Assembly: GCF_001428255.1 (NCBI RefSeq)
Contig: NZ_LMRW01000001.1
Span: 64,504 to 128,503, forward strand
DNA: 64,000 bases
Direction: 5' to 3'
Origin: Agromyces sp. Soil535
Lineage (GTDB): Bacteria > Actinomycetota > Actinomycetes > Actinomycetales > Microbacteriaceae
Part shown: piece after piece, positions 1 to 64,000 of the stretch
How positions within the stretch are numbered: the first letter of the stretch is position 1
Layout of the letters: each line of letters starts with the position of its first letter
The notes under the pieces: generated by a model
The model's input: only the letters and a program-made list of their open reading frames with translations
Databases searched by the model: none
What the model was told of the DNA's origin: nothing
Position numbers and translations under genes: made by a program

Positions 1-525
1 CGCCACCGACTGGCCCGGCACGAACGACAGCTCGGGCTCGGGGCGAACCTGGATGACCGCGATGTCCAAGCCCCGCCGCTCCACCGCGGTCACGTGACCC
101 GCCCACGATGCCGGGCTGGTCCGTTCGGACGCTTCGGCCGCCTCGACCATGACCGTGGCGATCAGCCCGTAGGCCCCGGCCCAGTCCGCCGCAACCTCAT
201 CCGTCCACCGCTCGCCCAGGAAGTGCTTCAGCGTGGCGAGCAGTGATGCGCCGACCGCGCTGTAGTGCGCGGCGATGACCTCGAAGCGCCGGTGGTCGCG
301 GCCCAGCTGCTGGATGAACTCGGCCACGTCGTCGAGTTGATCCACGCCCGACACGATTCGGCCGAGCGCACCGACGAGCCGATCCCGCTGTGTGGCCATC
401 GAGACCGGGAACAAGCTCCGCAAGTCGGGGTGGGACAGGAAGAGGTGCGAGTAGAAGAACAGGGGCACCTCGTCCCCGAGGCCTTCGGCCAGCGCCCACG
501 TCTCCTTCAGTGCGGCGGTGTCCAC
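1..525 (-). CDS. hmp: Flavohemoprotein (NO dioxygenase), C-terminus beyond window
   Basis: The frame reading leftwards from GTG at 525 encodes a globin domain (residues about 1-140) and then the opening of an FNR-like FAD-binding domain (RPEPELSFVPGQS at about 160-173), where the window ends. This order is that of flavohemoproteins, cytosolic enzymes that turn NO plus O2 into nitrate using NAD(P)H. The start is not ATG and is inferred: no in-frame ATG precedes it, and the GTG lies 4 nt after the stop of the upstream truncated hemoglobin gene, suggesting coupled translation. The pairing of two globins points to nitrosative-stress defence. A single-domain globin fused to another reductase type cannot be excluded without the missing 3' part. 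Confidence 0.8.
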   Translation of the reverse strand, partial: MDTAALKETWALAEGLGDEVPLFFYSHLFLSHPDLRSLFPVSMATQRDRLVGALGRIVSGVDQLDDVAEFIQQLGRDHRRFEVIAAHYSAVGASLLATLKHFLGERWTDEVAADWAGAYGLIATVMVEAAEASERTSPASWAGHVTAVERRGLDIAVIQVRPEPELSFVPGQSVA

Positions 526-529
526 CGCC

Positions 530-925
530 TCAACCGGCCGCCGGGCGGGTCTCGACGATGTCAGCCTCCGTGCCGGCGATCGTGGCCACCACCCGGTCGA
601 TGATGGCGGGCTCGACCCCGGCATCCGTCAGCGCTGTCACCAGGTGCTCGGCCACTGAGACGAAATCCTCCGGTGAGATGCTCATTCCCTCGTGCGCCTC
701 ACGCAGGTCGCGCCCAGCGTAGCTGACAGGCCCGCCCATGACCTGCGACACCAGCGCCACCTGGTGACGCTTGAGCCGGACCATCTCGACCCCGTCGAAG
801 AACCCGCGGAGCCGGTCGTCGGCGAGCACCAGCACGTAGAACCGGTCCACCACTGCGGCGATCGCCGGTCCGCCGCCCACGGCCGCGTAGTCACTGCGCT
901 CTTCGAGGTCGGGTTGATTCGTCAC
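530..925 (-). CDS. glbN: Group 1 truncated hemoglobin
   Basis: This 131-residue protein has the length and pattern of group 1 truncated hemoglobins: GGGPAIAAVVDRFY near the N-terminus, DDRLRGFFDGVEMVRLKRHQ (residues about 37-56), and YAGRDLREAHEGM, in which the His is the expected proximal heme ligand. Such proteins bind O2 and NO and can detoxify NO. The start is GTG at 925. The gene lies immediately upstream of the flavohemoprotein on the same strand with a 4-nt gap, so the two probably form one NO-detoxification operon. A pair of 12-bp direct repeats in the upstream region (966-995) may be the regulatory site. Confidence 0.88.
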   Translation of the reverse strand: MTNQPDLEERSDYAAVGGGPAIAAVVDRFYVLVLADDRLRGFFDGVEMVRLKRHQVALVSQVMGGPVSYAGRDLREAHEGMSISPEDFVSVAEHLVTALTDAGVEPAIIDRVVATIAGTEADIVETRPAAG

Positions 926-965
926 GTTTCATCCAATCGCTGGCACGGCACGGGTTTACCTTCTT

Positions 966-995
966 AGCAGAATCGAACCTCTGAGCAGAATCGAA
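966..995. promoter_or_regulatory. Tandem 12-bp direct repeat upstream of the globin operon
   Basis: AGCAGAATCGAA occurs at 966-977 and again at 984-995, an 18-bp period, about 40-70 bp before the truncated hemoglobin start. Spacing by nearly two helical turns suits binding of a regulator to one DNA face. No known consensus was recognised. The region 996-1190 holds nothing else that could be identified. Confidence 0.4.
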
Positions 996-1204
996 TTCCA
1001 CAGGCAAGGTGCCCGCCGACGGCCCCAGGCACGCCGAGGGCCGCGTCGTTCGACCGTCATCGACGAGAGGGCGGACCGTTCGAAGGCGTGGTCGGATCGG
1101 GAGGCATGGGTCGTTTCGACGTTGGAGGGTGAGTTCGCGGATGAGTCGAAAATTACGCCCCGCGCATCTTTGCGTGGCGCGCAACTTCGGCTAACGTGGT
1201 GGGC

Positions 1205-1858
1205 ATGGGGCTCCGCGAACGCAAGAAGGCCGCGACACGTGCGGCGCTGAGCTGGGCTGCGATTCGGCTCACCGTCGAGCGCGGACTCGACAACGTCAAG
1301 GTGGAGGACATCGCTGAGGCGGCCGGGGTCTCGCCCCGTACGTTCAACAACTACTTCTCCAGCAAGGGCGAGGCGATCGTGTCCCGTCATCTCGACCGCC
1401 TCCTGCGCGTCGCCGACGAGCTGCGCTGTCGGCCCGCGGAGGAGCCGTTCTGGGAGGCGATCCGCCGGGCGGCACTTGCCCAGCTCGAGCCCGGGCCCGA
1501 GATGCTCGCCCACCCGGTGAGCGACCCCGTCCAGTGGACGGCCGGAGTGCGGGTCATGGTCGCCGAGCCGTCGCTGCAGGGCGAGATGCTGCGCGCGAGT
1601 GCGCGCGCACAGGCGGAGGTCGCGGAGGCCGTAGCCGAGCGCACACGCACAAACCTGACAGCGGACCTCTATCCGCATCTTGTGGCGGCCGCCCTGATGG
1701 CCGCTACGAACGTCGCCACGGCCCACTACCTGCGCGCCGACCCGCCGGTGCCGATGGACCGGTTGCTCACCGACGCGCTCACCCAGCTCGCCGCGGGCCT
1801 GCCCACCCCTAGCCCTCTGAGTGGCAGAGACCAGCCCAACCCACGACCAGCCCAGTGA
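1205..1858 (+). CDS. TetR family transcriptional regulator
   Basis: The 217-residue protein opens with a TetR-type helix-turn-helix (residues about 8-60, including VEDIAEAAGVSPRTFNNYFSSK), followed by a helical ligand-binding domain with an Ala-rich C-terminus. ATG at 1205 is preferred to GTG at 1196. A possible -10 box TAACGT (1192-1197) ends 7 nt before this ATG, so the mRNA may be leaderless. The gene is followed after about 56 nt by a flavin monooxygenase on the same strand, and the regulator probably controls that enzyme in response to an aromatic substrate. The inducer is unknown. Confidence 0.87.
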   Translation: MGLRERKKAATRAALSWAAIRLTVERGLDNVKVEDIAEAAGVSPRTFNNYFSSKGEAIVSRHLDRLLRVADELRCRPAEEPFWEAIRRAALAQLEPGPEMLAHPVSDPVQWTAGVRVMVAEPSLQGEMLRASARAQAEVAEAVAERTRTNLTADLYPHLVAAALMAATNVATAHYLRADPPVPMDRLLTDALTQLAAGLPTPSPLSGRDQPNPRPAQ

Positions 1859-1914
1859 ATACCAGCCCGCCGCAGGCGGGGCCGATGAACCGTACCCTCG
1901 AAAGGGGTTTGACC

Positions 1915-3366
1915 ATGATTGATGTCGTCATCGCCGGCGCCGGACCGAACGGCCTCATGCTCGCTTGCGAGCTGGCCCTCGCGGGTGTCCGGCCGCTCGT
2001 CCTCGAGCAGCTTCGCGAGCCCACCGTCGAGCAGCGGGCCAACGGCCTGGTCGGCCAGGTCGTGCGGATGCTCGACCGGCGCGGCCTGTACGGGCGCCTT
2101 ACCGGCAGTGCCGCGGCGCCGGAGCCTGTACCCGGATTCGTCTTCGGCGCGTTCCCGCTGGATCTGCACGACCTGCCGGACAACCCGCTCTACACATTGA
2201 TGGTGCCGCAGCGCCGGATCGAGCAGATGCTGGCCGAGCGGGCGGCGGAGTTGGGCGTCGAGATCCGACGCGGGCACGAGGTGCTCGGCTTCACCCAGGA
2301 CGACACGTCGGTGACGGTCGAGGCCACCGGCATGGACGCGATCGAGGCGGCGTTCCTGATCGGCGCGGATGGCGGCCACAGCGTGGTCCGCAAGCTCGCC
2401 GGGATCGACTTCCCAGGGATCACCACGGACCGGTCGGTCTCGCGCTCCGCGCACGTCAGTGTCCCCGCGGCCATGGTCTCGCCGAGCGGCCTGACCGTGT
2501 CCGGTTTCGGGCTCGTCCCACCGTTCCTGCACACCCGCACCGAGCGAGGCATCTTCGTGTGGGCGCCGCTCCCCGGACGGGACCCGCTGATCAGCGTCAG
2601 CGAGCACGACCAGCCCGGCGAGGGCGAGATGACGCTCGACGAGCTTCGGGCCGCCGCGAAGCGGGTCCTCGGCGCGGACGTGCCGCTCGGGCCGCCCACC
2701 GGTGCCGGCCCGCACCTCCTGCGTCGGCTGGAGGGCGGCAACACCCGGCTGGCGTCGCGCTACCGTGACGGGCGCGTCCTGCTGGTCGGCGACGCCGCGC
2801 ACGTCCACTCGGCGATCGGCGGATCCGGCCTCAACCTCGGCCTGCAGGACGCGATCAACCTCGGCTGGAAACTCGCCGCAGTGCAGCGAGGCTCTGCGCC
2901 GGAGGGACTGCTCGACACATACGGGACCGAGCGGCGGCCGGTGGGTGAGCGGGTCACCATGCACACCCAGGCCCAGACGGTGCTGACCGGCCCGGGCGGG
3001 GAGATCACCGCCCTTCGGCAGCTCTTCGGCGAGATGCTCGACAACGCGCAGAGCCGGCGGCACATCGCCGCGCTCATCGCGGGCGCGGACATCGTCTACG
3101 ACATGGGGACGGCGACCGGGCCGCACGTCGGCCGGTGGGCGCCCGACGTGCCGGGCCTGTCGGAGCTCACGCGGACCGGGCGTCCGCTGCTGCTCGACCC
3201 CACCGGTGAACTGGACGCCGGCCCCTGGGCGGACCAAGTGGACCTGATCGCCGCCCCGGGACTCGACACGGCGCTGCTGCTGCGGCCGGACTGCTACGTC
3301 GCGTGGGAGGGCACCGCCCCGAACGGCCTCGACGAGGCGCTCACCCTCTGGTTCGGCAAGCCGTGA
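1915..3366 (+). CDS. FAD-dependent aromatic monooxygenase (PheA/TfdB, rifampicin-monooxygenase-like)
   Basis: This is a 483-residue class A flavoprotein hydroxylase. It has the Rossmann GxGxxG motif (GAGPNGL, residues about 8-14), the DG motif (FLIGADGGHSVVRKLAG, about 150-166) and the GD motif (GRVLLVGDAAHVHSAIGGSG, about 285-304). The C-terminal about 100 residues resemble the thioredoxin-like tail of phenol hydroxylases. ATG at 1915 is chosen because it directly precedes the FAD motif and follows AAAGGGG. Such enzymes use NAD(P)H and O2 to hydroxylate aromatic rings; some inactivate rifampicin. The substrate cannot be read from sequence. The adjacent TetR gene suggests inducible expression. 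Confidence 0.85.
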   Translation: MIDVVIAGAGPNGLMLACELALAGVRPLVLEQLREPTVEQRANGLVGQVVRMLDRRGLYGRLTGSAAAPEPVPGFVFGAFPLDLHDLPDNPLYTLMVPQRRIEQMLAERAAELGVEIRRGHEVLGFTQDDTSVTVEATGMDAIEAAFLIGADGGHSVVRKLAGIDFPGITTDRSVSRSAHVSVPAAMVSPSGLTVSGFGLVPPFLHTRTERGIFVWAPLPGRDPLISVSEHDQPGEGEMTLDELRAAAKRVLGADVPLGPPTGAGPHLLRRLEGGNTRLASRYRDGRVLLVGDAAHVHSAIGGSGLNLGLQDAINLGWKLAAVQRGSAPEGLLDTYGTERRPVGERVTMHTQAQTVLTGPGGEITALRQLFGEMLDNAQSRRHIAALIAGADIVYDMGTATGPHVGRWAPDVPGLSELTRTGRPLLLDPTGELDAGPWADQVDLIAAPGLDTALLLRPDCYVAWEGTAPNGLDEALTLWFGKP

Positions 3367-3504
3367 CCGCGTTCCTTGGTGAGGCACTGCAACTCGCATG
3401 CGATGGCCGTGCGGCGAGTGCACTTCTCGGTGCCGCCTCACTCATGGCCTGCGCAAGCGTGCCGCGGCGAGCGTAGAATCGCCGCGTCGGAGGAGGCCTT
3501 CGCC

Positions 3505-3933
3505 ATGGACGTCGAAGCCACGACAATCATCGAGCGCTCAGTTGCGATCGTCTGGGATTTCTATGCGGTGCACCAGGTGCAGAATCATCCCCGCTGGGAT
3601 CCGGACATGTCGCTCGAGCAGGTGACGAGCGGTCCGATCGGGGTCGGCACTGTCATTAGAAGGCGAACCACACGCTTCGGCACTCCGATCGAGGGCACCA
3701 TGGAGATCGTGGAATTCGATCCTCTGCGCGCGATGGGCGCGAAGATCCGCGATGGGCAGACCGAGATGAGCGGCCGCGCCACCTTCACCGTCGAGGATCG
3801 GAATCGCACTCGGCTGACGATGCACGTTGAGCTCCCCGGCGCGGACCAGTCAATGGCGGAGAAGCTCGCCCCGCTCGTGCAGCGGAGTGCGGACACGATC
3901 AGGCGCCTCATAGAGTCCGAGCCCGATGGCTGA
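3505..3933 (+). CDS. SRPBCC (START-like) family protein
   Basis: This 142-residue protein has the polyketide-cyclase/SRPBCC pattern: VEATTIIERSVAIVWDFYAV at the start, a central HPRWDP, then alternating strands (GTVIRRRTT, GTMEIVEFDP, GRATFTVEDRNRTRLTMHVEL) and a long C-terminal helix ending RRLIESEP. These proteins form a deep hydrophobic pocket and bind or convert lipids or aromatic compounds. ATG at 3505 follows a strong GGAGGAGG site. It lies 138 nt after the flavin monooxygenase, and a shared small-molecule role is possible but not shown. Confidence 0.8.
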   Translation: MDVEATTIIERSVAIVWDFYAVHQVQNHPRWDPDMSLEQVTSGPIGVGTVIRRRTTRFGTPIEGTMEIVEFDPLRAMGAKIRDGQTEMSGRATFTVEDRNRTRLTMHVELPGADQSMAEKLAPLVQRSADTIRRLIESEPDG

Positions 3934-4008
3934 TGGCGCCGCTCGTAGGCTCGCTGCCGTTGGAGACGCCGTCCGGATGCGGCTCCACCAGGTTGGGTGT
4001 TCCCGCGT

Positions 4009-4308
4009 TCACGGATCCGATTCCTCGGACCGTGCGGGCACGGGCAGGCTCCCCAGTCCGCCATAGGTCCCGACGGAGTAGTCCGTGGGCATCACCCGGG
4101 TGCGCCACGAGAGCGGTTCCTTGGCGTCAGCGCTGCTCAAGCGTCCCGCACCCAGGGGCGTGGTCGAGGGCAGAGGGGGAAGCTCCGGCCGTCCGGCCGC
4201 GACCCATCGCTGGTACTCGGCGTACGCACCGTCGTCCGTGTACTGACCGGGTTGGTCACCACGACGCACGTTGCCGGCCCGTCGCCAGATCTGCAGGTTC
4301 AGCAGCAT
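4009..4308 (-). CDS. Hypothetical protein, 99 residues
   Basis: The frame encodes a hydrophilic protein rich in Arg, Pro and Gly with GQYTDDGAYAEYQRWVAAGRP near residue 22. It matches no family recognised here and has no signal peptide or membrane segment. Support for reality is positional: its ATG lies 7 nt after the stop of an upstream membrane-protein gene on the same strand, with AGGCGACGG before the start. It could still be a chance open frame in GC-rich DNA. Confidence 0.45.
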   Translation of the reverse strand: MLLNLQIWRRAGNVRRGDQPGQYTDDGAYAEYQRWVAAGRPELPPLPSTTPLGAGRLSSADAKEPLSWRTRVMPTDYSVGTYGGLGSLPVPARSEESDP

Positions 4309-4315
4309 CCGTCGC

Positions 4316-4561
4316 CTAACGGTCCGCCCGGCTCGCCCGGAGTGCGACGACCGAGGCGACGATGAACGCCGCGATCAGCGCGCCGACGAATCCGATGGGT
4401 TCAGTGCCGCGGTACGGGTCCGCCCAGCTCGCGACCTCCGATCGCTTCGCGAACTCCACGGAGAGCGCCGCTGCGAGGATCAGCCGCGCAACGGCGTATC
4501 CGAGCAGGCCCGCAGCCCCGATCGCTGCAAGGGCGACCACCCTCATCCACACCTCACGCAC
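4316..4561 (-). CDS. Small two-helix membrane protein
   Basis: Starting at GTG 4561, the 81-residue product has one hydrophobic helix at residues about 6-28 (MRVVALAAIGAAGLLGYAVA) and a second near the C-terminus (GFVGALIAAFIVASVVAL), separated by a short polar segment with YRGTEPIG. The GTG is preferred over the upstream ATG at 4630 because GGAGGGAG precedes it at good distance. No family was recognised. It probably forms an operon with the downstream 99-residue hypothetical gene. Confidence 0.6.
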   Translation of the reverse strand: MREVWMRVVALAAIGAAGLLGYAVARLILAAALSVEFAKRSEVASWADPYRGTEPIGFVGALIAAFIVASVVALRASRADR

Positions 4562-4772
4562 AGTAACTCCCTCCTTCGCCTGCACGACATCCCGTGCTCC
4601 ACCAAAGAGACGCGGGGATGACGCGATCATGACGCGGGGGCGGGAGTGAGTTCGCGCCGGCTCGGATCGGTTCCACAGGAGGTCGAAAGTCCCCGCCGCA
4701 CCTGACTCCGGGGTGGTTCACTGAAGCGTTCGGCGGACGCCGCCGAGTTCATGCGCGAGGAAGGTGCCGCTG

Positions 4773-5045
4773 ATGATGTGGGACTACGGCTTCGGCGCCT
4801 GGTGGATGTGGATCCCAGGCCTGCTGTTCACGCTGTTGATCGTCGGTGGGGTCATCGTCCTGATCGTGTTGCTCGTACGCTCGACCGGAGCCTCAGCCCG
4901 CCCGGGCACCAGCACGACCGCACCGGGCCAGCCGCATGAGGACTCGGCTCGGCGCATCCTCGAGGAACGACTCGCGCGGGGCGAGATCACGGCCGACGAG
5001 TTCCGCGAGCTCATCACGACCCTGAACGACACCCGTCAGCAGTAG
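4773..5045 (+). CDS. SHOCT domain membrane protein
   Basis: The 90-residue protein begins with a Trp-rich stretch (MMWDYGFGAWWMW) and one membrane helix (residues about 13-37). A Ser/Thr/Pro linker follows, then a C-terminal SHOCT domain (ARRILEERLARGEITADEFRELI), the short domain often found on small actinobacterial membrane proteins. ATG at 4773 is placed by GAGGAAGG at 4757-4764. It precedes the csoR operon on the same strand and belongs to the set of small proteins commonly found next to copper-resistance genes. Its molecular role is unknown. Confidence 0.85.
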   Translation: MMWDYGFGAWWMWIPGLLFTLLIVGGVIVLIVLLVRSTGASARPGTSTTAPGQPHEDSARRILEERLARGEITADEFRELITTLNDTRQQ

Positions 5046-5162
5046 CCAAGACCGGTGCATTCGCTCACCGGTCGTGAGCGAGTCTCCGAGCTGGCGCCTG
5101 ACTTCGAGCGCGTCCGGGGTTGCAGTACCGTCGGACCCGCCGAGACAGGGCCGCTCGCGCAC

Positions 5163-5212
5163 TTGACCGCGATACCCCGTAGGGGTAACCTGTGGATACC
5201 CCCAGGTGGTAT
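5163..5212 (+). promoter_or_regulatory. csoR promoter with two CsoR-like operators
   Basis: TTGACC (5163-5168), a 17-bp spacer and TAACCT (5186-5191) form a plausible promoter. A palindrome TACCCC-GTA-GGGGTA (5173-5187) fills the spacer, and a second, ATACCCCCAGGTGGTAT (5196-5212), covers the start region. Palindromes of TACCCC with GGGGTA are the known type of CsoR operator. The arrangement suggests that CsoR represses its own operon and that Cu(I) releases it. Confidence 0.8.
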
Positions 5213-5235
5213 GGCGCCGGCGCGAGGAGGATCCG

Positions 5236-5535
5236 ATGGACAACCCGACGACGACGCACGGCTACGTCGACCGCAAGGATGACCTGATCAAGCGGCTGCG
5301 CCGCGCCGAGGGCCAGGTCCGCGGCATCCAGCGCATGGTCGAGGAGGACGACTACTGCATCGACATCCTCACGCAGGTCTCGGCAACGACGAAGGCGCTG
5401 GAGTCCGTTGCGCTGCTGCTGCTCGAGGACCACCTCGGCCACTGCGTCGCGGAGGCGACACGAGAAGGCGGTCCGGTCGCCGACCAGAAGATTCAAGAGG
5501 CGTCAGCGGCCATCGCTCGACTCGTCCGTTCCTGA
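5236..5535 (+). CDS. csoR: Copper-sensing transcriptional repressor CsoR
   Basis: This 99-residue all-helical DUF156/CsoR protein carries the copper-binding triad Cys41 (DDYC), His66 and Cys70 (LEDHLGHC), and the N-terminal signature LIKRLRRAEGQVRGIQRMV. The apo-tetramer binds its operator, and Cu(I) binding lowers affinity. ATG at 5236 follows GAGGAGG. Operators upstream (5173-5212) and the downstream CopZ-like chaperone and CopA support copper rather than another CsoR/RcnR ligand. Confidence 0.93.
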   Translation: MDNPTTTHGYVDRKDDLIKRLRRAEGQVRGIQRMVEEDDYCIDILTQVSATTKALESVALLLLEDHLGHCVAEATREGGPVADQKIQEASAAIARLVRS

Positions 5536-5588
5536 ACCGCAACGTCGACACAGGCAACCGCCGACACGTCGAATAAAGAGGAGTAGGT

Positions 5589-5924
5589 ATGTCCACCATG
5601 CACACGATCAACGACCTCGGCCTCACCGACAGAAACGGGAGCGGCTGCGCCTGCGGTCACGACCACTCGCAGGCGACGGATGACGCGGCTCCCGCCTCGG
5701 AGAGCCTGGTCACGACCGACCTCGCCGTGTCGGGTATGACCTGCGGGCACTGCGTCTCGAGCGTCACCGAGGAGCTCTCGGCGCTCGACGGCGTCGAGTC
5801 GGTGAGCGTGCAGCTGAACGCCGGTGGCGTCTCCTCGGTGACGGTTGCAAGTGCGGTCCCGCTCGACACGGATGCGGTTCGGGCCACGATCGACGAGGCC
5901 GGATACGCCCTCGTGGAGCTGTGA
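5589..5924 (+). CDS. copZ: Heavy-metal-associated (CopZ-like) copper chaperone
   Basis: The 111-residue protein has one HMA domain (residues about 40-111) with the metal site GMTCGHC near 49-55 and the fold end AGYALVEL. The N-terminal extension is unusual: it contains CACGHDH, a possible extra metal-binding cluster before the HMA domain. The chaperone should carry Cu(I) to the ATPase. ATG at 5589 follows AAAGAGGAG. The stop overlaps the alternative GTG of copA, so translation of the two is probably coupled. Confidence 0.88.
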
Positions 5925-5926
5925 CG

Positions 5927-8254
5927 ATGGCCGCAGAGGTCGAGCTCGATATCGGTGGCATGACCTGCGCCTCGTGCGCGGTGCGCGTGGAGCGCAAGTT
6001 GAACAAGCTCGAGGGCGTCGAGGCCACCGTGAATTACGCGACGGAGAAGGCGCGGGTGCTCGCGACGGATGGCGTCAGCGCCGAGGAACTCATCGCCGTG
6101 GTCGAGTCGGCCGGATACTCCGCTGCGGTTCCGCCGCCGCCGCTGGCGGAGGCCGCGGAGGGGCTCTCGTCGACTCCGGATGAGCTCGCGGCCCTGCGGA
6201 CCCGGTTCATCATCTCGGCGGTGCTCACCGTCCCGGTCGTGCTCCTGTCGATGATTCCTGCGCTGCAGTTCACGAACTGGCAGTGGCTCGCCCTCGCCCT
6301 CGCCGCGCCTGTCGTGGTGTGGGGCGGATGGCCGTTCCACCGCGCGGCGTGGGTGAACGCCCGCCACGGCGCCGCAACCATGGACACGCTGGTCAGCGTG
6401 GGCGTCCTCGCCGCATTCGCATGGTCCCTGTATGCCCTCTTCTTCGGCACCGCCGGCGAGCCGGGCATGCAGATGACGTTCAGCTTCTTCGCCGACCCGG
6501 AAGCCGGCGCGAGCGAGATCTACCTGGAGGTCGCCTCCGCGGTCACGGTGTTCATCCTCGGCGGCCGCTACATCGAGGCCCGCACGAAGCGGGAGTCTGG
6601 AGCCGCACTGCGGGCCCTGCTCGAGCTCGGCGCCAAGGATGCGAGTGTCCTCCGTGACGGTGTCGAGGTCCGTGTTCCGGTCGCGCAGTTGACGCCGGGC
6701 GACGTGTTCGTCGTCCGTCCCGGCGAGAAGATCGCCACCGACGGACTCGTCATCGATGGAGCATCCGCCGTGGACATGAGCATGATCACGGGTGAGTCCG
6801 TGCCCGTGGAGATCACTGCCGGATCCCGCGTGATCGGCTCGACCGTCAACGCCGGTGGGCGCCTCGTCGTCGAGGTGACCCGGGTGGGCGCCGACACCGA
6901 GCTCGCCCGGCTCGGCCGCCTCGTCGAAGACGCCCAGAACGGCAAGGCCGAAGTACAGCGCCTCGCCGACCGCGTGTCGGCCGTCTTCGTTCCGGTCGTC
7001 ATCGTGCTCGCGATCCTGACCCTCATCGGATGGCTCATCGTCAACGGTTCGGTCGAGGCGGCGTTCACCGCCGCCGTGGCGACCCTCATCATCGCCTGCC
7101 CCTGCGCTCTCGGCCTCGCGACCCCGACGGCACTGCTCGTCGGCACCGGCCGCGGTTCCCAGCTCGGCATCATCATCCGCGGTCCGCAGATCCTCGAGTC
7201 GACCCGCCGGATCGACACGATCGTGCTCGACAAGACCGGCACGGTCACGAGTGGCCGGATGGAACTGCTCGACGTCCTGACCGCCACGGGGGAGGACCCC
7301 GATGAGATGCTCGCGCTCGCCGCTGCCGCCGAGGACGGCTCGGAGCATCCGATCGGCCGTGCCATCGTGACGGCCGCGCGCGATCGTGGAATCGAGCCGT
7401 TCGCGGTCGAGAGCTTCGCATCCAGCCACGGACTCGGCGTGACGGCCACGGCCCATGGCCGATTGGTCACTGTGGGCCGGCAGGCGTGGATCGAGCGGGA
7501 ATGGGCCGTCGCGGTTCCCGCGTCGCTCACCGAAGGCATCGCAGCCGCCGAGGACGCCGGGCGGACCGTCATCGTGCTGGCGGCGGACGGCGCGGTTCGC
7601 GCGGCGTTCGTGGTCGGCGACGCCATCAAGCCCACGAGCGGCGAGGCGGTCGCTCGATTCCGACGGCTGGGACTCACTCCGGTGCTCCTCACCGGTGACA
7701 ACGACGGTGCCGCTCGCGCGGTGGCATCCGCCGTCGGCATCGACACGATCCACGCGGGGGTGACCCCCGCCGGGAAGCTGGAGATCATCCGTGGACTGCA
7801 GGCCGGCGGTCGGACCGTGGCCATGGTCGGCGACGGAGTCAACGATGCCGCGGCGCTCGCCGCAGCCGATCTGGGCATCGCCATGGGCGCGGGCACGGAT
7901 GCCGCCATCGCGGCGAGCGACCTCACCGTGATGAGTGGGGACCTGCTCGTCGTCGGCGACGCGATCGAACTCTCCCGACGCACCCTTCGCACGATCAGGG
8001 GCAACCTGTTCTGGGCCTTCGCCTACAACACGGCCGTGATCCCGATCGCAATGCTCGGCCTGCTGAATCCGATCCTCGCCGGCGCCGCCATGGCGTTCTC
8101 CTCGGTGTTCGTCGTGACCAACAGCCTGCGACTCCGCAGGTTCCGCGCAGCCGAGACCCGATCGACGGTGGACGCGGATGCGCCCCGCTCGACCGGCGAG
8201 AGGGGCCAACGTGAAGCGCTCGCGTCAGGCGCGCGCACCCGCGGGAGGCGTTGA
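5927..8254 (+). CDS. copA: Copper-exporting P1B-type ATPase CopA
   Basis: This 775-residue ATPase has one N-terminal HMA domain (GMTCASC, residues about 11-17), the actuator TGES (about 287), the membrane metal site CPC (Cys391), the phosphorylation site DKTGT (Asp435), the SEHPIG nucleotide-site motif and GDGVND (about 634). CPC with a CxxC HMA domain is the Cu(I)-exporting type. ATG at 5927 lies 2 nt after the chaperone stop; a GTG at 5921 would give an ATGA-type overlap. It is the third gene of csoR-copZ-copA and should pump Cu(I) out of the cytosol. Confidence 0.94.
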
Positions 8255-8346
8255 GCGTCGGGTTGGAACCGGCTGGAACCAAGGTCACCGCCGGACGTGG
8301 GGGTCGGTGGGAGGCTCCTGGGAGATCAGGGAAGGGGTTGTTCGGG

Positions 8347-9013
8347 ATGACGCTGGACAGCGAACCCGCCGCCGTGGTCGCGGGCGGCCTGGTGCTCGAG
8401 GCGAGCGGGGTCTCCAAGACCTACCGACAGGGCATCTGGCCGTTCCGCAAGCGCAACCCTGTGCTCGACCAGGCTGGCTTGACCCTCCATCGCGGAGAGA
8501 TCGTCGGGCTCGTCGGAGAGAATGGCTCGGGTAAGTCGACGTTCATGCAGATCCTCGTCGGATCCCTGCCTGCTGACTCCGGCGAGGTCGACGTCCACGG
8601 ATCGTTGGGGTACTGTCCCCAGCAGCCCGTGGTGTTCGATCGCCTGACCTGCAACGAGCACTTCGAGCTGTTCGGTGAGGCATACGAGCTGACGCGCGAG
8701 GAACGGCTCCGGGAGCAGGAGCGGCTGTACGAGGACCTCGATTTCAAGCGCTACGCGGATACACGAGTCGACCGACTCTCAGGTGGCACGCTCGCGAAGC
8801 TGAATCTCGCCCTCGCCATGCTTGCGGATCCGGCGGTGCTGCTCCTCGACGAACCGTATGCCGGCTTCGACTGGGACACGTACCTCCGGTTCTGGGATCT
8901 CGTTCAGCATCGCCGCGAGGCCGGGCGTTCAGTCCTCGTGATCAGCCACTTCATCGCCGACGAACACCGCTTCGACCGGATCGAGCCCCGACGGGAAGGC
9001 GACGGTGAAGTGA
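8347..9013 (+). CDS. ABC exporter ATP-binding protein, frame disrupted near its 3' end
   Basis: The ATPase domain has Walker A (GENGSGKST, residues about 58-66), the signature LSGGT (about 144), Walker B (AVLLLDEP) and the switch His (VISHF). ATG at 8347 follows AAGGGG. As given, the frame runs on past residue 215 into the permease. In the +1 frame, the codons after 8990 read DGKATVK and stop at TGA 9011-9013, which overlaps the permease ATG as TGATG. One extra C in the run at 8986-8989 would restore that end. This is therefore probably two genes joined by an indel or sequencing error. Substrate is unknown; the setting in a copper island is the only hint. Confidence 0.75.
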
Positions 9014-9849
9014 TGGGTGCCGTCGCAGTCCTCACCCGACGCTTCCTCATCGAGTACGGCCGCAATCCGGTCAATCTGCTGGTGCTGGTGCTGATACCGG
9101 TCGTGTTCGTGTGGGTTGCAGCGGAGCCGATGGCGGACGCGGCCAAGCTCCTCGGCGGCACGGGAGCCGCGGTGGAGACCGCCACGACGGGTTGGGCGGC
9201 GGCGTTCCTCGCGGCGCTGGCGATGTACTTCCAGACCCGGCAGGCCCACTCGGCCGATCGACGCCTCGCGATCGCCGGCCTCCCGACATCGGTTCTGGTC
9301 GTCGCCCGCATGACGACCGGTCTGCTCGTCGCGGTGCTGGTCTCGGCTGCCGCCCTGGCGACGCTGTTTCTGCGGACCGATGTGGACGACCCGTTCCGGG
9401 TGGCGGCGGGCACCCTGATGTTCGCGGCGATCTATGTGGGAATCGGTGCCGCGGTCGGCGCCGCGGTCCGGGACCCGGTCAACGGCACCGTCGTGATCCT
9501 GCTGATCTGGATCTTGGACGTCTTCTTCGGCCCCGCACTCACGTCGCCCGACCGTGTGGAGATCACCAGGTGGATGCCCACCCATTTCGTGACGCTCTGG
9601 ATGGTCGACCTTCCCTCCGGGCACGGAGGGGGGCTCGGCGACCTCGGTGTCGCGCTCGTGTGGGTGGGCGCGGCGTTGCTGGGAAGCAGCTTGCTGCTCG
9701 CTCGTGCGACCCGCGCCGGTCGGCGGTCGCCTCGGGATCACCCAGAGCCCGATGCTCCGCATCGAGCCCCCGGAACTCGCCGTGCTCCTCCCGGGATACG
9801 GGCCGTACCGGGTCCTGATGGACGCGGGGCTCAGCGACGGGTTCGATGA
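9013..9849 (+). CDS. ABC-2 type exporter permease
   Basis: From ATG 9013 the product begins MGAVAVLTRRFLIEYGRNPVN and has about six hydrophobic segments. It includes QTRQAHSADRRLAIAGL, typical of this actinobacterial permease group, and THFVTLWMVDLPS near the expected C-terminus. The last about 45 residues of the frame (from about 9735) are Arg/Pro-rich and look like out-of-frame reading into a second permease remnant. The ATG overlaps the probable stop of the ATPase gene, so the two should act as one exporter. The true C-terminus is uncertain. Confidence 0.65.
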   Translation: MGAVAVLTRRFLIEYGRNPVNLLVLVLIPVVFVWVAAEPMADAAKLLGGTGAAVETATTGWAAAFLAALAMYFQTRQAHSADRRLAIAGLPTSVLVVARMTTGLLVAVLVSAAALATLFLRTDVDDPFRVAAGTLMFAAIYVGIGAAVGAAVRDPVNGTVVILLIWILDVFFGPALTSPDRVEITRWMPTHFVTLWMVDLPSGHGGGLGDLGVALVWVGAALLGSSLLLARATRAGRRSPRDHPEPDAPHRAPGTRRAPPGIRAVPGPDGRGAQRRVR

Positions 9850-10009
9850 GGTCCGCGGCCTGCTCATCGGCTCCGCGTGGGCGGTGGGCCTTGCGCTCGT
9901 GGTCACTCTCGTCTTCGCCACACGAACCGGCCCTGCACGCAGACGGGCGCGGACTGCCAGGCATCTCCGGATGGCGGAGCGAGGCCCGGCGCCGTCCGTC
10001 CAGACGTGA
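9735..10009 (+). pseudogene. C-terminal remnant of a second ABC permease
   Basis: A different frame from the preceding permease reads LGITQSPMLRIEPPELAVLL and PGYGPYRVLMDAGL, followed by a hydrophobic helix (LLIGSAWAVGLALVVTLVF) and an Arg-rich tail with a stop at 10007-10009. This is the usual C-terminal part of a second ABC-2 permease that often follows the first in such exporters. Its N-terminal two thirds are missing. A deletion probably joined the end of the first permease to the end of the second, leaving a truncated exporter. Confidence 0.55.
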
Positions 10010-10042
10010 TGGGTTCGGCGTCGCACCTCGATGGTGCAACGC

Positions 10043-12538
10043 CTAACCCGGCGCCACGACGGGCGCGGGGGCGGTTCGCGCCGAGCCTGATCCTGTGCCC
10101 GCCTGGGGCCGCGGGAGGCGGAGGCGCTTGAGCAGGAGCGCGTTGACCGCGACGATCACGCTCGATCCCGACATGGAGATCGCTGCGATCTCCGGGCTCA
10201 GCATGAGTCCGAACGCCGAATAGAACACCCCGGCAGCGATCGGGAGTGCGACGGCGTTGTATCCGATCGCCCAGCCCAGGTTCTGGCGCATCTTGCGCAC
10301 CGTGCCCTTGCCGATCCGCAGGGCGATCGGAACATCCAACGGGTCCGAACGCATCAGCACCACGTCGGCGGTCTCGATGGCGACATCCGTGCCGGCGCCG
10401 ATGGCGATGCCGAGATCCGCCTTCGCCAGCGCGGGCGCGTCGTTCACGCCGTCTCCGACCATGGCGACCTTCTTGCCGGCCTGCTGCAACTCGGCGATCT
10501 TGGCGGACTTGTCCTCGGGCAGCACCTCCGCGATGATCGTGTCGATGCCGAGGTGCTGGCCGATTCTCCGGGCGGTCGGCTCGTTGTCACCCGTCAGCAT
10601 GACCACTTCGACACCCATGTCGTGCAGCGAACTGATGGCAGCCGTCGCCGTGTCGCGAGGTGCGTCCGCCAGCGCGATGATTCCCGCGGCCACGCCGTCG
10701 ACGGCGACGATGATCGCGGTGCGTCCCGTGCTCGCGAGCGCCCGCTGCTCCTCGGCGACGCTGCTGCTGTCGACCCCCTCGGCATCCATGAGTCGGGTGT
10801 TGCCGAGGAGCACTCGGTGCCCGTCCACAGTGGAGACCGCGCCTTGGCCGGTGATGTTGCGGAACGACCCGGCACTGACGCGACGGGCTCCCTGCTGGTC
10901 GGCGTACGCGACGACCGCTTTGGCAAGCGGATGCTCCGACTCGCGTTCGGCGGCCGCGGCCAACGCGAGGAGTTCGAGCCCGTCGTAGTCGATCGGGATG
11001 TAGTCGGTCACTTCGGGCTCGCCCTTGGTGAGGGTCCCGGTCTTGTCGAGCACGACCGTGTCGATGCCGGCCCCCGACTCGATAGCCGTCGCGTTCTTGA
11101 ACAGCACGCCGCGCTTGGCACCCAAGCCAGTGCCGACCATGATCGCGGTCGGGGTCGCGAGCCCCAGCGCGTCGGGACAGGTGATCACCACCACGGTGAT
11201 GGCGAACAGGAGTGCCGCCTGGAACGTGGCGCCGAGCAGGAGCCACACTACGAGCGTGAGAGTTCCGCCGATCAATGCGACGAGGACGAGCCAGAACGCC
11301 GCTCGGTCGGCCAGGCGCTGCCCGGGCGCTTTGGAGTTCTGCGCCTCTTGCACCAAGGCGACGATCTGCGCGAGCGCGGTGTCGGCGCCGACCTTGGTCG
11401 CGCGAACGCGAAGCGTCCCCGTGGTGTTCACGGTGGCGCCGACGACGTCGGATCCGGGTGCCTTGACGACCGGGAGGCTCTCCCCGGTCACCATCGACTC
11501 ATCCACCTCGGAGTCGCCGTCTTCGACGACACCGTCGGTGGGAACCTTCGCCCCCGGCCGCACCAGCATGAGGTCACTCGGAACGACTTCCGACGTGGCG
11601 ACCTCGACCGGTTCTCCGTCGCGGATCACGACCGCGCGCGGCGGGGCGAGCTCCAATAGTGTGCGGATCGCATCGTTCGCACCGCCCCGGGCGCGCATCT
11701 CGACCCAGTGCCCGAGGAGCACGAACGCCGCGAGCACCGTGGCGGCCTCGTAGAAGACCTCACCACCGCCGGTGAGCGTGATCGCGAGGCTGTAGAGCCA
11801 TCCCGCTCCGACACCGACCGCGACGAGCACCATCATGTCCAGCGTGCGGGCTCGGAGCGCACGGTAGGCGCCGTCGAAGAAGATCCACGCGGAATAGAAG
11901 ATCACGGGCAGCGACAGGATCAGCGAGAACACGTCGTCGCGAAGTCCGAACGGCGCCGGCGCCGTGAACCCGAGGACTTCTCGTCCGATCGGCGACCACA
12001 GCACGATCGGCACGGAGAGTATCGCCGCGACGAGGAACCGGTTCCGCATGTCGCGGATCATGTCGTCCATGCTCGCGCCGACGTGGTGCCCGCCGTGGCC
12101 CATCACCTCCTGCGGTGTCCGAGGCGGCGCCGCTTCACCGTGTGCCAGGTGGGGGGCGCTCTCGGCAGGTGACATCACGTGTCCGGATGCCGCGTCGTGC
12201 GCCGTGTGCGTTGCATCCACCGTGTGCGCGGTGTGCCCGGCCGGGGCTGCATCGGTCGCGGTATCGGATGGGCGGGGCGCCGGTTCATCCATCGGGTCGC
12301 AGATGTGGCCGGGCACCGACTGCCCGCTGCAGTGGAACCCGCAATCCTCCACCCACCTCCGCAGCTCGTGGACGCTCGTGGATTGCGGGTCGTAGCGCAC
12401 GTTCGCCGTCTGCGACACCGGGTTCGCCTCGACGTCGATGACCCCCGGTCTGCGGCGGAGGGTGGTTTCGGCGACGGACTTCGAGGAGGCCCACTGGACT
12501 CCCGAGATCTCCAACACCACGGTTTGGGTTCCACTCAT
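10043..12538 (-). CDS. P1B-type heavy-metal ATPase with CPD motif
   Basis: The 831-residue protein has TGES, the phosphorylation site DKTGT (about 497), SEHPL and GDGVNDAP, so it is a complete P1B pump core. Two features differ from CopA. The transmembrane metal site is Cys454-Pro455-Asp456 rather than CPC or CPH. The N-terminal ferredoxin-like domain has lost its CxxC ([10 protein letters not shown]). A His- and Met-containing linker (about 95-165, with GHVMS and GHGGHH) lies before the first helix, as in CopB-like pumps. Metal specificity is therefore open: Cu(I), Cu(II) or Ag(I) are candidates from context. The start at 12538 follows GAAGGGA. Confidence 0.85.
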
Positions 12539-12802
12539 CGCTACAACATCCCTTCGTCTCTCGCCGACCACGCGCCGGCGTTCGTATGCGTGCTTCTGGT
12601 GCCTGGATGTGCGCCGAGTGGTGACAGTGATCGGGTGCGGTACCCATCTTCCGTGCGTTGAACTCGCGAGACCAGAGCATCAGGCGGGCCGGCGGGCACC
12701 GACAGACGGTCGGGCGCGGACGGGGGCCTCCGAAGGGGCGACGGTGTATGGCCCCCATCCGCTCGGCACGCGTTCGATCCCGCGTGCCCGCTGGCCGACC
12801 CG

Positions 12803-13411
12803 TCAGCTGGCCAGAAGCTCCTGCATCAGGGCGATCTCAGCGGTCTGGTCTTCGACGATGTTCTCCGCGAGAGCGATCGCGTCGGGGTTCTGACCGTCGG
12901 TGATCTGCTCCTCGGCCATGTCGATCGCACCTTGGTGGTGCTCGATCATCTGCTCGAGGAACAGGCGACCCGCGTCCGCTGCGGAAGAGGCCTGAAGCTC
13001 GGCCATGTCGTCGCCTGACATCATCATGCCGCTGTGATCCATGCCCTCCATGCCGGAGAAGGGGTGCCCCCAGTCGTCGAGCCACCCGCTCATCATGTCG
13101 ATCTCGGGTTGCTGGGCGTCCTTGATGTCCTGTGCGAGCGCGACGACCTCCGGGTCGACGCCATCCTTCTCGAGCACCATGTCCGACATCTCGATGGCCT
13201 GCTGGTGGTGCATGATCATGTTCATCGCGAACGCCACGTCAGCGTCGTTGAACTCGGCCGAGCTCTCGGCGTCATCCGGGGAAGAGGGAGAGCCGCTGCT
13301 CATCCCGGGCATATCGCCCGTCGTGTCGTCGTCCTGGGTGCCGGCGCAACCGGCGAGCAGCAGGGCAGTGATCAGGCCGATTGCGGGCAGTGCGGTGGTA
13401 CGCAAATTCAT
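12803..13411 (-). CDS. DUF305 lipoprotein, Met/His-rich
   Basis: This 202-residue protein has a lipoprotein signal (LLLAGC, Cys about 22) and a DUF305 core. The core contains the paired motifs MNMIMHHQQAIEM and EQMIEHHQGAIDMA with a Met-rich stretch (GMDHSGMMMSGDDM) between them. DUF305 proteins are ferritin-like four-helix proteins common in copper and silver resistance loci; the His and Met residues are likely metal ligands. It lies between the CPD ATPase and a DUF6153 gene on the same strand, consistent with extracytoplasmic metal binding. Confidence 0.88.
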   Translation of the reverse strand: MNLRTTALPAIGLITALLLAGCAGTQDDDTTGDMPGMSSGSPSSPDDAESSAEFNDADVAFAMNMIMHHQQAIEMSDMVLEKDGVDPEVVALAQDIKDAQQPEIDMMSGWLDDWGHPFSGMEGMDHSGMMMSGDDMAELQASSAADAGRLFLEQMIEHHQGAIDMAEEQITDGQNPDAIALAENIVEDQTAEIALMQELLAS

Positions 13412-13497
13412 GGGTGGTTCTCTTCCAGTCAGTCGTTACGGGTCACGCACCGCAAGGGTGAGCGAAGGATGCGAGCGCGCCTGGCGGCGCACACGGA

Positions 13498-13929
13498 TCA
13501 CGTACGACTGATCGAGAGAGCCAGGAGAGAAGGTGGGGAGGGATCAGCAGGGGAGCGGGTGGTGACCGAGAGGTAGCGGACAGGCCGAAGGAGCCACCCG
13601 ATACGGAACCAGCCAGTGCCGATCGCGAGCGCGAACGCCGCGACGAGGAGCGCGAGTACGCAGGCAACCGCGCTCACCTGGTGCTCGCGCTCGCAATCGG
13701 GACCGCAGACTGCGGCTGCCTCGTGGTGGTCGGTCCCTGCCGTCATGGCGCCCGCGCCAGCGGGCTGGGTGAGGGCCACCGCGTGATGGCCGGCCGAAGT
13801 GCTTTCGTCTCCCCCACCGGAGAGCACGTGCATGGCGAGCAACCCGGCAAGGATCGCCGGGACCGCGGTGAGCGCAAGAAGGAGTCGCAGCCACGCAACA
13901 TTGCGTCGTGCACGCAGTACGAAGATCAT
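13498..13929 (-). CDS. DUF6153 family membrane protein
   Basis: The 143-residue protein has a first membrane helix (LRLLLALTAVPAILAGLLAMHVL), an outer segment with SAGHHAVAL, DHHEAAAVCGPDCEREHQ, and a second helix (VSAVACVLALLVAAFALAIGT). This matches the DUF6153 pattern found next to DUF305 genes in actinobacteria. The His and Cys residues between the helices suggest metal contact outside the cell. It lies 86 nt upstream of the DUF305 gene on the same strand and probably forms a unit with it. Confidence 0.75.
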   Translation of the reverse strand: MIFVLRARRNVAWLRLLLALTAVPAILAGLLAMHVLSGGGDESTSAGHHAVALTQPAGAGAMTAGTDHHEAAAVCGPDCEREHQVSAVACVLALLVAAFALAIGTGWFRIGWLLRPVRYLSVTTRSPADPSPPSLLALSISRT

Positions 13930-14030
13930 CGCGCTCCCTCCTCAGATCACGGTAGCGGATGACCCCTGCGTCTTGGGCGTGCTTGTCATCACGACGTCAT
14001 CGGCTCTCCGAGGTGCCGTGTGCTCTCGAA

Positions 14031-14543
14031 CTACGCCGCGTCCGACCGCGCCGGCGGACCCGCTCGCGTGGACTCGGAGTCCCCCGCCTCGAGTATCCGG
14101 GCGCGCTCGAGCTTCCGTTCCACGGCGATGCGCCTGATTCCGCGGAGGAAAAGCGCAAACGTGGCCAGGCCGCCCACCACGTACGCCCAGTTGGTCAGAC
14201 CGCGGCCGACTCCTTCCGCGAACGCCAACGGGCGCCATCCTTCGGTGAGATACACGATCAGGACCACGCCCCACAAGACGAAGGCGAGGAATGCGAAGGC
14301 GAGCACCGACGCCCGCATCGGATGGAGCACGAGCGCGGCGAGCTCAGCGGATTGGCGCTTGATCCCCGCCTCCAAGGCGGGTCTCGCGCCTCCATCGCGT
14401 GGAAGTGACTTCACGATGGCCAGATCGTCGGAGATCGCCTTGCGAAGCTGCGAGGCGCGGCTCGAACGAACGGCGCCACCCACCACCGTGGCAATCGCAC
14501 TCACGATGGCGACGAAGACCGCCACCCACTCGTTCGTCGTCAC
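14031..14543 (-). CDS. Membrane protein of unknown function
   Basis: The 170-residue product has an N-terminal helix (WVAVFVAIVSAIATVVGGAV), a central cytoplasmic helical stretch (residues about 28-70) and two further helices (ASVLAFAFLAFVLWGVVLIVYL and NWAYVVGGLATFALFLRGI). It ends in a charged tail. The start is GTG at 14543. No family was recognised. Neighbours on both sides are membrane proteins on the same strand, but the gaps (about 100 nt) do not establish an operon. Confidence 0.65.
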   Translation of the reverse strand: MTTNEWVAVFVAIVSAIATVVGGAVRSSRASQLRKAISDDLAIVKSLPRDGGARPALEAGIKRQSAELAALVLHPMRASVLAFAFLAFVLWGVVLIVYLTEGWRPLAFAEGVGRGLTNWAYVVGGLATFALFLRGIRRIAVERKLERARILEAGDSESTRAGPPARSDAA

Positions 14544-14643
14544 GGGCCCACCACCTCGCTCCGGATAGGTGCGAGTCTCCCAGAGACCCGCGCGGATCTC
14601 CAGACGGCTCCGCTACGGCCGGGCCACGCCGTGTGGGTCGCCT

Positions 14644-15978
14644 TCAGGCCGACTCTCCGCCGCGATCAGGCCGGACCGGATCGGCGAGTCGCCGTCGCGG
14701 ACGGGACATCGTGGCAGGCACCGCCTCCTCCGCCGCCGGATGCTCGGCCGAGTGGGCCGCGTACCAGCGGTGGTAGACGGCGACCAGCGGAACCGACGTG
14801 AGGCCATGGAGGATGACGCTGAGCGCGACGGTGACGATCACGGTCGTGAGCACGACCTCGCTGTCGGGCACGCCGCGTTCGAGCGCGAGCAGCGCGAACA
14901 CGAGGGAGGCGAGCCCGCGCGGGCCGAACCATCCGATGAACGCCACCGTCGGACGCTTCACGCCCTGGCCGGCGAAGGCGATCGCGACTGGAATCATGCG
15001 CACCAGCGTCAGGCTCAGCGCGGCATAGACGAGCACCTGCCAGGTGATGTAGGGCATGACCAGCGTGAGCGCCAACGCGGCGAAGCCGATCCACGTCACC
15101 GCCGCGAGGAAGCCTCCCGCCTCCTCGGTGAGCAGGGTCACGATCGACCCGCGTGCGCCCGAGAATCGCCCGAACGCGATGCCGCCGACGAAGGCGGCGA
15201 TGAAGCCACTCCCCCCGAGCGCGAGCGCGATCGTGTAGGCCACCAGCGCCACCGCCAGCGGCACGACCTGTCGCCATTCGTGGCCGATCCACCCGCGGTG
15301 ATCTGCGACGCGGAACAGCAGTCCGCCCAGGATGCCCGCGACGAGTCCGCCGGTGAGCCCCCAGCCGATCTGGACGGTCATGTTGCCGACGACGGCCCAA
15401 GCGGGGAGGGTCTCGAGCTCGGCGTTGGCGATCTCCAGTGCGACGAGGAAGAAGGGCACGGCTAGTCCGTCGTTGAGCCCGCTCTCCACGTCGAGCGCCT
15501 GCCGCACGCGGGCCGGCACGGCGGTGTCGGTGACGACCTTCTGGCCGAGCGCCGCATCCGTCGACGCCAGCATCGTGGCGAGCAGGGCCACGGATGCAAG
15601 CGCCATGCCGGGGAAGACGAGTGCCCCGGCCCCGACCCCGGCGAGCATCGTGAGCGGCAACCCGATCAGCAGCAGGCGGCTCGGCCACCCGAGCTCGCGA
15701 CGGAGCGAGCGGAGATCCAGTCGAGTGGCGTCGCTGAACAGGAGCAGGACGAGCGCGACCTCGGCGATCCGCTCGACCACGGCGGACTCCACGGAGATGT
15801 CGAGCCAGCCGAGCGCCGACGTGCCGACCACGAAGCCCGCGGCGGTGAGGAACAGGGCCGAGGTGATCCCGCGGTGGTCGAGCGGCCGGGAGAACACGCT
15901 CCAGATGATGATGATCGCCAGAACCGTCGTCGCCGCCACCATGCGGACCCTGCTCTCGATCGTGCGCTTTCCCGCCAT
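14644..15978 (-). CDS. Cation/proton antiporter (CPA1, NhaP-like)
   Basis: The 444-residue protein has about twelve membrane helices and the hallmark of CPA1 Na+(K+)/H+ exchangers, ESGLNDG, with the Asp in the ion path (residues about 155-161). It also has GWFGPRGLASLVFALLAL late in the sequence, the RG helix of this family. ATG at 15978 begins MAGKRTIESR. It should exchange Na+ or K+ for protons at the plasma membrane; which ion cannot be told. The C-terminus is short, without a regulatory domain. Confidence 0.9.
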   Translation of the reverse strand: MAGKRTIESRVRMVAATTVLAIIIIWSVFSRPLDHRGITSALFLTAAGFVVGTSALGWLDISVESAVVERIAEVALVLLLFSDATRLDLRSLRRELGWPSRLLLIGLPLTMLAGVGAGALVFPGMALASVALLATMLASTDAALGQKVVTDTAVPARVRQALDVESGLNDGLAVPFFLVALEIANAELETLPAWAVVGNMTVQIGWGLTGGLVAGILGGLLFRVADHRGWIGHEWRQVVPLAVALVAYTIALALGGSGFIAAFVGGIAFGRFSGARGSIVTLLTEEAGGFLAAVTWIGFAALALTLVMPYITWQVLVYAALSLTLVRMIPVAIAFAGQGVKRPTVAFIGWFGPRGLASLVFALLALERGVPDSEVVLTTVIVTVALSVILHGLTSVPLVAVYHRWYAAHSAEHPAAEEAVPATMSRPRRRLADPVRPDRGGESA

Positions 15979-16069
15979 AGGCGGCCCACGGCAATCGTAC
16001 GAATGCGACGAAGCGGGGTGAGGGCCTTCCGGCCCCCTCCGAGTGAGCCTCGTGTCTGCTGCCCGCTCC

Positions 16070-17077
16070 TCACAGGCGGATCGTCACCCGCCTCCGGTGC
16101 ATCCACCACGCGATCACCGAAAGCGACCCGAGGATCACGGCCAGCTGGAGGGCGGCGAGCCCGGCCGGAGCCCCGGCGTACCACCACGGGACATCGGGGA
16201 GCGTGACGAGTCCGAGGATCACGAGGTGCAGCAGGTAGAGCGCGAGGGGGTTCTCGCCCCACCAGCAGAAGAATCCCGCGCGGTTCGCGATGACGTGAGC
16301 GACGAGATCGAAGGCCAGGAAGACAATGGCGCTGATCGCCAGGGAGATCAGGATATAGCTGAGCGAGACACGATTCTTGCTCACCGGCACGAGTACGGCG
16401 GCGATCACCGCCGCGGCCACGAGCGCGGCGCAACAGACCGCGTACTGCCGGAGTCCCGTGCGCCACACGTCGGCCACCGCTGTGGAGAGCACGAGGAGCG
16501 CAGCCCAGGAGACGGCGCCGAAGAGCCCGCCATGGGAGGAGTCGAGCACCACGGCGAGCATCGACGAGTCGAGCAGCGCCTGGTAGGCGACGAGGATCAG
16601 CAACCCGATGACGAAGCGCGCCCAGCTGGGAAGGCGGATGAACGGCAGGCACAAGAGACCCGCCACGCCGATCGCCTGCAGCACGCCCCAGTCGGTCGGC
16701 GCACCGGCCACGGTCGTCGCCCCGGCCGCGATGACGGCGCCGATCCCGATCAGGGCGAGATACCGCAGCATGAAGTGCCCGTAGGCGCGGACGGCGCCCC
16801 CCGGCATCCGCCCCGCGAAGGAAGGCCCGTAATTCAAGCCGACGACGAAGACGAACGCCGGGGCGACCGCGTCGGCAACGGTGAATCCGATGTCGGGCGC
16901 GTGCTTGAGGAACGCGGGTACGACGTGCACGCCGATCAGGTAGTCGCCACCCACCATCAGGATGACGAGCAGGCCCCGGAACCGGTCGATCGCGAGATTC
17001 CGGGCCGGTTCCAGAGGCCGATCGCCTTGGGGTCCCTCATTCGCGTCGACCGGCTCGCCTCGCGCCGCGGGCCGCAT
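16070..17077 (-). CDS. Heparan-alpha-glucosaminide acetyltransferase-like (DUF1624/DUF5009) membrane protein
   Basis: This 335-residue polytopic protein has the family start RNLAIDRFRGLLVILMV, then about ten helices, and WWGENPLALYLLHLVI near the end. That resembles the integral-membrane acyltransferase superfamily that includes HGSNAT-like proteins. The C-terminal positive tail (WWMHRRRVTIRL) is cytoplasmic. The acyl acceptor is unknown, and neighbours give no pathway. Confidence 0.75.
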   Translation of the reverse strand: MRPAARGEPVDANEGPQGDRPLEPARNLAIDRFRGLLVILMVGGDYLIGVHVVPAFLKHAPDIGFTVADAVAPAFVFVVGLNYGPSFAGRMPGGAVRAYGHFMLRYLALIGIGAVIAAGATTVAGAPTDWGVLQAIGVAGLLCLPFIRLPSWARFVIGLLILVAYQALLDSSMLAVVLDSSHGGLFGAVSWAALLVLSTAVADVWRTGLRQYAVCCAALVAAAVIAAVLVPVSKNRVSLSYILISLAISAIVFLAFDLVAHVIANRAGFFCWWGENPLALYLLHLVILGLVTLPDVPWWYAGAPAGLAALQLAVILGSLSVIAWWMHRRRVTIRL

Positions 17078-17153
17078 ATGGCCAACGGTACTCGCAGGCG
17101 TGCGCCACCCGATGCGCCGCGGCGCGGCGCATGTTCCTCAGGCCGAGACGCGG

Positions 17154-17815
17154 TCACGGCACCTTCCGGCTTCGGGCGGTCAGGATGAAGGCCAGGAGCA
17201 GGCCGGGGCCCGCGAGCGCGACGATCACGGTCGATTCCGCGAACGTCGGCCACTCGATGTAGGGGTTGCCGAACGCGTGGAACACCGAAAGACGGTTCAC
17301 CCACTCCGGCCAGTCGAGCATCGGAACCGTTGCACGATGGACGCCCCGATCGTCATGGTGGCGATGGATGCCGCGGCGATGACGGCTGTGCCGAGCACGG
17401 TGATCGAGATGCGCGTCAGGAGCACTCGTGCCCATGAGACTGGGGCCGTGAGGAGCATCCCGACCCGGCCGGCGGTGAAGTCTGCCGTCCACTTCGTCGC
17501 CTGGGAGACCACGTAACCGGCGATCAGCGGGATCATGAGCGAGGCCGAGAGCGCGACGTCGCGCCGTATGCGGAGGCGATGTCGCGTCGTTCGAAGGACC
17601 AGGCCGACGCGGCGATCGCCGCGACGCCGATCACGACCATGCCCGCCATTGACAGCCAGTGAGCCTCCACCCCGGGAACCATGGCCCTCGACAGGTTCGT
17701 GTACGTGAACGGCGAAGGTACTGCACGAAGGCGAACGGTCCCAGCTCCTCGGCCGAGTTGCCGAGCACGTAGAGGCCGATGAGGATTGCCGACCCGGCCC
17801 CCCATGCCGCTCTCG
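17154..17815 (-). pseudogene. Decayed ABC-2 type permease
   Basis: Three reading frames in succession give pieces of one permease: LIGLYVLGNSAEELGPFAF and Q (about 17720-17815), then PFTYTNLSRAMVPGVEAHWL through ERRDIASAYG (about 17580-17700), then MIPLIAGYVVSQATKW through IGASIVQR (about 17325-17536), and lastly MLDWPEWVNRLSVFHAFGNP to the stop at 17154. At least three frame changes separate them. Several in one gene suggest real decay, though dense sequencing indels are an alternative. No partner ATPase is nearby. Confidence 0.75.
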
Positions 17816-17883
17816 CGTTCTTTCGTGAGATCGCGTCTGCCGTGGGCCATGGACGCGATGACGTCGTTTGGTCCCCGACGAAC

Positions 17884-18363
17884 TCAGGTCGTGCGCGCTC
17901 CGAGTGGCTTGCTCATCTTCAGAGTGATCGTCTCGAAGCCAAGCGATTCGTACAGACGGCGGGCACCGGTGTTGAACGCGAACACGCTGAGCCCCATGGT
18001 GTGCGCGCCGTTCGCCAGCGCGAACTCCTCGCCGAGCAGCATGGCCGCGCGCCCGAGCCCTCGACCCCGACAGTCCTCATCGATGACGATGTCCCACACC
18101 CACCACGCACCAGGGTCATCTGCGCCAGACGGTCCAATCCACAGGTACCCGGCGGCGCGTCCGTCCTCCAAGACGTCGAAGACGGCATGCCCGATGGCTG
18201 GCTGCCCGTCCGGAAATGATTGGGCCATGCTCTCGGCTGCTGCCCTGTGCGCGTCCGCTTCGGGGCGACCTATCGCGATGAGGTCTCGCGCATACTCGTC
18301 AGCACTCCGCCGCAACCAATCCGGCATCCGAGATTCAGGCATTGGACTCAGCGTTACGGACAT
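17884..18363 (-). CDS. GNAT family N-acetyltransferase
   Basis: The 159-residue protein has the GNAT core: WVWDIVIDEDCRGRGLGRAAM (residues about 88-108), where RGRGLG contacts the acetyl-CoA pyrophosphate, followed by GLSVFAFNTGARRLYESLGFE, the usual motif B ending. It should acetylate a small molecule or protein N-terminus, with substrate unknown. ATG at 18363 (MSVTLSP) is the only good start. It stands alone between a pseudogene and a terminator. Confidence 0.88.
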   Translation of the reverse strand: MSVTLSPMPESRMPDWLRRSADEYARDLIAIGRPEADAHRAAAESMAQSFPDGQPAIGHAVFDVLEDGRAAGYLWIGPSGADDPGAWWVWDIVIDEDCRGRGLGRAAMLLGEEFALANGAHTMGLSVFAFNTGARRLYESLGFETITLKMSKPLGARTT

Positions 18364-18429
18364 CCGGCCACACTAGCGCTCTGCGTTCACGTCTCCTTCC
18401 GCCAGCTGAACGCGACAGCGAATGGAAAC

Positions 18430-18455
18430 GGACCCCCGCCGAATGGCGGGGGTCC
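18430..18455 (-). terminator. Rho-independent-type hairpin
   Basis: GGACCCCCGCC (18430-18440), loop GAAT, and GGCGGGGGTCC (18445-18455) form a perfect 11-bp stem. It lies about 90 nt beyond the stop of the sigma/anti-sigma unit on the minus strand, where it reads into GTTTCC, so it probably ends that transcript. Confidence 0.75.
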
Positions 18456-18543
18456 GATTCACGAGGAGCTTTCGTGGGGGGACGATCGCTCCTCCCATGC
18501 GGAGCGTACGTGGGGGGACGTTCGCTCCGCCGTCTGTGGGGTG

Positions 18544-19289
18544 TCAGCGGTCGTTCGCCCCTTCACCCGCATCGCCGCCGGCCTGCTCGGGGACACCGGT
18601 GGTCGCCTCATCGGCGTGCTCGGCGCCGGTCTGGCCCGCGTCCGAGGCGTGCTCAGCGCCGGTCTGGCCCGCGTCCGAGGCGTGCTCGGCGCCGGTCTGG
18701 CTCGCATCCTCGGCGGTCTCGAGGCCGGCCTGGCGCTTCTCCTCGGCGTTCTCGAGCGCGGCCTGGCGCTTCGCCTCGGCCTTCTGACGCGCCTCCGCGA
18801 CGGTCTTCTGGCCGAACTCACTGTTCTCGATACCCGTTTCGCTCACGTGCTCGCCACCGGGGTGCCCGGTGACCTGGTTGAAGACCTCCTGCGCCGGGGC
18901 GGGCAGCGCGTCGACGGCGCCCGCCGCTCCTGCGCCGGCGACGCCCACGGCCGCAGCAGCGCCCGCGCCGATTGCGATCTTCGCTGCGAGTCCGAGACCT
19001 GCGAATGCACCAAGTGCCACTTTTCGTCTTCCTTTTCTCGGCGTCGACGCCCCGATGGGGAGCGCGACGACCGCGGTCGAAACGTTCTGTCGGTCGGTCG
19101 AGAGCCTCGCCGCACGTTCGAGGTCGAGGCGAAGCGCCAGCTCGGCCGACGGCTGGGGGGCGCTTCGAACGAGACGCGCCGGAACTCCGCGACGGCTTCC
19201 GCCACCGCGGCGAGCTCGGGAGAGCCCTCGGGGGCACGCCCTCGCAGCACGGCCTCAGCCGCGTCATCCGAAATCCGGTGCTCGTTCAT
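18544..19289 (-). CDS. Probable anti-sigma-like membrane protein, frameshifted at a G6 run
   Basis: The N-terminal part starts at ATG 19289, one base after the sigma factor stop, and reads RISDDAAEAVLRGRAPEGS and ELAAVAEAVAEFRRVSFEAPP. The C-terminal part, in another frame, reads AELALRLDLERAARLSTD, then a membrane helix (FAGLGLAAKIAIGAGAAAAVGVAGAGAAGAV), then an outer Glu/Ala/Gly-rich tail. Adding one G to the run at 19155-19160 makes one protein of about 248 residues. The position after an ECF gene, short cytoplasmic head and single helix suggest an anti-sigma factor, but no ZAS zinc motif is seen. If the shift is real, a product could restart at GTG 19020. Confidence 0.65.
18615..18707. 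repeat. 33-bp tandem repeat inside the anti-sigma-like gene
   Basis: A 33-bp unit occurs nearly perfectly at 18615-18647 and 18648-18680, with a partial third copy to about 18707. It encodes TGAEHASDAGQ on the minus strand. A further, more diverged pair (KRQAALENAEE and KRQAGLETAED) lies just upstream in the protein. Copy number could vary between strains. Confidence 0.8.
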
Positions 19290-19290
19290 C

Positions 19291-19944
19291 TCACTCCCTG
19301 CTATCGCCGGAGGCCTCTGCAGGGGTACGCCCTGCGGGGAATTTCTTTCGAAGCGAACCGAGGGCGCGCCGCTGCAGCGCTTTCACCGCGCCGGGGCGCT
19401 TGCCGACGATCTCGGCGACCTGCTCGATCGTGAGGTCGCCGATGATGCGCAGCACCATGACGTCGCGCTGGTCAGGCGGGAGGCCGTCGAGCACCGCCCG
19501 CGCCGAGGCATCCGCGAGTTTGCCGATCGCCTCGTGCTCCGCACTCGCGCTGCGTCGGGGGTCGGCTGCGTCGTCCCATTCCACGTGGATGCCGCGGGTA
19601 GACCGCCGACGCAGCTCGTCGACGAGGCGCCGGTAGGCGATCGTGAAGACGAACGCGCGGAACTCCGCCTCGCTCCCGCTGAAGCGGTCGAGCGTGTCGA
19701 AGACGGCGAGGAACACCTCGCTCGTCAGGTCCTCGGGTTCGTGGGAGCCGCGCGCCCTGAGGAACCCCATGACGGCGGGGGCGTAGTCGATCCAGAGGTT
19801 GGTGCACGCCCATGACGCACCCGACTGCGCTGCGAGCAGCACGCCCGGGAAGGCCTCGCCGCCCGTCGCTCGACCGTCGGCGCCGCGGGCCGATGCGCGA
19901 GCGCGGGACGTGGCACGGGACAGCGCGCCTTCGAAGTCGGTCAT
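19291..19944 (-). CDS. ECF-type RNA polymerase sigma factor
   Basis: The 217-residue protein has sigma region 2 (LTSEVFLAVFDTLDRFSGS and FRAFVFTIAYRRLVDELRR) and region 4 (LDGLPPDQRDVMVLRIIGDLTIEQVAEIVGKRPGAVKALQRRAL). A longer than usual N-terminus (about 40 Ala/Arg-rich residues) precedes it. The stop is separated by one base from the ATG of the anti-sigma-like gene, so the pair is co-translated. The activating signal is unknown. Confidence 0.88.
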   Translation of the reverse strand: MTDFEGALSRATSRARASARGADGRATGGEAFPGVLLAAQSGASWACTNLWIDYAPAVMGFLRARGSHEPEDLTSEVFLAVFDTLDRFSGSEAEFRAFVFTIAYRRLVDELRRRSTRGIHVEWDDAADPRRSASAEHEAIGKLADASARAVLDGLPPDQRDVMVLRIIGDLTIEQVAEIVGKRPGAVKALQRRALGSLRKKFPAGRTPAEASGDSRE

Positions 19945-20061
19945 GACCGCAACAGTGTAGGCAATGCCGCCGCCGAGCGCACGGGATCACTCACAGGGGT
20001 CGCGAGGATGCCGCGGAGCGCGCCGCACCCTGACGACGATCACTCAGCCACCGGGCCGCCC

Positions 20062-20223
20062 TCAGCGTTGGAATAAGCGCGCGAAGAAGCCACTGCCGGG
20101 TTCCTTCGCGTGTCCCTCGCATCGCTGGCTACGAGGGATGCCCCGCATCACCTGGTCGACGTGCTGGCCGCAGCCGGCCCACGTGGTCTTGCCGCACTTG
20201 CGGCAGGTGACGGCACTGCACAT
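20062..20223 (-). CDS. 53-residue zinc-ribbon protein under a CsoR-like operator
   Basis: ATG at 20223 with GAGGAG upstream opens a 53-residue frame. It reads MCSAVTCRKCGKTTWAGCGQ, then HVDQVMRGIPRSQRCEGH, and ends FFARLFQR. Five Cys (two in CRKC) and two His resemble a small zinc- or copper-binding ribbon. This type of protein occurs across actinobacteria as an unnamed short gene. Two CsoR-like palindromes with a promoter lie immediately upstream (20295-20340), so it should be copper-induced. A role as a cytosolic metal buffer is inference. Confidence 0.75.
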   Translation of the reverse strand: MCSAVTCRKCGKTTWAGCGQHVDQVMRGIPRSQRCEGHAKEPGSGFFARLFQR

Positions 20224-20294
20224 GGAGGTACTCCTCGCTTCGGGGTGATCCCAAGTCGTCTCGGATGAGTCATGACGCGGATGGCGCCTCGGCC

Positions 20295-20340
20295 ATCGTA
20301 GGATACCCCCGGGGTATTCGCCAAAATACCCCTCGGGTAT
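20295..20340 (-). promoter_or_regulatory. Copper-responsive promoter with two CsoR-like palindromes
   Basis: ATACCCC-C-GGGGTAT (20303-20317) is a perfect palindrome and ATACCC-CTC-GGGTAT (20326-20340) is a second. On the minus strand TTGGCG (20324-20319) and TACGAT (20300-20295), 18 bp apart, flank the first palindrome, so repressor binding would block the promoter. They point at the 53-residue gene; they lie just after the multicopper oxidase stop. The same half-sites occur before csoR. Confidence 0.75.
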
Positions 20341-20347
20341 AGCCGGT

Positions 20348-21841
20348 TCAGTCCACCCGGATGACGCCCATCATCCCGTTGTCCTCGTGGTCCAGGATGT
20401 GGCAGTGGTAGACGGTCCTGCCGAGGAGGCCCCCGAACGCGATGCGCACGACGGTCGTGCTGCGGGCGCGCACGGGCACGACGTCCCGCCAGTCGACGTC
20501 GGCGAGTGACGTTCCGCCGACCTCGACGAGCTGCATCGGCCAGACGTGCAGGTGGAACGGATGATCCATCGGGCTCGTGTTGACGATCGTCCACTCTTCG
20601 ATGGCCCCGTGGGAGACCTCGGTGTCGACGCGCTCGTGATCGAACTCCCGTCCGTCGATCGTGAAGCTCATCCCGCCCATTCCCATGGCTCCCATCGCTC
20701 CCATGGCGAGCGTGACGGTGCGCTGCCCGGTGATCTGCTCGAGCCGGAGGTCCCGCGTCGTGGGCTGCGGGACCACGAGGGGCGGTGCGGTGCTCGGCGT
20801 GCCCGCCACGGTCAGGGTGAGCAGGTCCGCGCCCGTCGTCGTGCTCGACGGGCTGCCCATCATGCCCATGCCGCCGCGATCGAAGGGAAGCGTCTGCAGC
20901 ACGCTGGTCCCTTCCACCGCGGTGACCATGACGTCGGCGCGATTCCCGGGCGTGAGCATGATCTCCTCCACGTCTTGCGGCTCGGCGTACCGGCCGGCGT
21001 CGACGCCGAGCAGCTGCATCCGCTGCCCGTCGAGGCGCAGCCGCAGAAAACGCGAACTGCAGGCGTTGACGATGCGCCACCGCTCCCGCTCCCCCGGCTT
21101 CGCCAGGAGCGTCGCGCCGACCTGGCCGTTGACCATCACGATGTCGCCCTCGCGCCCGAGCATCCGCTCGAACTGGGATGCGACATGCACGCCGCCGCCG
21201 TCGAAGGCGATATCGGAGATCATGAGCAATCGCTCACGCGTCGCCTCGACGGGTTCCTCGTCCTCGACGATGATCGCGCCGTACAGCCCGCGGAACAGCT
21301 GCTCGGCGGCGTTGCCGTGACGGTGCGGGTGGTACCAGAACACACCCGGCGAATGGTCGGCGCCGAGCTGGTACTCGTAGTCGAACGTGTCGCCAGGCTC
21401 GATCAGGAGGAAGGGGTTGTCGCTGCTGCCCTCAGGTGAGACCACGAGCCCGTGCATGTGGAGGTTGGTCGCAGCATCCAGCTCGCTGCGGAATCCGAGG
21501 GCGATCCTGTCGCCCGGCCGCACCCGAAGGGTCGGCCCCGGCAGCGTGCCGTTATAGGTGAGCGCTCGCACCGGCGTGCCCGCGACGACGACGTCGGTCA
21601 GCGCGGCGGTGAGCGTCAGGCCGAGCCGCCCTCCCGAGCTTGTGAGCACCTCGGGCTCGAGCAGGGTGCCGGTCTCCTCCCCGGGCGGCGATCGGGTCGA
21701 AGTCGGGCTCGGAGTGGCCGCCGTCCGCGGGTCGGGCTCGCCCGACTGCGTCCGGCTCCACACGAACAGGCCACCGCCGACGAGTGCCGCCGCACCGACC
21801 CCGCCGAGGACCAGGACGGTCCGCCGGGTCACAGGCTCCAC
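20348..21841 (-). CDS. Multicopper oxidase (Tat-exported)
   Basis: The 497-residue protein starts with a twin-arginine-type signal (VTRRTVLVLGGVGAAALVGGG), a Ser/Thr/Pro linker, then three cupredoxin domains. All four copper motifs are present: HMHG (about 150), WYHPHRHG (about 195), HPFHLHVW (about 425) and YHCHILDHEDNGMM at the C-terminus. It should oxidise Cu(I) or phenolic substrates outside the membrane. Starts GTG 21841 or 21832 fit; the first gives ten bases after the upstream 65-residue gene. A Met-rich loop (GGMGMMGS, MGAMGAMGMGGM) is like that of copper-tolerance oxidases. Confidence 0.93.
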   Translation of the reverse strand: MEPVTRRTVLVLGGVGAAALVGGGLFVWSRTQSGEPDPRTAATPSPTSTRSPPGEETGTLLEPEVLTSSGGRLGLTLTAALTDVVVAGTPVRALTYNGTLPGPTLRVRPGDRIALGFRSELDAATNLHMHGLVVSPEGSSDNPFLLIEPGDTFDYEYQLGADHSPGVFWYHPHRHGNAAEQLFRGLYGAIIVEDEEPVEATRERLLMISDIAFDGGGVHVASQFERMLGREGDIVMVNGQVGATLLAKPGERERWRIVNACSSRFLRLRLDGQRMQLLGVDAGRYAEPQDVEEIMLTPGNRADVMVTAVEGTSVLQTLPFDRGGMGMMGSPSSTTTGADLLTLTVAGTPSTAPPLVVPQPTTRDLRLEQITGQRTVTLAMGAMGAMGMGGMSFTIDGREFDHERVDTEVSHGAIEEWTIVNTSPMDHPFHLHVWPMQLVEVGGTSLADVDWRDVVPVRARSTTVVRIAFGGLLGRTVYHCHILDHEDNGMMGVIRVD

Positions 21842-21851
21842 GGATGCCCCG

Positions 21852-22049
21852 TCAGCCGCCGACGAGCGTCCTGAACAACTCGTACACCATGAACGCCGGC
21901 CAGAAGAGGCCCTGGAAGAACGCCCAGATGAACAGCCAGAACTCATCGGCTCGCTGGAAGAAGAACACCCAGGCACCGATGATGCCGAGCCCGTAGATCG
22001 CACCGCCGCCGGCGAAACAGCCGGAGTTCGAGTAGTACCTGTCAGCCAT
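21852..22049 (-). CDS. 65-residue aromatic-rich membrane protein
   Basis: ATG at 22049 follows GGAGGTG. The product reads MADRYYSNSGCFAGGGAIYG, then an unbroken hydrophobic stretch very rich in Phe and Trp (AWVFFFQRADEFWLFIWAFFQGLFWPAFMVYELF), probably two short helices. It ends ten bases before the multicopper oxidase start and should be co-expressed. No family is recognised; anchoring or assembling the oxidase is a guess. Confidence 0.7.
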   Translation of the reverse strand: MADRYYSNSGCFAGGGAIYGLGIIGAWVFFFQRADEFWLFIWAFFQGLFWPAFMVYELFRTLVGG

Positions 22050-22229
22050 GTCCGCACCTCCGTGGGGCAGGCTATGTTCGCGCGGGGCCGGCGACCGGGA
22101 CCTTCGCCTCTCCGCGGGCCCGCGGGTCCAATGGCCCATCGGCGCGGCCGTGTGATGTCGAGACTGGCCTCGAGCCCCGGCCGCGAGGGGCCGGCGACTC
22201 GCGCTCGACGATCACGCAGGGAGAAGCCC

Positions 22230-23012
22230 ATGACTCGAACGTATGTCGTCACCGGAGCCGCGAGCGGGATCGGCAAGGCGACGTCGGAGCTGCTCGTCGA
22301 GCGCGGCAATCGCGTGATCGGCGTCGACCTGCACGACGCCGACGTGACCGTCGACCTCGCGACCGAGCAGGGCCGCACCGACCTCGTTGGCGAGGTCGCG
22401 GCGGCCAGCGGCGGCACGATCGACGCGATCATCGCGAACGCGGGACTCGCCACGCCGAACGCCGCGACGGTGGCGGTGAACTACTTCGGGACGCTCGCGA
22501 CGCTGACCGGCCTTCGGCCACTCCTCGCCGGATCGGCCGCACCCCGTGCGGTCGCGACGTTGTCGATGGCGTCGCTCTTTCCGCCCGACGAACCCCTGCT
22601 CGCTGTGCTGCAGGCGGGCGACGAATCCGCCGCGATGGCGCGGGCACGTGAACTCGAGGCCGCCGGCCCCGAAGCCGCGAACCAGATCTACGGAACCACG
22701 AAGCGCGCGCTCGCGCTGTGGATCCGGCGGAACGCCCCGACACCCGATTGGGCCGGCGCCGGCATCCCGCTCAACGCGATCGCTCCCGGGGTCGTCGTCA
22801 CGCCGATGACCGCGGCCTACATCGACACCCCGGAAGCGCGAGCGTCGTTGCTCGAGATGGTGCCGATGCCGCTGAACGGCATCTTCGAGCCCCGCGACGC
22901 GGCGTACCTGCTCGCCTGGCTCACGAGCGAGGAGAACGCGCACCTCTGCGGACAGGTCGTCTTCATCGACGGAGGATCCGACGCCGTCATCCGCGGCGAC
23001 TCGACGTGGTGA
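22230..23012 (+). CDS. Short-chain dehydrogenase/reductase
   Basis: The 260-residue protein has the NAD(P) site TGAASGIG (residues about 7-14), IIANAG, the catalytic Ser in TLSMAS and YGTTK (Tyr and Lys about 155-159), and FIDGGSDA near the C-terminus. ATG at 22230 follows AGGGAGA. SDRs of this class reduce or oxidise alcohols and ketones, with substrate unknown. It is divergent from the copper oxidase unit and convergent with the SulP gene. Confidence 0.9.
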   Translation: MTRTYVVTGAASGIGKATSELLVERGNRVIGVDLHDADVTVDLATEQGRTDLVGEVAAASGGTIDAIIANAGLATPNAATVAVNYFGTLATLTGLRPLLAGSAAPRAVATLSMASLFPPDEPLLAVLQAGDESAAMARARELEAAGPEAANQIYGTTKRALALWIRRNAPTPDWAGAGIPLNAIAPGVVVTPMTAAYIDTPEARASLLEMVPMPLNGIFEPRDAAYLLAWLTSEENAHLCGQVVFIDGGSDAVIRGDSTW

Positions 23013-23039
23013 CCTCGAGCGCAGGCGGCCGACCCGATG

Positions 23040-24785
23040 CTACTCGTCCCGCTCGTCGTCCGGCTCCTCCTCCCACTTGGTGCCCTCGATGTCGCCGCGC
23101 AACCGCCCCGTGACGTCGTCGACCGCGGCGCCCACGGTGGGCGCGAACCGGTCGGGCGTGAAGCGCTTCGTCAGTCCGTAGTCGCGCAGGACGTCCACGA
23201 CTGGATCCTTCATCTCGGCGAGCACGAGGCGGATGTCGCGTGAGGCGAGCCAGTCGTCGAGCTCGACGAGCTCGTCGATCGCGGTCGTGTCGATGTCGGT
23301 GATCGGCTCGGCCGCCAGGATGACCGTCCGGATGCCTGGCCCCGCCGCCTTCACCCGCGAACGCACGAAGTCCTCGAAGATCCCGCCGTTCGCGAAGAAG
23401 AGCGGCGCGTCGAAGCGCACGATCACGAGGCCCGGGATCCGCTCGCCATCGGGGTAGCGCGACAGGTCGTGGTAGCCGCGGAGCCCCTTCACCCGCCCCA
23501 GCTCGGCGCGGTACGGCCGCCAGGCCTGGTTCACGAACGCGAGGAGCGACAAGCCGATCGCCACCGCGATGCCGGCGAGCACGCCGAACACGAGGACCCC
23601 GAGGAACGACGCGAGCGAGAGGAACGCGTCGACCCGGTCCATCCGAACGAGGCGCCTGAAACCGTGCACGTCGATGAGGCGCGCGGCCGCGGCGATGACG
23701 ACGGCCGCGAGCGTCGCCGACGGCAGGAACCCGGTGAGCCCGGGGACGAGGAGCATGAACGCCAAGATCAGCACCGCGCCGACGACGCCGGTGAGCTGCG
23801 TGCGGGCACCCGCCTGCTCGGCGACGGGCGTGCGGGACGCCGACGCCGAGATGGGGAACCCGCCGAGGAACCCGGTGGCGACGTTCGCCGCGCCGATCGC
23901 CGCCATCTCCTGACTGCCGCTCACCGTCTCGCCCCGACGGGCGGCGAGCGTGCGTGAGAGGACCGCCGTGTCGGTGAAGGCGACGAGCGCGATGCCGGCC
24001 GCGGGCAGGGCCAGCGCCGCGACATCCGCCCACTCGAGCCCTCCGAGCGCCGGGGCCGGGAGCCCCTGCGGCAGCGCACCCACCACCGGCAGCACGTCGG
24101 CCAAGCCGAGGATCGCTGTGAGCGCCGTCGCGCCCACGACGGCGACGAGCACCCCCGGCACCGGTGACCTCAGCCACGTGAGCACGAGGATGACCGCGAG
24201 CGACACCACGCCGAACGCGACCGCGAGCGGCTGGACCTCGCCTGCGGCGATGCCCTCCACGATCGCGACCACGTCGCCGAACGGCGAGCCGGATTCGATC
24301 GAGAAGCCGAGCAGCTTGGGCACCTGCGAGATGATCACGATCAGCGCGACCGCGTTGAGATAGCCCACGCGGATCGGCTTCGAGAGCAGGTCGGTCACGA
24401 AACCGAGGCGCAGCACGCCGCCGAGCAGGAGGATCGCGCCCACCATGATCGCGAGGAGCCCAGCGAGCGCGATCGCACGCGCGTCGTCGCCGAGGGCGAG
24501 CGGCAGGATCGCCGCGGCGATGATCGGAGCGAGCGCCGAGTCGGGCCCGAGCACGAGGATGCGCGACGGGCCCAGGAGCGCGTATGCCAGCAGCGGCACG
24601 ATCGTCGCGTACAGGCCCGACTGCGGCGGCAGGCCGGCGACCTGCGCATAGCCCATGCCCGCGGGGATGAGCAGGGCGGTGACGACGAGTCCCGCCCGCA
24701 GGTCGGGCAGGAGGTCGGCGCGCTGGTAGTGCAGCGCCGTCTCGACGCCCGCCGGCAGCCACCGCCGCATCCGCTTCGCCGTCAT
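23040..24785 (-). CDS. SulP family anion transporter with STAS domain
   Basis: This 581-residue protein has a SulP transmembrane domain (GLVVTALLIPAGMGYAQVAGL, PPQSGLYATIVP, GPDSALAP; residues about 32-95). Twelve or more helices follow and a C-terminal STAS domain (about 445-560, with DAPLFFANGGIFEDFV and ITDIDTTAIDEL). It moves sulfate or bicarbonate/chloride, and which one cannot be told. ATG at 24785 follows AAGGGGA. The acidic C-terminal tail (EEEPDDERDE) is cytoplasmic. Confidence 0.92.
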   Translation of the reverse strand: MTAKRMRRWLPAGVETALHYQRADLLPDLRAGLVVTALLIPAGMGYAQVAGLPPQSGLYATIVPLLAYALLGPSRILVLGPDSALAPIIAAAILPLALGDDARAIALAGLLAIMVGAILLLGGVLRLGFVTDLLSKPIRVGYLNAVALIVIISQVPKLLGFSIESGSPFGDVVAIVEGIAAGEVQPLAVAFGVVSLAVILVLTWLRSPVPGVLVAVVGATALTAILGLADVLPVVGALPQGLPAPALGGLEWADVAALALPAAGIALVAFTDTAVLSRTLAARRGETVSGSQEMAAIGAANVATGFLGGFPISASASRTPVAEQAGARTQLTGVVGAVLILAFMLLVPGLTGFLPSATLAAVVIAAAARLIDVHGFRRLVRMDRVDAFLSLASFLGVLVFGVLAGIAVAIGLSLLAFVNQAWRPYRAELGRVKGLRGYHDLSRYPDGERIPGLVIVRFDAPLFFANGGIFEDFVRSRVKAAGPGIRTVILAAEPITDIDTTAIDELVELDDWLASRDIRLVLAEMKDPVVDVLRDYGLTKRFTPDRFAPTVGAAVDDVTGRLRGDIEGTKWEEEPDDERDE

Positions 24786-24873
24786 GTCGGTCCCCTTGTG
24801 GTCCATCATGGCGCAGTCGGATGCCGCAGGGCCCGCCCGTGGGCACGAGCGGGCCCTGCACCGCATCAGCGCG

Positions 24874-26397
24874 TCACGATGCCGGGCTGATGTTCCACAG
24901 CCACGGAACCGCGTTGTCGGTCTGGACCGCCACCTGCGTCTCGGCGTCGGTGGCGAAGCTCGACTGCACACGGAACCACGGAGCGAACCACGCCTGGTCG
25001 ACGATGTACCGGTTGAGGTCCTTCACCGCCGCATCCGACTCCTCCGGGGTGCCGAAGTGGACCGTCTCGATCAGCTCGTCGACGCGCGGGTCCTCGAATC
25101 GCGTCGGGTTGAACGTCGCACCCGGTGCGAGGGAGAAGTTGATGAGGGCCCAGTCGGCGTCCTGCTGGAGTTGCATGAGCGTCACCGGGTACTTCGGCGC
25201 GAGGATGTCCGCGATGAAGTTGTTCCCCGCGTCGGTGTACCGCACGGTGATGCCGACATCCGCGAGCTGCTGCTGGATGAGGGCCATGACCGAGGAGGGG
25301 AAATATGCGGCCGTGGGCATGTCGAGGGTGAAGCCGTCGGGATACCCGGCCTCGGCCAGGAGTTCGCGCGCCTTGTCGGGGTCGTAGGGGTAGGCCGAGT
25401 CGAGCTCGGGGTCGAACGCCACCGAACGTTCGGGGAAGATCTGCCCCGTCTGGGTGCCGTGTCCGCCGCCCGCGGTCTGCAGCATGCCCTCCGCGTCGAA
25501 CGCGTAGTTGATCGCCTGCCGCACCCGCACGTCGGCGATCGCCGCGTTCATCTGGCCGGCGCGGTCGAAGAGGAACAGGCCGTACCAGCTCTGCTCCCAG
25601 CTGGAGACCGTGAACCCGGCCGACTCGACCTGGTCGAGGGCGTCATTGTTGGCGAGGTTCGCCGCGTCGACCTCCCCCGCCTGGATCGCCGACAGCATGG
25701 CGGTGGCGTCCTGGTACACGTTCATCACGATCTCGTCGTAGTGCTGGAGCTCGGGCGCCCAATAGTCGGGATTCGCGGTGAAGCGATACGAGGATCCGGT
25801 GACGGTCGCCTCCGTGTCGAGGACGTACGGCCCCGACCCGACGGGGTCGGTCTGGATGTCGGGGTCGTCGAACGCCTCCGGGCTCTCCTGAGCGCCGAGG
25901 TTGAAGGCGAGGTAGCCCAGGAAGGCCGGGTCGGGCGCCGTGAGCGTGATCTGGAGGGTGTCGGCATCGACGGCGGCGGCGTCTGCGATCGACTGACCGT
26001 AGGCGGCGTTCGATGACGAGCCGTCGCGGAACCGCAGGAGGTTCTGTGCGGCGACATCTGCCGTGAACTCGGTGCCGTCGGTGAAGCTCACGTCGTCACG
26101 GAGCTCGAGGGTGAGCACGGTGTGGTCGTCGTTGTACTCCCAGGCGGTCGCAAGGTGGGGTTGCAGCTCGCCGTCGGGGTCGGTGATGAGCAGCGTGTCG
26201 TAGACCGCCTGGATGTAGGGCGACTCGTTCCCCCAGTTCGCTTCCTGCGCCGAGAACGTGGTCGGTTGTACGAAGAGCCCGAGACGGAGGGTGCCGCCGG
26301 AAGAGTCGCTCCCTCCCTCGGGCGAGCCGGCGGCGCAGCCGGCGAGGGCGAGCGTGGCGACGACCGCCGCTGCGGCGGTGCGGAATCGGTGCATCAT
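24874..26397 (-). CDS. Orphan family 5 solute-binding lipoprotein
   Basis: The 507-residue protein has a lipoprotein signal (LALAGCAAG, Cys about 20) and the family 5 (peptide/nickel/opine) binding fold. The motif VYDTLLITDPDGELQPHLA and FTDGTEFTADV mark the N-lobe, VRQAINYAFD the hinge region, and ARELLAEAGYPDGF the late domain. No permease or ATPase gene lies nearby, so its transporter must be elsewhere. It is divergent from a Gfo/Idh/MocA dehydrogenase with a shared palindrome between them, suggesting joint control of an opine- or sugar-like ligand. Confidence 0.9.
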   Translation of the reverse strand: MMHRFRTAAAAVVATLALAGCAAGSPEGGSDSSGGTLRLGLFVQPTTFSAQEANWGNESPYIQAVYDTLLITDPDGELQPHLATAWEYNDDHTVLTLELRDDVSFTDGTEFTADVAAQNLLRFRDGSSSNAAYGQSIADAAAVDADTLQITLTAPDPAFLGYLAFNLGAQESPEAFDDPDIQTDPVGSGPYVLDTEATVTGSSYRFTANPDYWAPELQHYDEIVMNVYQDATAMLSAIQAGEVDAANLANNDALDQVESAGFTVSSWEQSWYGLFLFDRAGQMNAAIADVRVRQAINYAFDAEGMLQTAGGGHGTQTGQIFPERSVAFDPELDSAYPYDPDKARELLAEAGYPDGFTLDMPTAAYFPSSVMALIQQQLADVGITVRYTDAGNNFIADILAPKYPVTLMQLQQDADWALINFSLAPGATFNPTRFEDPRVDELIETVHFGTPEESDAAVKDLNRYIVDQAWFAPWFRVQSSFATDAETQVAVQTDNAVPWLWNISPAS

Positions 26398-26429
26398 CGA
26401 ACCTTTCACTGGGTGGTGGTGGCTGGACT

Positions 26430-26442
26430 TTATCAGTGATAA
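26430..26442. promoter_or_regulatory. 13-bp perfect palindrome between divergent genes
   Basis: TTATCA-G-TGATAA is an exact inverted repeat in an AT-rich pocket of otherwise GC-rich DNA. It lies 33 bp before the solute-binding protein start and 38 bp before the Gfo/Idh/MocA start, so one regulator could control both. The TetR protein encoded at 27501-28127 is the nearest candidate. Confidence 0.6.
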
Positions 26443-26479
26443 CTTTTTTTCGCGAGACCGACAGAAAGGACCACGGCCG

Positions 26480-27514
26480 ATGCTGCCCACCGCCTTCCCC
26501 GATCCGAGCCTGTTCTCCCCCGACTCAGGTGAACCCGCACTGCGATGGGGGGTCCTGGCCCCCGGGCTCATCGCAGGCGCCTTCGTCGGCGCGATGCACC
26601 GCCACACCGAGCAACGGGTGGCGGCTGTCGGGTCGCGCGCCCTCGAACGAGCAGAACGGTTCGCCGCGGATCACGGGATCGAGCGCGCCTACGGCACGTA
26701 CGAGGAGCTCGTCGCCGACCCGGGCGTCCAGGTCGTCTACGTGGCGGCGCCGCAGAGCGAGCATCTCCACCTCGGTCTGCTGGCCATCGCCGCCGGGAAG
26801 CACGTCCTCATCGAGAAGCCCCTGGCCACGAACGCAGCCGACGCTCGCGCGCTCGTCGAAACCTCCCGCGCCGCAGGCGTCCTGTTGATGGAGGCCATGT
26901 GGAGCCGATACCTGCCGCAGGCCTCGGTCATCCGCACCCTCATCGCCGACGGAGTGCTCGGTGAGCTGCGCGCGGTGTATGCCGACCACGGCCAGGCCAT
27001 CCCCTTCGACCCAACGCACCGCCTCTACCGCCGCGAACTCGGCGGAGGCGCCCTCCTCGATCTGGGGATCTACCCCGTGCAGCTCGACTCGATGGTGTTC
27101 GGCGCCCCCACTCGCGTCACGGCCGCCGGCGGCATGACCGACACCGGCGTCGATGCGTACGCCACCCTCGTGCTCGACCATGGCGCCGCCGCCCAATCGA
27201 CGGTCTCGACCACCATGCTCGCGCGAACGCCGACGACGGCGGCGATCATGGGCTCCGAGGCGAGGATCGAGATGGGCTCTCCGTTCCACATCCCGACCTC
27301 GCTCGTCCTCGCCGACAACGGGTTCCTCACAGACACGCTCCGGTGGGAGGACCCGACGGGGCTCACGCTCTTCGACGGACTCGCCTGGGAGGCCACGGCG
27401 TTGGCTTCGTTCGTCGGCGAAGGGCGAACCGAGTCACCGTTGCACACGCTCGACGAGACCGTGTCGATCCTCGGGACGATCGGCGAGGCGCGGCACCAGA
27501 TCAGTGGCGAGTAG
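26480..27514 (+). CDS. Gfo/Idh/MocA family oxidoreductase
   Basis: The 344-residue protein has an N-terminal Rossmann fold (RWGVLAPGLIAGAFV, residues about 22-36), the family motif EKPLATN (about 112-118, with Lys of the active site), and GGGALLDLGIYPVQL (about 182-196), in which the Asp and the YPV region form the catalytic helix. Such enzymes oxidise sugars, inositols or trans-dihydrodiols using NAD(P). ATG at 26480 follows AGAAAGGA. The 3' end overlaps the convergent TetR gene by 14 nt. Confidence 0.9.
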   Translation: MLPTAFPDPSLFSPDSGEPALRWGVLAPGLIAGAFVGAMHRHTEQRVAAVGSRALERAERFAADHGIERAYGTYEELVADPGVQVVYVAAPQSEHLHLGLLAIAAGKHVLIEKPLATNAADARALVETSRAAGVLLMEAMWSRYLPQASVIRTLIADGVLGELRAVYADHGQAIPFDPTHRLYRRELGGGALLDLGIYPVQLDSMVFGAPTRVTAAGGMTDTGVDAYATLVLDHGAAAQSTVSTTMLARTPTTAAIMGSEARIEMGSPFHIPTSLVLADNGFLTDTLRWEDPTGLTLFDGLAWEATALASFVGEGRTESPLHTLDETVSILGTIGEARHQISGE

Positions 27515-28127
27515 CTCGGGACTCGTGTCCGGCGAGTTCGGCGCGAGTCCGCCCGCGGAGCTGCGCGATCGTCGCGGCGAGGTCGGCCGGGGCATCGACG
27601 CCGGGATCCACCAGGGCCTGCAGCTGGACGCCGTCCGCGACGGCGATCAGCATCCGTGCGGCGCGATCGGCGTCGATGGCGCGATCGATGAGGCCTGCAC
27701 CCTGCTCGAAGGCGATCGCGACGCTGAGCCAGCGCCGGACGCGTTCGAACCGGTCGCGGAAGAACTGGTGGGCAAGGTGATCGGGCTGCGCGGCTTCCGC
27801 AGCGAAGATCAGGTACAGGTGCACGAGTCCCGGGATCTCGAGGTTCCTCCGGATCAGCTCGGCGTAGGCATCCAGCGTGTCGGCGGGGGCGGGCTCGCCG
27901 CCGATGGACGCGATGGCCTCGGCATCCCAGCGCTCCACGACCTTCTGCAGGAGATCCTCCCGGTTGTCGAAGTAGTAGAGGATGTGGGCCGGCTCGAGAT
28001 CGAGCGCGCGGGCGATGGCGCGGAGCGAGGTGCCCCGGTAGCCGTCGCGCGCGAGCACCTCCGTCGCGGTCGAGAGGATCGCCTCGCGGCGAGCCGCGCC
28101 CTTCGCAAATCGTCCCGCTCTCGCCAC
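27501..28127 (-). CDS. TetR family transcriptional regulator
   Basis: This 208-residue protein has a TetR helix-turn-helix (REAILSTATEVLARDGYRGT, then SLRAIARALDLEPAHILYYF; residues about 13-55) and a C-terminal domain of the TetR_C_6 or BetI-like type. It overlaps the dehydrogenase gene tail to tail and is divergent from the UPF0303 gene. Possible targets are the palindrome at 26430-26442 or its own 28128-28268 region. Confidence 0.88.
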   Translation of the reverse strand: MARAGRFAKGAARREAILSTATEVLARDGYRGTSLRAIARALDLEPAHILYYFDNREDLLQKVVERWDAEAIASIGGEPAPADTLDAYAELIRRNLEIPGLVHLYLIFAAEAAQPDHLAHQFFRDRFERVRRWLSVAIAFEQGAGLIDRAIDADRAARMLIAVADGVQLQALVDPGVDAPADLAATIAQLRGRTRAELAGHESRATRH

Positions 28128-28268
28128 GCACTCACTCTACGCGTCACGTCCCCACTGCACCCATCGGAATTTACCGATGCAAAAGAAACCCTTGCTCCCG
28201 GCGCATGCGATCGGTATCGTCCTGCGTGCGCCCCCGGATTCCATGGCGCGAGAGGAAGCAGACCGACG

Positions 28269-28757
28269 ATGCCCCCGAGCCCAGAACTCGCCGACCATGA
28301 ACTCCTCGCCCTCCTCGAGGCCCAGGACTCGAGGATCGGCTTCGACTCGTTCGACTATGACGACGCCGATGCACTCGGGCGCGACCTCGTCGCCCGGGCG
28401 ATCGCGGACCAGCTCCCCATCACGGTGGCGATCCTCTTCGGCGAGCAGCGCGTCTTCCACGCGGCCCGTCCCGGAACGAGTGCGGACAACGACGACTGGC
28501 TGTCGAGAAAGGCCCGGGTCGTCGCGAGGTTCAACGCGCCGTCACTGCTCGTCGGGGCACGATTCCGGTCGGCCGGCGTGGACTTCCACCAGGTCACCGG
28601 ACTGGATCCCGCACGCTACGCCGCCGCCGGAGGCGGATTCCCGTTGCGGGTGAACGGCTCGCTGGTCGGCTTCGTCGGCGTGTCGGGGCTCGCCGAACGC
28701 GACGATCACGACCTCGTCGTCGCCGCCCTCGAAGCCGCCCGATCGAGGGCCGCATGA
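28269..28757 (+). CDS. UPF0303 / heme-degrading-domain (GlcG-HbpS-like) protein
   Basis: The 162-residue protein contains FDYDDADALGRDLVARA, LPITVAILFGEQRVFHAA, PGTSADNDDWLSRKARVVARF and GGGFPLRVNGSLVGFVGVSG, the ordered signature of UPF0303, related to HbpS/GlcG. These small cytosolic proteins form oligomers and some bind heme or similar molecules; no enzymatic activity is established for this group. ATG at 28269 follows GAGGAAG. It is followed by a TolB-like gene 56 nt later. Confidence 0.85.
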   Translation: MPPSPELADHELLALLEAQDSRIGFDSFDYDDADALGRDLVARAIADQLPITVAILFGEQRVFHAARPGTSADNDDWLSRKARVVARFNAPSLLVGARFRSAGVDFHQVTGLDPARYAAAGGGFPLRVNGSLVGFVGVSGLAERDDHDLVVAALEAARSRAA

Positions 28758-28812
28758 CGTCCAGAGGCGATTCACGGGGCGGAGCGACCGTCTGGCGGAG
28801 ATCGCAGTTCGC

Positions 28813-29778
28813 ATGCCCGACGACCTGATCCCCTCACGCTCGCTGCGTCCCGGCCAGACCTGCGAGGTGCGCATCGCCTCCATCGTCACCGGCGCGTCGG
28901 AACTCGTGTACGCGAGCGATGAGCTCCTCCTCGAAGCCCCCAACTGGACGCACGACGGCGGACGGCTCGTGCTGAACGGCGACGGCGCGCTGTGGACGTT
29001 CGGCCTCGAAGCCCGAGTCCTCCGACGAGTGCCGCTCGAGGGCGTCCCGGCGCTCAACAACGACCACGTGCTCGACCCCCGCACCGACGGCATCTACGTC
29101 TCCGCCAACGACGGCCACATCTATCGCGGCGACCTCCGCGGCGGTGCGGCCGTGCGCGTGACGGACGACGACGGCTTCTTCCACTTCCTCCACGGCATCA
29201 GCCCGGATGCCGCAGAGCTCGCCTACATCGGGCTCGATGCATCCGACCTCACCAGCCCCGGGCGCCTGTTCACGATGCCCGCGACCGGCGGCGCCCCGAC
29301 CATGATCGATCTCGGCGACGGCCACTCCGACGGGCCCGAGTACTCGGCCGACGGCGCATGGATCCACCTGAACACCGAGGCGTTCACCGAGGCCCCCGGC
29401 CACGCCCAGATCGGCCGCGTGCGGGTCGATGGCAGCGACCTCGAACGGCTGACCGAGAGCGAGACGGTCGATTGGTTCCCCCATGTCTCGCCGAGCGGCG
29501 AGTTCGCGACGTACCTTCGCTTCCCGCCCGGCACCCTCGGACATCCGGCCGATCGTTCAGTGGAGATCGTCGTCGTCTCCACGAACGACTGGGCCACGCC
29601 GCTTCTCCGGCTTCCGCTGCCCGGCGGTCAGGGGACGCTGAACGTGAACAGCTGGGCCCCTGACTCCGCCCGGTTCGCCTACGTGGCCTATCCGATGAGC
29701 GAGAACCCCACGAACGGCACGAACGGCGTGAGCACGCGTCAGGCAGCCCGGAAGAACTCGTTCGCGCGAGCCGAGTAG
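28813..29778 (+). CDS. TolB/WD40-like beta-propeller protein
   Basis: The 321-residue protein has repeated beta-propeller blades: APNWTHDGGRLVLNGDG, DGIYVSANDGHIYRGDL, DGPEYSADGAWIHLNTE, TVDWFPHVSPSGEFATYL and NSWAPDSARFAYVAYP. These are PD40/TolB-type repeats. No signal peptide is present, so it is cytosolic. Weak RBS (CGGAGA) before ATG 28813. The last 40 bp overlap the convergent membrane-protein gene. Confidence 0.82.
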   Translation: MPDDLIPSRSLRPGQTCEVRIASIVTGASELVYASDELLLEAPNWTHDGGRLVLNGDGALWTFGLEARVLRRVPLEGVPALNNDHVLDPRTDGIYVSANDGHIYRGDLRGGAAVRVTDDDGFFHFLHGISPDAAELAYIGLDASDLTSPGRLFTMPATGGAPTMIDLGDGHSDGPEYSADGAWIHLNTEAFTEAPGHAQIGRVRVDGSDLERLTESETVDWFPHVSPSGEFATYLRFPPGTLGHPADRSVEIVVVSTNDWATPLLRLPLPGGQGTLNVNSWAPDSARFAYVAYPMSENPTNGTNGVSTRQAARKNSFARAE

Positions 29779-30116
29779 AGCAGGGCCAGGCCGATCAGGG
29801 CCAGCAGGCCGGACACGATCGCCGACCAGAACTGCCCGGGCACTGCGAACATCGTCCAGATCGCCGACGCGAGGTTCAGGACGAACACGATGGTCGCGAC
29901 GATGCGTGCGAGGTTGCTTGCGCGCAACAGGCCGACGCCGACGAGGATCGTCACGATGCCGATGACGATCGTCACCCATGCCGCCGTCGTCACCGTCGTC
30001 GAGTCGGCAGCCGCGCCTCCGGTGAGGAGGAGAATGCCCGTGATCACACTGAAGACGCCGCTGATCCATGCGATGACGGCGACAAGGGTGACTCCACCCG
30101 GACGAGGACCTGCCAT
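29739..30116 (-). CDS. Four-helix membrane protein (DUF7144-like)
   Basis: This 125-residue protein is nearly all membrane: VTLVAVIAWISGVFSVITGILLL, AWVTIVIGIVTILVGVGLL, IVATIVFVLNLASAIWTMF and AIVSGLLALIGLALLY. The spacing resembles the DUF7144 type of small actinobacterial membrane proteins; that assignment is tentative. The 3' end overlaps the convergent TolB-like gene. Confidence 0.7.
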   Translation of the reverse strand: MAGPRPGGVTLVAVIAWISGVFSVITGILLLTGGAAADSTTVTTAAWVTIVIGIVTILVGVGLLRASNLARIVATIVFVLNLASAIWTMFAVPGQFWSAIVSGLLALIGLALLYSARANEFFRAA

Positions 30117-30220
30117 GATGATCTCCTTCGATCAGCCGAGTAACGGTGGCCACACCGTACTCCCAGGCCTGTCGGAGTGTCCATCACCCGTTCGGGGCGT
30201 CGCAGATCGCGATCAGACGA

Positions 30221-31420
30221 CTAGCGGGCGTTGCGGGCTGCCGACGCGGCGGCTTCGCTCGCCAGCATCGCCGCGAGCAGCACGACGACGATCGCGAGCG
30301 ACAGCATCGACGAGACCACGGCGAGCAGGGGCACGGATGCCGCGAGCGCGAGCGCCCCGATGATGCGCGTCACCGGCCACGGCACGTCGACCAGCCGCCC
30401 GAACACGACGGTGGCCGCCACGTACACCGCGAGGCCCGCGGCGAGCGCCGACGCCCCGAACCATCCGAACGGCTCGGCGTCGCCGACGTGCGCCATCGCC
30501 TCTTCGACGCCGAGCGCTGCGAGGATCACGCCCGCGACGAACATGAAGTGCACATACGTGTACGCGTCGCGGGCGAGCACGACGCGTGCGGCATCCGCTC
30601 GGCGTTCGAGCGCCCGCTCGCCGGCTGCGGAGAGGCGCGCGAAGTACGCCCACCAGAGCAGGATCGACAGCGTCACGGCGAGCACGGTGCCGAGGGTGAT
30701 CGCGCCGTCGATCGGCTCGCGGGCGACGCCCACGCCGATCGCGACGATCGACTCGCCCAGTGCGAGGATCACGACCAGCGCGTGCCGCTCCGCCCAGTGC
30801 GCCACCGAGCGGATGCGCCATCCGCCGCCCCCGCGCGAGCTCGCGTAGGTGAGCGCGGCGTCGTAGAGGAACGCGCCGAGCCAGATCCAGGTCTGCGCCG
30901 GGCCGCCGACGACGGCGCCGACGATGAGCGCCGCGGCCGCGGGCGCCATCGCGACCGCCTGGGTGACGAGCACCTGCCGGCGCAGCGCGGCGTCGTCGCC
31001 CGCGACGATGAGGTACATCGTCATGTGGATGAGGCGCACGAGGGTCCAGGCGAGCGCGAACACGAGTGGCCCGTGCCATCCGCCCGGCAGGTCGACGTAG
31101 GCCTCGGGGATCGTGAGCGCGGCGACGAACACCACGATCATGGCGACCCCCATGCCGACCTGCATGACGCCCCAGTCGGCGGGCGCCTGATTGGCCAGCC
31201 AACCGTAGGCGACCCACGTCCACCACATCAGCGCGAGCACGACGAGCGCCTGCATGATGCCGAACGCGCTGTGCGTGTCGGCCATCAGGCGGCTCACCTG
31301 CGTGAAGGCGAAGACGTAGACGAGGTCGAAGAACAGCTCGAACGTCGTCACGCGACTCGAGGCCTCCGCGACGCGCCCGCGTCCGACGAGGCCGTTCGGG
31401 GCCCGGGATCCATCCTGCAT
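30221..31420 (-). CDS. Low temperature requirement A (LtrA) family protein
   Basis: The 399-residue polytopic protein has the LtrA signature TTFELFFDLVYVFAFTQVSR (residues about 25-44) and WWTWVAYGWLANQ, HALVVILALGESIVAIG and about ten helices in all. The start at ATG 31420 is chosen because homology to the family begins shortly after; the longer upstream frame is Ser/Arg-rich without hydrophobic order. The function of LtrA proteins is not established. Confidence 0.88.
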   Translation of the reverse strand: MQDGSRAPNGLVGRGRVAEASSRVTTFELFFDLVYVFAFTQVSRLMADTHSAFGIMQALVVLALMWWTWVAYGWLANQAPADWGVMQVGMGVAMIVVFVAALTIPEAYVDLPGGWHGPLVFALAWTLVRLIHMTMYLIVAGDDAALRRQVLVTQAVAMAPAAAALIVGAVVGGPAQTWIWLGAFLYDAALTYASSRGGGGWRIRSVAHWAERHALVVILALGESIVAIGVGVAREPIDGAITLGTVLAVTLSILLWWAYFARLSAAGERALERRADAARVVLARDAYTYVHFMFVAGVILAALGVEEAMAHVGDAEPFGWFGASALAAGLAVYVAATVVFGRLVDVPWPVTRIIGALALAASVPLLAVVSSMLSLAIVVVLLAAMLASEAAASAARNAR

Positions 31421-31532
31421 GGGAACAGCATGCCGAACGACCGCGCGCCGATCGAGGGGTCGGCCTCGAGAGGGTCCCTGTGTTCGCTCATGGCGTTCCG
31501 TTGACGCCGCGCCGCCCTGACGCGTGTCGCCG

Positions 31533-32996
31533 CTACACCGACGCCGCCGCCTCCAGCCGCCCCGACGCAACCGCGTCCGCGAACGCCGCGTAGTCGCGCT
31601 CGTTCTGGTCCGCGTACGCCACCGCGAACTCCGCGATGGCACGGTCGAAGCGATCCGTGTGCCCCAGGTATGCCGCGATCGCCACGCGGTCGCCCGACCT
31701 GGAGTGCGCCCGTGCGAGCGTCTCACCGCAGAAGCGTGCATAGACCTTCGCGCCCGACGGCACCATCGCCTCGACGTCCGCGGAGCCCTTCCAGTCGTGC
31801 AACTGGCGGATGTAGAAGTCGCGCTCGACGCCGTCGACTCCGACCACACGCTCCCAGCCCAGGAAGATGTCGCTCGCCGCCTGCATGAGCCGTTGCCCCC
31901 TGACCACGCGTTCGCCGTGGTGGTCGAACTCGCTCGGCGACAGGTAGCGCTCGAGCACCGACGCCTCGGCCTGCTTGGCCTGGAGGAGCAGAGGATCGCC
32001 GTCGTCGCGGCCGCGCAACAGGATGATCCACGCGCGGGTTCCGACGCTGCCGACGCCCACGACCTTGCGCGCCATGTGCACGTACGAGAACTCCTGCATC
32101 GGGTGATGCCCCCGCTCGAGGGTCGACTGGTACGACGTCAGCAGCCGCTGCGCCCACTCCTCCTGCTGCTGTCGTGTCTGGCCGCTGAGAACGAGGTGCT
32201 CGACGGGCACGATGAGCGGGGGATCGGCAGCGATGCGCATCTTGCCGTCGACCACCTCGACGAGCTTGGCCAGCGCACGCGTGCTGTCCCTCGTGCGGGC
32301 CTTGGCGAGGTTGGCATCGGCGGCCTTCACCTGCTTCTCCGTGAGGCGCTTCGCCTGGCGCTCCGCCTCGATCTGCTCCATGAATCGAGCGGTGTCGAGC
32401 TGGTCGTACCAGGCGTCGAGCACCCGCGACGCGGCGGCCTGCAGCATCCGCTCGCGATAGCCGCGCACGACCGTGAGGGTGATCTCGCGGCCGTCCTCGG
32501 CGCTGAAGCCGCGATATCGTGACGCCACCTCGAAGCTCGCGGCCAGCCGCTTCACGTCCCACTCCCACGGACCCGGCAGCGTCTCGTCGAAGTCGTTGAT
32601 GTTGAAGATCATCTTGCGCTCGGGCGTGCCGAAGACGCCGAAGTTGGACAGGTGCGCGTCGCCGCAGATCTGGGTGGTGATGCCCGAGACGGGCGTGCCG
32701 GCGAGGTCCGACGCCATGAGCAGCGCCGCACCGCGGTAGAACGTGAACGGTGAGACCAGCATTCGCGCGTGGCGGATGGGAACGAGTTCGGGCACCCGCG
32801 TGGTCGCCTGTTCCTCGAGCATTGCGACCGGGTCGGGCCGATCCGGCGACGGGGCCCATCCCGCGTGCGACGAACGCGGCGTGCGTCGGCGCGCTTCCCT
32901 GCCGTACTCCGCTCGACTCGCGAAATCGGTCGACGCCGGTGGTGCGAGCTCCTCGATCGCGCTCCGGACTCCTGGCGTGCCCCCTGTGGCGCTCAT
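31533..32996 (-). CDS. DUF2252 family protein
   Basis: The 487-residue protein has the DUF2252 pattern: SPFTFYRGAALLMASDL, GITTQICGDAHLSNFGVF and INDFDETLPGPWEWDVKRLA (residues about 83-150), with HDWKGS and ARFCGETLARAHSRSGD later. The GDxHxxN and DFD motifs resemble aminoglycoside-phosphotransferase-like kinases, so a kinase fold is likely. The target is unknown. Its ATG overlaps the MFS gene stop? No: its start (32996) overlaps the end of the MFS gene at 32993 by 4 nt, so the MFS gene is upstream and coupled. Confidence 0.88.
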   Translation of the reverse strand: MSATGGTPGVRSAIEELAPPASTDFASRAEYGREARRRTPRSSHAGWAPSPDRPDPVAMLEEQATTRVPELVPIRHARMLVSPFTFYRGAALLMASDLAGTPVSGITTQICGDAHLSNFGVFGTPERKMIFNINDFDETLPGPWEWDVKRLAASFEVASRYRGFSAEDGREITLTVVRGYRERMLQAAASRVLDAWYDQLDTARFMEQIEAERQAKRLTEKQVKAADANLAKARTRDSTRALAKLVEVVDGKMRIAADPPLIVPVEHLVLSGQTRQQQEEWAQRLLTSYQSTLERGHHPMQEFSYVHMARKVVGVGSVGTRAWIILLRGRDDGDPLLLQAKQAEASVLERYLSPSEFDHHGERVVRGQRLMQAASDIFLGWERVVGVDGVERDFYIRQLHDWKGSADVEAMVPSGAKVYARFCGETLARAHSRSGDRVAIAAYLGHTDRFDRAIAEFAVAYADQNERDYAAFADAVASGRLEAAASV

Positions 32997-34633
32997 GACG
33001 AGACCTCCTCCGCTTTCCCCTCCCCGTCGGGGAGCTGTTCGCGCGGCCTGCCCGCGACCTCCGTCGGGATGCCGCGCGAGAAGAACAACGACACCACGGC
33101 GATCACGATGAGGCCCACCAGCGCCACCCGTAGCGATTCGACCTGCGATTCGGCGTAGACCTGCTCGAGCTCCTCCGCCTCGGCATCGTCGAGCCCGGCC
33201 TCGGTGGCGAGGTCGGAGACGGAGTCCGCGGGCACGATGTCGACCCCGCCCGCCGTCGCCTCGTTCACCACCGACTGGGTCTCTGCGGGCAGGTCGCTCT
33301 CGGCCACGCCCGTCGCGAACGACGTCGCGAGGGCACCGATCAGCACCGACCCGATCAGGGCCGTGCCGAGCGAAGAGCCGAGGTTCTGGAACACGCCCTG
33401 CAGCCCGCCGACCTCGCTCGACTGGTCCTCACCGACGCTCGACATGTTCACGTTGCCGATCTGCGACGCGAGCAGGCCGAGCGCCGCACCCGCGGCGAAC
33501 ATGCCTGCGCCGAACGCGATGCCCTTCAGTTCGAGGTCGACCGAGCCGAGCAGCAGGAGCGACGCCAGCACGAGGATGACCTGTCCCACCCGGATGATGC
33601 GCCGCGGCGACCACCGCAGCGACATCCGGGTGCCGAGGATGGAGAACAGGATCAGCGAGATCGACAGCGGGAAGATCCGGATGCCGGTTTGCAGCGCGTC
33701 GAGGCCGAGCGTCATCTGCAGGTACACCGGCAACATGAAGAACAGGCCCGCGGTCATCGCGTACTGCGCCAGGAGCACCGAGAGCCCGCTGCGCAGGCGC
33801 AGGATCCTGAACAGCGTGATGTCGACGAGCGGCGGCCGGCCGGTGGCGACCAGGTGCCGCTGGCGGCCGACGAACGCCCAGATCAGCGCAGCCCCGGCGA
33901 GCATGAACCACGTGGTCGGCGACACCCCGAGCGGTGCGACCTCGACGCCGCCGATGACCGGCGGGTGCAAGGGGATGACCCAGCCCCACGTCTTGCTCTG
34001 CAGCATCCCGAACACGACGAACAGGAGCCCGGCCGCCGACAACAGCACGCTCAGAAGGTCGATGCGCACCGGCCGGGCCCCTGCGCGGTCGGTGACGCGA
34101 CCGGAGAAGAGCACGACGCCGGCCATGATCACGACCTCGGCCACGAACACGTACCGCCAACTGAAGAAGGTCGTGACGAAGCCGCCGATGAGCGGTCCGG
34201 CGGCGACCGCCGCGCCCGAGGCTGCGCCGATGATCGCATAGGCAGCCACCCGGGCGTGGCCCTCATAGTTGTCGGCGATGAGGGCCGCGATCGCCGGGAT
34301 CACCAGCACCGCGCCCATGCCCTCGACGATCGACCAGCCGAGGAAGAGCACGACGACGTTCGGGCTGAGGGCGGTGGTCAGCGAGCCGACCGCGTACACG
34401 ATCGAGCCGATGACGAAGGCCCGGCGCCGCCCCCACACGTCGCCGAGCTTCGCGCCCAGCAGCATCAGGGCCGCCATCGTCAGCGTGTAGAACGTGATGC
34501 AGGCCTGCATGGCGTCGACGGTCGTGTCGAGGTCCTCGACGACCGCGGAGATCGATACGTTCATGACCGTGCCGTCGAGCACCATCACGAACTGCGCGCT
34601 CGCGAGGATCGCCACGACCGGCCAGTTCTTCAT
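32993..34633 (-). CDS. MFS drug transporter, DHA2 (14-helix) family
   Basis: This 546-residue protein has the DHA2 start SAQFVMVLDGTVMNVSISAV (residues about 12-31), GDVWGRRRAFVIGS after helix 2, and about 14 helices ending in a charged tail. A long loop before the last helix contains AGLDDAEAEELEQVYAES, a form common in actinobacterial EmrB/QacA-like exporters. It probably exports drugs or toxic metabolites with protons. The stop overlaps the DUF2252 start by 4 nt, implying translational coupling. Confidence 0.9.
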   Translation of the reverse strand: MKNWPVVAILASAQFVMVLDGTVMNVSISAVVEDLDTTVDAMQACITFYTLTMAALMLLGAKLGDVWGRRRAFVIGSIVYAVGSLTTALSPNVVVLFLGWSIVEGMGAVLVIPAIAALIADNYEGHARVAAYAIIGAASGAAVAAGPLIGGFVTTFFSWRYVFVAEVVIMAGVVLFSGRVTDRAGARPVRIDLLSVLLSAAGLLFVVFGMLQSKTWGWVIPLHPPVIGGVEVAPLGVSPTTWFMLAGAALIWAFVGRQRHLVATGRPPLVDITLFRILRLRSGLSVLLAQYAMTAGLFFMLPVYLQMTLGLDALQTGIRIFPLSISLILFSILGTRMSLRWSPRRIIRVGQVILVLASLLLLGSVDLELKGIAFGAGMFAAGAALGLLASQIGNVNMSSVGEDQSSEVGGLQGVFQNLGSSLGTALIGSVLIGALATSFATGVAESDLPAETQSVVNEATAGGVDIVPADSVSDLATEAGLDDAEAEELEQVYAESQVESLRVALVGLIVIAVVSLFFSRGIPTEVAGRPREQLPDGEGKAEEVSS

Positions 34634-34754
34634 CTCGACCCCGATCCCGCCCAGCCCGGGAGAGTAGGCGACCTTCGGGCGGCCCCCCGGCCGCCCTCAC
34701 GTCAGATGCTCCCACCGATCCGCGCGAACGGGAAGAGGCCGCGCGGATGCCGCG

Positions 34755-35321
34755 TCAGCGCGACTCGAGCACCGCGTACCGCAGGAACACCACGCCGTTG
34801 CCGAACCGGCGCTCATCGAGCAGCTCCAGGTCGAGCCGCACGCCGTCGGGCAGGAAGGACGTGCCGCCACCGAGCACCACCGGGTGCAGGAGCATCCGGA
34901 CCTCGTCGACGAGTCCCGCCCGGAACGCGTGCACCGCGAGCCCGGGACCGGAGATCGACAGGTCGCGGACCGACTCCGCCTTCATCCGCCGCACTGCGTC
35001 GGCGTCGAAGCTGCGCTCGAGTCGCGTGCGCCGGGTCGGCGTGTCGGCGAGGGTGGAGGAGTACACGACCTTGTCGGCCGCCTGCCAGATGGCGGCGTAG
35101 TCTCGCTCCGCCTCGGGCAGGTCGGGCATACCGTCTGCGGTCTCCCAGAAGCGCATCACGTCGTACATGCGCCGACCGTAGAGGTAGGTGCCGACCGGGC
35201 GCTCGAGGTCGTTCACGAACGTGTGCTCCGCGGCATCCGGCACGCCCCAGCTGAAGTCGCCGTGCTCGTCGGCGATGTACCCGTCGAGCGACGTGATCCC
35301 GGTGCAGATGAGCGAGCCCAC
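34755..35321 (-). CDS. Dihydrofolate reductase/RibD C-terminal domain protein
   Basis: The 188-residue protein reads LICTGITSLDGYIADEHGDF at the start, YLYGRRMYDVMRFWE in the middle, and DLSISGPGLAVHAFRAGL, then LLHPVVLGGGTSFLP. This is the signature of the RibD C-terminal/DHFR-like reductases widespread in actinobacteria. They bind NADPH, but the substrate of this branch is not known. The gene stands 15 nt before the serine-hydrolase-like gene's end on the same strand, which is upstream of it. Confidence 0.88.
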   Translation of the reverse strand: MGSLICTGITSLDGYIADEHGDFSWGVPDAAEHTFVNDLERPVGTYLYGRRMYDVMRFWETADGMPDLPEAERDYAAIWQAADKVVYSSTLADTPTRRTRLERSFDADAVRRMKAESVRDLSISGPGLAVHAFRAGLVDEVRMLLHPVVLGGGTSFLPDGVRLDLELLDERRFGNGVVFLRYAVLESR

Positions 35322-35336
35322 GGGGTCTCCTTTCGA

Positions 35337-36620
35337 TCACGCCTTCGGGCAGATGCCGAGTTCGTTCATCTTCGCCATGGCCTGGTCGACCGACCAGGGC
35401 AGCTCCACGAGCGGCCGCTCGCGTCCGCTCGCCGGGTCGGCCTTGGACGCCACGGATGCCAGCGCGAACGCGACCTCGCGCACGAAGCCGGCGCCGGGTG
35501 TCGAGTTGTTGAGCGCGATCACCACGGTGAGCCCGCTCTCGGGATCGGTGAAGGCGGCGGTGAGCGCGCCCGCGCTCTCGCCGGCAGCGCCACGCATCGG
35601 GCCGAACTGCAGGCCGCCGATGCCGGCCGACTGCCAGGCCGGCGCGGACCCGCCGAGGGGGATCGACGCCCACTGCCTGCGTTCCGAGCTCTCGCTGAGC
35701 AACGCGCCCGTCGCGAAGGCCTCGCTGAGTCGACGCGTGTCCTCGAGCGTCGAGACCGCACCGGCGGCCGCGCCGCCCATGGAGCTCGACTGGTCGGAGT
35801 CGTCGAGGAGCGCGGCGCAGTCGACCGCGCCGTCGGCGGCGATGGCAGACGCGTAGCCGCCCATGGCGCCGGAATGATCGGTGGCGTTCGGCTGCGGCAT
35901 CCGCGTGTCTTCCAGGCCGAGCGGACCGAACACGTACTGTTCGGCGAGGTCTGCCCACGGCTTGCCCGTGCGCTGCTCGAGGGCGAGGGCGAGCAGCAGG
36001 ATGCCGGTGCGCGACTCGCGCACCTGCTCGCCCGGCGGGCCGATGCGGCTCAGCGCGAGCCCGTTCGAGAGCAGCTCGGTCGGCGACCAGAGCCGCTCGG
36101 GGTTCGACACGAAGTGCCTGCGCAGCGTGGGGTAGTAGTCGGCGAGTCCCGACGTGTGCCGGCAGAGCTGTTCGAGCGTGATGCCGTCGAGGGTGGGGAT
36201 CCAGTCGACGTAGTCGGCGACCTCGTCGTCGAGCGCCACGGTGCCGGCGTCGACGAGTCGCAGCAGCACGGTGCAGGTGATCTCGGTCGTGACGGTCGTG
36301 AGGTGGAACGCGGTGCCGGTGCGAACGCGTGCGTCGCCCTCGCCGAAGCCGACGGTGCCGGATGCCGCGGTCCACTCGCCCGCCCACGGCGCCCAGACCC
36401 CCGCGATCCCGCCGCTCGAGCCGCTGAGCGCCACCGCCTGGTCGAGCACGGCCCCGAGGTTCGCCGACACCTCCTCGCCGAGGGGCACGTCGACGGGATC
36501 GAATTGCGCCGACGGGTCGACCGAGCCGCTGAAGCAACCGCTCAGCCCCATGGCGAGCGCCACGGCCGCGGCCGCGACGACGACCCCCCGCCGCCGGGAT
36601 CTCCCCAGTCGGTCAGCCAC
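35337..36620 (-). CDS. Serine-hydrolase (beta-lactamase-like) lipoprotein lacking catalytic residues
   Basis: The 427-residue protein has a lipoprotein signal (LAMGLSGCFSG) and a class C beta-lactamase/esterase-like fold (RHTSGLADYY, KPWADLAEQYVFGPLGL, MGGYAS). The usual SxxK at the FxxxSxxK position reads FHLTTVTTE, so both Ser and Lys are replaced by Thr. The YxN site reads ESR before TGILLLAL, so its Tyr is also lost. The nucleotide sequence confirms these codons. It is probably a binding pseudoenzyme on the cell surface rather than a hydrolase. Start GTG 36620 follows AGGGGGG. Confidence 0.78.
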   Translation of the reverse strand: MADRLGRSRRRGVVVAAAAVALAMGLSGCFSGSVDPSAQFDPVDVPLGEEVSANLGAVLDQAVALSGSSGGIAGVWAPWAGEWTAASGTVGFGEGDARVRTGTAFHLTTVTTEITCTVLLRLVDAGTVALDDEVADYVDWIPTLDGITLEQLCRHTSGLADYYPTLRRHFVSNPERLWSPTELLSNGLALSRIGPPGEQVRESRTGILLLALALEQRTGKPWADLAEQYVFGPLGLEDTRMPQPNATDHSGAMGGYASAIAADGAVDCAALLDDSDQSSSMGGAAAGAVSTLEDTRRLSEAFATGALLSESSERRQWASIPLGGSAPAWQSAGIGGLQFGPMRGAAGESAGALTAAFTDPESGLTVVIALNNSTPGAGFVREVAFALASVASKADPASGRERPLVELPWSVDQAMAKMNELGICPKA

Positions 36621-36796
36621 CCAAGCCCCCCTAGCCGTGTGTCCGTTGCGATTGTAACCCGCAGAGGTGGCGTACCACTGCGGGTCGACGCGCGACCTGC
36701 GATCGAGCGGATCCCGCAGGCGACCAATCCGATCGGCTGCGCGCGTCGAACCACCCGCATACCCGGCGATCGCCGGGCCCACGAAGGAGGCACCTC

Positions 36797-37204
36797 ATGC
36801 GCAACTCCCCGAACCGCATCGTCGCAACCGTGTTCGGCGCGGTCTACCTGCTCGTCGGATTGCTCGGCTTCGCCGTCACCGGCGGGGTCGGGTTCCTCGC
36901 CACGGAGGGAGGGATGCTGCTCGGCATCTTCCAGGTGAACCCGGCGCACGACGTCGCGCACCTCCTCATCGGTGCGGCGCTGCTCATCGCCGGGCTCATG
37001 ACGGCGGCCGCTTCGAAGATCGTGAACACCGTCGTCGGCGGCGCCTACCTGCTGCTCGGCATCGTCGGCTTCTTCCTCACGGGTACCGCGGCGAACATCC
37101 TCGCCCTCAACACCGCCGACCACTTCCTGCACCTCGCGAGCGCCATCGTGCTGCTCGGCGTGGGGCTCGGAGCCGAGCGGCCAGCACGCGTGGCGACGGC
37201 CTAG
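36797..37204 (+). CDS. DUF4383 membrane protein
   Basis: The 135-residue protein has four helices and the DUF4383 pattern: NRIVATVFGAVYLLVGLLGF, NPAHDVAHLLIGAALLIAGL and NTADHFLHLASAIVLLGVGL. The paired HDVAHL and DHFLHL motifs place His residues in the membrane. ATG 36797 follows AAGGAGG. The function is unknown. A second membrane-protein gene follows 11 nt later. Confidence 0.9.
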   Translation: MRNSPNRIVATVFGAVYLLVGLLGFAVTGGVGFLATEGGMLLGIFQVNPAHDVAHLLIGAALLIAGLMTAAASKIVNTVVGGAYLLLGIVGFFLTGTAANILALNTADHFLHLASAIVLLGVGLGAERPARVATA

Positions 37205-37215
37205 GGAGCCCGGCC

Positions 37216-37791
37216 ATGAGCGCACTGACGTCGCTGGCGCGAACGTGGCCGATGCTGTCCGCCCTCGGCGGCGGCCTCGTGCTCCTCGCCCTCGGCGCCG
37301 GTGCAGGGGGAGCACCGGGGGGTGTCCTGGCCGGGGCCGGCATCGCCGGTCTCGGCTGGGGCGTCCTCTCGCTCCGGGCGGGGCGCGCGATCGTGCCGGG
37401 CGTGGCGCTCGGCGTGAGTGCCGCGCTCCTCGTGGGCGCGGGCGCCCTCATCGGCACCGGCCTCGCCGCGGCGACGGATGTCCGTGTCGGCCCGCTGCTC
37501 GCGGCATCCGTCTTCATCGCGGTCGTCGCCGGGCACACCGCATTCGTCGTGCGCCGTCGCGCCCGGGCCGAGATGTCCGAAGAGGATCCGACCCGGCCGG
37601 CGCTCGAAGGACGGCTCTCGCTCGCCGGGCTCGCGGCGGGCGCCCTCCTGGTGGCGGGGCTCGCGACCCCGGCGCTCGCCGCGACCGAGGCGGGCGAGCT
37701 CGCCGTGCCCCACGGGGAGCACGGCGGCTCCTCGGTGACCGACGCCGACCACGGCGGGGACGGACACGGCGGGGACGGACACCACCACTGA
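37216..37791 (+). CDS. Hydrophobic protein with His-rich C-terminus
   Basis: The 191-residue protein has about five hydrophobic segments rich in Gly and Ala and ends in a tail with HGEHGG, DADHGGDGHGG and HHH. The tail could bind a metal such as zinc or copper. It follows DUF4383 by 11 nt and is likely co-transcribed. No family is recognised. ATG at 37216 has GGGAGCC upstream. Confidence 0.7.
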   Translation: MSALTSLARTWPMLSALGGGLVLLALGAGAGGAPGGVLAGAGIAGLGWGVLSLRAGRAIVPGVALGVSAALLVGAGALIGTGLAAATDVRVGPLLAASVFIAVVAGHTAFVVRRRARAEMSEEDPTRPALEGRLSLAGLAAGALLVAGLATPALAATEAGELAVPHGEHGGSSVTDADHGGDGHGGDGHHH

Positions 37792-37796
37792 CGGGA

Positions 37797-39122
37797 CTAC
37801 CCCGCGGCGACCGGCCCTGCGGCATCCGCGCCGATCTCGCGCAGCGCGCCCGCCATGAACCGTTCGACGTCACGGTCGACGATGATGTCGCTCGGGCGCA
37901 GCGGCCGCATGAGGTACAGCCCGTCGAGCGCGATCAGCCGGCTGAGGGCGACGTAGGTCTGGCCAGGGCTGAACGCGCGCGGCCCGAGGTCGATGATCGC
38001 CGTCTCGTAGCTCGCCCCCTGCGACTTGTGGATGGTGACCGCCCACGCGAGACGGAGCGGGAACTGGGTGAACTCCGCGACGATCTCGCGGTGCAGCTTC
38101 TTCGCCGTCGGATCCCACGTGTAGCGGTACTTCTCCCACGTGACGGGCTCGACCTCGTGCTCCTCGCCGTCGATCTCGACGCGCACCTCGCGCTTCAGCG
38201 ACGTGACGGTGCCGATCGTGCCGTTCACCCAGCGCGGCCCGTCGCCGCGCACAGCGTTGTCGTTGCGCAGGAACATCACCTGGGCCCCGAGCTTCAGCTC
38301 GAGGTGCTCGTCTGCGGGGAAGGCCCTGCCGCCGAAGTCGCCGTTCACCTCGGCCTCGTTCGCGATCGATTGCCCCGGCAGCCGGTGGAGTTGCGTGCGG
38401 TTGATGCGGTTCACGGTGTCGTTCGTGGTCGCGAGCGTGATGGCACCCTGCTCGGGCAGCGGCCTGCGCGCGCCCACGTCGTTGAGCACGCCCGCGATCT
38501 CGGCGGTCACCATGCCGTGCCGCACCGCGTTGAGCATGAGCTTGAACTCGTCGTCGTGCTGCCTGTGCACCTCTCCGAGCTCGTAGATGCGGAGGTCGGC
38601 CTCGCGCCACACCTTCGCGTCGAAGAACCACATCGACTCGTACGTGTCGGCGAAGTAGCGACGCTCGTCGCCGCTGCCCGGTACCGGCGCCAGCTGGTAC
38701 GGGTCGCCGAAGAGCACCACCTGTGCACCGCCGAACGGTTCGTACGGCCGCTGGCGGGCTTGGCGCAGCGACCGGTCCATCGCGTCCATGAGGTCGGCGT
38801 TCACCATCGACACCTCGTCGAGGACGAGCGTGTCCATGGCGTTGAGGATCTTGCGCACGGCGTCGTTCTGGTCGATGTCCTGGTCGGCGATGACCCCGAT
38901 CGGCAGGCGGAACAGCGAATGGATCGTCTGGCCGCCCACGTTCAGCGCGGCCACGCCGGTGGGCGCGCAGATCACGATCTGCTTCTGCGTGTGCCAGTTC
39001 AGGTGGTTGAGCAGCGTCGACTTGCCGGTGCCCGCGCGGCCGGTGACGAAGACGTGCTCGCGAGTGCCCTCGATGGCCTGGAACACCGCGACCTGTTCGC
39101 GGGTGAGCGTGACGTTCTGCAC
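37797..39122 (-). CDS. PIF1-like / RecD-type helicase
   Basis: This 441-residue superfamily 1 helicase has Walker A (GRAGTGKST, residues about 28-36), the Q-motif-like start LTREQVAVFQAIEG, motif II (LVLDEVSM), motif III (GDPYQLAP), and the C-terminal motifs WVNGTIG, TIHKSQGASYE (motif V) and YVALSR (motif VI). This is the PIF1 family arrangement. It probably unwinds DNA 5' to 3' in replication or repair. It stands alone and, at 441 residues, has no added domains. Confidence 0.9.
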   Translation of the reverse strand: MQNVTLTREQVAVFQAIEGTREHVFVTGRAGTGKSTLLNHLNWHTQKQIVICAPTGVAALNVGGQTIHSLFRLPIGVIADQDIDQNDAVRKILNAMDTLVLDEVSMVNADLMDAMDRSLRQARQRPYEPFGGAQVVLFGDPYQLAPVPGSGDERRYFADTYESMWFFDAKVWREADLRIYELGEVHRQHDDEFKLMLNAVRHGMVTAEIAGVLNDVGARRPLPEQGAITLATTNDTVNRINRTQLHRLPGQSIANEAEVNGDFGGRAFPADEHLELKLGAQVMFLRNDNAVRGDGPRWVNGTIGTVTSLKREVRVEIDGEEHEVEPVTWEKYRYTWDPTAKKLHREIVAEFTQFPLRLAWAVTIHKSQGASYETAIIDLGPRAFSPGQTYVALSRLIALDGLYLMRPLRPSDIIVDRDVERFMAGALREIGADAAGPVAAG

Positions 39123-39304
39123 TGGTTGCCTTCGGCGAGCGGATGCCGCGGGCGGCTCCCGCGACGATGGCGCCCGTGCGGGCGCGATCCCACTGTAACC
39201 TCACTGGGCCCGCCGCGGCCGAGCGAGTCGCCGCCCGGCGGACGTTGCTGGGCCCGCCGTTGGGGAGGACGGGCCCGCTTCGCGCCCCCACATAGACTGT
39301 GCGG

Positions 39305-40351
39305 GTGGGGAGCTCAGGCGTGCGCGAGGGTCGGGTGTCGTTCGCGGCCGTGGCCGGCTGGGCGGGCCTCGCCGTGATCCTCGTCGCCGCGTTCCTCTCG
39401 GCACTCGGCGCCCTGAACCAGACCATCTACGGCGCGACGAGCTTCGTCGAGCGCTACCTCGAGGCGATCGCCGACGATGACATCGCCACCGCGTCGACCA
39501 CCCCAGGCGTCGCCCTCGACGCAGAGGAGCTCGCCGCACTCGGGCTGCACGAGAACGTCTCGACGGCGATGTTCCGCTCCGGCGTGCTGGAGGCGGGCCC
39601 CGAGGACGTGCGCATCGTGAGCGACGTGGCGAACGCCGACGGCTCGCACTCCGTCACGGCGAGCTACCGGCTCGACGTGGCGATCGTCGAGACGACCTTC
39701 GACGTGCGCCCGATCGAGCCCCTGTACGGCGTGCTCAACCGGTGGGAGTTCGCGGTCAGCCCGCTTGCGGTCATCGACGTCACCGCCGCCCACAACCCGC
39801 TGTTCACCGTTGGCTCGCTCACCCTCGACACCCGCGCGACGAAGTCGGGCGACGAGCTCGCGGCATTCACCCAGATGGCGCCCTACCTCGCGATCGCACC
39901 CGCCGTGTACGAGTTCGGGTACACCTCGACCCTGCTCGAGGCGGTGCCGACGGCCCTGCCGGTCGAGCCGTCGGCCCGCGCAGCCGTCACGGTCGACTCG
40001 GTGCCCACGGCCACCTTCGTCGAGCGGGTGCAGGTGAAGGTGGACGACTACCTGCAGGAGTGCACGACCCAGCAGGTGCTGCAGCCCGCCGGATGCCCCT
40101 TCGGCATCGAGATCGACGACCGGGTCGTGAGCGAGCCGGTCTGGACCATGGTGAGCACCCCCGTGGTGACGCTCGCTCCCGGCGAGACCGCGTTCGAGAT
40201 GCCGCCCACGGAAGGGGTGGCGCACATCTCGGTCGAGCTGCAGTCGCTGTTCGACGGCGAGTTCTACACCCTCGAGGAGGACCGCCCGTTCCTGCTCGCA
40301 CTCACCGCGTCGATCCGCCCCGACGGCAGCATCGCGATCCAGCTGAAGTGA
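39305..40351 (+). CDS. Hypothetical membrane-anchored protein
   Basis: The 348-residue protein has one N-terminal helix (WAGLAVILVAAFLSALGAL) and an extracytoplasmic remainder rich in Val/Thr/Asp, with CTTQQVLQPAGCPFGIEID (a possible disulfide) near residue 252. A -10 box TAGACT (39293-39298) ends 6 nt before GTG 39305, so a leaderless mRNA starting at this GTG is likely; GTG 39299 is the alternative. No family is recognised. The neighbours (helicase, CopD-CtaG) are convergent or unrelated. Confidence 0.75.
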   Translation: MGSSGVREGRVSFAAVAGWAGLAVILVAAFLSALGALNQTIYGATSFVERYLEAIADDDIATASTTPGVALDAEELAALGLHENVSTAMFRSGVLEAGPEDVRIVSDVANADGSHSVTASYRLDVAIVETTFDVRPIEPLYGVLNRWEFAVSPLAVIDVTAAHNPLFTVGSLTLDTRATKSGDELAAFTQMAPYLAIAPAVYEFGYTSTLLEAVPTALPVEPSARAAVTVDSVPTATFVERVQVKVDDYLQECTTQQVLQPAGCPFGIEIDDRVVSEPVWTMVSTPVVTLAPGETAFEMPPTEGVAHISVELQSLFDGEFYTLEEDRPFLLALTASIRPDGSIAIQLK

Positions 40352-40352
40352 G

Positions 40353-42350
40353 CTACTTGCGGGTGTCCTGCTCGGCGATCGCCGCGAGCCGCGCGTTGTA
40401 GGCCTCGAGCTCGGCGTCGCCGGTGCGGTCGGCGTGCCGGTCGCGGCGCCTCGACTCCTTCTCGTCGCTGCCCGCCCACTGCACCGCCACCGTGATGGCG
40501 AGCGCCAAGGTCGGGATCTCGCCGATCGACCACGCGATGCCGCCGCCGAGCTGCTGATCGGCGAGTGCATCCGTGCCCCAGCCCATGGCGCCGTACCAGT
40601 CGGCGAGCAGCAGCCCGGTGCCCGACATGATCGCGAGGCCGAAGAAGGCGTGGAACGCCATCGTGCCGAGCAGCAGCACGAGGCGGAACGGATACGGCAG
40701 CCGGTACGGCACCGGGTCGATGCCGATGAGCGACTGCACGAAGAGGTACCCGACGATGAGGAAATGCGCGATCATCCACTCGTGGCCGATGTGGTCGGTC
40801 ATCGTCCAGCGGAAGAGCGGGGTGTAGTAGAACACCCAGAGCGACCCGGCGAACAGCACGGCCGCGACGATCGGGTTCGCGATGATCGACGCGAACCTCG
40901 AGTGCACGGCGAGGAGGATCCACTCGCGGCCGCCGCGCGAGCCGTCCTTGCGGGGGTGGATCGCGCGGGCGGCGAGCGTCACGGGCGCGCCGGGCACGAG
41001 CAGCACCGGCACGGCCATCGTCAGCATCATGTGCGCGCTCATGTGCGCCGAGAACAGGTACTGCTCGTAGACGTTCACCCCGCCGCTCGTGACAAACGCG
41101 AGCAGCAGCAGGCCCGCAACCCAGAGCACCGTGCGGTACACCGGCCAGTGGTCGCCGCGTCGCCGCAGCCGGCGTACGCCCGCGAGGTAGAAGAAGATGC
41201 CGAAGCCGCAGGCGAACAACCAGATGAGGTCGGGGCTCCACTCGCTGAAATACCGGGCCCAGTCGGGCCACGGCGGAAGCGGCTGGCCCGTGAGGATCTC
41301 GGCGGGCGTGCGCGCGAGGGAGCCCGCCGCGTCCTCCGACACCGGCGTCGCGGTGCGGGCGAGCGCGGCCGCGATCCCCGACGCCAGGCCCATGAACGCG
41401 AGCTCGACCACGACGAGCACCCAGAAGTCGCGTGTGATCGATGCTCCGGCAGCTGCGCCATGCGAGGAGGTGGGCCGCTGCATCCGCCACACCAGGAAGC
41501 GGCGCTGCGCCGCACCGAACAGGCCGAGCGCCACGAGGGCGGCGACCTTCGCGAGCACGAGCACGCCATAGTGCGTGCCGAGCTCGTCCCAGGTGCCGAT
41601 CCGCAGTGCGGCGTTCGCATAGCCCGAGACGGCCACGACGATGAAGCAGATGAGCGCGACGGTGGAGTACCGGGCGAGCACCACGGGCAGCCGCTCGCCT
41701 TCGAGCACGCGGCGCAGCAGCACGATCGTGACGAGTCCGCCGAGCCACACGGCCGCGAACACCAGGTGCAGGCCGAGCGACGCGATCGCGGCGTTGTGCC
41801 CGGCGGCACCCGCCGCGTGGCCCTGCTGCGCCATCGGCACGAGCGACGCGACCGACAGCACCGTGACGAACACGAGCGCGGTGTGGTTGCGCACCGCGAA
41901 GCACAGCACGGTGACCGCGGCCGCCACCAGCGTGGTGGTGAGCCAGGCCTGTCCGAGCTCGATCGAGGTGACGAACTGTCCCAGCTTCTGGCCGAACGCC
42001 TCGCCGAAGTCCAGGGGCTCACCCGTGACGACGAGGAACGTGAAGACCCCCGTCGCGGCACTCGCGACGGTGAGCACGGCGGCGGATGCCGCGGCGACGT
42101 CGAGCGCGACGTCGAACTCGCGTTGCTTCGGGGTGAGTGCCCACACGGCGAGGGCGAGCGCGCCGATCATTCCGGCCGCGCCGAGGTTCACCACCAGCTT
42201 GGCGACGGGGAGGCCGAAGCGGGCGACAGGGCCAGGGTCCTGGATGGGGAGGGGTGCAGCGCCGCCGCCGTACGCGAGGGCCGCGAACATCGCGAGGAGC
42301 GCGACGGCGAGGAGCACGGCGGGGCCGAGCACGCGGACGGAGCGGGGCAC
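40353..42350 (-). CDS. CopD-CtaG fusion membrane protein
   Basis: The 665-residue protein joins a CopD-type copper-import domain (residues about 45-320, with HAAGAAGHN and AAVWLGGLVTIVLL) to a CtaG/caa3 assembly domain (about 360-630, with SAHMSAHMMLTMAVPVLLVPGAP, HEWMIAHF and AFHAFFGLAIM). About 15 helices and several His and Met in the membrane fit copper passage to cytochrome oxidase assembly. The C-terminal tail is charged. It lies outside the main copper island. Confidence 0.9.
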   Translation of the reverse strand: MPRSVRVLGPAVLLAVALLAMFAALAYGGGAAPLPIQDPGPVARFGLPVAKLVVNLGAAGMIGALALAVWALTPKQREFDVALDVAAASAAVLTVASAATGVFTFLVVTGEPLDFGEAFGQKLGQFVTSIELGQAWLTTTLVAAAVTVLCFAVRNHTALVFVTVLSVASLVPMAQQGHAAGAAGHNAAIASLGLHLVFAAVWLGGLVTIVLLRRVLEGERLPVVLARYSTVALICFIVVAVSGYANAALRIGTWDELGTHYGVLVLAKVAALVALGLFGAAQRRFLVWRMQRPTSSHGAAAGASITRDFWVLVVVELAFMGLASGIAAALARTATPVSEDAAGSLARTPAEILTGQPLPPWPDWARYFSEWSPDLIWLFACGFGIFFYLAGVRRLRRRGDHWPVYRTVLWVAGLLLLAFVTSGGVNVYEQYLFSAHMSAHMMLTMAVPVLLVPGAPVTLAARAIHPRKDGSRGGREWILLAVHSRFASIIANPIVAAVLFAGSLWVFYYTPLFRWTMTDHIGHEWMIAHFLIVGYLFVQSLIGIDPVPYRLPYPFRLVLLLGTMAFHAFFGLAIMSGTGLLLADWYGAMGWGTDALADQQLGGGIAWSIGEIPTLALAITVAVQWAGSDEKESRRRDRHADRTGDAELEAYNARLAAIAEQDTRK

Positions 42351-42440
42351 CGAACCAGCCTAGACGCCGTCGCCGTGCGCGGCCTCCGGGGGTTGAGGAG
42401 CGCCCCGCCCCGGCATCCGCTGTACCGCCTGCGGAAATGC

Positions 42441-42495
42441 AGGGGATTCCGCCCCATGGACCCGCCAGCGGATGCATACGCCGGAATCTCCTGCG
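42441..42495. repeat. REP-like palindromic element
   Basis: GCAGGGGATTCCG near 42441-42453 and CGGAATCTCCTGC near 42483-42495 are inverted with one mismatch, with about 29 bp between. The DNA from 42351 to 42599 contains no gene, only this element and the HU terminator. Confidence 0.5.
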
Positions 42496-42554
42496 TTCTC
42501 TCGGTCGCGGGCCGCCGCCGCCGCATCCGCGCGTCCTCAAGCCGCAGACGCCGA

Positions 42555-42584
42555 AGGGGCGCACGGCCATCGCCGCACGCCCCT
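42555..42584 (-). terminator. Hairpin after the HU gene
   Basis: AGGGGCGCAC and GCACGCCCCT form a stem with one mismatch around a 10-nt loop, 16-45 bases beyond the HU stop on the minus strand. It likely terminates that gene. Confidence 0.6.
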
Positions 42585-42599
42585 CGAGAGTCTCGGATG

Positions 42600-42887
42600 C
42601 TACTTGGCAGCAGCCTTGAGCTTCGAGCCCGCCGACACCTTGACCGAGTAGCCGGCTGGGATGTCGATGGTCGCACCCGTCTGCGGGTTGCGGCCGGTGC
42701 GCGCGGCACGGTGCGTGCGCTCGACGGCGAGCCAGCCCGGGATGGAGACCTTGGTGCCGGAGCCCACGGACTCGGCGAGCGCCTCGAAGAGGCCCCCGAG
42801 CACGGCGTCGACGGTGGCCTGGCTCTGCCCGGTCGACGCTGCGACCTTTGCGACGAGCTCGGTCTTGTTGAGCGACTTGTCAGCCAT
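42600..42887 (-). CDS. hup: HU family DNA-binding protein
   Basis: The 95-residue protein has the HU fold in full: NKTELVAKVAASTGQSQATV at the start, VSIPGWLAVERTHRAARTGRNPQTGATIDIPA (the beta-arm region, residues about 47-78), and a short Lys-rich tail KLKAAAK. This is the short HU form without the long Lys/Ala extension of mycobacterial HupB. It binds and bends DNA. ATG 42887 follows GAGGAC. It lies beside the rearranged region. Confidence 0.95.
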   Translation of the reverse strand: MADKSLNKTELVAKVAASTGQSQATVDAVLGGLFEALAESVGSGTKVSIPGWLAVERTHRAARTGRNPQTGATIDIPAGYSVKVSAGSKLKAAAK

Positions 42888-42992
42888 TGAATGTCCTCCT
42901 CGGACCTTCGCTGTTCGGTACAGCTATCTCTGCGTATTCGGGAGCGATCGTTCTACCGCCCCCGTGGCCGATCGGGCCGCCTCGAATGTAGC

Positions 42993-43099
42993 AGAGATCC
43001 GCGGAATCCCGCGGATTTCCGGGACTTCGGACGATCTCCACACGGCGTGTCGCGAACGGATGCCGCGGCATCCGTCACCGGGGACGACGAGAGGGGCGC
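42993..43099. repeat. REP-like element, copy 1
   Basis: This about 107-bp element contains a near-palindrome (GGAATCCCGCGGATTTCC), then GACTTCGGACGATCTCCACA and the 20-bp palindrome ACGGATGCCGCGGCATCCGT at 43057-43076, and it ends GACGAGAGGGGCGC. Copies of the same element lie at 46229-46501. Its end overlaps the 3' end of the chimeric S14 gene. Confidence 0.85.
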
Positions 43100-43380
43100 G
43101 GCAGCTCGCCGCGGTGCGCCATGTCGCGGAAGCGAACACGCGAGACACCGAACTTCGAGAGCACGCCACGGGGGCGGCCGTCGATGGCGTCACGCGAGCG
43201 CAGGCGCACCGGCGACGCGTTGCGCGGGAGCTTCTGCAGGCCGACTCGGGCGGCCTCACGGCTCTCGTCGGTGCCGTTCGGGTCGACGAGCGCCTTCTTC
43301 AGCTCGAGGCGCTTCGCCGCGTAGCGGTCGACGACCACCTTGCGCTGGTCGTTGCGCGCGATCTTGCTCTTCTTCGCCAT
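43075..43380 (-). CDS. rpsN: Ribosomal protein S14, chimeric C-terminus
   Basis: The 101-residue S14 lacks the zinc CxxC pair (zinc-free form) and is close to the second copy at 46723. It ends [11 protein letters not shown] instead of [11 protein letters not shown]. The normal last codons and half of the terminator are missing because the sequence switches to the REP-like element. It could still be functional since the changed part is only the last seven residues. Its upstream neighbour is only an L33 tail, so the operon is truncated here. Confidence 0.75.
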
Positions 43381-43383
43381 GTC

Positions 43384-43530
43384 TTAGCGCTCCTCTCGGA
43401 AGTCGACGTGCTTGCGCACTCCCCACGCGAATGTCGCGATTTCTCGCGGCGGTTCGGTGGGGAGGGTCGCGGTCTGGGCAGTGGAAGTGCCCAGCCAAAG
43501 GTTCAGCTTGAACCAGACGGGAGGGGCAGG
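43384..43530 (-). pseudogene. Residual L33 tail and L28-type leader
   Basis: Positions 43384-43419 encode [11 protein letters not shown] and a stop, the C-terminus of L33. From 43420 the sequence changes. At 43471-43520 it resembles the leader before the intact L28 gene (47525-47575), sharing GGAAG, GCCCAGCCAAAGG and ACCAGAC in the same order. The entire L28 gene and most of L33 are therefore missing. The region to 43606 holds no gene. Confidence 0.65.
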
Positions 43531-43606
43531 GCAGAGCGAGCGGATGTCGCGGGGCGAATGCGAGCGGATGTCGCGGGCGCTTCGACCCACTTGGAGTCGT
43601 CAGCGC

Positions 43607-44338
43607 TCAGCCCCCCAACACCTGCAACAGCTCGGCGTTCTGCCGCTCGAGCTGCTTGAGCTGGCCGGCGTGCCACCCGTCGGCGAACATCTGGGCGAAC
43701 GGGTCGGGAAAGATCTCGTCGTGCCCGGCCTGCAGGCCGGCGAAGATCGAGCCCGCGACATCCGCTGCCGGTGTCTTCGGCAGCTCGAGATCGCGTGTCA
43801 TGTCGGTGTCGATGGGCCCGGCCAGCACCGCGTGCACCTGGATGCCGTCGCGAGCGTAGTGGGCGCGCTGCGCCTGGGTCAGCGAGAACGCGGCCGCCTT
43901 CGAGATGGAGTAGGCGGCGAGCATGGGAACCGACGCGAGCGCGGCCAGCGACAGCACGTTCACGATCGCACCGCGGGCCGCGGCCAGTTGCGGTCGCAGC
44001 GCGTTCGACACCTCGAAGGGTCCGCGGAGGTTGACCATCACGTGGCTCTCGATGTCGCTCCAGCTCGTGATCGCGTCGCCCGCAGCGACCCCGGCGTTGT
44101 TGATCACGAGGTCGACCTCGTCGATAGTTTCTACGACGCTGCGAATCTGCGAGACATCAGTGACATCGAGCAGTACCGGGGTGACTCGAGCGTCTGGGTG
44201 TGCGAATGCCTGTCGCGTGCCCGCGTAGACCCGGTCGGCGCCGAGGCGGAGCGCCTCGGCGACCAGCGCCTCGCCGAGGCCGCGATTGGCTCCGGTGATC
44301 AGTACGGTCTTGCCGTCGACGGTGAATGGCTCGGCCAT
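43607..44338 (-). CDS. Short-chain dehydrogenase/reductase
   Basis: This 243-residue SDR has TGANRGLG (residues about 15-22), VINNAG (about 78), VNVLSLAALASVPMLAAYSISK with the catalytic Ser, Tyr and Lys, and a LAGPIDTDMTR segment. It is divergent from an ECF sigma gene; 222 bp lie between them and may hold a shared promoter. Substrate is unknown. It is one of two intact genes inside the rearranged zinc region. Confidence 0.9.
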   Translation of the reverse strand: MAEPFTVDGKTVLITGANRGLGEALVAEALRLGADRVYAGTRQAFAHPDARVTPVLLDVTDVSQIRSVVETIDEVDLVINNAGVAAGDAITSWSDIESHVMVNLRGPFEVSNALRPQLAAARGAIVNVLSLAALASVPMLAAYSISKAAAFSLTQAQRAHYARDGIQVHAVLAGPIDTDMTRDLELPKTPAADVAGSIFAGLQAGHDEIFPDPFAQMFADGWHAGQLKQLERQNAELLQVLGG

Positions 44339-44560
44339 GGTGTGCTCCTGTCGTTCGTGAGGTGCGTGACCTCAGTGGTGGTCTCGCGTGGGTGTTCACG
44401 CGGGTCTCACAGAGGTGGACACGCGGAGTGGCCGAAACCGATCGGTGCGTGAGCGATGAGTTCGTGCCATCGGAGGTGTCTACCCCATTGGAACGGCGCA
44501 GCTGGCGGAGAATCCGCATCTGGTGGAAAATCCGGCCAGCGGATCAGGGATGGAGGGGAC

Positions 44561-45556
44561 ATGTCGGATCAACTCATGCATGCGGCGAAGGCGGGCGATC
44601 GGGCGGCGTTCGACGAACTGGTCGGGCCGCACCGCGACGAACTGCGTGTGCACTGCTACCGAATGTTGGGTTCGCTGCACGACGCCGAAGACGCGGTGCA
44701 GAAGACACTGCTTTCGGCGTGGCTGGCTCTCGACGGCTTCGCCGCTCGCTCGTCACTGCGAACCTGGCTGTACCGCATCGCGACCAATCGCTGCCTGAAC
44801 CTGCTGCGCTCAGCTCGGCGCCGCCCCGGCGCCGACCAGGCACTTCCAGTGCCCGCTCCCGAACCGACACGCCTCGGTGAGGTCTTCTGGCTGCAGCCCT
44901 ACCCCGACGTGCTCTTCGACGAACTCGCTTCGACTCAGCGCGGCCCCGACGCCGTTCATGAATCACGCGAGGCGATCTCGCTCGCCTTCGTAACGGCGAT
45001 TCAGCTGCTGCCGCCGAAGCAACGCGCCGTGCTGCTACTGCGCGATGTCTTGGGATACAACGCCCGTGAGACCGCCGGCGTGCTCGACACCAGCGTCGAG
45101 TCGGCGAACAGCGCCCTGCAACGAGCGCGCGCGACACTCGCGACGAGCTATCGCCCGCAATCGCCGCCGCCCTCGGGCGGAGTCGAAGAGCAGCGCCTGG
45201 TCGACCGACTCGTCGAGGCGCTGCTCAGCGGCGACATCGCCGGTCTGGTTGCGCTCATGAACGATGACGTCTGGGTTCGAATGCCTCCGCTGCCGTTCGA
45301 GTACCACGGCCGCGAGGCTGCGGAACAGTTCTTCGCTGCCGCCGCCTCGCATCGGAGGGGGTCGGTAAGGCTCGTGCCCACCCACGCCAACGGCCAGCCG
45401 GCGTGGGGCGACTACCACCGCGACCCGTGCTCGGGCGGGCTGATCATCGCAGGCATCGAGGTACTCGGCCTCGACTGCGGCGGGGTGAGCGAATTCACTC
45501 GGTTCGAGGCGAGCCTCGCGCCCTACTTCGGGCTGCCCAACCGCATCAGCGCCTAG
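44561..45556 (+). CDS. ECF sigma factor with C-terminal SnoaL-like domain
   Basis: The 331-residue protein has sigma region 2 (LVGPHRDELRVHCYRMLGSL and AEDAVQKTLLSAWLAL), region 4 (IQLLPPKQRAVLLLRDVLGY, then NARETAGVLDTSVESANSAL), and a C-terminal extension (about 200-331) with VRMPPLPFEYHGREAAEQFF and RLVPTHANGQPAWGDY. The extension matches the SnoaL-like part of sigma factors such as SigJ/SigG, which control their own activity. No anti-sigma gene is adjacent, which fits this class. ATG 44561 follows GGAGGGG. Confidence 0.9.
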   Translation: MSDQLMHAAKAGDRAAFDELVGPHRDELRVHCYRMLGSLHDAEDAVQKTLLSAWLALDGFAARSSLRTWLYRIATNRCLNLLRSARRRPGADQALPVPAPEPTRLGEVFWLQPYPDVLFDELASTQRGPDAVHESREAISLAFVTAIQLLPPKQRAVLLLRDVLGYNARETAGVLDTSVESANSALQRARATLATSYRPQSPPPSGGVEEQRLVDRLVEALLSGDIAGLVALMNDDVWVRMPPLPFEYHGREAAEQFFAAAASHRRGSVRLVPTHANGQPAWGDYHRDPCSGGLIIAGIEVLGLDCGGVSEFTRFEASLAPYFGLPNRISA

Positions 45557-45890
45557 TCGCGCCGGTCAGGTGCGTGGTCGCGCCCGCACTGCAGTCGGCG
45601 CACAGACTGAAGACGTCGACGACGTGGGCCGCCTGCGTGAAGCCGTGCACGGCGGCGACGCCTTTGGCCCAGGTCTCGACCTCGTCGGCGGCGATCTCGA
45701 CCGTGAGCCCGCAGTTGCGGCAGATGAGGTGGTGGTGGTGGCCGGTCGTGCTGCACGCCCTGTAGGGGGCTTCTCCGTCGGACGACTGCAGCGAATCCGC
45801 CTCGCCGTTCGATGCGAGGTCGCCGAGCGCCCGGTAGACGGTGGCGAGGCCGATCGGCGATCCGCTCGCATGCAGCGAGGAGTGCCGTGC
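45546..45890 (-). pseudogene. N-terminally truncated zur (second copy)
   Basis: The frame reads [20 protein letters not shown] to [20 protein letters not shown] and ends LTGATRR. It is close to the complete Zur at 57371-57790 but lacks its first about 30 residues (the first helices and their start). The DNA-recognition helix and zinc ligands are still present. Upstream of the break the sequence is the inverted-repeat scar, so no start is available and the gene should be dead. Confidence 0.8.
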
Positions 45891-45912
45891 CTGCGCACCC
45901 CCCAACCCAATT

Positions 45913-45966
45913 GAGTGGGCAGAGATTGCTCTTCGTTGCGCGATAGAGGGCGATCTCTGCCCACTC
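45913..45966. repeat. Inverted-repeat scar between znuB and zur remnants
   Basis: GAGTGGGCAGAGAT (45913-45926) and ATCTCTGCCCACTC (45953-45966) are perfect inverted arms separated by 26 bp; they extend to about 17 bp with one mismatch. The element sits exactly at the join of the two broken genes. It resembles short terminal inverted repeats of an insertion sequence or MITE. No transposase remains. Confidence 0.65.
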
Positions 45967-46230
45967 GATTCAGGAGGAGCGTGATTGCGCAGCCGAGAAC
46001 GAAGATGGCGACGATCGTGCTGCCCGTGGGCAGATCGACGCTGGCGCCGACCGAGATGGCGAATCCCGCTGCGAGGCCGAGCCACAAGCCGACCGCGGCG
46101 AACACGGCCGCGACCGGGAATAGCCACCACAGGCGCTTCGTCGCGAGGCGGGCGACCGCGCCGGGCACGATCAGGAGCGCGACCACGAGCAGCGTGCCGA
46201 CGGTGCTCGCGGCCGCGACGACGACCAGCA
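45967..46230 (-). pseudogene. znuB C-terminal fragment (second copy)
   Basis: About 85 residues read [20 protein letters not shown] to [20 protein letters not shown]. They match the C-terminal third of the intact permease at 58629-59558 ([28 protein letters not shown]). The N-terminal part is replaced by the REP-like element at 46229. With the zur fragment it shows that a second znu-zur locus once lay here. Confidence 0.8.
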
Positions 46231-46501
46231 GAGATCCCCGGAATCCCGCGGATTTCCGGGACTTCGGACGATCTCCACACGGCGTGTCGCGAACGGATGC
46301 CGCGGCATCCGTCACCGGGGACGACGAGAGGGGCGCCCCCTTTCGGGACGCGGATTTCCGGGACTTCGGACGATCTCCACACGGCGTGTCGCGAACGGAT
46401 GGCGGAATCCCGCGGATTTCCGGGACTTCGGACGATCTCCACACGGCGTGTCGCGAACGGATGCCGCGGCATCCGTCACCGGGGACGACGAGAGGGGCGC
46501 C
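46229..46501. repeat. REP-like element, copies 2-4
   Basis: A near-complete copy runs 46229-46336, a partial copy 46351-46400, and a third 46401-46501. Each carries GACTTCGGACGATCTCCACA and CGGCGTGTCGCGAACGGAT. Complete copies also carry the 20-bp palindrome ACGGATGCCGCGGCATCCGT. The identical sequence at 42993-43099 shows these are recent duplicates or collapsed repeats. Confidence 0.85.
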
Positions 46502-46522
46502 CCCTTTCGGGACGCCCCTCTC
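46490..46522 (-). terminator. S14 operon terminator
   Basis: GAGAGGGGCG (46490-46499) pairs perfectly with CGCCCCTCTC (46513-46522) around a 13-nt loop CCCCCTTTCGGGA. It stands after the S14 fragments on the minus strand. The second half is repeated alone at 46690-46711. Confidence 0.75.
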
Positions 46523-46537
46523 GGTGAACGCTGCTGC

Positions 46538-46661
46538 TTACCAGCTCGACTTGGTGATGCCGGGCAGCTCGCCGCGGTGCGCCATGTCGCGGAAGCGAAC
46601 ACGCGAGACACCGAACTTCGAGAGCACGCCACGGGGGCGGCCGTCGATGGCGTCACGCGAG
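46538..46661 (-). pseudogene. S14 C-terminal fragment
   Basis: The last about 40 codons of S14, from [12 protein letters not shown] to GITKSSW and stop at 46538, occur here. The sequence uses the codons of the copy at 43075 (CTTCGAGAGCACGCCACGGG) rather than those of the copy at 46723. It is followed at 46662-46685 by another short piece of the S14 end. These overlaps suggest template switching or assembly slippage. Confidence 0.75.
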
Positions 46662-46722
46662 TACCAGCTCGACTTGGTGATGCCGCACCTTTCGGGACGC
46701 CCCTCTCGGTGAACGCTGCTGC

Positions 46723-47028
46723 TTACCAGCTCGACTTGGTGATGCCGGGCAGCTCGCCGCGGTGCGCCATGTCGCGGAAGCGAACACGCGAGACACCGAA
46801 CTTGGTGAGCATGCCACGGGGACGGCCGTCGATGGCGTCACGGCTGCGGAGGCGAACCGGCGACGCGTCGCGCGGCAGCTTCTGCAGGCCTCGACGAGCG
46901 GCCTCGCGGCTCTCGTCGGTGCCGCTGGGGTCGATGAGCGCCTTCTTCAGTTCGAGGCGCTTCGCCGCATAGCGGTCGACGACCACCTTGCGCTGGTCGT
47001 TGCGCGCGATCTTGCTCTTCTTCGCCAT
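46723..47028 (-). CDS. rpsN: Ribosomal protein S14 (zinc-free form)
   Basis: This complete 101-residue S14 reads [20 protein letters not shown] at the start and [20 protein letters not shown] to TKSSW at the end, and lacks the CxxC zinc pair. ATG 47028 lies three bases after the expected L33 stop (47032). It is a component of the 30S head. Zinc-free S14 replaces the zinc form under zinc limitation in many actinobacteria, but in Microbacteriaceae it may be the sole form; this cannot be decided here. Confidence 0.92.
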
Positions 47029-47031
47029 GTC

Positions 47032-47191
47032 TTAGCGCTCCTCTCGGAAGTCGACGTGCTTGCGCACCGTACTTCTTGAGCACGAGACGGTCGGGGTCGT
47101 TGCGACGGTTCTTGCGGGTCACGTAGGTGTACCCGGTGCCGGCCGTCGAACGGAGCTTGATGATGGGGCGGATGTCCTGCTGCTTGGCCAT
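47032..47191 (-). pseudogene. rpmG: Ribosomal protein L33 with an 8-nt deletion
   Basis: The gene reads [20 protein letters not shown] to DRLVLKKY correctly, then shifts frame at about 47068. In the restored frame the end reads [11 protein letters not shown] and stops at 47032. A normal 55-residue L33 needs 168 nt; 160 are present. The break lies at GCGCAC, exactly where the truncated operon copy at 43419 also changes. As given, the frame runs 118 residues into S14. Since L33 is normally needed, an assembly error or a second copy elsewhere is likely. Confidence 0.75.
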
Positions 47192-47427
47192 TAGAGCTTC
47201 ACCCCACGAGCCTGGATGTCCTTGATGACCGCCTCGATGCCGCGGGCGTCGATCACCTTGATGCCCTTGGCGGACACGTTCAGGGTGACGTTACGACGAA
47301 GCGACGGCACGTAGTATGTCTTCTTCTGCACGTTCGGGTCGAAGCGGCGCTTCGTCCGGCGGTGCGAGTGCGAGATGTTGTGTCCGAAGCCGGGAACGGC
47401 TCCAGTCACCTGGCACACTGCTGCCAT
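47191..47427 (-). CDS. rpmB: Ribosomal protein L28
   Basis: The 78-residue L28 starts [20 protein letters not shown] and continues [20 protein letters not shown] with [21 protein letters not shown] at the end. Only one of the four zinc Cys remains (CQVTG), so it is the zinc-free form. ATG 47427 follows GGAGGAAAG. Its TAA overlaps the L33 start (TAATG). No Zur box was found in 47428-47600, though a leader with hairpin potential exists. Confidence 0.93.
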
Positions 47428-47584
47428 TGGTCTTTCCTCCAATACCGAGGGGCGGATGCCCCTCCCAAGGTCTCTTGTCTGCAGGCAACCCCCGACTGCT
47501 TGAGCAGTTTAGATACCGAGGGGGTGTCCACGGTCTGAGCGGTGGAAGCGCCCAGCCAAAGGGAAAGCCTACCAGACCGGCGCC

Positions 47585-47611
47585 GATCGGCCGAAACGAG
47601 CGGATGCCGCG
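47585..47611. repeat. Left copy of 27-bp direct repeat
   Basis: This sequence begins GATCGGCCGAAACGAG and ends GGATGCCGCG. It is identical at 54689-54715, the other side of the alpha-galactoside gene cluster. Flanking bases differ on both sides (C/T before; T/G after), but a GGGTAC follows shortly in both. It could be a site-specific insertion target or a dispersed repeat used for recombination. Confidence 0.8.
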
Positions 47612-47666
47612 TATGGGTACGGCTCGCGAGCGAGCACCTCGATCGCGGCCTGTCGGGCCGCGAAGG

Positions 47667-48872
47667 CTATGGTGTGGTGGCTCTCCCTTCGGCCACGACG
47701 CTCGGCAGAGCCGCCTGAATCGCCACCGCCGCCGCGCCTCGAGCCCAGCTGCCGAAATCGCTACGGTCGTAGCGCACGTCGAGTGGATGGGCGTCCGCGT
47801 CGCGATTCTCGAGCAGCGCGTCTGTCAGCTCCGCCTCTGCGACATCGAGAATCGCGATCCCCTCACCGCTCACGACCACCACGTCGACGAGCGAGAGATT
47901 CGCGACGAACGCGATCAGTCGCCCGAGCGCGCGGGCCGCGGTCGAGACGATCGACGAACACAGCGGTTCGCCCGAGGCGGCGTGTTCGAGGAGTTCCTCG
48001 AAGGTGACAGGGCGGCCGTGTCCGAGGGTCGCCTGGGCGCACATGCTGGGAATCGTCAGCATCGCCGTCGCGCACCCCCGGTGGCCGAGCATGCATGGCG
48101 GCCCGAGCGGGTCGAGTGCGATGTGTCCTGCGAGGCCGAGCCCGGCATCCCGGCTGCGGACGACGCGGTCGCGTGTGACGAGGCCGAGGCCGATTCCCGC
48201 GCCGATGGTCACCACGGCGAAGTCGGTCTCCCCCCGCCCCGCTCCGAACCAGTGCTCGACGGCGGTCAACGCGGTGACGTCGTTCTCGACGATGGTGGCG
48301 ACGCCCGTCGCGCGCTCGACGAGTTCGGCGAGTTCGACGCCGCGCCATTCGAGGAACGGGGCTCGGTCGACACGGCGGCCGTCTTCGGCGCTCCCGCCGA
48401 GGCTGACGCCGATCGCCTCGAACGGACGGCCGGTGGCCGTGCGGAGCCGCTGCTCGAGCTCGGCGATGACGGCGACGACCGCTTCGGGGCGGTGGTCGTC
48501 GAGCGGATGACTCGCGACGGCGACCTCGCTCGCCGTCAAGTCGGTCGCGGTCGCGAAGGCCTCGGTGCCGGTGAGCTTCACACCCATGAACGTTCGCCCG
48601 TTCGCGCGGACGAGGAGCGGCCGCGACGGACGGCCGACGCCGTCGATGCGATCCCCCGTCTCGACGACGAGACCGGAGTCCATAAGCGACTTGACGATCC
48701 GGGTGAGCGTCGGCTGCGACAAGCCGAGCTGGTCGGCCACCTCCGTGCGCGAGATCGGCCCGTGGATCAGGATCGAGCGGGCGACGATCACGCTCGGATC
48801 ACGCGCGGGAGCGGCATCCGGTACGACCAGCTCGGCCAACGTCGTCCACCTCCAGTTCCGCAGCGCCTTCAT
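47667..48872 (-). CDS. ROK family transcriptional repressor
   Basis: The 401-residue protein has an N-terminal winged helix-turn-helix (GPISRTEVADQLGLSQPTLTRIVKSLMDSG, residues about 37-68) and a ROK sugar-binding/kinase-like domain (about 90-390). Its zinc-site motif reads CMLGHRGC rather than CxCGxxGC, so one ligand is changed. It lies last in a sugar operon and probably represses it through the operator at 54438-54460, with an alpha-galactoside as inducer. ATG 48872 begins MKALRNWRW. Confidence 0.9.
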   Translation of the reverse strand: MKALRNWRWTTLAELVVPDAAPARDPSVIVARSILIHGPISRTEVADQLGLSQPTLTRIVKSLMDSGLVVETGDRIDGVGRPSRPLLVRANGRTFMGVKLTGTEAFATATDLTASEVAVASHPLDDHRPEAVVAVIAELEQRLRTATGRPFEAIGVSLGGSAEDGRRVDRAPFLEWRGVELAELVERATGVATIVENDVTALTAVEHWFGAGRGETDFAVVTIGAGIGLGLVTRDRVVRSRDAGLGLAGHIALDPLGPPCMLGHRGCATAMLTIPSMCAQATLGHGRPVTFEELLEHAASGEPLCSSIVSTAARALGRLIAFVANLSLVDVVVVSGEGIAILDVAEAELTDALLENRDADAHPLDVRYDRSDFGSWARGAAAVAIQAALPSVVAEGRATTP

Positions 48873-48898
48873 CCTCGCACGCGCCCGTCGGCTGCGGC

Positions 48899-51031
48899 TC
48901 AGCCGGGTATGCGATCGCAGACGACGAGGATGGCCTCCTCCGGGAAGACGATCGGTGGGCGCAAGCCGATCTCGCCCAGGGCCGCCCCGGTCAGCTCCGC
49001 GCCCGCCATCCACCTCGGGGGGCGGTGCTGCACGGCCGGGGCACCGCCGAAGTCGCGACTGGAGACCCGGTAGACGGCGTCCGGGTCCAACCCGGGAAGG
49101 ACGAACGTGTCGGGCACGCTCCCCTGCGCAGGGGACTTCTGCACGTACGCGAAGATCGCACGCGACCTGTCCCGCGCGACGACGCCGTGCACGAGCGCGG
49201 CGGGATCGCCGTGGTCGCCCCGCACGACGCGGCCCGAGTGGAGCAGGTCGCGCTCGGCCCGGTAGAACACGGCCCAGTCCCGGATGGCGGCACGCTCGTC
49301 GTCGGTCGCCTCCAGGAGGTTCCATTCGATGCCGGCGTGCCCGAACAGCGCGGTGATCGCCCGGAACTGGATGCTGTGCCGACGCCCGGTCGTGTGCGAG
49401 ATCGTTGGTCCGATGTGCATTCCCAGCAGTTCCGGCGGGATCACGAGGCTGGTCCAGCGTTGGATCTCCTGGCGCTCGAGTGGGTCGTTGGAATCCGAGG
49501 TCCAGAACCGGTCGGCGTGCATGACCATGCCGAGGTCGACCCTTCCGCCACCTGAGGCGCAGGACTCGATCTCGAGCCCGGGATTACGCCGGCGGAGTTC
49601 GTCGAAGAGCGCGTATATCGCCTGCGTCTGACGGCGGACCGCCGGCGCGCCCCCGTGCCCGGGATCAACGAGGGTGCGATTGTGATCCCACTTGATATAC
49701 GAAACGCCCGCGTCGCGGATGACGGCGTCGACCTGTTCGAGGACGTGCGCGTACGCGTCGGTGTTCGAAAGATCGAGCACGAGCTGGTTGCGGGCGGTCG
49801 GCGGGATCCGGCTGTCGACACGGAGGATCCAGTCGGGGTGCGTGCGATACAGCTCGGAGTCGGGGCTGACCATCTCGCCCTCGAACCAGAGGCCGAACTC
49901 CATGCCGAGCGATCGGATCCTGTCGGCGAGCGGGCGGAGGCCGTCGGGCCAGACGTCGGGCGAGACGACCCAGTCGCCGAGGCCGGCATGATCGTCTCGA
50001 CGGGCGCCGAACCATCCGTCATCGAGCACGAAGCGTTCGACGCCGACCGACGCCGCGACCTCGGCGAGCGCCGAGAGTCGTTCGAGGTCGTGATCGAAGT
50101 AGACCGCTTCCCAGACGTTCAGGGTCAGGGGGCGCGGACGGACGCGAGTGGGATGCTGCGGCCGCGACCGGAGCCAGCCGTGCGCGACGTCGCTGATCCC
50201 GTCGAGACCCGCCCGCGAGTGCAGGGCGACGACGGTCGGCGCCGTGTACCGTTCCCCGGGCCCCAGGACGACCTCGCCCGGCGCGAGCAGCTCACCTGCC
50301 CCGATCGACTTCCGTCCGGTCGGCAGCTGCTCGACCATGTGACGGGTGTTACCGCTCCACATGAGCGCCATCGCCCAGATCTCTCCGCGCGCGAATGTTG
50401 CGCCGGCGGTGCTCGCGCACTGGACGATCGTGTAATCGTGACCGGAGCGGCCCTCCTGGCCCTCCCGCAGGGCGATGCCCGGAAGGATCGGTCGACGTGC
50501 GAGTTGACGTTCGCGCAGCCAGCGACCGCTGAAGTCGATGATCTCAGCGGCACGGTCGGGCAGGGGCAACCAGGACGAGAGCTCGTCGAGCGTGTAGGCG
50601 TCGTCGCCGTCGTTCGTCAGCTGCACGTCGACCTTGATCACGCCCTCCGGGAGGACCTCGTAGCGGAGCGAGAGGCTCAGCATCGCGGCGGCGTCGACGA
50701 GCTGGAACTGGCAGTCCGTGTCGGTCGATTCGATGGAGCGGAGTTCGAAGAGGGTCGACCAGGCGCGCGATCCGCGGTGGCCGCGCACGGCGGGGCGGCC
50801 GTGGAACCCGCGGCCCGGATCGCGGAGTGCCCCGGCATCCGCCGGCCGGTCGAGATGGGCGTGCGGCACCGGCCCGCTGAGGAGGGCGGGCAGGTCGAGC
50901 GAGTTCCCGCGCGACACCGGAGCGCCCCAGTGCGCGATGATCGGGTACCCGGCGGACGTGTCGATGAGGAGCTCGACAGTTCCGCCGACGAGATGGATGT
51001 TGTGGTCTGCGCGTGCCGCAGTGGCGAACAT
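48899..51031 (-). CDS. Alpha-galactosidase, GH36
   Basis: The 710-residue enzyme has the three GH36 parts: an N-terminal beta-domain, a catalytic (beta/alpha)8 barrel and a C-terminal beta-domain. Nucleophile Asp449 lies in YIKWDHNR, acid/base Asp499 in SCASGGGRVD, and DDGWFG (about 345) marks the substrate cleft. It cleaves terminal alpha-galactose from melibiose or raffinose-type sugars in the cytosol; no signal peptide is present. Start ATG 51031 follows AGAGGGAA. It lies downstream of the transporter genes on one strand. Confidence 0.93.
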   Translation of the reverse strand: MFATAARADHNIHLVGGTVELLIDTSAGYPIIAHWGAPVSRGNSLDLPALLSGPVPHAHLDRPADAGALRDPGRGFHGRPAVRGHRGSRAWSTLFELRSIESTDTDCQFQLVDAAAMLSLSLRYEVLPEGVIKVDVQLTNDGDDAYTLDELSSWLPLPDRAAEIIDFSGRWLRERQLARRPILPGIALREGQEGRSGHDYTIVQCASTAGATFARGEIWAMALMWSGNTRHMVEQLPTGRKSIGAGELLAPGEVVLGPGERYTAPTVVALHSRAGLDGISDVAHGWLRSRPQHPTRVRPRPLTLNVWEAVYFDHDLERLSALAEVAASVGVERFVLDDGWFGARRDDHAGLGDWVVSPDVWPDGLRPLADRIRSLGMEFGLWFEGEMVSPDSELYRTHPDWILRVDSRIPPTARNQLVLDLSNTDAYAHVLEQVDAVIRDAGVSYIKWDHNRTLVDPGHGGAPAVRRQTQAIYALFDELRRRNPGLEIESCASGGGRVDLGMVMHADRFWTSDSNDPLERQEIQRWTSLVIPPELLGMHIGPTISHTTGRRHSIQFRAITALFGHAGIEWNLLEATDDERAAIRDWAVFYRAERDLLHSGRVVRGDHGDPAALVHGVVARDRSRAIFAYVQKSPAQGSVPDTFVLPGLDPDAVYRVSSRDFGGAPAVQHRPPRWMAGAELTGAALGEIGLRPPIVFPEEAILVVCDRIPG

Positions 51032-51102
51032 ACTGCGATTCCCTCTCTGCATGGGGGTGGGGAGGATGATCGGGACATCCTCCCCACGATGTCGGTCGGA
51101 GG

Positions 51103-52440
51103 CTACTCGAAGAGGGCGTTCACCTTGTTGTTCGCGTCCGTCAGCGAATCGACTCCGGCCTTGCCCGACATGACCGCTTCCATCGCCGGCGTCATGATGG
51201 CGTTGACATCGGACTTGAAGTCGGTGATCGGGTAGAGGATGGTCGTCCCGTTCTCGACCTGGGAGATGAACGGCGAGACGTCGATGCCCTTGCCCTCGAA
51301 GGCGGCGACCGCCTTCTCGGTCGCGGTCTTGATGGCGGGGAAGACGACGGCGGCGTCAGCCACCACGTCCTGGCAGGCCTCCGAGCCGAGGTACTTGACC
51401 CACTCCCACGCCGCGTCGGCGTCCTTCGTCGTCACCGAGATGTTGTCGGCGAGGCCGTTCATCGTCGAGGCCCGCTCGCCGTGGGGACCGACCGGCGTGG
51501 GTGCTACCGCGGGCGTGAAGGTGTCGCTTGCGGAGCCGAAGACGTAGCCGGTCATCCATGACCCGTTCGGCACGAGCGCGGCGCTGCCGGCGATGAGCTG
51601 GTCGGCCCAGCCGATGCCGGTCTGCGCCTCGAAGGGCGGCATGTACCCCTTCTCGACGAGCGAGTGCCACCAGGCGATGGTCTCCTGGAACTTCGGGTCG
51701 TCGTAGTGGTAGGAATCCGCCCACGGTCCGTCGGTCTGCTCCCAGGGGAGCGTCCCGGTGAGGAAGGTCCACTGGGTCTGGCCGTCGGCGCCGCCGGAAC
51801 CTTCCATCCACAGCCCATAGGTTTCCACGTTGCTCTTGTCGAAGCCGGGCTCGTCGCCGCGCACGCCGTTCTTGTCCACGGTCAAGTGGGCGATGACGTC
51901 CTCGTACGTGCCGCCGTCCTCGGCGTTCCAGGTGAGGCTCGCCAGTTGCTCGTCGGTGATGCCGGCGGCCTCGGTGAGTTGCTCGTTGTAGAAGAGTGCG
52001 ACGGTGTCGAAGTCCTTCGGCAGGCCGTACTGCTCGCCGTCCGGGTTCTGCCAGAGCTCCACGAGGCCGTCCTGATACACGGAGAGGTCGACGTCATCGC
52101 GCTCGATGTAGTCGTCGAGCGGCAGCACCTGACCGTTCTTCTGGAACTCGGGGTAGTAGGCGACGTGGCTCGTGAAGACGTCGTAGGTGTCGCCGGAGAC
52201 GAAGCCGGTCGTGATCTTGTTCCAGTAGTCGTCCCAGCCGATCTGCTCGATGTCGATCTTGTAGCCGTCGTTCGCATCTTCGAAGTCCTCGGCGCACTGC
52301 TGGTATGCCGGAAGCTGATTGGCATCCCACAGGCCGTACTTGATCGTCTTCGTGCCGTCATCGGACGAGCCGGCCGTACAGCCGGTGAACGCTCCGATGG
52401 TCGCGACGACGACGACGCCGGCGGTCACGATTCTCTTCAT
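51103..52440 (-). CDS. Family 1 sugar-binding lipoprotein
   Basis: The 445-residue protein has a lipoprotein signal (GAFTGCTAG) and the family 1 extracellular sugar-binding fold, with KYGLWDANQLPAYQQCAEDF, DVFTSHVAYYPEFQ, YGLPKDFDTVALFYNEQL and ALVPNGSWM. It should capture alpha-galactosides for the two permeases upstream. The signal and first GGT start at ATG 52440. No ATPase gene is in the cluster; a shared MsiK-type ATPase is the usual solution in actinobacteria. Confidence 0.92.
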   Translation of the reverse strand: MKRIVTAGVVVVATIGAFTGCTAGSSDDGTKTIKYGLWDANQLPAYQQCAEDFEDANDGYKIDIEQIGWDDYWNKITTGFVSGDTYDVFTSHVAYYPEFQKNGQVLPLDDYIERDDVDLSVYQDGLVELWQNPDGEQYGLPKDFDTVALFYNEQLTEAAGITDEQLASLTWNAEDGGTYEDVIAHLTVDKNGVRGDEPGFDKSNVETYGLWMEGSGGADGQTQWTFLTGTLPWEQTDGPWADSYHYDDPKFQETIAWWHSLVEKGYMPPFEAQTGIGWADQLIAGSAALVPNGSWMTGYVFGSASDTFTPAVAPTPVGPHGERASTMNGLADNISVTTKDADAAWEWVKYLGSEACQDVVADAAVVFPAIKTATEKAVAAFEGKGIDVSPFISQVENGTTILYPITDFKSDVNAIMTPAMEAVMSGKAGVDSLTDANNKVNALFE

Positions 52441-52562
52441 GGTGGTGTCTGCTTTCTCTCTTGGTGGGGATGGGAGGTCTCTCCCTGGTCGGGTGGGAGA
52501 TCTCGGTGGGGTGGGGGTGGGAGACGGCGTCGAGCCGTCATGGCCGGGGTCGTGGGGCGGTG

Positions 52563-53537
52563 CTACTTGACTCCGGACGATTGAATCGAGCCGACGATCC
52601 GACGGCCGAAGACGAGGACGAGGATGAAGATCGGCACGGCGGCGAGGAGCGCTCCCGCCATGAGCCCGGCCCAGTCGGGGTTGCCCTGCGGCGTCTGGGA
52701 GCGGAAGATCCCCAGGCCGACGGTCAGCATCTTCGTGTCCTCGGTCTGGCCGACCAGGAGCGGCCAGAGGTAGTCGTTCCATGCGGCGATGAACTGGAGG
52801 ATGGCGATCGTCACGACCTGCGGAGCGATGAGCGGCAGCGCGATCCGACTGAAGATGCGCCACTGACCGGCTCCATCGATGACGGCCGCCTCGATGATGC
52901 TCCGGTTCACGCCGAGGAAGAACTGCCTGAGGAAGAAGACGACGAAGGGCGACATCAGCATCGCCGGCAGGGCGATGCCGAGATAGGTGTTGAGGAGCCC
53001 GAGTTCCTTGATCAGCACGAAGTTCGGCAGGAGGGTGAACATGCCGGGCACCATGAGCGCCACGAGGAACGCAGCGAACACGACGTTACGGCCGGGCCAC
53101 TCGAGCAGGGCGAAGGCGTAGGCGGCCATCGAACTGAACACGACCTGGAAGACCGTGATCATGGTGCAGACGATGATCGAGTTCAGCAGGTACAGGCCGA
53201 AGTTGATGTCGGCGCCCGATCCGCCCTCGGCGATCGCGTCCGCGGTCGACGCGATGCCGAGGACCCGCTGGAACGGTCCGAGCGTGAAGTCGACCGGAAG
53301 CAGACTCAGCGGCTCGGAGAACATGGACCGGTTGTTGCTGAGGGCGGTCCGGATCATCCAATAGAACGGGAACAGGGTGATCGCGATCGCGATCACGATC
53401 AGGACCCATCCGATCACCCGCGATCGCAGGGACTTCGTCGCGCCTGTCTCGCGTTCCTGGTTCCGTTTCGAGGCGGGTCGGCTCTTCTCGGGGCGCGGCG
53501 AGGTTCCGGTGGTCGGGGGTGCAGTGAGGAGCGTCAT
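52563..53537 (-). CDS. ABC sugar permease, MalG type
   Basis: The 324-residue protein has six helices and the EAA loop EAAVIDGAGQWRIFSRIALP (residues about 220-239), which docks the ATPase. The N-terminal 35 residues are hydrophilic. ATG 53537 lies 3 nt from the stop of the MalF-type gene, so the two are coupled. Substrate is inferred from the alpha-galactosidase downstream. Confidence 0.92.
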   Translation of the reverse strand: MTLLTAPPTTGTSPRPEKSRPASKRNQERETGATKSLRSRVIGWVLIVIAIAITLFPFYWMIRTALSNNRSMFSEPLSLLPVDFTLGPFQRVLGIASTADAIAEGGSGADINFGLYLLNSIIVCTMITVFQVVFSSMAAYAFALLEWPGRNVVFAAFLVALMVPGMFTLLPNFVLIKELGLLNTYLGIALPAMLMSPFVVFFLRQFFLGVNRSIIEAAVIDGAGQWRIFSRIALPLIAPQVVTIAILQFIAAWNDYLWPLLVGQTEDTKMLTVGLGIFRSQTPQGNPDWAGLMAGALLAAVPIFILVLVFGRRIVGSIQSSGVK

Positions 53538-53539
53538 GG

Positions 53540-54427
53540 TCAGCGATCCAGATCCGATTCGTTCGCACGAAGCACGCGCAACTGGAGCAGCGCGACGACG
53601 GCGAGGATGAGCATGAGGACGACCGAGAGTGCCGACGCGTACCCGAAGTCGAATTGGGCGAACGCCTGGTCGTAGATGTAGACGTTGAGCGCTCGGGTCG
53701 CGTCGACGGGGCCGCCACCCGTGGTCACGGCGATCGTGTCGAAGATCTGGAACGACCCGACGACGGAGATGACCAGCACGAACGCGAGGACCGGCCGCAG
53801 CAGCGGCATCGTGACGGACCGGAATGTCCGCCACTCCCCCGCGCCGTCGACCTCGGCGGCTTCGTAGACGTCGCGCGGGATCGCCTGGAGGCCGGCGAAG
53901 ATGAGCAGCGTCGTGTACCCCAGGTGCCGCCACACGTTGATCAGGGCGATCGTCGGCATGGCGAGCAATTCGTTGCCGAAGAACCCCACGCGATCGAACC
54001 CGATCGAATCCAGCGCCGAGTTGATGAGGCCCAGGTTGTAGTCGGCGAGCCAGAACCAGACGAGGGCGACGACGACGTTCGCGATGAGATATGGCAGCAG
54101 CACGATGCCGCGGATGATCATCGAGCGCGTGAAGCGGTGCAGCAGCACGGCCAGCACGAGGGCCGCCGCCGTCTGGATGCCGATGTTGATCACGACGTAC
54201 TCGATGGTGACCCAGAGGGAGTTCCAGAAGACCGGGTCCTGGGCGATGGCGATGTAATTGTCGAGCCCGATCCACTCCGGTGCCCTCAGCAGGTTGAAGT
54301 CGGTGAAGCTCAGGTAGAGGCCGCGAATCGACGGCCATGCGAAGAAGACGGCGAACCCAAGGAGCGCTGGGGCCAGGAACATCAGCGCGGGAGCGAGCTG
54401 ATTCCGAGCGAGGGGCTTCGTTGCCAC
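53540..54427 (-). CDS. ABC sugar permease, MalF type
   Basis: This 295-residue protein has six helices, LAPALLGFAVFFAWPSIRGLYLSFTDF near the start, and the EAA loop EAAEVDGAGEWRTFRSVTMP (about 207-226). GTG 54427 is chosen because GGAGGTAC precedes it; the longer frame upstream reads through the operator. It is the first gene of the operon, directly after the promoter at 54459-54486. Confidence 0.92.
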   Translation of the reverse strand: MATKPLARNQLAPALMFLAPALLGFAVFFAWPSIRGLYLSFTDFNLLRAPEWIGLDNYIAIAQDPVFWNSLWVTIEYVVINIGIQTAAALVLAVLLHRFTRSMIIRGIVLLPYLIANVVVALVWFWLADYNLGLINSALDSIGFDRVGFFGNELLAMPTIALINVWRHLGYTTLLIFAGLQAIPRDVYEAAEVDGAGEWRTFRSVTMPLLRPVLAFVLVISVVGSFQIFDTIAVTTGGGPVDATRALNVYIYDQAFAQFDFGYASALSVVLMLILAVVALLQLRVLRANESDLDR

Positions 54428-54437
54428 GGTACCTCCA

Positions 54438-54486
54438 GTAACTTCATTGTTGGAAGTAACCATAGCGGCAGGACCTCGAATGTCAA
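54438..54486 (-). promoter_or_regulatory. Promoter and operator of the alpha-galactoside operon
   Basis: On the minus strand, TTGACA (54486-54481), 16 bp, and TATGGT (54464-54459) form a strong promoter. An imperfect palindrome GTAACTTC-ATTGTTG-GAAGTAAC (54438-54460) covers the -10 and start site, the usual place for a repressor. A weaker related site (AACTTTCAATCTGGAAG) lies upstream near 54513-54530. The ROK protein is the likely ligand-controlled repressor. Confidence 0.75.
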
Positions 54487-54552
54487 GCAATATCGCGCGA
54501 TGTGTTCGAACCAACTTTCAATCTGGAAGCAAAGAGGCGGGGCCCCCGCCGA

Positions 54553-54685
54553 ACAGATCGCACCGAGGAAGGTGCCGAGGTTCGCCCAGAACATGCTCAC
54601 GAGCGTGCCCGTCCCGGGCGACACGTACGCGCCCACCGAGGACACGCCGAACGCGATGGACCCGAGCAGGTTCAGCCACACCAGG
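54553..54685 (-). pseudogene. Fragment of a YrhK-like membrane-protein gene
   Basis: About 43 codons read VWLNLLGSIAFGVSSVGAYV, then SPGTGTLVSMFWANLGTFLG and AIC. They match the C-terminal part of the intact gene at 55170-55841 with several substitutions. There is no start or stop. The fragment lies between the sugar operon promoter and the right 27-bp repeat. Confidence 0.75.
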
Positions 54686-54688
54686 CCT

Positions 54689-54715
54689 GATCGGCCGAAA
54701 CGAGCGGATGCCGCG
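54689..54715. repeat. Right copy of 27-bp direct repeat
   Basis: This is identical to 47585-47611 over 27 bp. It lies between the YrhK-like fragment and the YjbR gene, at the outer edge of the alpha-galactoside cluster. See the left copy for the comparison of flanks. Confidence 0.8.
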
Positions 54716-54780
54716 GGGTACCGCACGAGCCGGATGCCACGGGGCTGCGGCGCGGCATCCGGGGGCGTAGCCTGACGCCC

Positions 54781-55173
54781 ATGGCGACGTGGGACGACGT
54801 GCGTGCGTTGGCGCTCGCGCTGCCCGAGACGAGCGAGCACGTCTCGCACGGGGGCGCCCAGTGGAAGGTGCGCGCGAAGGGATTCGTGTGGGAGCGCCCG
54901 CTGCGCCGCGCCGACCTGGACGCGCTCGGGATCGACGCGCAGACCGGGCCGGTGCTCGGCGCGGCGACGGAGGACGAGGCCGTGAAGTTCGCGCTGATCG
55001 CCGAGGACCCCTCGGTGTTCTTCACGACGCCGCACTTCGACGGGTACGCCGCCGTGCTCGTGCACCTCGACCGCATCTCGAAGCGGCGACTCTCGGAGGT
55101 GGTGGCCGAGGCGTGGGCGGCCGCCGCGCCGGCGAAGCTCCTGCGGGAGCACCTCCAGCGCAACGTCGACTAG
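54781..55173 (+). CDS. MmcQ/YjbR family protein
   Basis: The 130-residue protein reads MATWDDVRALALALPETSEH, then KGFVWERPLRRAD, EDPSVFFTTPHFDGYAAVLV and KRRLSEVVAEAWAAAAPAKL. This is the YjbR fold, a small cytosolic DNA-binding-like protein of unknown role. The 3' end overlaps the convergent YrhK-like gene by 4 nt. Start ATG 54781 has no clear RBS, and GCGTAGCCT upstream may be a -10 for a leaderless mRNA. Confidence 0.9.
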   Translation: MATWDDVRALALALPETSEHVSHGGAQWKVRAKGFVWERPLRRADLDALGIDAQTGPVLGAATEDEAVKFALIAEDPSVFFTTPHFDGYAAVLVHLDRISKRRLSEVVAEAWAAAAPAKLLREHLQRNVD

Positions 55174-55841
55174 GCCGGCTCCGAGTCGATCGTCCGACGC
55201 GACAGCAGCGCTGCCACGAAGAAGCAGATCGCCCCGAGGAACGTGCCGAGGTTCGCCCAGAGCAAGCTCACGAACGTGCCGGTCTCGGGCGACACGTAGG
55301 CGCCCACCGCCGACACGCCGAAGGCGATCGAGCCGAGGAGGTTCAGCCACGTGCCGTGCCAGGTTCGCGCGTCGCGGTCCCAGAGCTTGCCGCGGTCCTT
55401 CGTCGCCACCACGGCCAGCGCGCTCGAGACGAGGAAGGCGACCGAGCCGAACGCATCCGGCCGCCACCCCGCACCGAGCCGGGTCGGGTCGGCGATCGCC
55501 GCGATGAGCGCGGCCCCGGTGCTCACGTTGAAGAAGAGGGTGCCGATGAACTGGATCATGGCCGCCCACCAGTCCGCACGGTCGGCACGGTTCGTGTCAC
55601 TCCGGGGCGGGCGCCGTCCACTGAGGCTCAGCTGGATGAACGCCGCCGCCGTGAAGAAGATCGAGCCGGCGAAGAAGGTGACGCCGACGGCCACGGCGCC
55701 GGCCCATTCCGCGTAGAACGGCACCGCTCCGACCGCGAAGCACAGCGAGCCGACGGCGAAGCCCCACGCCTCGCGGCGCAGGCGTCGCCGCCGACCCGTG
55801 TGCCCGGCCGGCGCGCTCATCGCCGCGGCATCCGCGCTCAT
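55170..55841 (-). CDS. YrhK-like membrane protein
   Basis: The 223-residue protein has about six helices and the YrhK-like segment (WLNLLGSIAFGVSAVGAYVS to WANLGTFLGAICFFVAALL) near the end, and a charged N-terminus with RRRRLRREAWGF. Start ATG 55841 lies 13 nt after the gadB stop, so it is co-transcribed with glutamate decarboxylase. Function is unknown; a role with GadB in pH stress is speculation. Confidence 0.8.
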   Translation of the reverse strand: MSADAAAMSAPAGHTGRRRRLRREAWGFAVGSLCFAVGAVPFYAEWAGAVAVGVTFFAGSIFFTAAAFIQLSLSGRRPPRSDTNRADRADWWAAMIQFIGTLFFNVSTGAALIAAIADPTRLGAGWRPDAFGSVAFLVSSALAVVATKDRGKLWDRDARTWHGTWLNLLGSIAFGVSAVGAYVSPETGTFVSLLWANLGTFLGAICFFVAALLSRRTIDSEPA

Positions 55842-55854
55842 CGGTTCGCTGCGC

Positions 55855-57225
<1,371 letters not shown>

Positions 57226-57340
57226 GTGCTGGGTCCTTCCGGTTGGCGTGGTTCCCCGGCCCGCGCGCCGCGCGAGCAACCGGAAGGCCGTGACCCCAGG
57301 GAGGTGCCGGAGCCCCCCGGGCCGGTCACCGTCTACGAGC

Positions 57341-57380
57341 GAGACACTACGCCCGGGCACTCACCGGCCGCTAGTGTCTC
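57341..57380 (-). terminator. Hairpin at the end of zur
   Basis: GAGACACTA (57341-57349) and TAGTGTCTC (57372-57380) are perfect inverted arms around a 22-bp GC-rich loop. The right arm includes the zur stop codon. It could end the znu-zur transcript, or serve as a site before gadB. Confidence 0.5.
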
Positions 57381-57790
57381 GGCGGATGCGCCTCCTCCGC
57401 GCCGAGCGCCTTCGTGCAGTTCGCGCAGAGCCCGAACACGTCGACGACGTGCGCGGCCCCGGTGAAGCCGTGCTCGGCGGCGACGCGCTTCGCCCAGGAC
57501 TCGACCTCGTCGGCGGCGATCTCCACCGTGAGTCCGCAGTTGCGGCAGATGAGGTGGTGGTGGTGCCCGGTCGTGCTGCATGCGCGATAGAGCGCCTCGC
57601 CCTCGGGCGACTGCAGCGAGTCGGCCTCGCCGTTCGCCGCGAGGTCGCCGAGCGCGCGATAGACCGTGGCGAGGCCGATCGGAGATCCGCTCGCGTGCAG
57701 TGACGAGTGCAGCGCCTGCGCGCTGATGAACCCCTCGGTCTCGTCGAGGGCCTCGCGTACGGCTTCGCGCTGCCAGGTGTTTCGCTTCAT
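57371..57790 (-). CDS. zur: Zinc uptake regulator Zur (Fur family)
   Basis: The 139-residue protein has a winged helix (TWQREAVREALDETEGFISA and [15 protein letters not shown]) and the zinc/dimer region [16 protein letters not shown] with a second CxxC (CANC) at the C-terminus. The HHHH and paired CxxC are typical of Zur. It ends the znuA-znuC-znuB-znuB operon; its ATG overlaps the previous gene's stop. With zinc it represses uptake genes through the Zur box at 61536-61552. Confidence 0.9.
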   Translation of the reverse strand: MKRNTWQREAVREALDETEGFISAQALHSSLHASGSPIGLATVYRALGDLAANGEADSLQSPEGEALYRACSTTGHHHHLICRNCGLTVEIAADEVESWAKRVAAEHGFTGAAHVVDVFGLCANCTKALGAEEAHPPRH

Positions 57791-58629
57791 GCGGTTCTTG
57801 CGTCCTCTGCGGTCTCCACGGGGATGGCGACTCGATTCCACGGTAGTGCGCGCAACTTGGAGATTCCCAGCGCGAGCGCGAAGAACGCGGTGGCGGCGAG
57901 CACGATGCTCGGGCCGGCGGCCACGGCGAGCGCGCGCGACGCGAGCACCCCGATGGCCCCGGATGCCGCGCCGATGACGGGTGCGGTGAACAGGATGCCG
58001 CGGTACGTGGGCACGACGAGCCGCGCGGCGGCCGCCGGCGCGGCGATGAGCGCGATGGCGAGGATCGCGCCGACGGCGGGCAGCGCGCTCACGACCGTCG
58101 CAGCCGTGAGCGTCAGCACGAGCAATTCGACCGGCCACTCCCGGTAGCCGGCCGCGCGGAATCCCGCCTGGTCGAACGTCGAGAACGCGATCTCCTTGCC
58201 GAAGACCGCCACGGCGATCACCGCGACCAGCGCGACGCATGCCGCGAGCAGGATGTCCCCTTCGGTCACCGTGAGGATCGACCCGACCAGCAGCGACTCG
58301 GCCTGCACCGGAAGGCCTGGGATGACCGCCTGCAGGATCGCGCCCGCCGCGAACCCGCCGGTGAGCACGATGCCGGCCGCAACCTGCGCGCCCTGCCGCC
58401 GCACGCGCGCGATGCCCGACATCACGGCCACGAGCACCACGGATGCCGCTGCGGCCCCGAGCGGCACGCTCACCCCGAGGGCGGCCGCCGCGACCGCGCC
58501 GGGGTAGGTGCCGTGCGTGAGCGCCTGCGCGAAGAACGTGCGGCGCCGGAGCACCACGAGTGCCCCGACGAACCCGGCTCCGGCGCCGATGACGATCGAC
58601 GCGAGGAGCGCCCGCTCGAAGTAGCCCAT
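57787..58629 (-). CDS. znuB: Zinc ABC permease, ZnuB-type (second)
   Basis: The 280-residue protein has eight or so helices, FFAQALTHGTYPGAVAAAAL near residue 32 and GILLTGGFAAGAILQ, the ABC-3 family pattern. It overlaps znuB1 (ATG within its stop at 58629) and zur (4 nt), so all are translated together. It should pair with the other permease as a heterodimer, unlike the single ZnuB of E. coli. Confidence 0.9.
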   Translation of the reverse strand: MGYFERALLASIVIGAGAGFVGALVVLRRRTFFAQALTHGTYPGAVAAAALGVSVPLGAAAASVVLVAVMSGIARVRRQGAQVAAGIVLTGGFAAGAILQAVIPGLPVQAESLLVGSILTVTEGDILLAACVALVAVIAVAVFGKEIAFSTFDQAGFRAAGYREWPVELLVLTLTAATVVSALPAVGAILAIALIAAPAAAARLVVPTYRGILFTAPVIGAASGAIGVLASRALAVAAGPSIVLAATAFFALALGISKLRALPWNRVAIPVETAEDARTA

Positions 58630-59558
58630 CAGCGCCCCTCCCCCACCTCAGCTGGTCGAGGAGCGCCCGGCGCAGCCGGACGCGTCTCGAGACCCACTCC
58701 CCCGCGCCGCGCGACGCGGTCGGCGATCCACCGACCGGCCAGCACGACGGCGTAACCCGCGACGAACACCGCGACGATCGTGCTGCCCGCCGGCAGGCCG
58801 ACGCCTGCCCCGACCGACGCCGCGTACCCCGCGGCGAGCCCGAACCACGCGGCGAGCGCGGCGAACAGCGCGGCGGCGGGGAAGAGCAGCCACAGTCGTT
58901 CGGTCACGAGGCGCGCGGCGGCACCCGGCACGATGAGCAGCGCCAGCACGAGCAGCGTGCCGACCGTGCTCGCGCCGGCGACCACCACGAGAGCGACCGA
59001 CGCGTTCAACACGAGGTCGAGCGTGAGCGCCGAGTCGCCTGCGGCACGGCTGCCGCCCGCGTCGAACGCACGGAAGAGCTGCTGCTTCAGGGTGATCGCC
59101 ACGGCGATGAGGGCGATCGCGCACACCGCGACGAGGGGGAGCACCTCCTCCGGCGGAATCGTGAGTACGCGTCCGAACAGCAGCGCCTCCAGCTCGCCGG
59201 AGTAGTCGTCGCTGCGGGACACCACGATGACGCCGACGCTGAAGGTGGCCGTCAACACGATCGCGATCGCGGCATCCGAGGTGATGCCCGCCCTGACGAG
59301 CCAGGTGAGCACCACGGCCGCGGTCAGCGCGGCGATGGCGGCACCCGGGAGCAGGCCGGCGGTGCCGCCCACCGCCAGCCCGATCGCGAGCCCGGGGAAG
59401 ACCGCGTGCGTGAGTCCGTCGCTGATGAACTCGAGCCCCCTCAGGTTCACGAGCACGCCGACGACGCCCGCGACCACGGCGAGCACGAGCATCACCACGA
59501 GTGCTCGGCCCATGAACGGCACGGCGAATGCACCGAACAGCGCGTCGCCCAGGCTCAT
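58629..59558 (-). CDS. znuB: Zinc ABC permease, ZnuB-type (first)
   Basis: This 309-residue protein has eight helices, [23 protein letters not shown] (about 45) and [21 protein letters not shown] (about 205), typical of ABC-3 metal permeases. Its C-terminal part ends in an Arg/Pro-rich tail. Close matches to its C-terminal third exist as the fragment at 45967-46230. It stands after znuC and before the second permease. Confidence 0.92.
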
Positions 59559-59619
59559 CGCGCGCCACTCCCCCGCCGCGTCGCGTGTCGCCGCTCACGC
59601 ACGCATGCCGCGACCGGCA

Positions 59620-60453
59620 TCAATGCCCCTCGTGGCCGGGAACGACCAGCGTGTGCTCGTCGAGCTCGACCTCCACGCCGTCGAAGCACTCCTGCACGTT
59701 GCCGAGCGTGAGCACCTCGGCCACGGGCCCGAATGCGAGTTGGGTGCCGTTCACCAGCACCACGGTGTCGCAGACGAGCTTTGCGAGCTCGAGGTCGTGC
59801 GTGGACACGAGCACGGCCACGCCCTGCGCCTTGAGCGCGCGCAGCGTGTCGATCAGCGCATCGCGGTTCTGCTGGTCGAGCCCGTTGAACGGCTCGTCGA
59901 GGAGCAGCAGCGTCGGGTCGCCGGCGAGCGCGCGTGCGAGCAGCCCGCGCTGACGCTGGCCGCCCGAGAGCTCGCCGAACCGCCGCTTCGCGAGGTCGGC
60001 GAGACCGACCGTGGCGAGCGCCAGCCGCACGGCCTCGCGGTCGGCACGGCCCGGCCACCGCAGGAACCCCAGCCGGCGGAAGCGTCCCTGCATCACGACC
60101 TGCTCGAGGCTGATCGGGAAATCGGGATCGAGCTCGGCCGACTGCGGCAGGAAGCCGATCATGCCGTTGCGGGCATGATCGTCGCCGGCAGAGGCGGGGC
60201 CCGGTGTGCCGGGGCTCGCCGCTCGCGCCGACCCGGCGGCATCCGTTGCGCTCCGCCCGACGACCATCCGGCCGGCCGTGAGCGGCACGAGTCCGAGCAC
60301 GCCCTTCAGCAGCGTCGACTTGCCCGCGCCGTTCGGGCCGATCAGGGCGACCGCCTCACCGGGCGCGATCTCGAAGTCGAGGCCGGAGACGCCCCCGCCA
60401 CCCGGGTGGGTGAACGCGACGCCATCGAGGCGCAGCACGGCGGAGTCGGTCAT
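59620..60453 (-). CDS. znuC: Zinc ABC transporter ATPase ZnuC
   Basis: This 277-residue ATPase has Walker A (GPNGAGKST, residues about 38-46), the Q-loop (FLPQSAEL), signature LSGGQRQ, Walker B (LLLLDEPF) and His (STHD). An unusual insert (about 68-92, Ala/Gly/Ser-rich) lies between Walker A and Q-loop. The C-terminal tail includes VELDEHTLVVPGHEGH, whose His may sense zinc. ATG 60453 begins MTDSAVLRLDG. Confidence 0.93.
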   Translation of the reverse strand: MTDSAVLRLDGVAFTHPGGGGVSGLDFEIAPGEAVALIGPNGAGKSTLLKGVLGLVPLTAGRMVVGRSATDAAGSARAASPGTPGPASAGDDHARNGMIGFLPQSAELDPDFPISLEQVVMQGRFRRLGFLRWPGRADREAVRLALATVGLADLAKRRFGELSGGQRQRGLLARALAGDPTLLLLDEPFNGLDQQNRDALIDTLRALKAQGVAVLVSTHDLELAKLVCDTVVLVNGTQLAFGPVAEVLTLGNVQECFDGVEVELDEHTLVVPGHEGH

Positions 60454-60457
60454 CAGG

Positions 60458-61516
60458 TCATCCTTGCAGCAGCGCGGGGAGCGGGGAAGGCGTGACGCCC
60501 CACGACTCCAGGATGAGGGTCGCGTTGTGGATCTGGCTGCCGAGGTAGGTCTCCCCCGGCGAGCCCGCCGTGCCGAGCGAGTCGCCGTAGAGGGCATCGT
60601 CGCCCGAGTACACCGTGACGCCCGCCTCACGCGCGATCGTCTCCGCGGCCTTCGGTGAGATCGACGCCTCGGAGAAGACCGCCTGCACGCCCGTGGCGCG
60701 GATCTTCGCCACGAGGTCGTCGATCTCAGCGGCGCTCGGCTCGGCGTTGTCGTCGAAGCTCGGGATGACGCTGCCGACGAACGTGAGGCCGTAGGCGTCG
60801 ATGAAGTACGTGAACGCGTCGTGGTTCGTCACGAGCAGGCGCTGCTCCGCGGGCACGGTGTCGACGTTCTCCTGGATCCACGTGTCGAGTGCGTCGAGCT
60901 TCCCCACGTACGCCTCCTCGTTCGCGTCGACCGCCGCCGCGTCGATGCCGGGCACCTCCGCGAGGCCGTGCGCGATGTTCTCGACCATGTGCTCGGCGAG
61001 CTCGGGGTCGGTCCAGATGTGCGGGTTGCCGTCGCCGTGGTCGTGACCGTCATGGTCGGATGCTTCGTCGGCCTCCGTGTCGGTCGCGGCGTCGGCCTCT
61101 TCGTCGTGGTCGCCCGAGCCGAACAGCTCGATGCCCGTGCTCGCATCGATGAGCACGCCGTCGAAGCCCGATGCGCTCACGGCGTCGTCGAGCCAGCTCT
61201 CGAGCCCCGCGCCGTTCACGACGAGCGCATCGGCGTCGGCGAGCGCGAGCAGTTGCGCCGCGGAGGGGTCGAAGCCGTGGGCGCTCTGCGCAGGCCGCAG
61301 GAGCTGGGTGACTTCGGCGGTGCTGCCGACGAGCTCGCGTGTGAAGTCCCCCACCTGCGTGGTCGTGGCGACGATCGAAGGGCCGCTGCCGTCGTCGGCT
61401 CCGGATGCCCCGGGGCTCGCGCACGAGGCGAGCGCGAGCGCGCCGATCGCCAGCACGGCGCCCGTTCCGAACGCGTTCCGGATTCGGTTGCGCATCGGCC
61501 TTGGAGGTGAGGTCAT
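60458..61516 (-). CDS. znuA: Zinc-binding lipoprotein ZnuA
   Basis: The 352-residue protein has a lipoprotein signal (LALASCASPG), the metal ligands His in SAHGFDP, NPHIW and NHDAF, and a His/Asp/Glu-rich loop (SDHDGHDHGDGNPH, about 142-160) characteristic of zinc-specific ZnuA. The last ligand lies in YSGDDALYGDSLG. It delivers zinc to the ZnuB pair. Start ATG 61516 is within 20 bp of the promoter; ATG 61495 is an alternative. Confidence 0.93.
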   Translation of the reverse strand: MTSPPRPMRNRIRNAFGTGAVLAIGALALASCASPGASGADDGSGPSIVATTTQVGDFTRELVGSTAEVTQLLRPAQSAHGFDPSAAQLLALADADALVVNGAGLESWLDDAVSASGFDGVLIDASTGIELFGSGDHDEEADAATDTEADEASDHDGHDHGDGNPHIWTDPELAEHMVENIAHGLAEVPGIDAAAVDANEEAYVGKLDALDTWIQENVDTVPAEQRLLVTNHDAFTYFIDAYGLTFVGSVIPSFDDNAEPSAAEIDDLVAKIRATGVQAVFSEASISPKAAETIAREAGVTVYSGDDALYGDSLGTAGSPGETYLGSQIHNATLILESWGVTPSPLPALLQG

Positions 61517-61522
61517 ATCCCG

Positions 61523-61552
61523 AAGGTAGTCCTTATTGATAATGATTGTCAA
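61523..61552 (-). promoter_or_regulatory. znu promoter with Zur box
   Basis: TTGATAATGATTGTCAA (61536-61552) closely fits the actinobacterial Zur box, TGATAATGATTATCA. On the minus strand TTGACA (61552-61547), an 18-bp spacer and TACCTT (61528-61523) form a promoter whose -35 and spacer are covered by the box. Zinc-loaded Zur should shut this promoter. Confidence 0.85.
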
Positions 61553-61658
61553 AACCATGTGGAGTGGGCGCGATGCAGGTCGGCAACACGCGAGGCGCGT
61601 CCGGCATTCCGCGTCATCCTGTGGAGAGCGCTGGCGAGTGTCGCACCGACGTGCGAGC

Positions 61659-62153
61659 ATGAAGCACGTGGATACGACGACGACCCCTCTCACGTTGCAT
61701 CCGTTCACCGTCGCCGATGCCGAGCGCGTGCTCTCCGGCGAGGTCGACCCGCACGACGGGTGGGAGGGCGGCTACGCCTTCACCGACGAGCCCGAGCTGC
61801 TCAGCGAGTACGTGCGTGCGGTGCGCGAGACCGGCGACCCCACCCCGTTCGGCCCGTACCTCGTGCGACGCGTGCACGACGGCGCGACCATCGGCGGCGT
61901 GAACCTGTTCGGTCCGCCGGACGGCGACGGAACGGTCGAGTTCGCCTTCGGGCTCGTGCCCGCCGTGCGCGGGCAGGGCCTCGCGCTGCACACGGTGCTC
62001 GAGGCGCTCGCGCTCGCGCGCACGGCCGGCGCGACCACGGCCCGCGCCGCGTGCGAGATCCCCAACCTCCCCGCCCGACGTGCCCTCGAGCGCGCCGGGC
62101 TCATAGAGGTCGGCCGCAGCGACGACGCGGTCGTCTACGAGGCTCGCCTCTGA
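61659..62153 (+). CDS. GNAT family N-acetyltransferase
   Basis: The 164-residue protein contains LHPFTVADAERVLSGEV at its start, GGVNLFGPPDGDGTVEFAFG in the core, LVPAVRGQGLALHTVLEALA (acetyl-CoA site, about 105-124), and CEIPNLPARRALERAGL at the C-terminus. Such RimJ-like enzymes acetylate amino groups; the target is unknown. No Shine-Dalgarno site precedes ATG 61659. It is divergent from znuA and convergent with E2. Confidence 0.88.
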   Translation: MKHVDTTTTPLTLHPFTVADAERVLSGEVDPHDGWEGGYAFTDEPELLSEYVRAVRETGDPTPFGPYLVRRVHDGATIGGVNLFGPPDGDGTVEFAFGLVPAVRGQGLALHTVLEALALARTAGATTARAACEIPNLPARRALERAGLIEVGRSDDAVVYEARL

Positions 62154-62160
62154 CGCAGTG

Positions 62161-62180
62161 ACGGATGCCGCGGCATCCGT
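62161..62180. repeat. 20-bp palindrome ACGGATGCCGCGGCATCCGT
   Basis: This perfect palindrome lies between the convergent GNAT and E2 genes, touching the E2 stop. The same 20 bp occur in the REP-like elements (43057-43076 and twice at 46294-46473). It may be a bidirectional terminator here. Confidence 0.7.
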
Positions 62181-63631
62181 CACTCGAGCAGCAGTGCGGG
62201 CTCCTCGATGATCGACGCGACGTCGGCGAGGAAGCGACTCGCGACGTCGCCGTCGACGACGCGGTGATCGAACGAGGCGCCGATCGTCGTGACGAACCGC
62301 GGGCGCACCTCGCCGTCGACGACCCACGGCTTCTGCTTGATGGTGCCGAGTGCCACGATCGCGACCTCGCCCGGATTGAGGATCGGGGTGCCGGTGTCCA
62401 TGCCGAAGACGCCGATGTTCGTGACGGTGATCGTGCCGCCCTGCATCTCGGCCGGCTGGGTCTTGCCCTCGCGTGCGGTGAGCGTGAGCTGCTCGAGCGC
62501 CGCCGCGAGCTCCACCATCGTCATCGCCTGCGCCTCCTTGACGTTCGGCACCAGGAGGCCGCGCGGGGTCGCGGCTGCGACGCCCAGGTTGACGAAGTGC
62601 TTGACGATGATCTCCTCGTCGGTCCACTGCGCGTTGACCGACGGATTGCGGCGCACCGCCCAGATCATGGCCTTCGCCATGATGAGCAGCGGCGACACCC
62701 TGACACCTGCGTAGTCGGGGGACGACTTCAGTCGCTTGACGTATTCCATCGTGCGCGTGGCGTCAACGTCGACGAAGACCGACACATGCGGTGCGGAGAA
62801 TGCGCTCTGCACCATCGCGTTCGCGATGGCCTTGCGCACGCCCTTCACCGGGATCCGCGTCTCGCGATCGGGCGGCAGCTCGGGCGTCTGGATGTTGCGG
62901 AACACGCTCGCCTGGCTCGCTTCGCGGATCACGTCGTCGCGCGTGATGTCGCCGATCGGGCCGGTGGGCGCAACGCGCGAGAGGTCGACGCCGAGGTCCT
63001 TGGCGAGCTTCCGGATCGGCGGCTTCGCGATCACGGGCACGCCCGAATCGGGGCGGGGCGCAGCGACCGCCGGCGCCGCATCGGCCTCGGTCGCGTTCGG
63101 CTGCGCCGCGGCCGGCGGTGCGGGGAGTGTCGCGGGGGCGATGGGCGCGGGTCGCGCTGCGAGCTGCTCGTGCGCGCCGCCAGGCGACGGATGCCGCTTG
63201 CGCCGCGTCGGCGCGGGACCGGAGGATCCGTGTCCGACCAGCACGGCCCCACCGCCCTCCGACGCGGCGGGAGCGTGGGATGCGACCGTCCCCGATGCGG
63301 GCGCGGTCACCCCGGATGCGGCGGGAGCGGCCTGCGCCCCCGACGCTGCCCCGGTCGCAGGCGCGGGCGCGGCGCCATCCGTGGCGGCGGCATCCGTCTG
63401 GATCACCAGGATCGGCGTGCCGACGTCGACCGTCTTGCCCTCGTCGACGAGCAGCTCCGAGACCACGCCTTCGAACGCGCTCGGCAACTCGACGAGCGAC
63501 TTCGCCGTCTCGATCTCGACGAACACCTGGTCGAGCTCGATGCGGTCGCCGGGGGCGACCCGCCACTCCACGATCTCGGCCTCGGTCAGCCCCTCGCCGA
63601 CATCGGGCAACGGGAACCGGATCTCGCTCAT
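62180..63631 (-). CDS. Dihydrolipoamide acyltransferase (E2) of an alpha-keto acid dehydrogenase
   Basis: The 483-residue protein has one lipoyl domain (residues about 1-80, lipoyl Lys in ETAKSLVE), an Ala/Pro linker, a peripheral-subunit binding domain ([17 protein letters not shown], about 200-235), and the catalytic domain ending with FDHRVVDGD (His and Asp of the active site). It transfers acyl groups from lipoamide to CoA. Branched-chain keto acids are the likely substrate given the E1-beta upstream, but pyruvate is possible. ATG 63631 follows GAAAGGCGTG. Confidence 0.92.
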
Positions 63632-63660
63632 CTCACGCCTTTCTCGGCCACGGCCGCGGG

Positions 63661-64000
63661 TCAGTACGCAAGTGCGCGGTCGACGGCCTCGAGCACCCGG
63701 TCGGGGCTCGGCAGGTATTCGGCCTCGAGGGCGGCCGGGGGGAACGGCGTGTCGAAAGCCGATACGCGCAGCACCGGCGCCTCGAGGGAGTAGAACGCGC
63801 GCTCGGCGACGGTCGCCGCGATCTCGGAGCCGATGCTGACGAAGCCGTACGCCTCCTGTGCGACGACGAGGCGCCCGGTGCGCTGCACCGAATCGAGGAT
63901 GGGGCCGTAGTCGATGGGGGAGAGGGAGCGCAGGTCGACGACCTCGAGGCTCGTGCCCTCGCCCGCGGCGACGTCGGCCGCCTGCAGCAGGGTCGACACC
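63661..64000 (-). CDS. Alpha-keto acid dehydrogenase E1 beta subunit, C-terminal part
   Basis: The 113-codon fragment reads [40 protein letters not shown] and [20 protein letters not shown] to the stop at 63661. This is the transketolase C-terminal domain of the E1 beta subunit of branched-chain or pyruvate dehydrogenases. The 5' part lies beyond the right edge of the window. It is upstream of E2, separated by 29 nt, in one operon. Confidence 0.92.

Follow-up and report, generated by a model that had tools for sequence, protein, structure and literature searches.

The locus lies at 43.0-47.2 kb of a 64-kb stretch of Agromyces sp. Soil535 DNA (hereafter the window) and carries sequences of the ribosomal protein genes rpsN (S14), rpmG (L33) and rpmB (L28) in two places, with pieces of zur and znuB1 between them. 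A sequence-only reading had placed L28 leader-like DNA, an L33 tail and a chimeric S14 at 43.1-43.5 kb, fragments of zur and znuB at 45.5-46.2 kb and, further on, S14 end pieces followed by an S14-L33-L28 set with a damaged L33. All the pieces that it listed were found in the window at those places: the zur and znuB fragments occupy 45546-45896 and 45986-46228, and the damage to L33 is a loss of frame at 47067/47068. An intact zur-znu locus, unmentioned in that reading, was also observed in the window. The order S14-L33-L28-(leader, variable DNA)-zur-znuB2-znuB1-znuC was found in all 40 Agromyces relatives whose locus was fetched, each with one strong match apiece for S14, L28 and zur, and their rpmB-to-zur interval ranged from 202 to 14,013 bp (0.2 to 14 kb). 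HU stood to the left of S14 in 36 of the 40, those where it was found, and its DNA identity to the relatives was 84-94%. The features were as follows (coordinates, strand, description).

42600-42887, minus: HU (hupB), PF00216; trustworthy native left flank
43002-43099, no strand: putative contig-end overlap X, 98 nt (rpsN 3' flank), with copies at 46239-46336 and, one base longer, 46402-46500
43075-43380, minus: S14 copy 1 (native-type allele), matching PF00253 to position 48 of 54; 3' end lost at join 43099/43100
43100-43198, no strand: putative contig-end overlap Y, 99 nt, starting at join 43099/43100; exact copy 46563-46661, ending at the next join
43322-43419, no strand: putative contig-end overlap Z, 98 nt (S14 start and L33 tail); exact copy 46970-47067
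43420-43551, minus: L28 leader, second part, type A by leader alignment, the form of most native-clade members
43607-44338, minus: short-chain dehydrogenase (cargo), PF00106
44561-45556, plus: sigma-70-family (ECF-like) sigma factor with SnoaL-like domain (cargo), PF04542, PF08281, PF12680
45546-45896, minus: zur remnant, first ~26 codons absent, PF01475 positions 32-119 of 121
45896-45986, no strand: strong hairpin between the zur and znuB1 remnants, DNA fold z -5.4
45986-46228, minus: remnant of the znuB1 C-terminus, running into rpsN 3' flank; 78% to own znuB1, 83% to G019
46229-46401, no strand: rpsN 3'-flank fragments (putative contig end and debris), exact repeats of 43002-43099 and 43010-43062
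46402-46661, no strand: putative gap closure set in the wrong place, 99 + 62 + 99 nt, with the S14 end that copy 1 lacks
46662-46685, no strand: S14-end scrap, 24 nt, with exact copies at 46539-46562 and 46724-46747
46723-47028, minus: S14 copy 2, full length by profile match
47069-47191, minus: L33 body, out of frame after 47067/47068; the genome's only L33 match
47191-47427, minus: L28, intact, with no second L28 match in the genome
47428-47611, minus: L28 leader whose distal half is of type B by leader alignment
47667-54514, minus: alpha-galactoside cargo by Pfam (ROK regulator, GH36 alpha-galactosidase, ABC substrate-binding protein, two permeases)
57383-60450, minus: zur-znuB2-znuB1-znuC, intact; genes named from homology and order
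61537-61551, plus: Zur-box-like palindrome before a znuA-like gene, the best site, 1 mismatch to an actinobacterial consensus

We looked at the two S14 copies. Copy 1 has its final residues replaced, and in the diagnostic stretch, compared over the 31 of 40 relatives that align without gaps, it is 94.6% identical to the own-clade relative G030. It differs from copy 2 at 22 sites, all of them at positions matching 43156-43321 (166 nt). The interval 46229-46685 holds fragments of the S14 end and of the rpsN 3' flank. The L33 tail (43381-43419) is fused directly to the L28-leader DNA at 43420-43551. In the second set, the L33 match to PF00471 is limited to positions 2-36 of 47, and the stretch from S14 to the L33 body is 7-9 nt shorter than in all 40 relatives (by 8 nt for 33 of them, 7 for six and 9 for one), with the break at 47067/47068. 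The L33 body, L28 and the first leader half are 96.4-98.6% identical even across species, among the 14 matches listed. The leader types A and B are our own labels, taken from an alignment displaying 24 relatives, and G070, G031 and G003 are counted as type B though absent from that display. The own clade was defined by a tree of HU and zur-znuB, in which its six relatives all group with the window at forks with SH-aLRT of 85-94; one of them, G079, has neither leader form. The S14 alleles and the L28 leaders look to derive from different lineages.

The zur and znuB1 remnants were found to be distinct from the intact genes. As the sequence-only reading had proposed, they are what is left of a second set; it is a diverged one, with 86% (zur) and 78% (znuB1) identity to their intact counterparts. 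The zur differences fall mainly at third codon positions, in a comparison covering 36 of the 40 relatives. The remnants are placed apart from the intact genes in weakly supported trees, and such short pieces (281, 307, 229 and 359 columns) gave few supported branches. The intact zur is 91-92% identical to that of G030, G036, G009 and G072, and the intact znuB2 86-87% to that of G030, G009 and G072. Hairpins resembling the one between the remnants were present at two places in G019. That this hairpin is a common mobile repeat was rejected, as only 7 of 60 genus genomes (own included) matched at E 0.1, mostly over short lengths. An Rfam RNA at the locus was likewise dropped, with a single chance-level match (E 0.52).

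We then considered the joins themselves. The exact repeats of the locus run for 98-116 nt, far beyond chance, and those ending at joins are 99 nt (43001-43099 with 46402-46500; 43100-43198 with 46563-46661) or 98 nt long (43002-43099 with 46239-46336; 43322-43419 with 46970-47067). Overlap X terminates at join 43099/43100. Overlap Z begins just past the last difference between the S14 copies and ends at join 43419/43420, while its copy at 46970-47067 stops at the L33 shortening. Two of the join repeats start one base after an inter-copy difference (43001 with 46238, 43321 with 46969) and end at a join, the pattern that a k-1 of 98 would require. The piece at 46402-46661 consists of the 99-nt left flank of join 43099/43100, 62 extra nt and the 99-nt right flank of the same join. 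Maximal exact direct repeats of at least 60 nt within 20 kb were surveyed over 1,469,811 bases of an assembly of 4,827,303. A length of 98 or 99 nt was observed in 13 of 32 such repeats, and in 9 of the 26 outside the locus, several of which cluster in the same two stretches of contig C3. Identical 98 or 99 nt stood directly on both sides of 5 of 39 runs of N, and 33 of the 39 were without any long direct overlap. In the loci of the 40 relatives (490,540 bases, one third of the length surveyed in the own assembly), neither of the two repeats had this length (63 and 64 nt). What is seen directly is the 98/99-nt pattern, both at the joins and in other parts of the assembly, and the sequence of two alleles. 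Such a fixed overlap length at joins and N gaps is what a de Bruijn assembler run at k=99 leaves behind.

These results argue strongly that the layout at 43.0-47.2 kb is mostly a k=99 short-read de Bruijn artefact of two similar rpsN-rpmG-rpmB versions, a reading in which we have high confidence. The two S14-L33-L28 versions would share stretches, and contigs would end 98 nt past the last difference; collapsed shared contigs would be used once or misplaced, with their overlaps left unmerged. Copy 1 would thereby lose precisely the parts common to both, namely the 62 nt with the S14 end, the L33 body, L28 and the first leader half, the last three being collapsible because they are so similar even between species. 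The 62 nt would reappear 3.4 kb away within the 99 + 62 + 99 closure piece, and the same contig end would account for the L33 shortened by about 8 nt. The artefact is supported by the other genomes of the genus, 58 of 59 having a single match each for S14, L33 and L28 and the remaining one (77% complete) none. Counting against it, the 33 runs of N without a long direct overlap are the great majority of the 39, and the window contains no N within its 64 kb, so that some closing step must have removed it. A k of 99 does not explain in detail the pieces 46349-46401 and 46662-46685, the nucleotides lost from L33, the few lost at the start of leader 1, or the position of join 43099/43100, which sits 56 nt before the first S14 difference. 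'Misassembled' had been the alternative offered by the sequence-only reading, and it is borne out by the 98/99-nt join repeats and by overlaps of equal length that flank single-N gaps in other parts of the assembly; its deletions at shared repeats give way to the loss of collapsed repeat contigs during assembly. Given the k=99 mark, four features should be regarded as untrustworthy: the truncation of S14, the absence of L28 and L33 from copy 1, the scraps of S14 sequence and the frame shift in L33. The two S14 alleles, the two leader types and the zur-znuB1 remnant survive correction for the artefact.

A rival reading is a real chromosomal scar: once DNA of a related Agromyces had been taken up, template switching or end joining in the cell would have duplicated and cut pieces of rpsN, rpmG and rpmB, and left the sole L33 frameshifted. 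The joins share 0-3 nt when read by eye, the genome has a Ku gene, the S14 alleles and leaders look like those of different lineages and the zur/znuB1 remnant is diverged, all of which would fit. The equal lengths of the exact 98/99-nt repeats flanking the join, found again at N gaps elsewhere, decided against it, and we consider it quite improbable. No cellular process known to us leaves exact repeats of 98/99 nt both on the two sides of a join and around N gaps. Campbell-type integration of a donor circle fits the tandem order and was also rejected: the joins are untrustworthy, and a diverged donor is hard to square with rpsN 3' flanks that are the same in both units over 98 nt. Nor can one donor be named for the whole foreign part, since a partial YrhK copy (54554-54679) is nearest to the window's own YrhK (89%; at most 84% among the 25 matches listed) and not to the type-B clade.

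Another reading has two strains or variants in the culture, whose versions of the interval the assembly would have set next to each other, giving the false look of a tandem duplication. It concerns the source of the versions and is compatible with the assembly artefact. The passages of Kelley and Salzberg (2010, PMC2864568) on false segmental duplications describe two haplotypes set at adjacent sites, where, as here, two versions at neighbouring places look recently duplicated. The cases described there are vertebrate haplotypes, whereas in Agromyces the overlaps are those of a bacterial k=99 assembly and the two versions may come from tandem copies or from a mixed culture. The 22 S14 differences within 166 nt favour two strains; the contamination estimate is only 0.43%, and the znuB1 remnant is joined to an rpsN flank with a difference of its own (46238), which suggests a real second locus. 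A mixed culture seems unlikely to us.

The ancestral zinc-limitation cluster (Zur, Znu and zinc-free ribosomal proteins) that the sequence-only reading thought plausible, decaying here by deletion, would be consistent with zur-znu lying 0.2-14 kb from rpmB-rpmG-rpsN in all 40 relatives. According to a review (PMC6103462), Zur governs zinc-free ribosomal paralogues in Streptomyces and Mycobacterium. The Agromyces locus has in common with the regulon outlined there rpsN, rpmG, rpmB, zur and znuABC, CXXC-free proteins (CXXC is absent from the translations of S14, L33 and L28) and neighbouring loci; as differences, no zinc-binding paralogues were found in this genome and no Zur-box-like site at the ribosomal operon. 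The copy count of rpmB, rpmG and rpsN that the same reading had suggested gave three S14 matches, all at the locus, and one each for L33 and L28, with none beyond the locus and therefore no zinc-binding paralogue to replace. A scan of the 64 kb with a Zur-box consensus, allowing at most 3 mismatches, gave three sites (0.92 expected), none at either L28 leader. With the single-copy order in all 40 relatives and the single copies across the genus also against it, decay of a zinc cluster was dropped and is very improbable.

Altogether, we infer that it was collapse which took out the sequence common to both copies. We also infer that the underlying chromosome has two operon versions in tandem, within a stretch of variable cargo that separates rpmB from zur. 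Some cargo genes of this interval are present in certain relatives and missing from others, and homologues of the alpha-galactoside cluster were found elsewhere in the genomes of G007, G020 and G032. An integration hotspot, as a general concept, is a stretch of changing cargo bordered by conserved genes. The Agromyces interval resembles one in its varying length and patchy cargo, and differs in that no integrase or other mobility gene was found among the proteins scanned, which are part of the window's genes. More tentatively, the two tandem versions may stem from different Agromyces lineages, each with cargo and a zur-znuB flank of its own behind it, in a ribosomal-operon exchange half-way through, driven by recombination in this genus-wide variable interval; we consider this possible, at somewhat less than even chances. 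The artefact reading would clear a public genome of a spurious broken ribosomal operon with a frameshifted sole L33, and it offers a test that needs no reads: exact repeats of fixed length (k-1 or k) can be sought at suspect joins and at N gaps of the same assembly. The biology that remains is the variable rpmB-zur interval of Agromyces, of modest interest.

The locus lies in a draft assembly of 29 contigs and 4,827,303 bases, which is 99.99% complete and 0.43% contaminated; the window covers C1:64504-128503 of this draft. All the elements listed by the sequence-only reading, that is the ribosomal, zur and znuB pieces, were found in the window. On the plus strand, the order from left to right is HU, the rpsN 3' flank, an S14 with a replaced end, and then a 39-nt L33 tail, followed by a partial L28 leader, a dehydrogenase, a sigma factor and a zur remnant. 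After this remnant come a strong hairpin, a znuB1 remnant and several scraps of rpsN 3' flank and S14 end, then a full S14, an out-of-frame L33, L28, the L28 leader and an alpha-galactoside utilisation cluster. The features are:

18571-18768, tandem array of 33-nt units
43075-43380, minus strand, S14 copy 1, 3' end lost
43470-43500 and 47532-47562, stem-loop-like motif that is conserved in L28 leaders
45896-45986, strong long-stem hairpin at the junction of the zur and znuB1 remnants (similar hairpins occur at two places in G019, a relative's genome)
46723-47028, minus strand, S14 copy 2, full length
47667-54514, alpha-galactoside cluster (ROK, GH36, ABC transporter), with the L28 leader to its left and a YrhK gene to its right
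54554-54679, partial second copy of the end of the YrhK-like gene (55225-55350), bordering the alpha-galactoside cluster on the right and sharing 89% identity with the full gene
57.4-60.5 kb, intact zur-znuB2-znuB1-znuC locus, right of the alpha-galactoside cluster

The gene order S14-L33-L28-zur-znuB2-znuB1-znuC was present in all 40 Agromyces loci fetched, with HU left of S14 in 36, which are all those in which HU was found. In none of these 40 loci did S14, L28 or zur match strongly a second time. Among 60 genomes of the genus, the window's included, 58 others contained exactly one match each for S14, L33 and L28 and another one (77% complete) contained none, while the window's genome had three S14 matches, all at the present locus, one L33 and one L28. 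Moreover, the spacing from S14 to the body of L33 was shorter in the window by 8 nt relative to 33 of the 40 relatives, by 7 nt relative to six and by 9 nt relative to one.

The two S14 copies differ at 22 sites, all within 43156-43321 or the matching positions, and are identical in the flanks of this stretch (56 and 98 nt). When the stretch was compared with 31 relatives aligned without gaps, copy 1 was closest to G030 (94.6%), a member of the clade of the window's flanking genes, and copy 2 reached at most 89.8% with any of them. In a tree of HU, zur, znuB2 and znuB1, the window grouped with G030, G072 and G009, and a wider grouping added G036, G012 and G079 (SH-aLRT 85-94). The leader beside S14 copy 1 is of type A, the form of five of the six relatives in this native clade, G079 having neither form. 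The distal half of the leader beside L28 is of type B, as in G035, G060, G010, G002, G023, G004, G075 and G077. L33 and L28 themselves are closest to the native clade, and the likeness of the L33-L28-leader block to G012, G009, G030 and G072 stops where the two leader types diverge. Taken together, the S14, leader and L33-L28 sequence comparisons indicate that the assembly includes sequence from two versions of the rpsN-rpmG-rpmB operon. These may be two tandem versions in the strain or two variants in the culture. Of the 24 relatives displayed from the leader alignment, all but G079 (23) have the stem-loop-like motif, possibly a regulatory leader of rpmB; the motif matched no Rfam family at E up to 0.5.

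We surveyed every maximal exact direct repeat of at least 20 nt within 42.5-47.7 kb. The repeats touching the joins of copy 1, the suspected false junctions between assembled pieces, measured 99, 98, 99 and 98 nt; the survey also gave repeats of other lengths, of 113, 116, 56, 53, 24 and 20 nt. The repeat 43002-43099 begins just past a difference between the rpsN-flank copies (43001/46238) and stops at the join 43099|43100. Similarly, 43322-43419 begins just past the last S14 difference and stops at the copy 1 join, its end also coinciding with the point at which the copy 2 L33 is shortened. The repeat 43100-43198 begins at a join, and its twin stops at another, 46661|46662. The piece 46402-46661 consists of the 99 nt left of join 43099|43100, 62 nt, and the 99 nt right of it; G030, G036 and G009 are among the relatives with a similar stretch at the corresponding place. 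When a de Bruijn assembly uses k=99, a contig entering shared sequence ends 98 nt beyond the last difference, and a closure joining two contigs includes both end words. We know of no cellular process that yields such repeat lengths.

The same signature was found elsewhere in the 1,469,811 of 4,827,303 bases read (contigs C1, C2 and C3 complete, 160,000 of 463,577 bases of C23 and 120,000 of 394,566 of C24). Among the maximal exact direct repeats in these bases that were 60 nt or longer and had both copies within 20 kb, 13 of 32 were of 98 or 99 nt, or 9 of 26 when the six at the present locus were excluded; eight of these nine are on C3, and some overlap, so that they are not fully independent. 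As a control, 490,540 bases from 40 relatives gave two repeats of at least 60 nt (63 and 64 nt). Five of 39 runs of N were immediately flanked on both sides by an exact 98- or 99-nt overlap, and one further run by a 108-nt overlap; at C3:1573, the same 98 nt reappear 65 nt further on. The remaining 33 lack a long direct overlap, and many of them cluster at the ends of C1 and could each be one unread base. C3:114.8-137.3 kb is a second scrambled stretch with N-gaps. It and C3:1-3.6 kb (loci L253, L258 and L279), both scrambled or unmerged, show exact 98/99-nt overlaps flanking single Ns, together with repeated blocks spaced about 17-20 kb. In vertebrate genomes, false segmental duplications that arise when two haplotypes are placed side by side have been described (PMC2864568); among the literature matches listed for Agromyces with rpmG/rpsN, there was no apparent treatment of the present locus.

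Until reads show otherwise, the truncated S14, the absence of L33 and L28 from copy 1, the S14 scraps and the frameshift in L33 should thus be regarded as errors of assembly. What copy 1 lacks is what would be identical in both copies, as in collapsed repeats. The k=99 model does not account in detail for the smallest scraps, the nucleotides lost in L33 or the removal of N. More trust can be placed in the interiors of contigs, namely in both S14 alleles, both leaders, the remnant of zur and perhaps the junction between the znuB1 remnant and an rpsN flank. The zur remnant differs chiefly at third codon positions but has six changes at 169 sites invariant across the intact zur and 36 relatives, compared with a mean of 0.47 and a maximum of 4 changes per relative.

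In Streptomyces and Mycobacterium, zinc-free ribosomal paralogues are described as repressed by Zur (PMC6103462), and the sequence-only reading had considered an ancestral zinc-limitation cluster plausible here. The window's S14, L33 and L28 proteins lack CXXC. With an actinobacterial Zur-box consensus, three Zur-box-like sites were found in the window versus 0.92 expected, the best (one mismatch) in front of a znuA-like gene. Since the genome has no further S14, L33 or L28 family members beyond this locus, and the window scan gave no Zur-box-like site at either L28 leader, these results do not support the zinc reading for the ribosomal operon.

A cluster similar to the alpha-galactoside one occurs at another site in G007, G020 and G032; in the first two, a related sigma factor lies a few kb away. 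The stretch 55170-57360, with YrhK and a glutamate-decarboxylase-like gene (named from our reading of the translation), is closest to G082 and G067 (85%) rather than to the clade with which the adjacent zur-znu genes group (G072, 76%), and this suggests recombination there. Across the relatives, L28 and zur are separated by 202 to 14,013 bp (median 6,180) with varying gene content, so that cargo genes appear to turn over in this interval.
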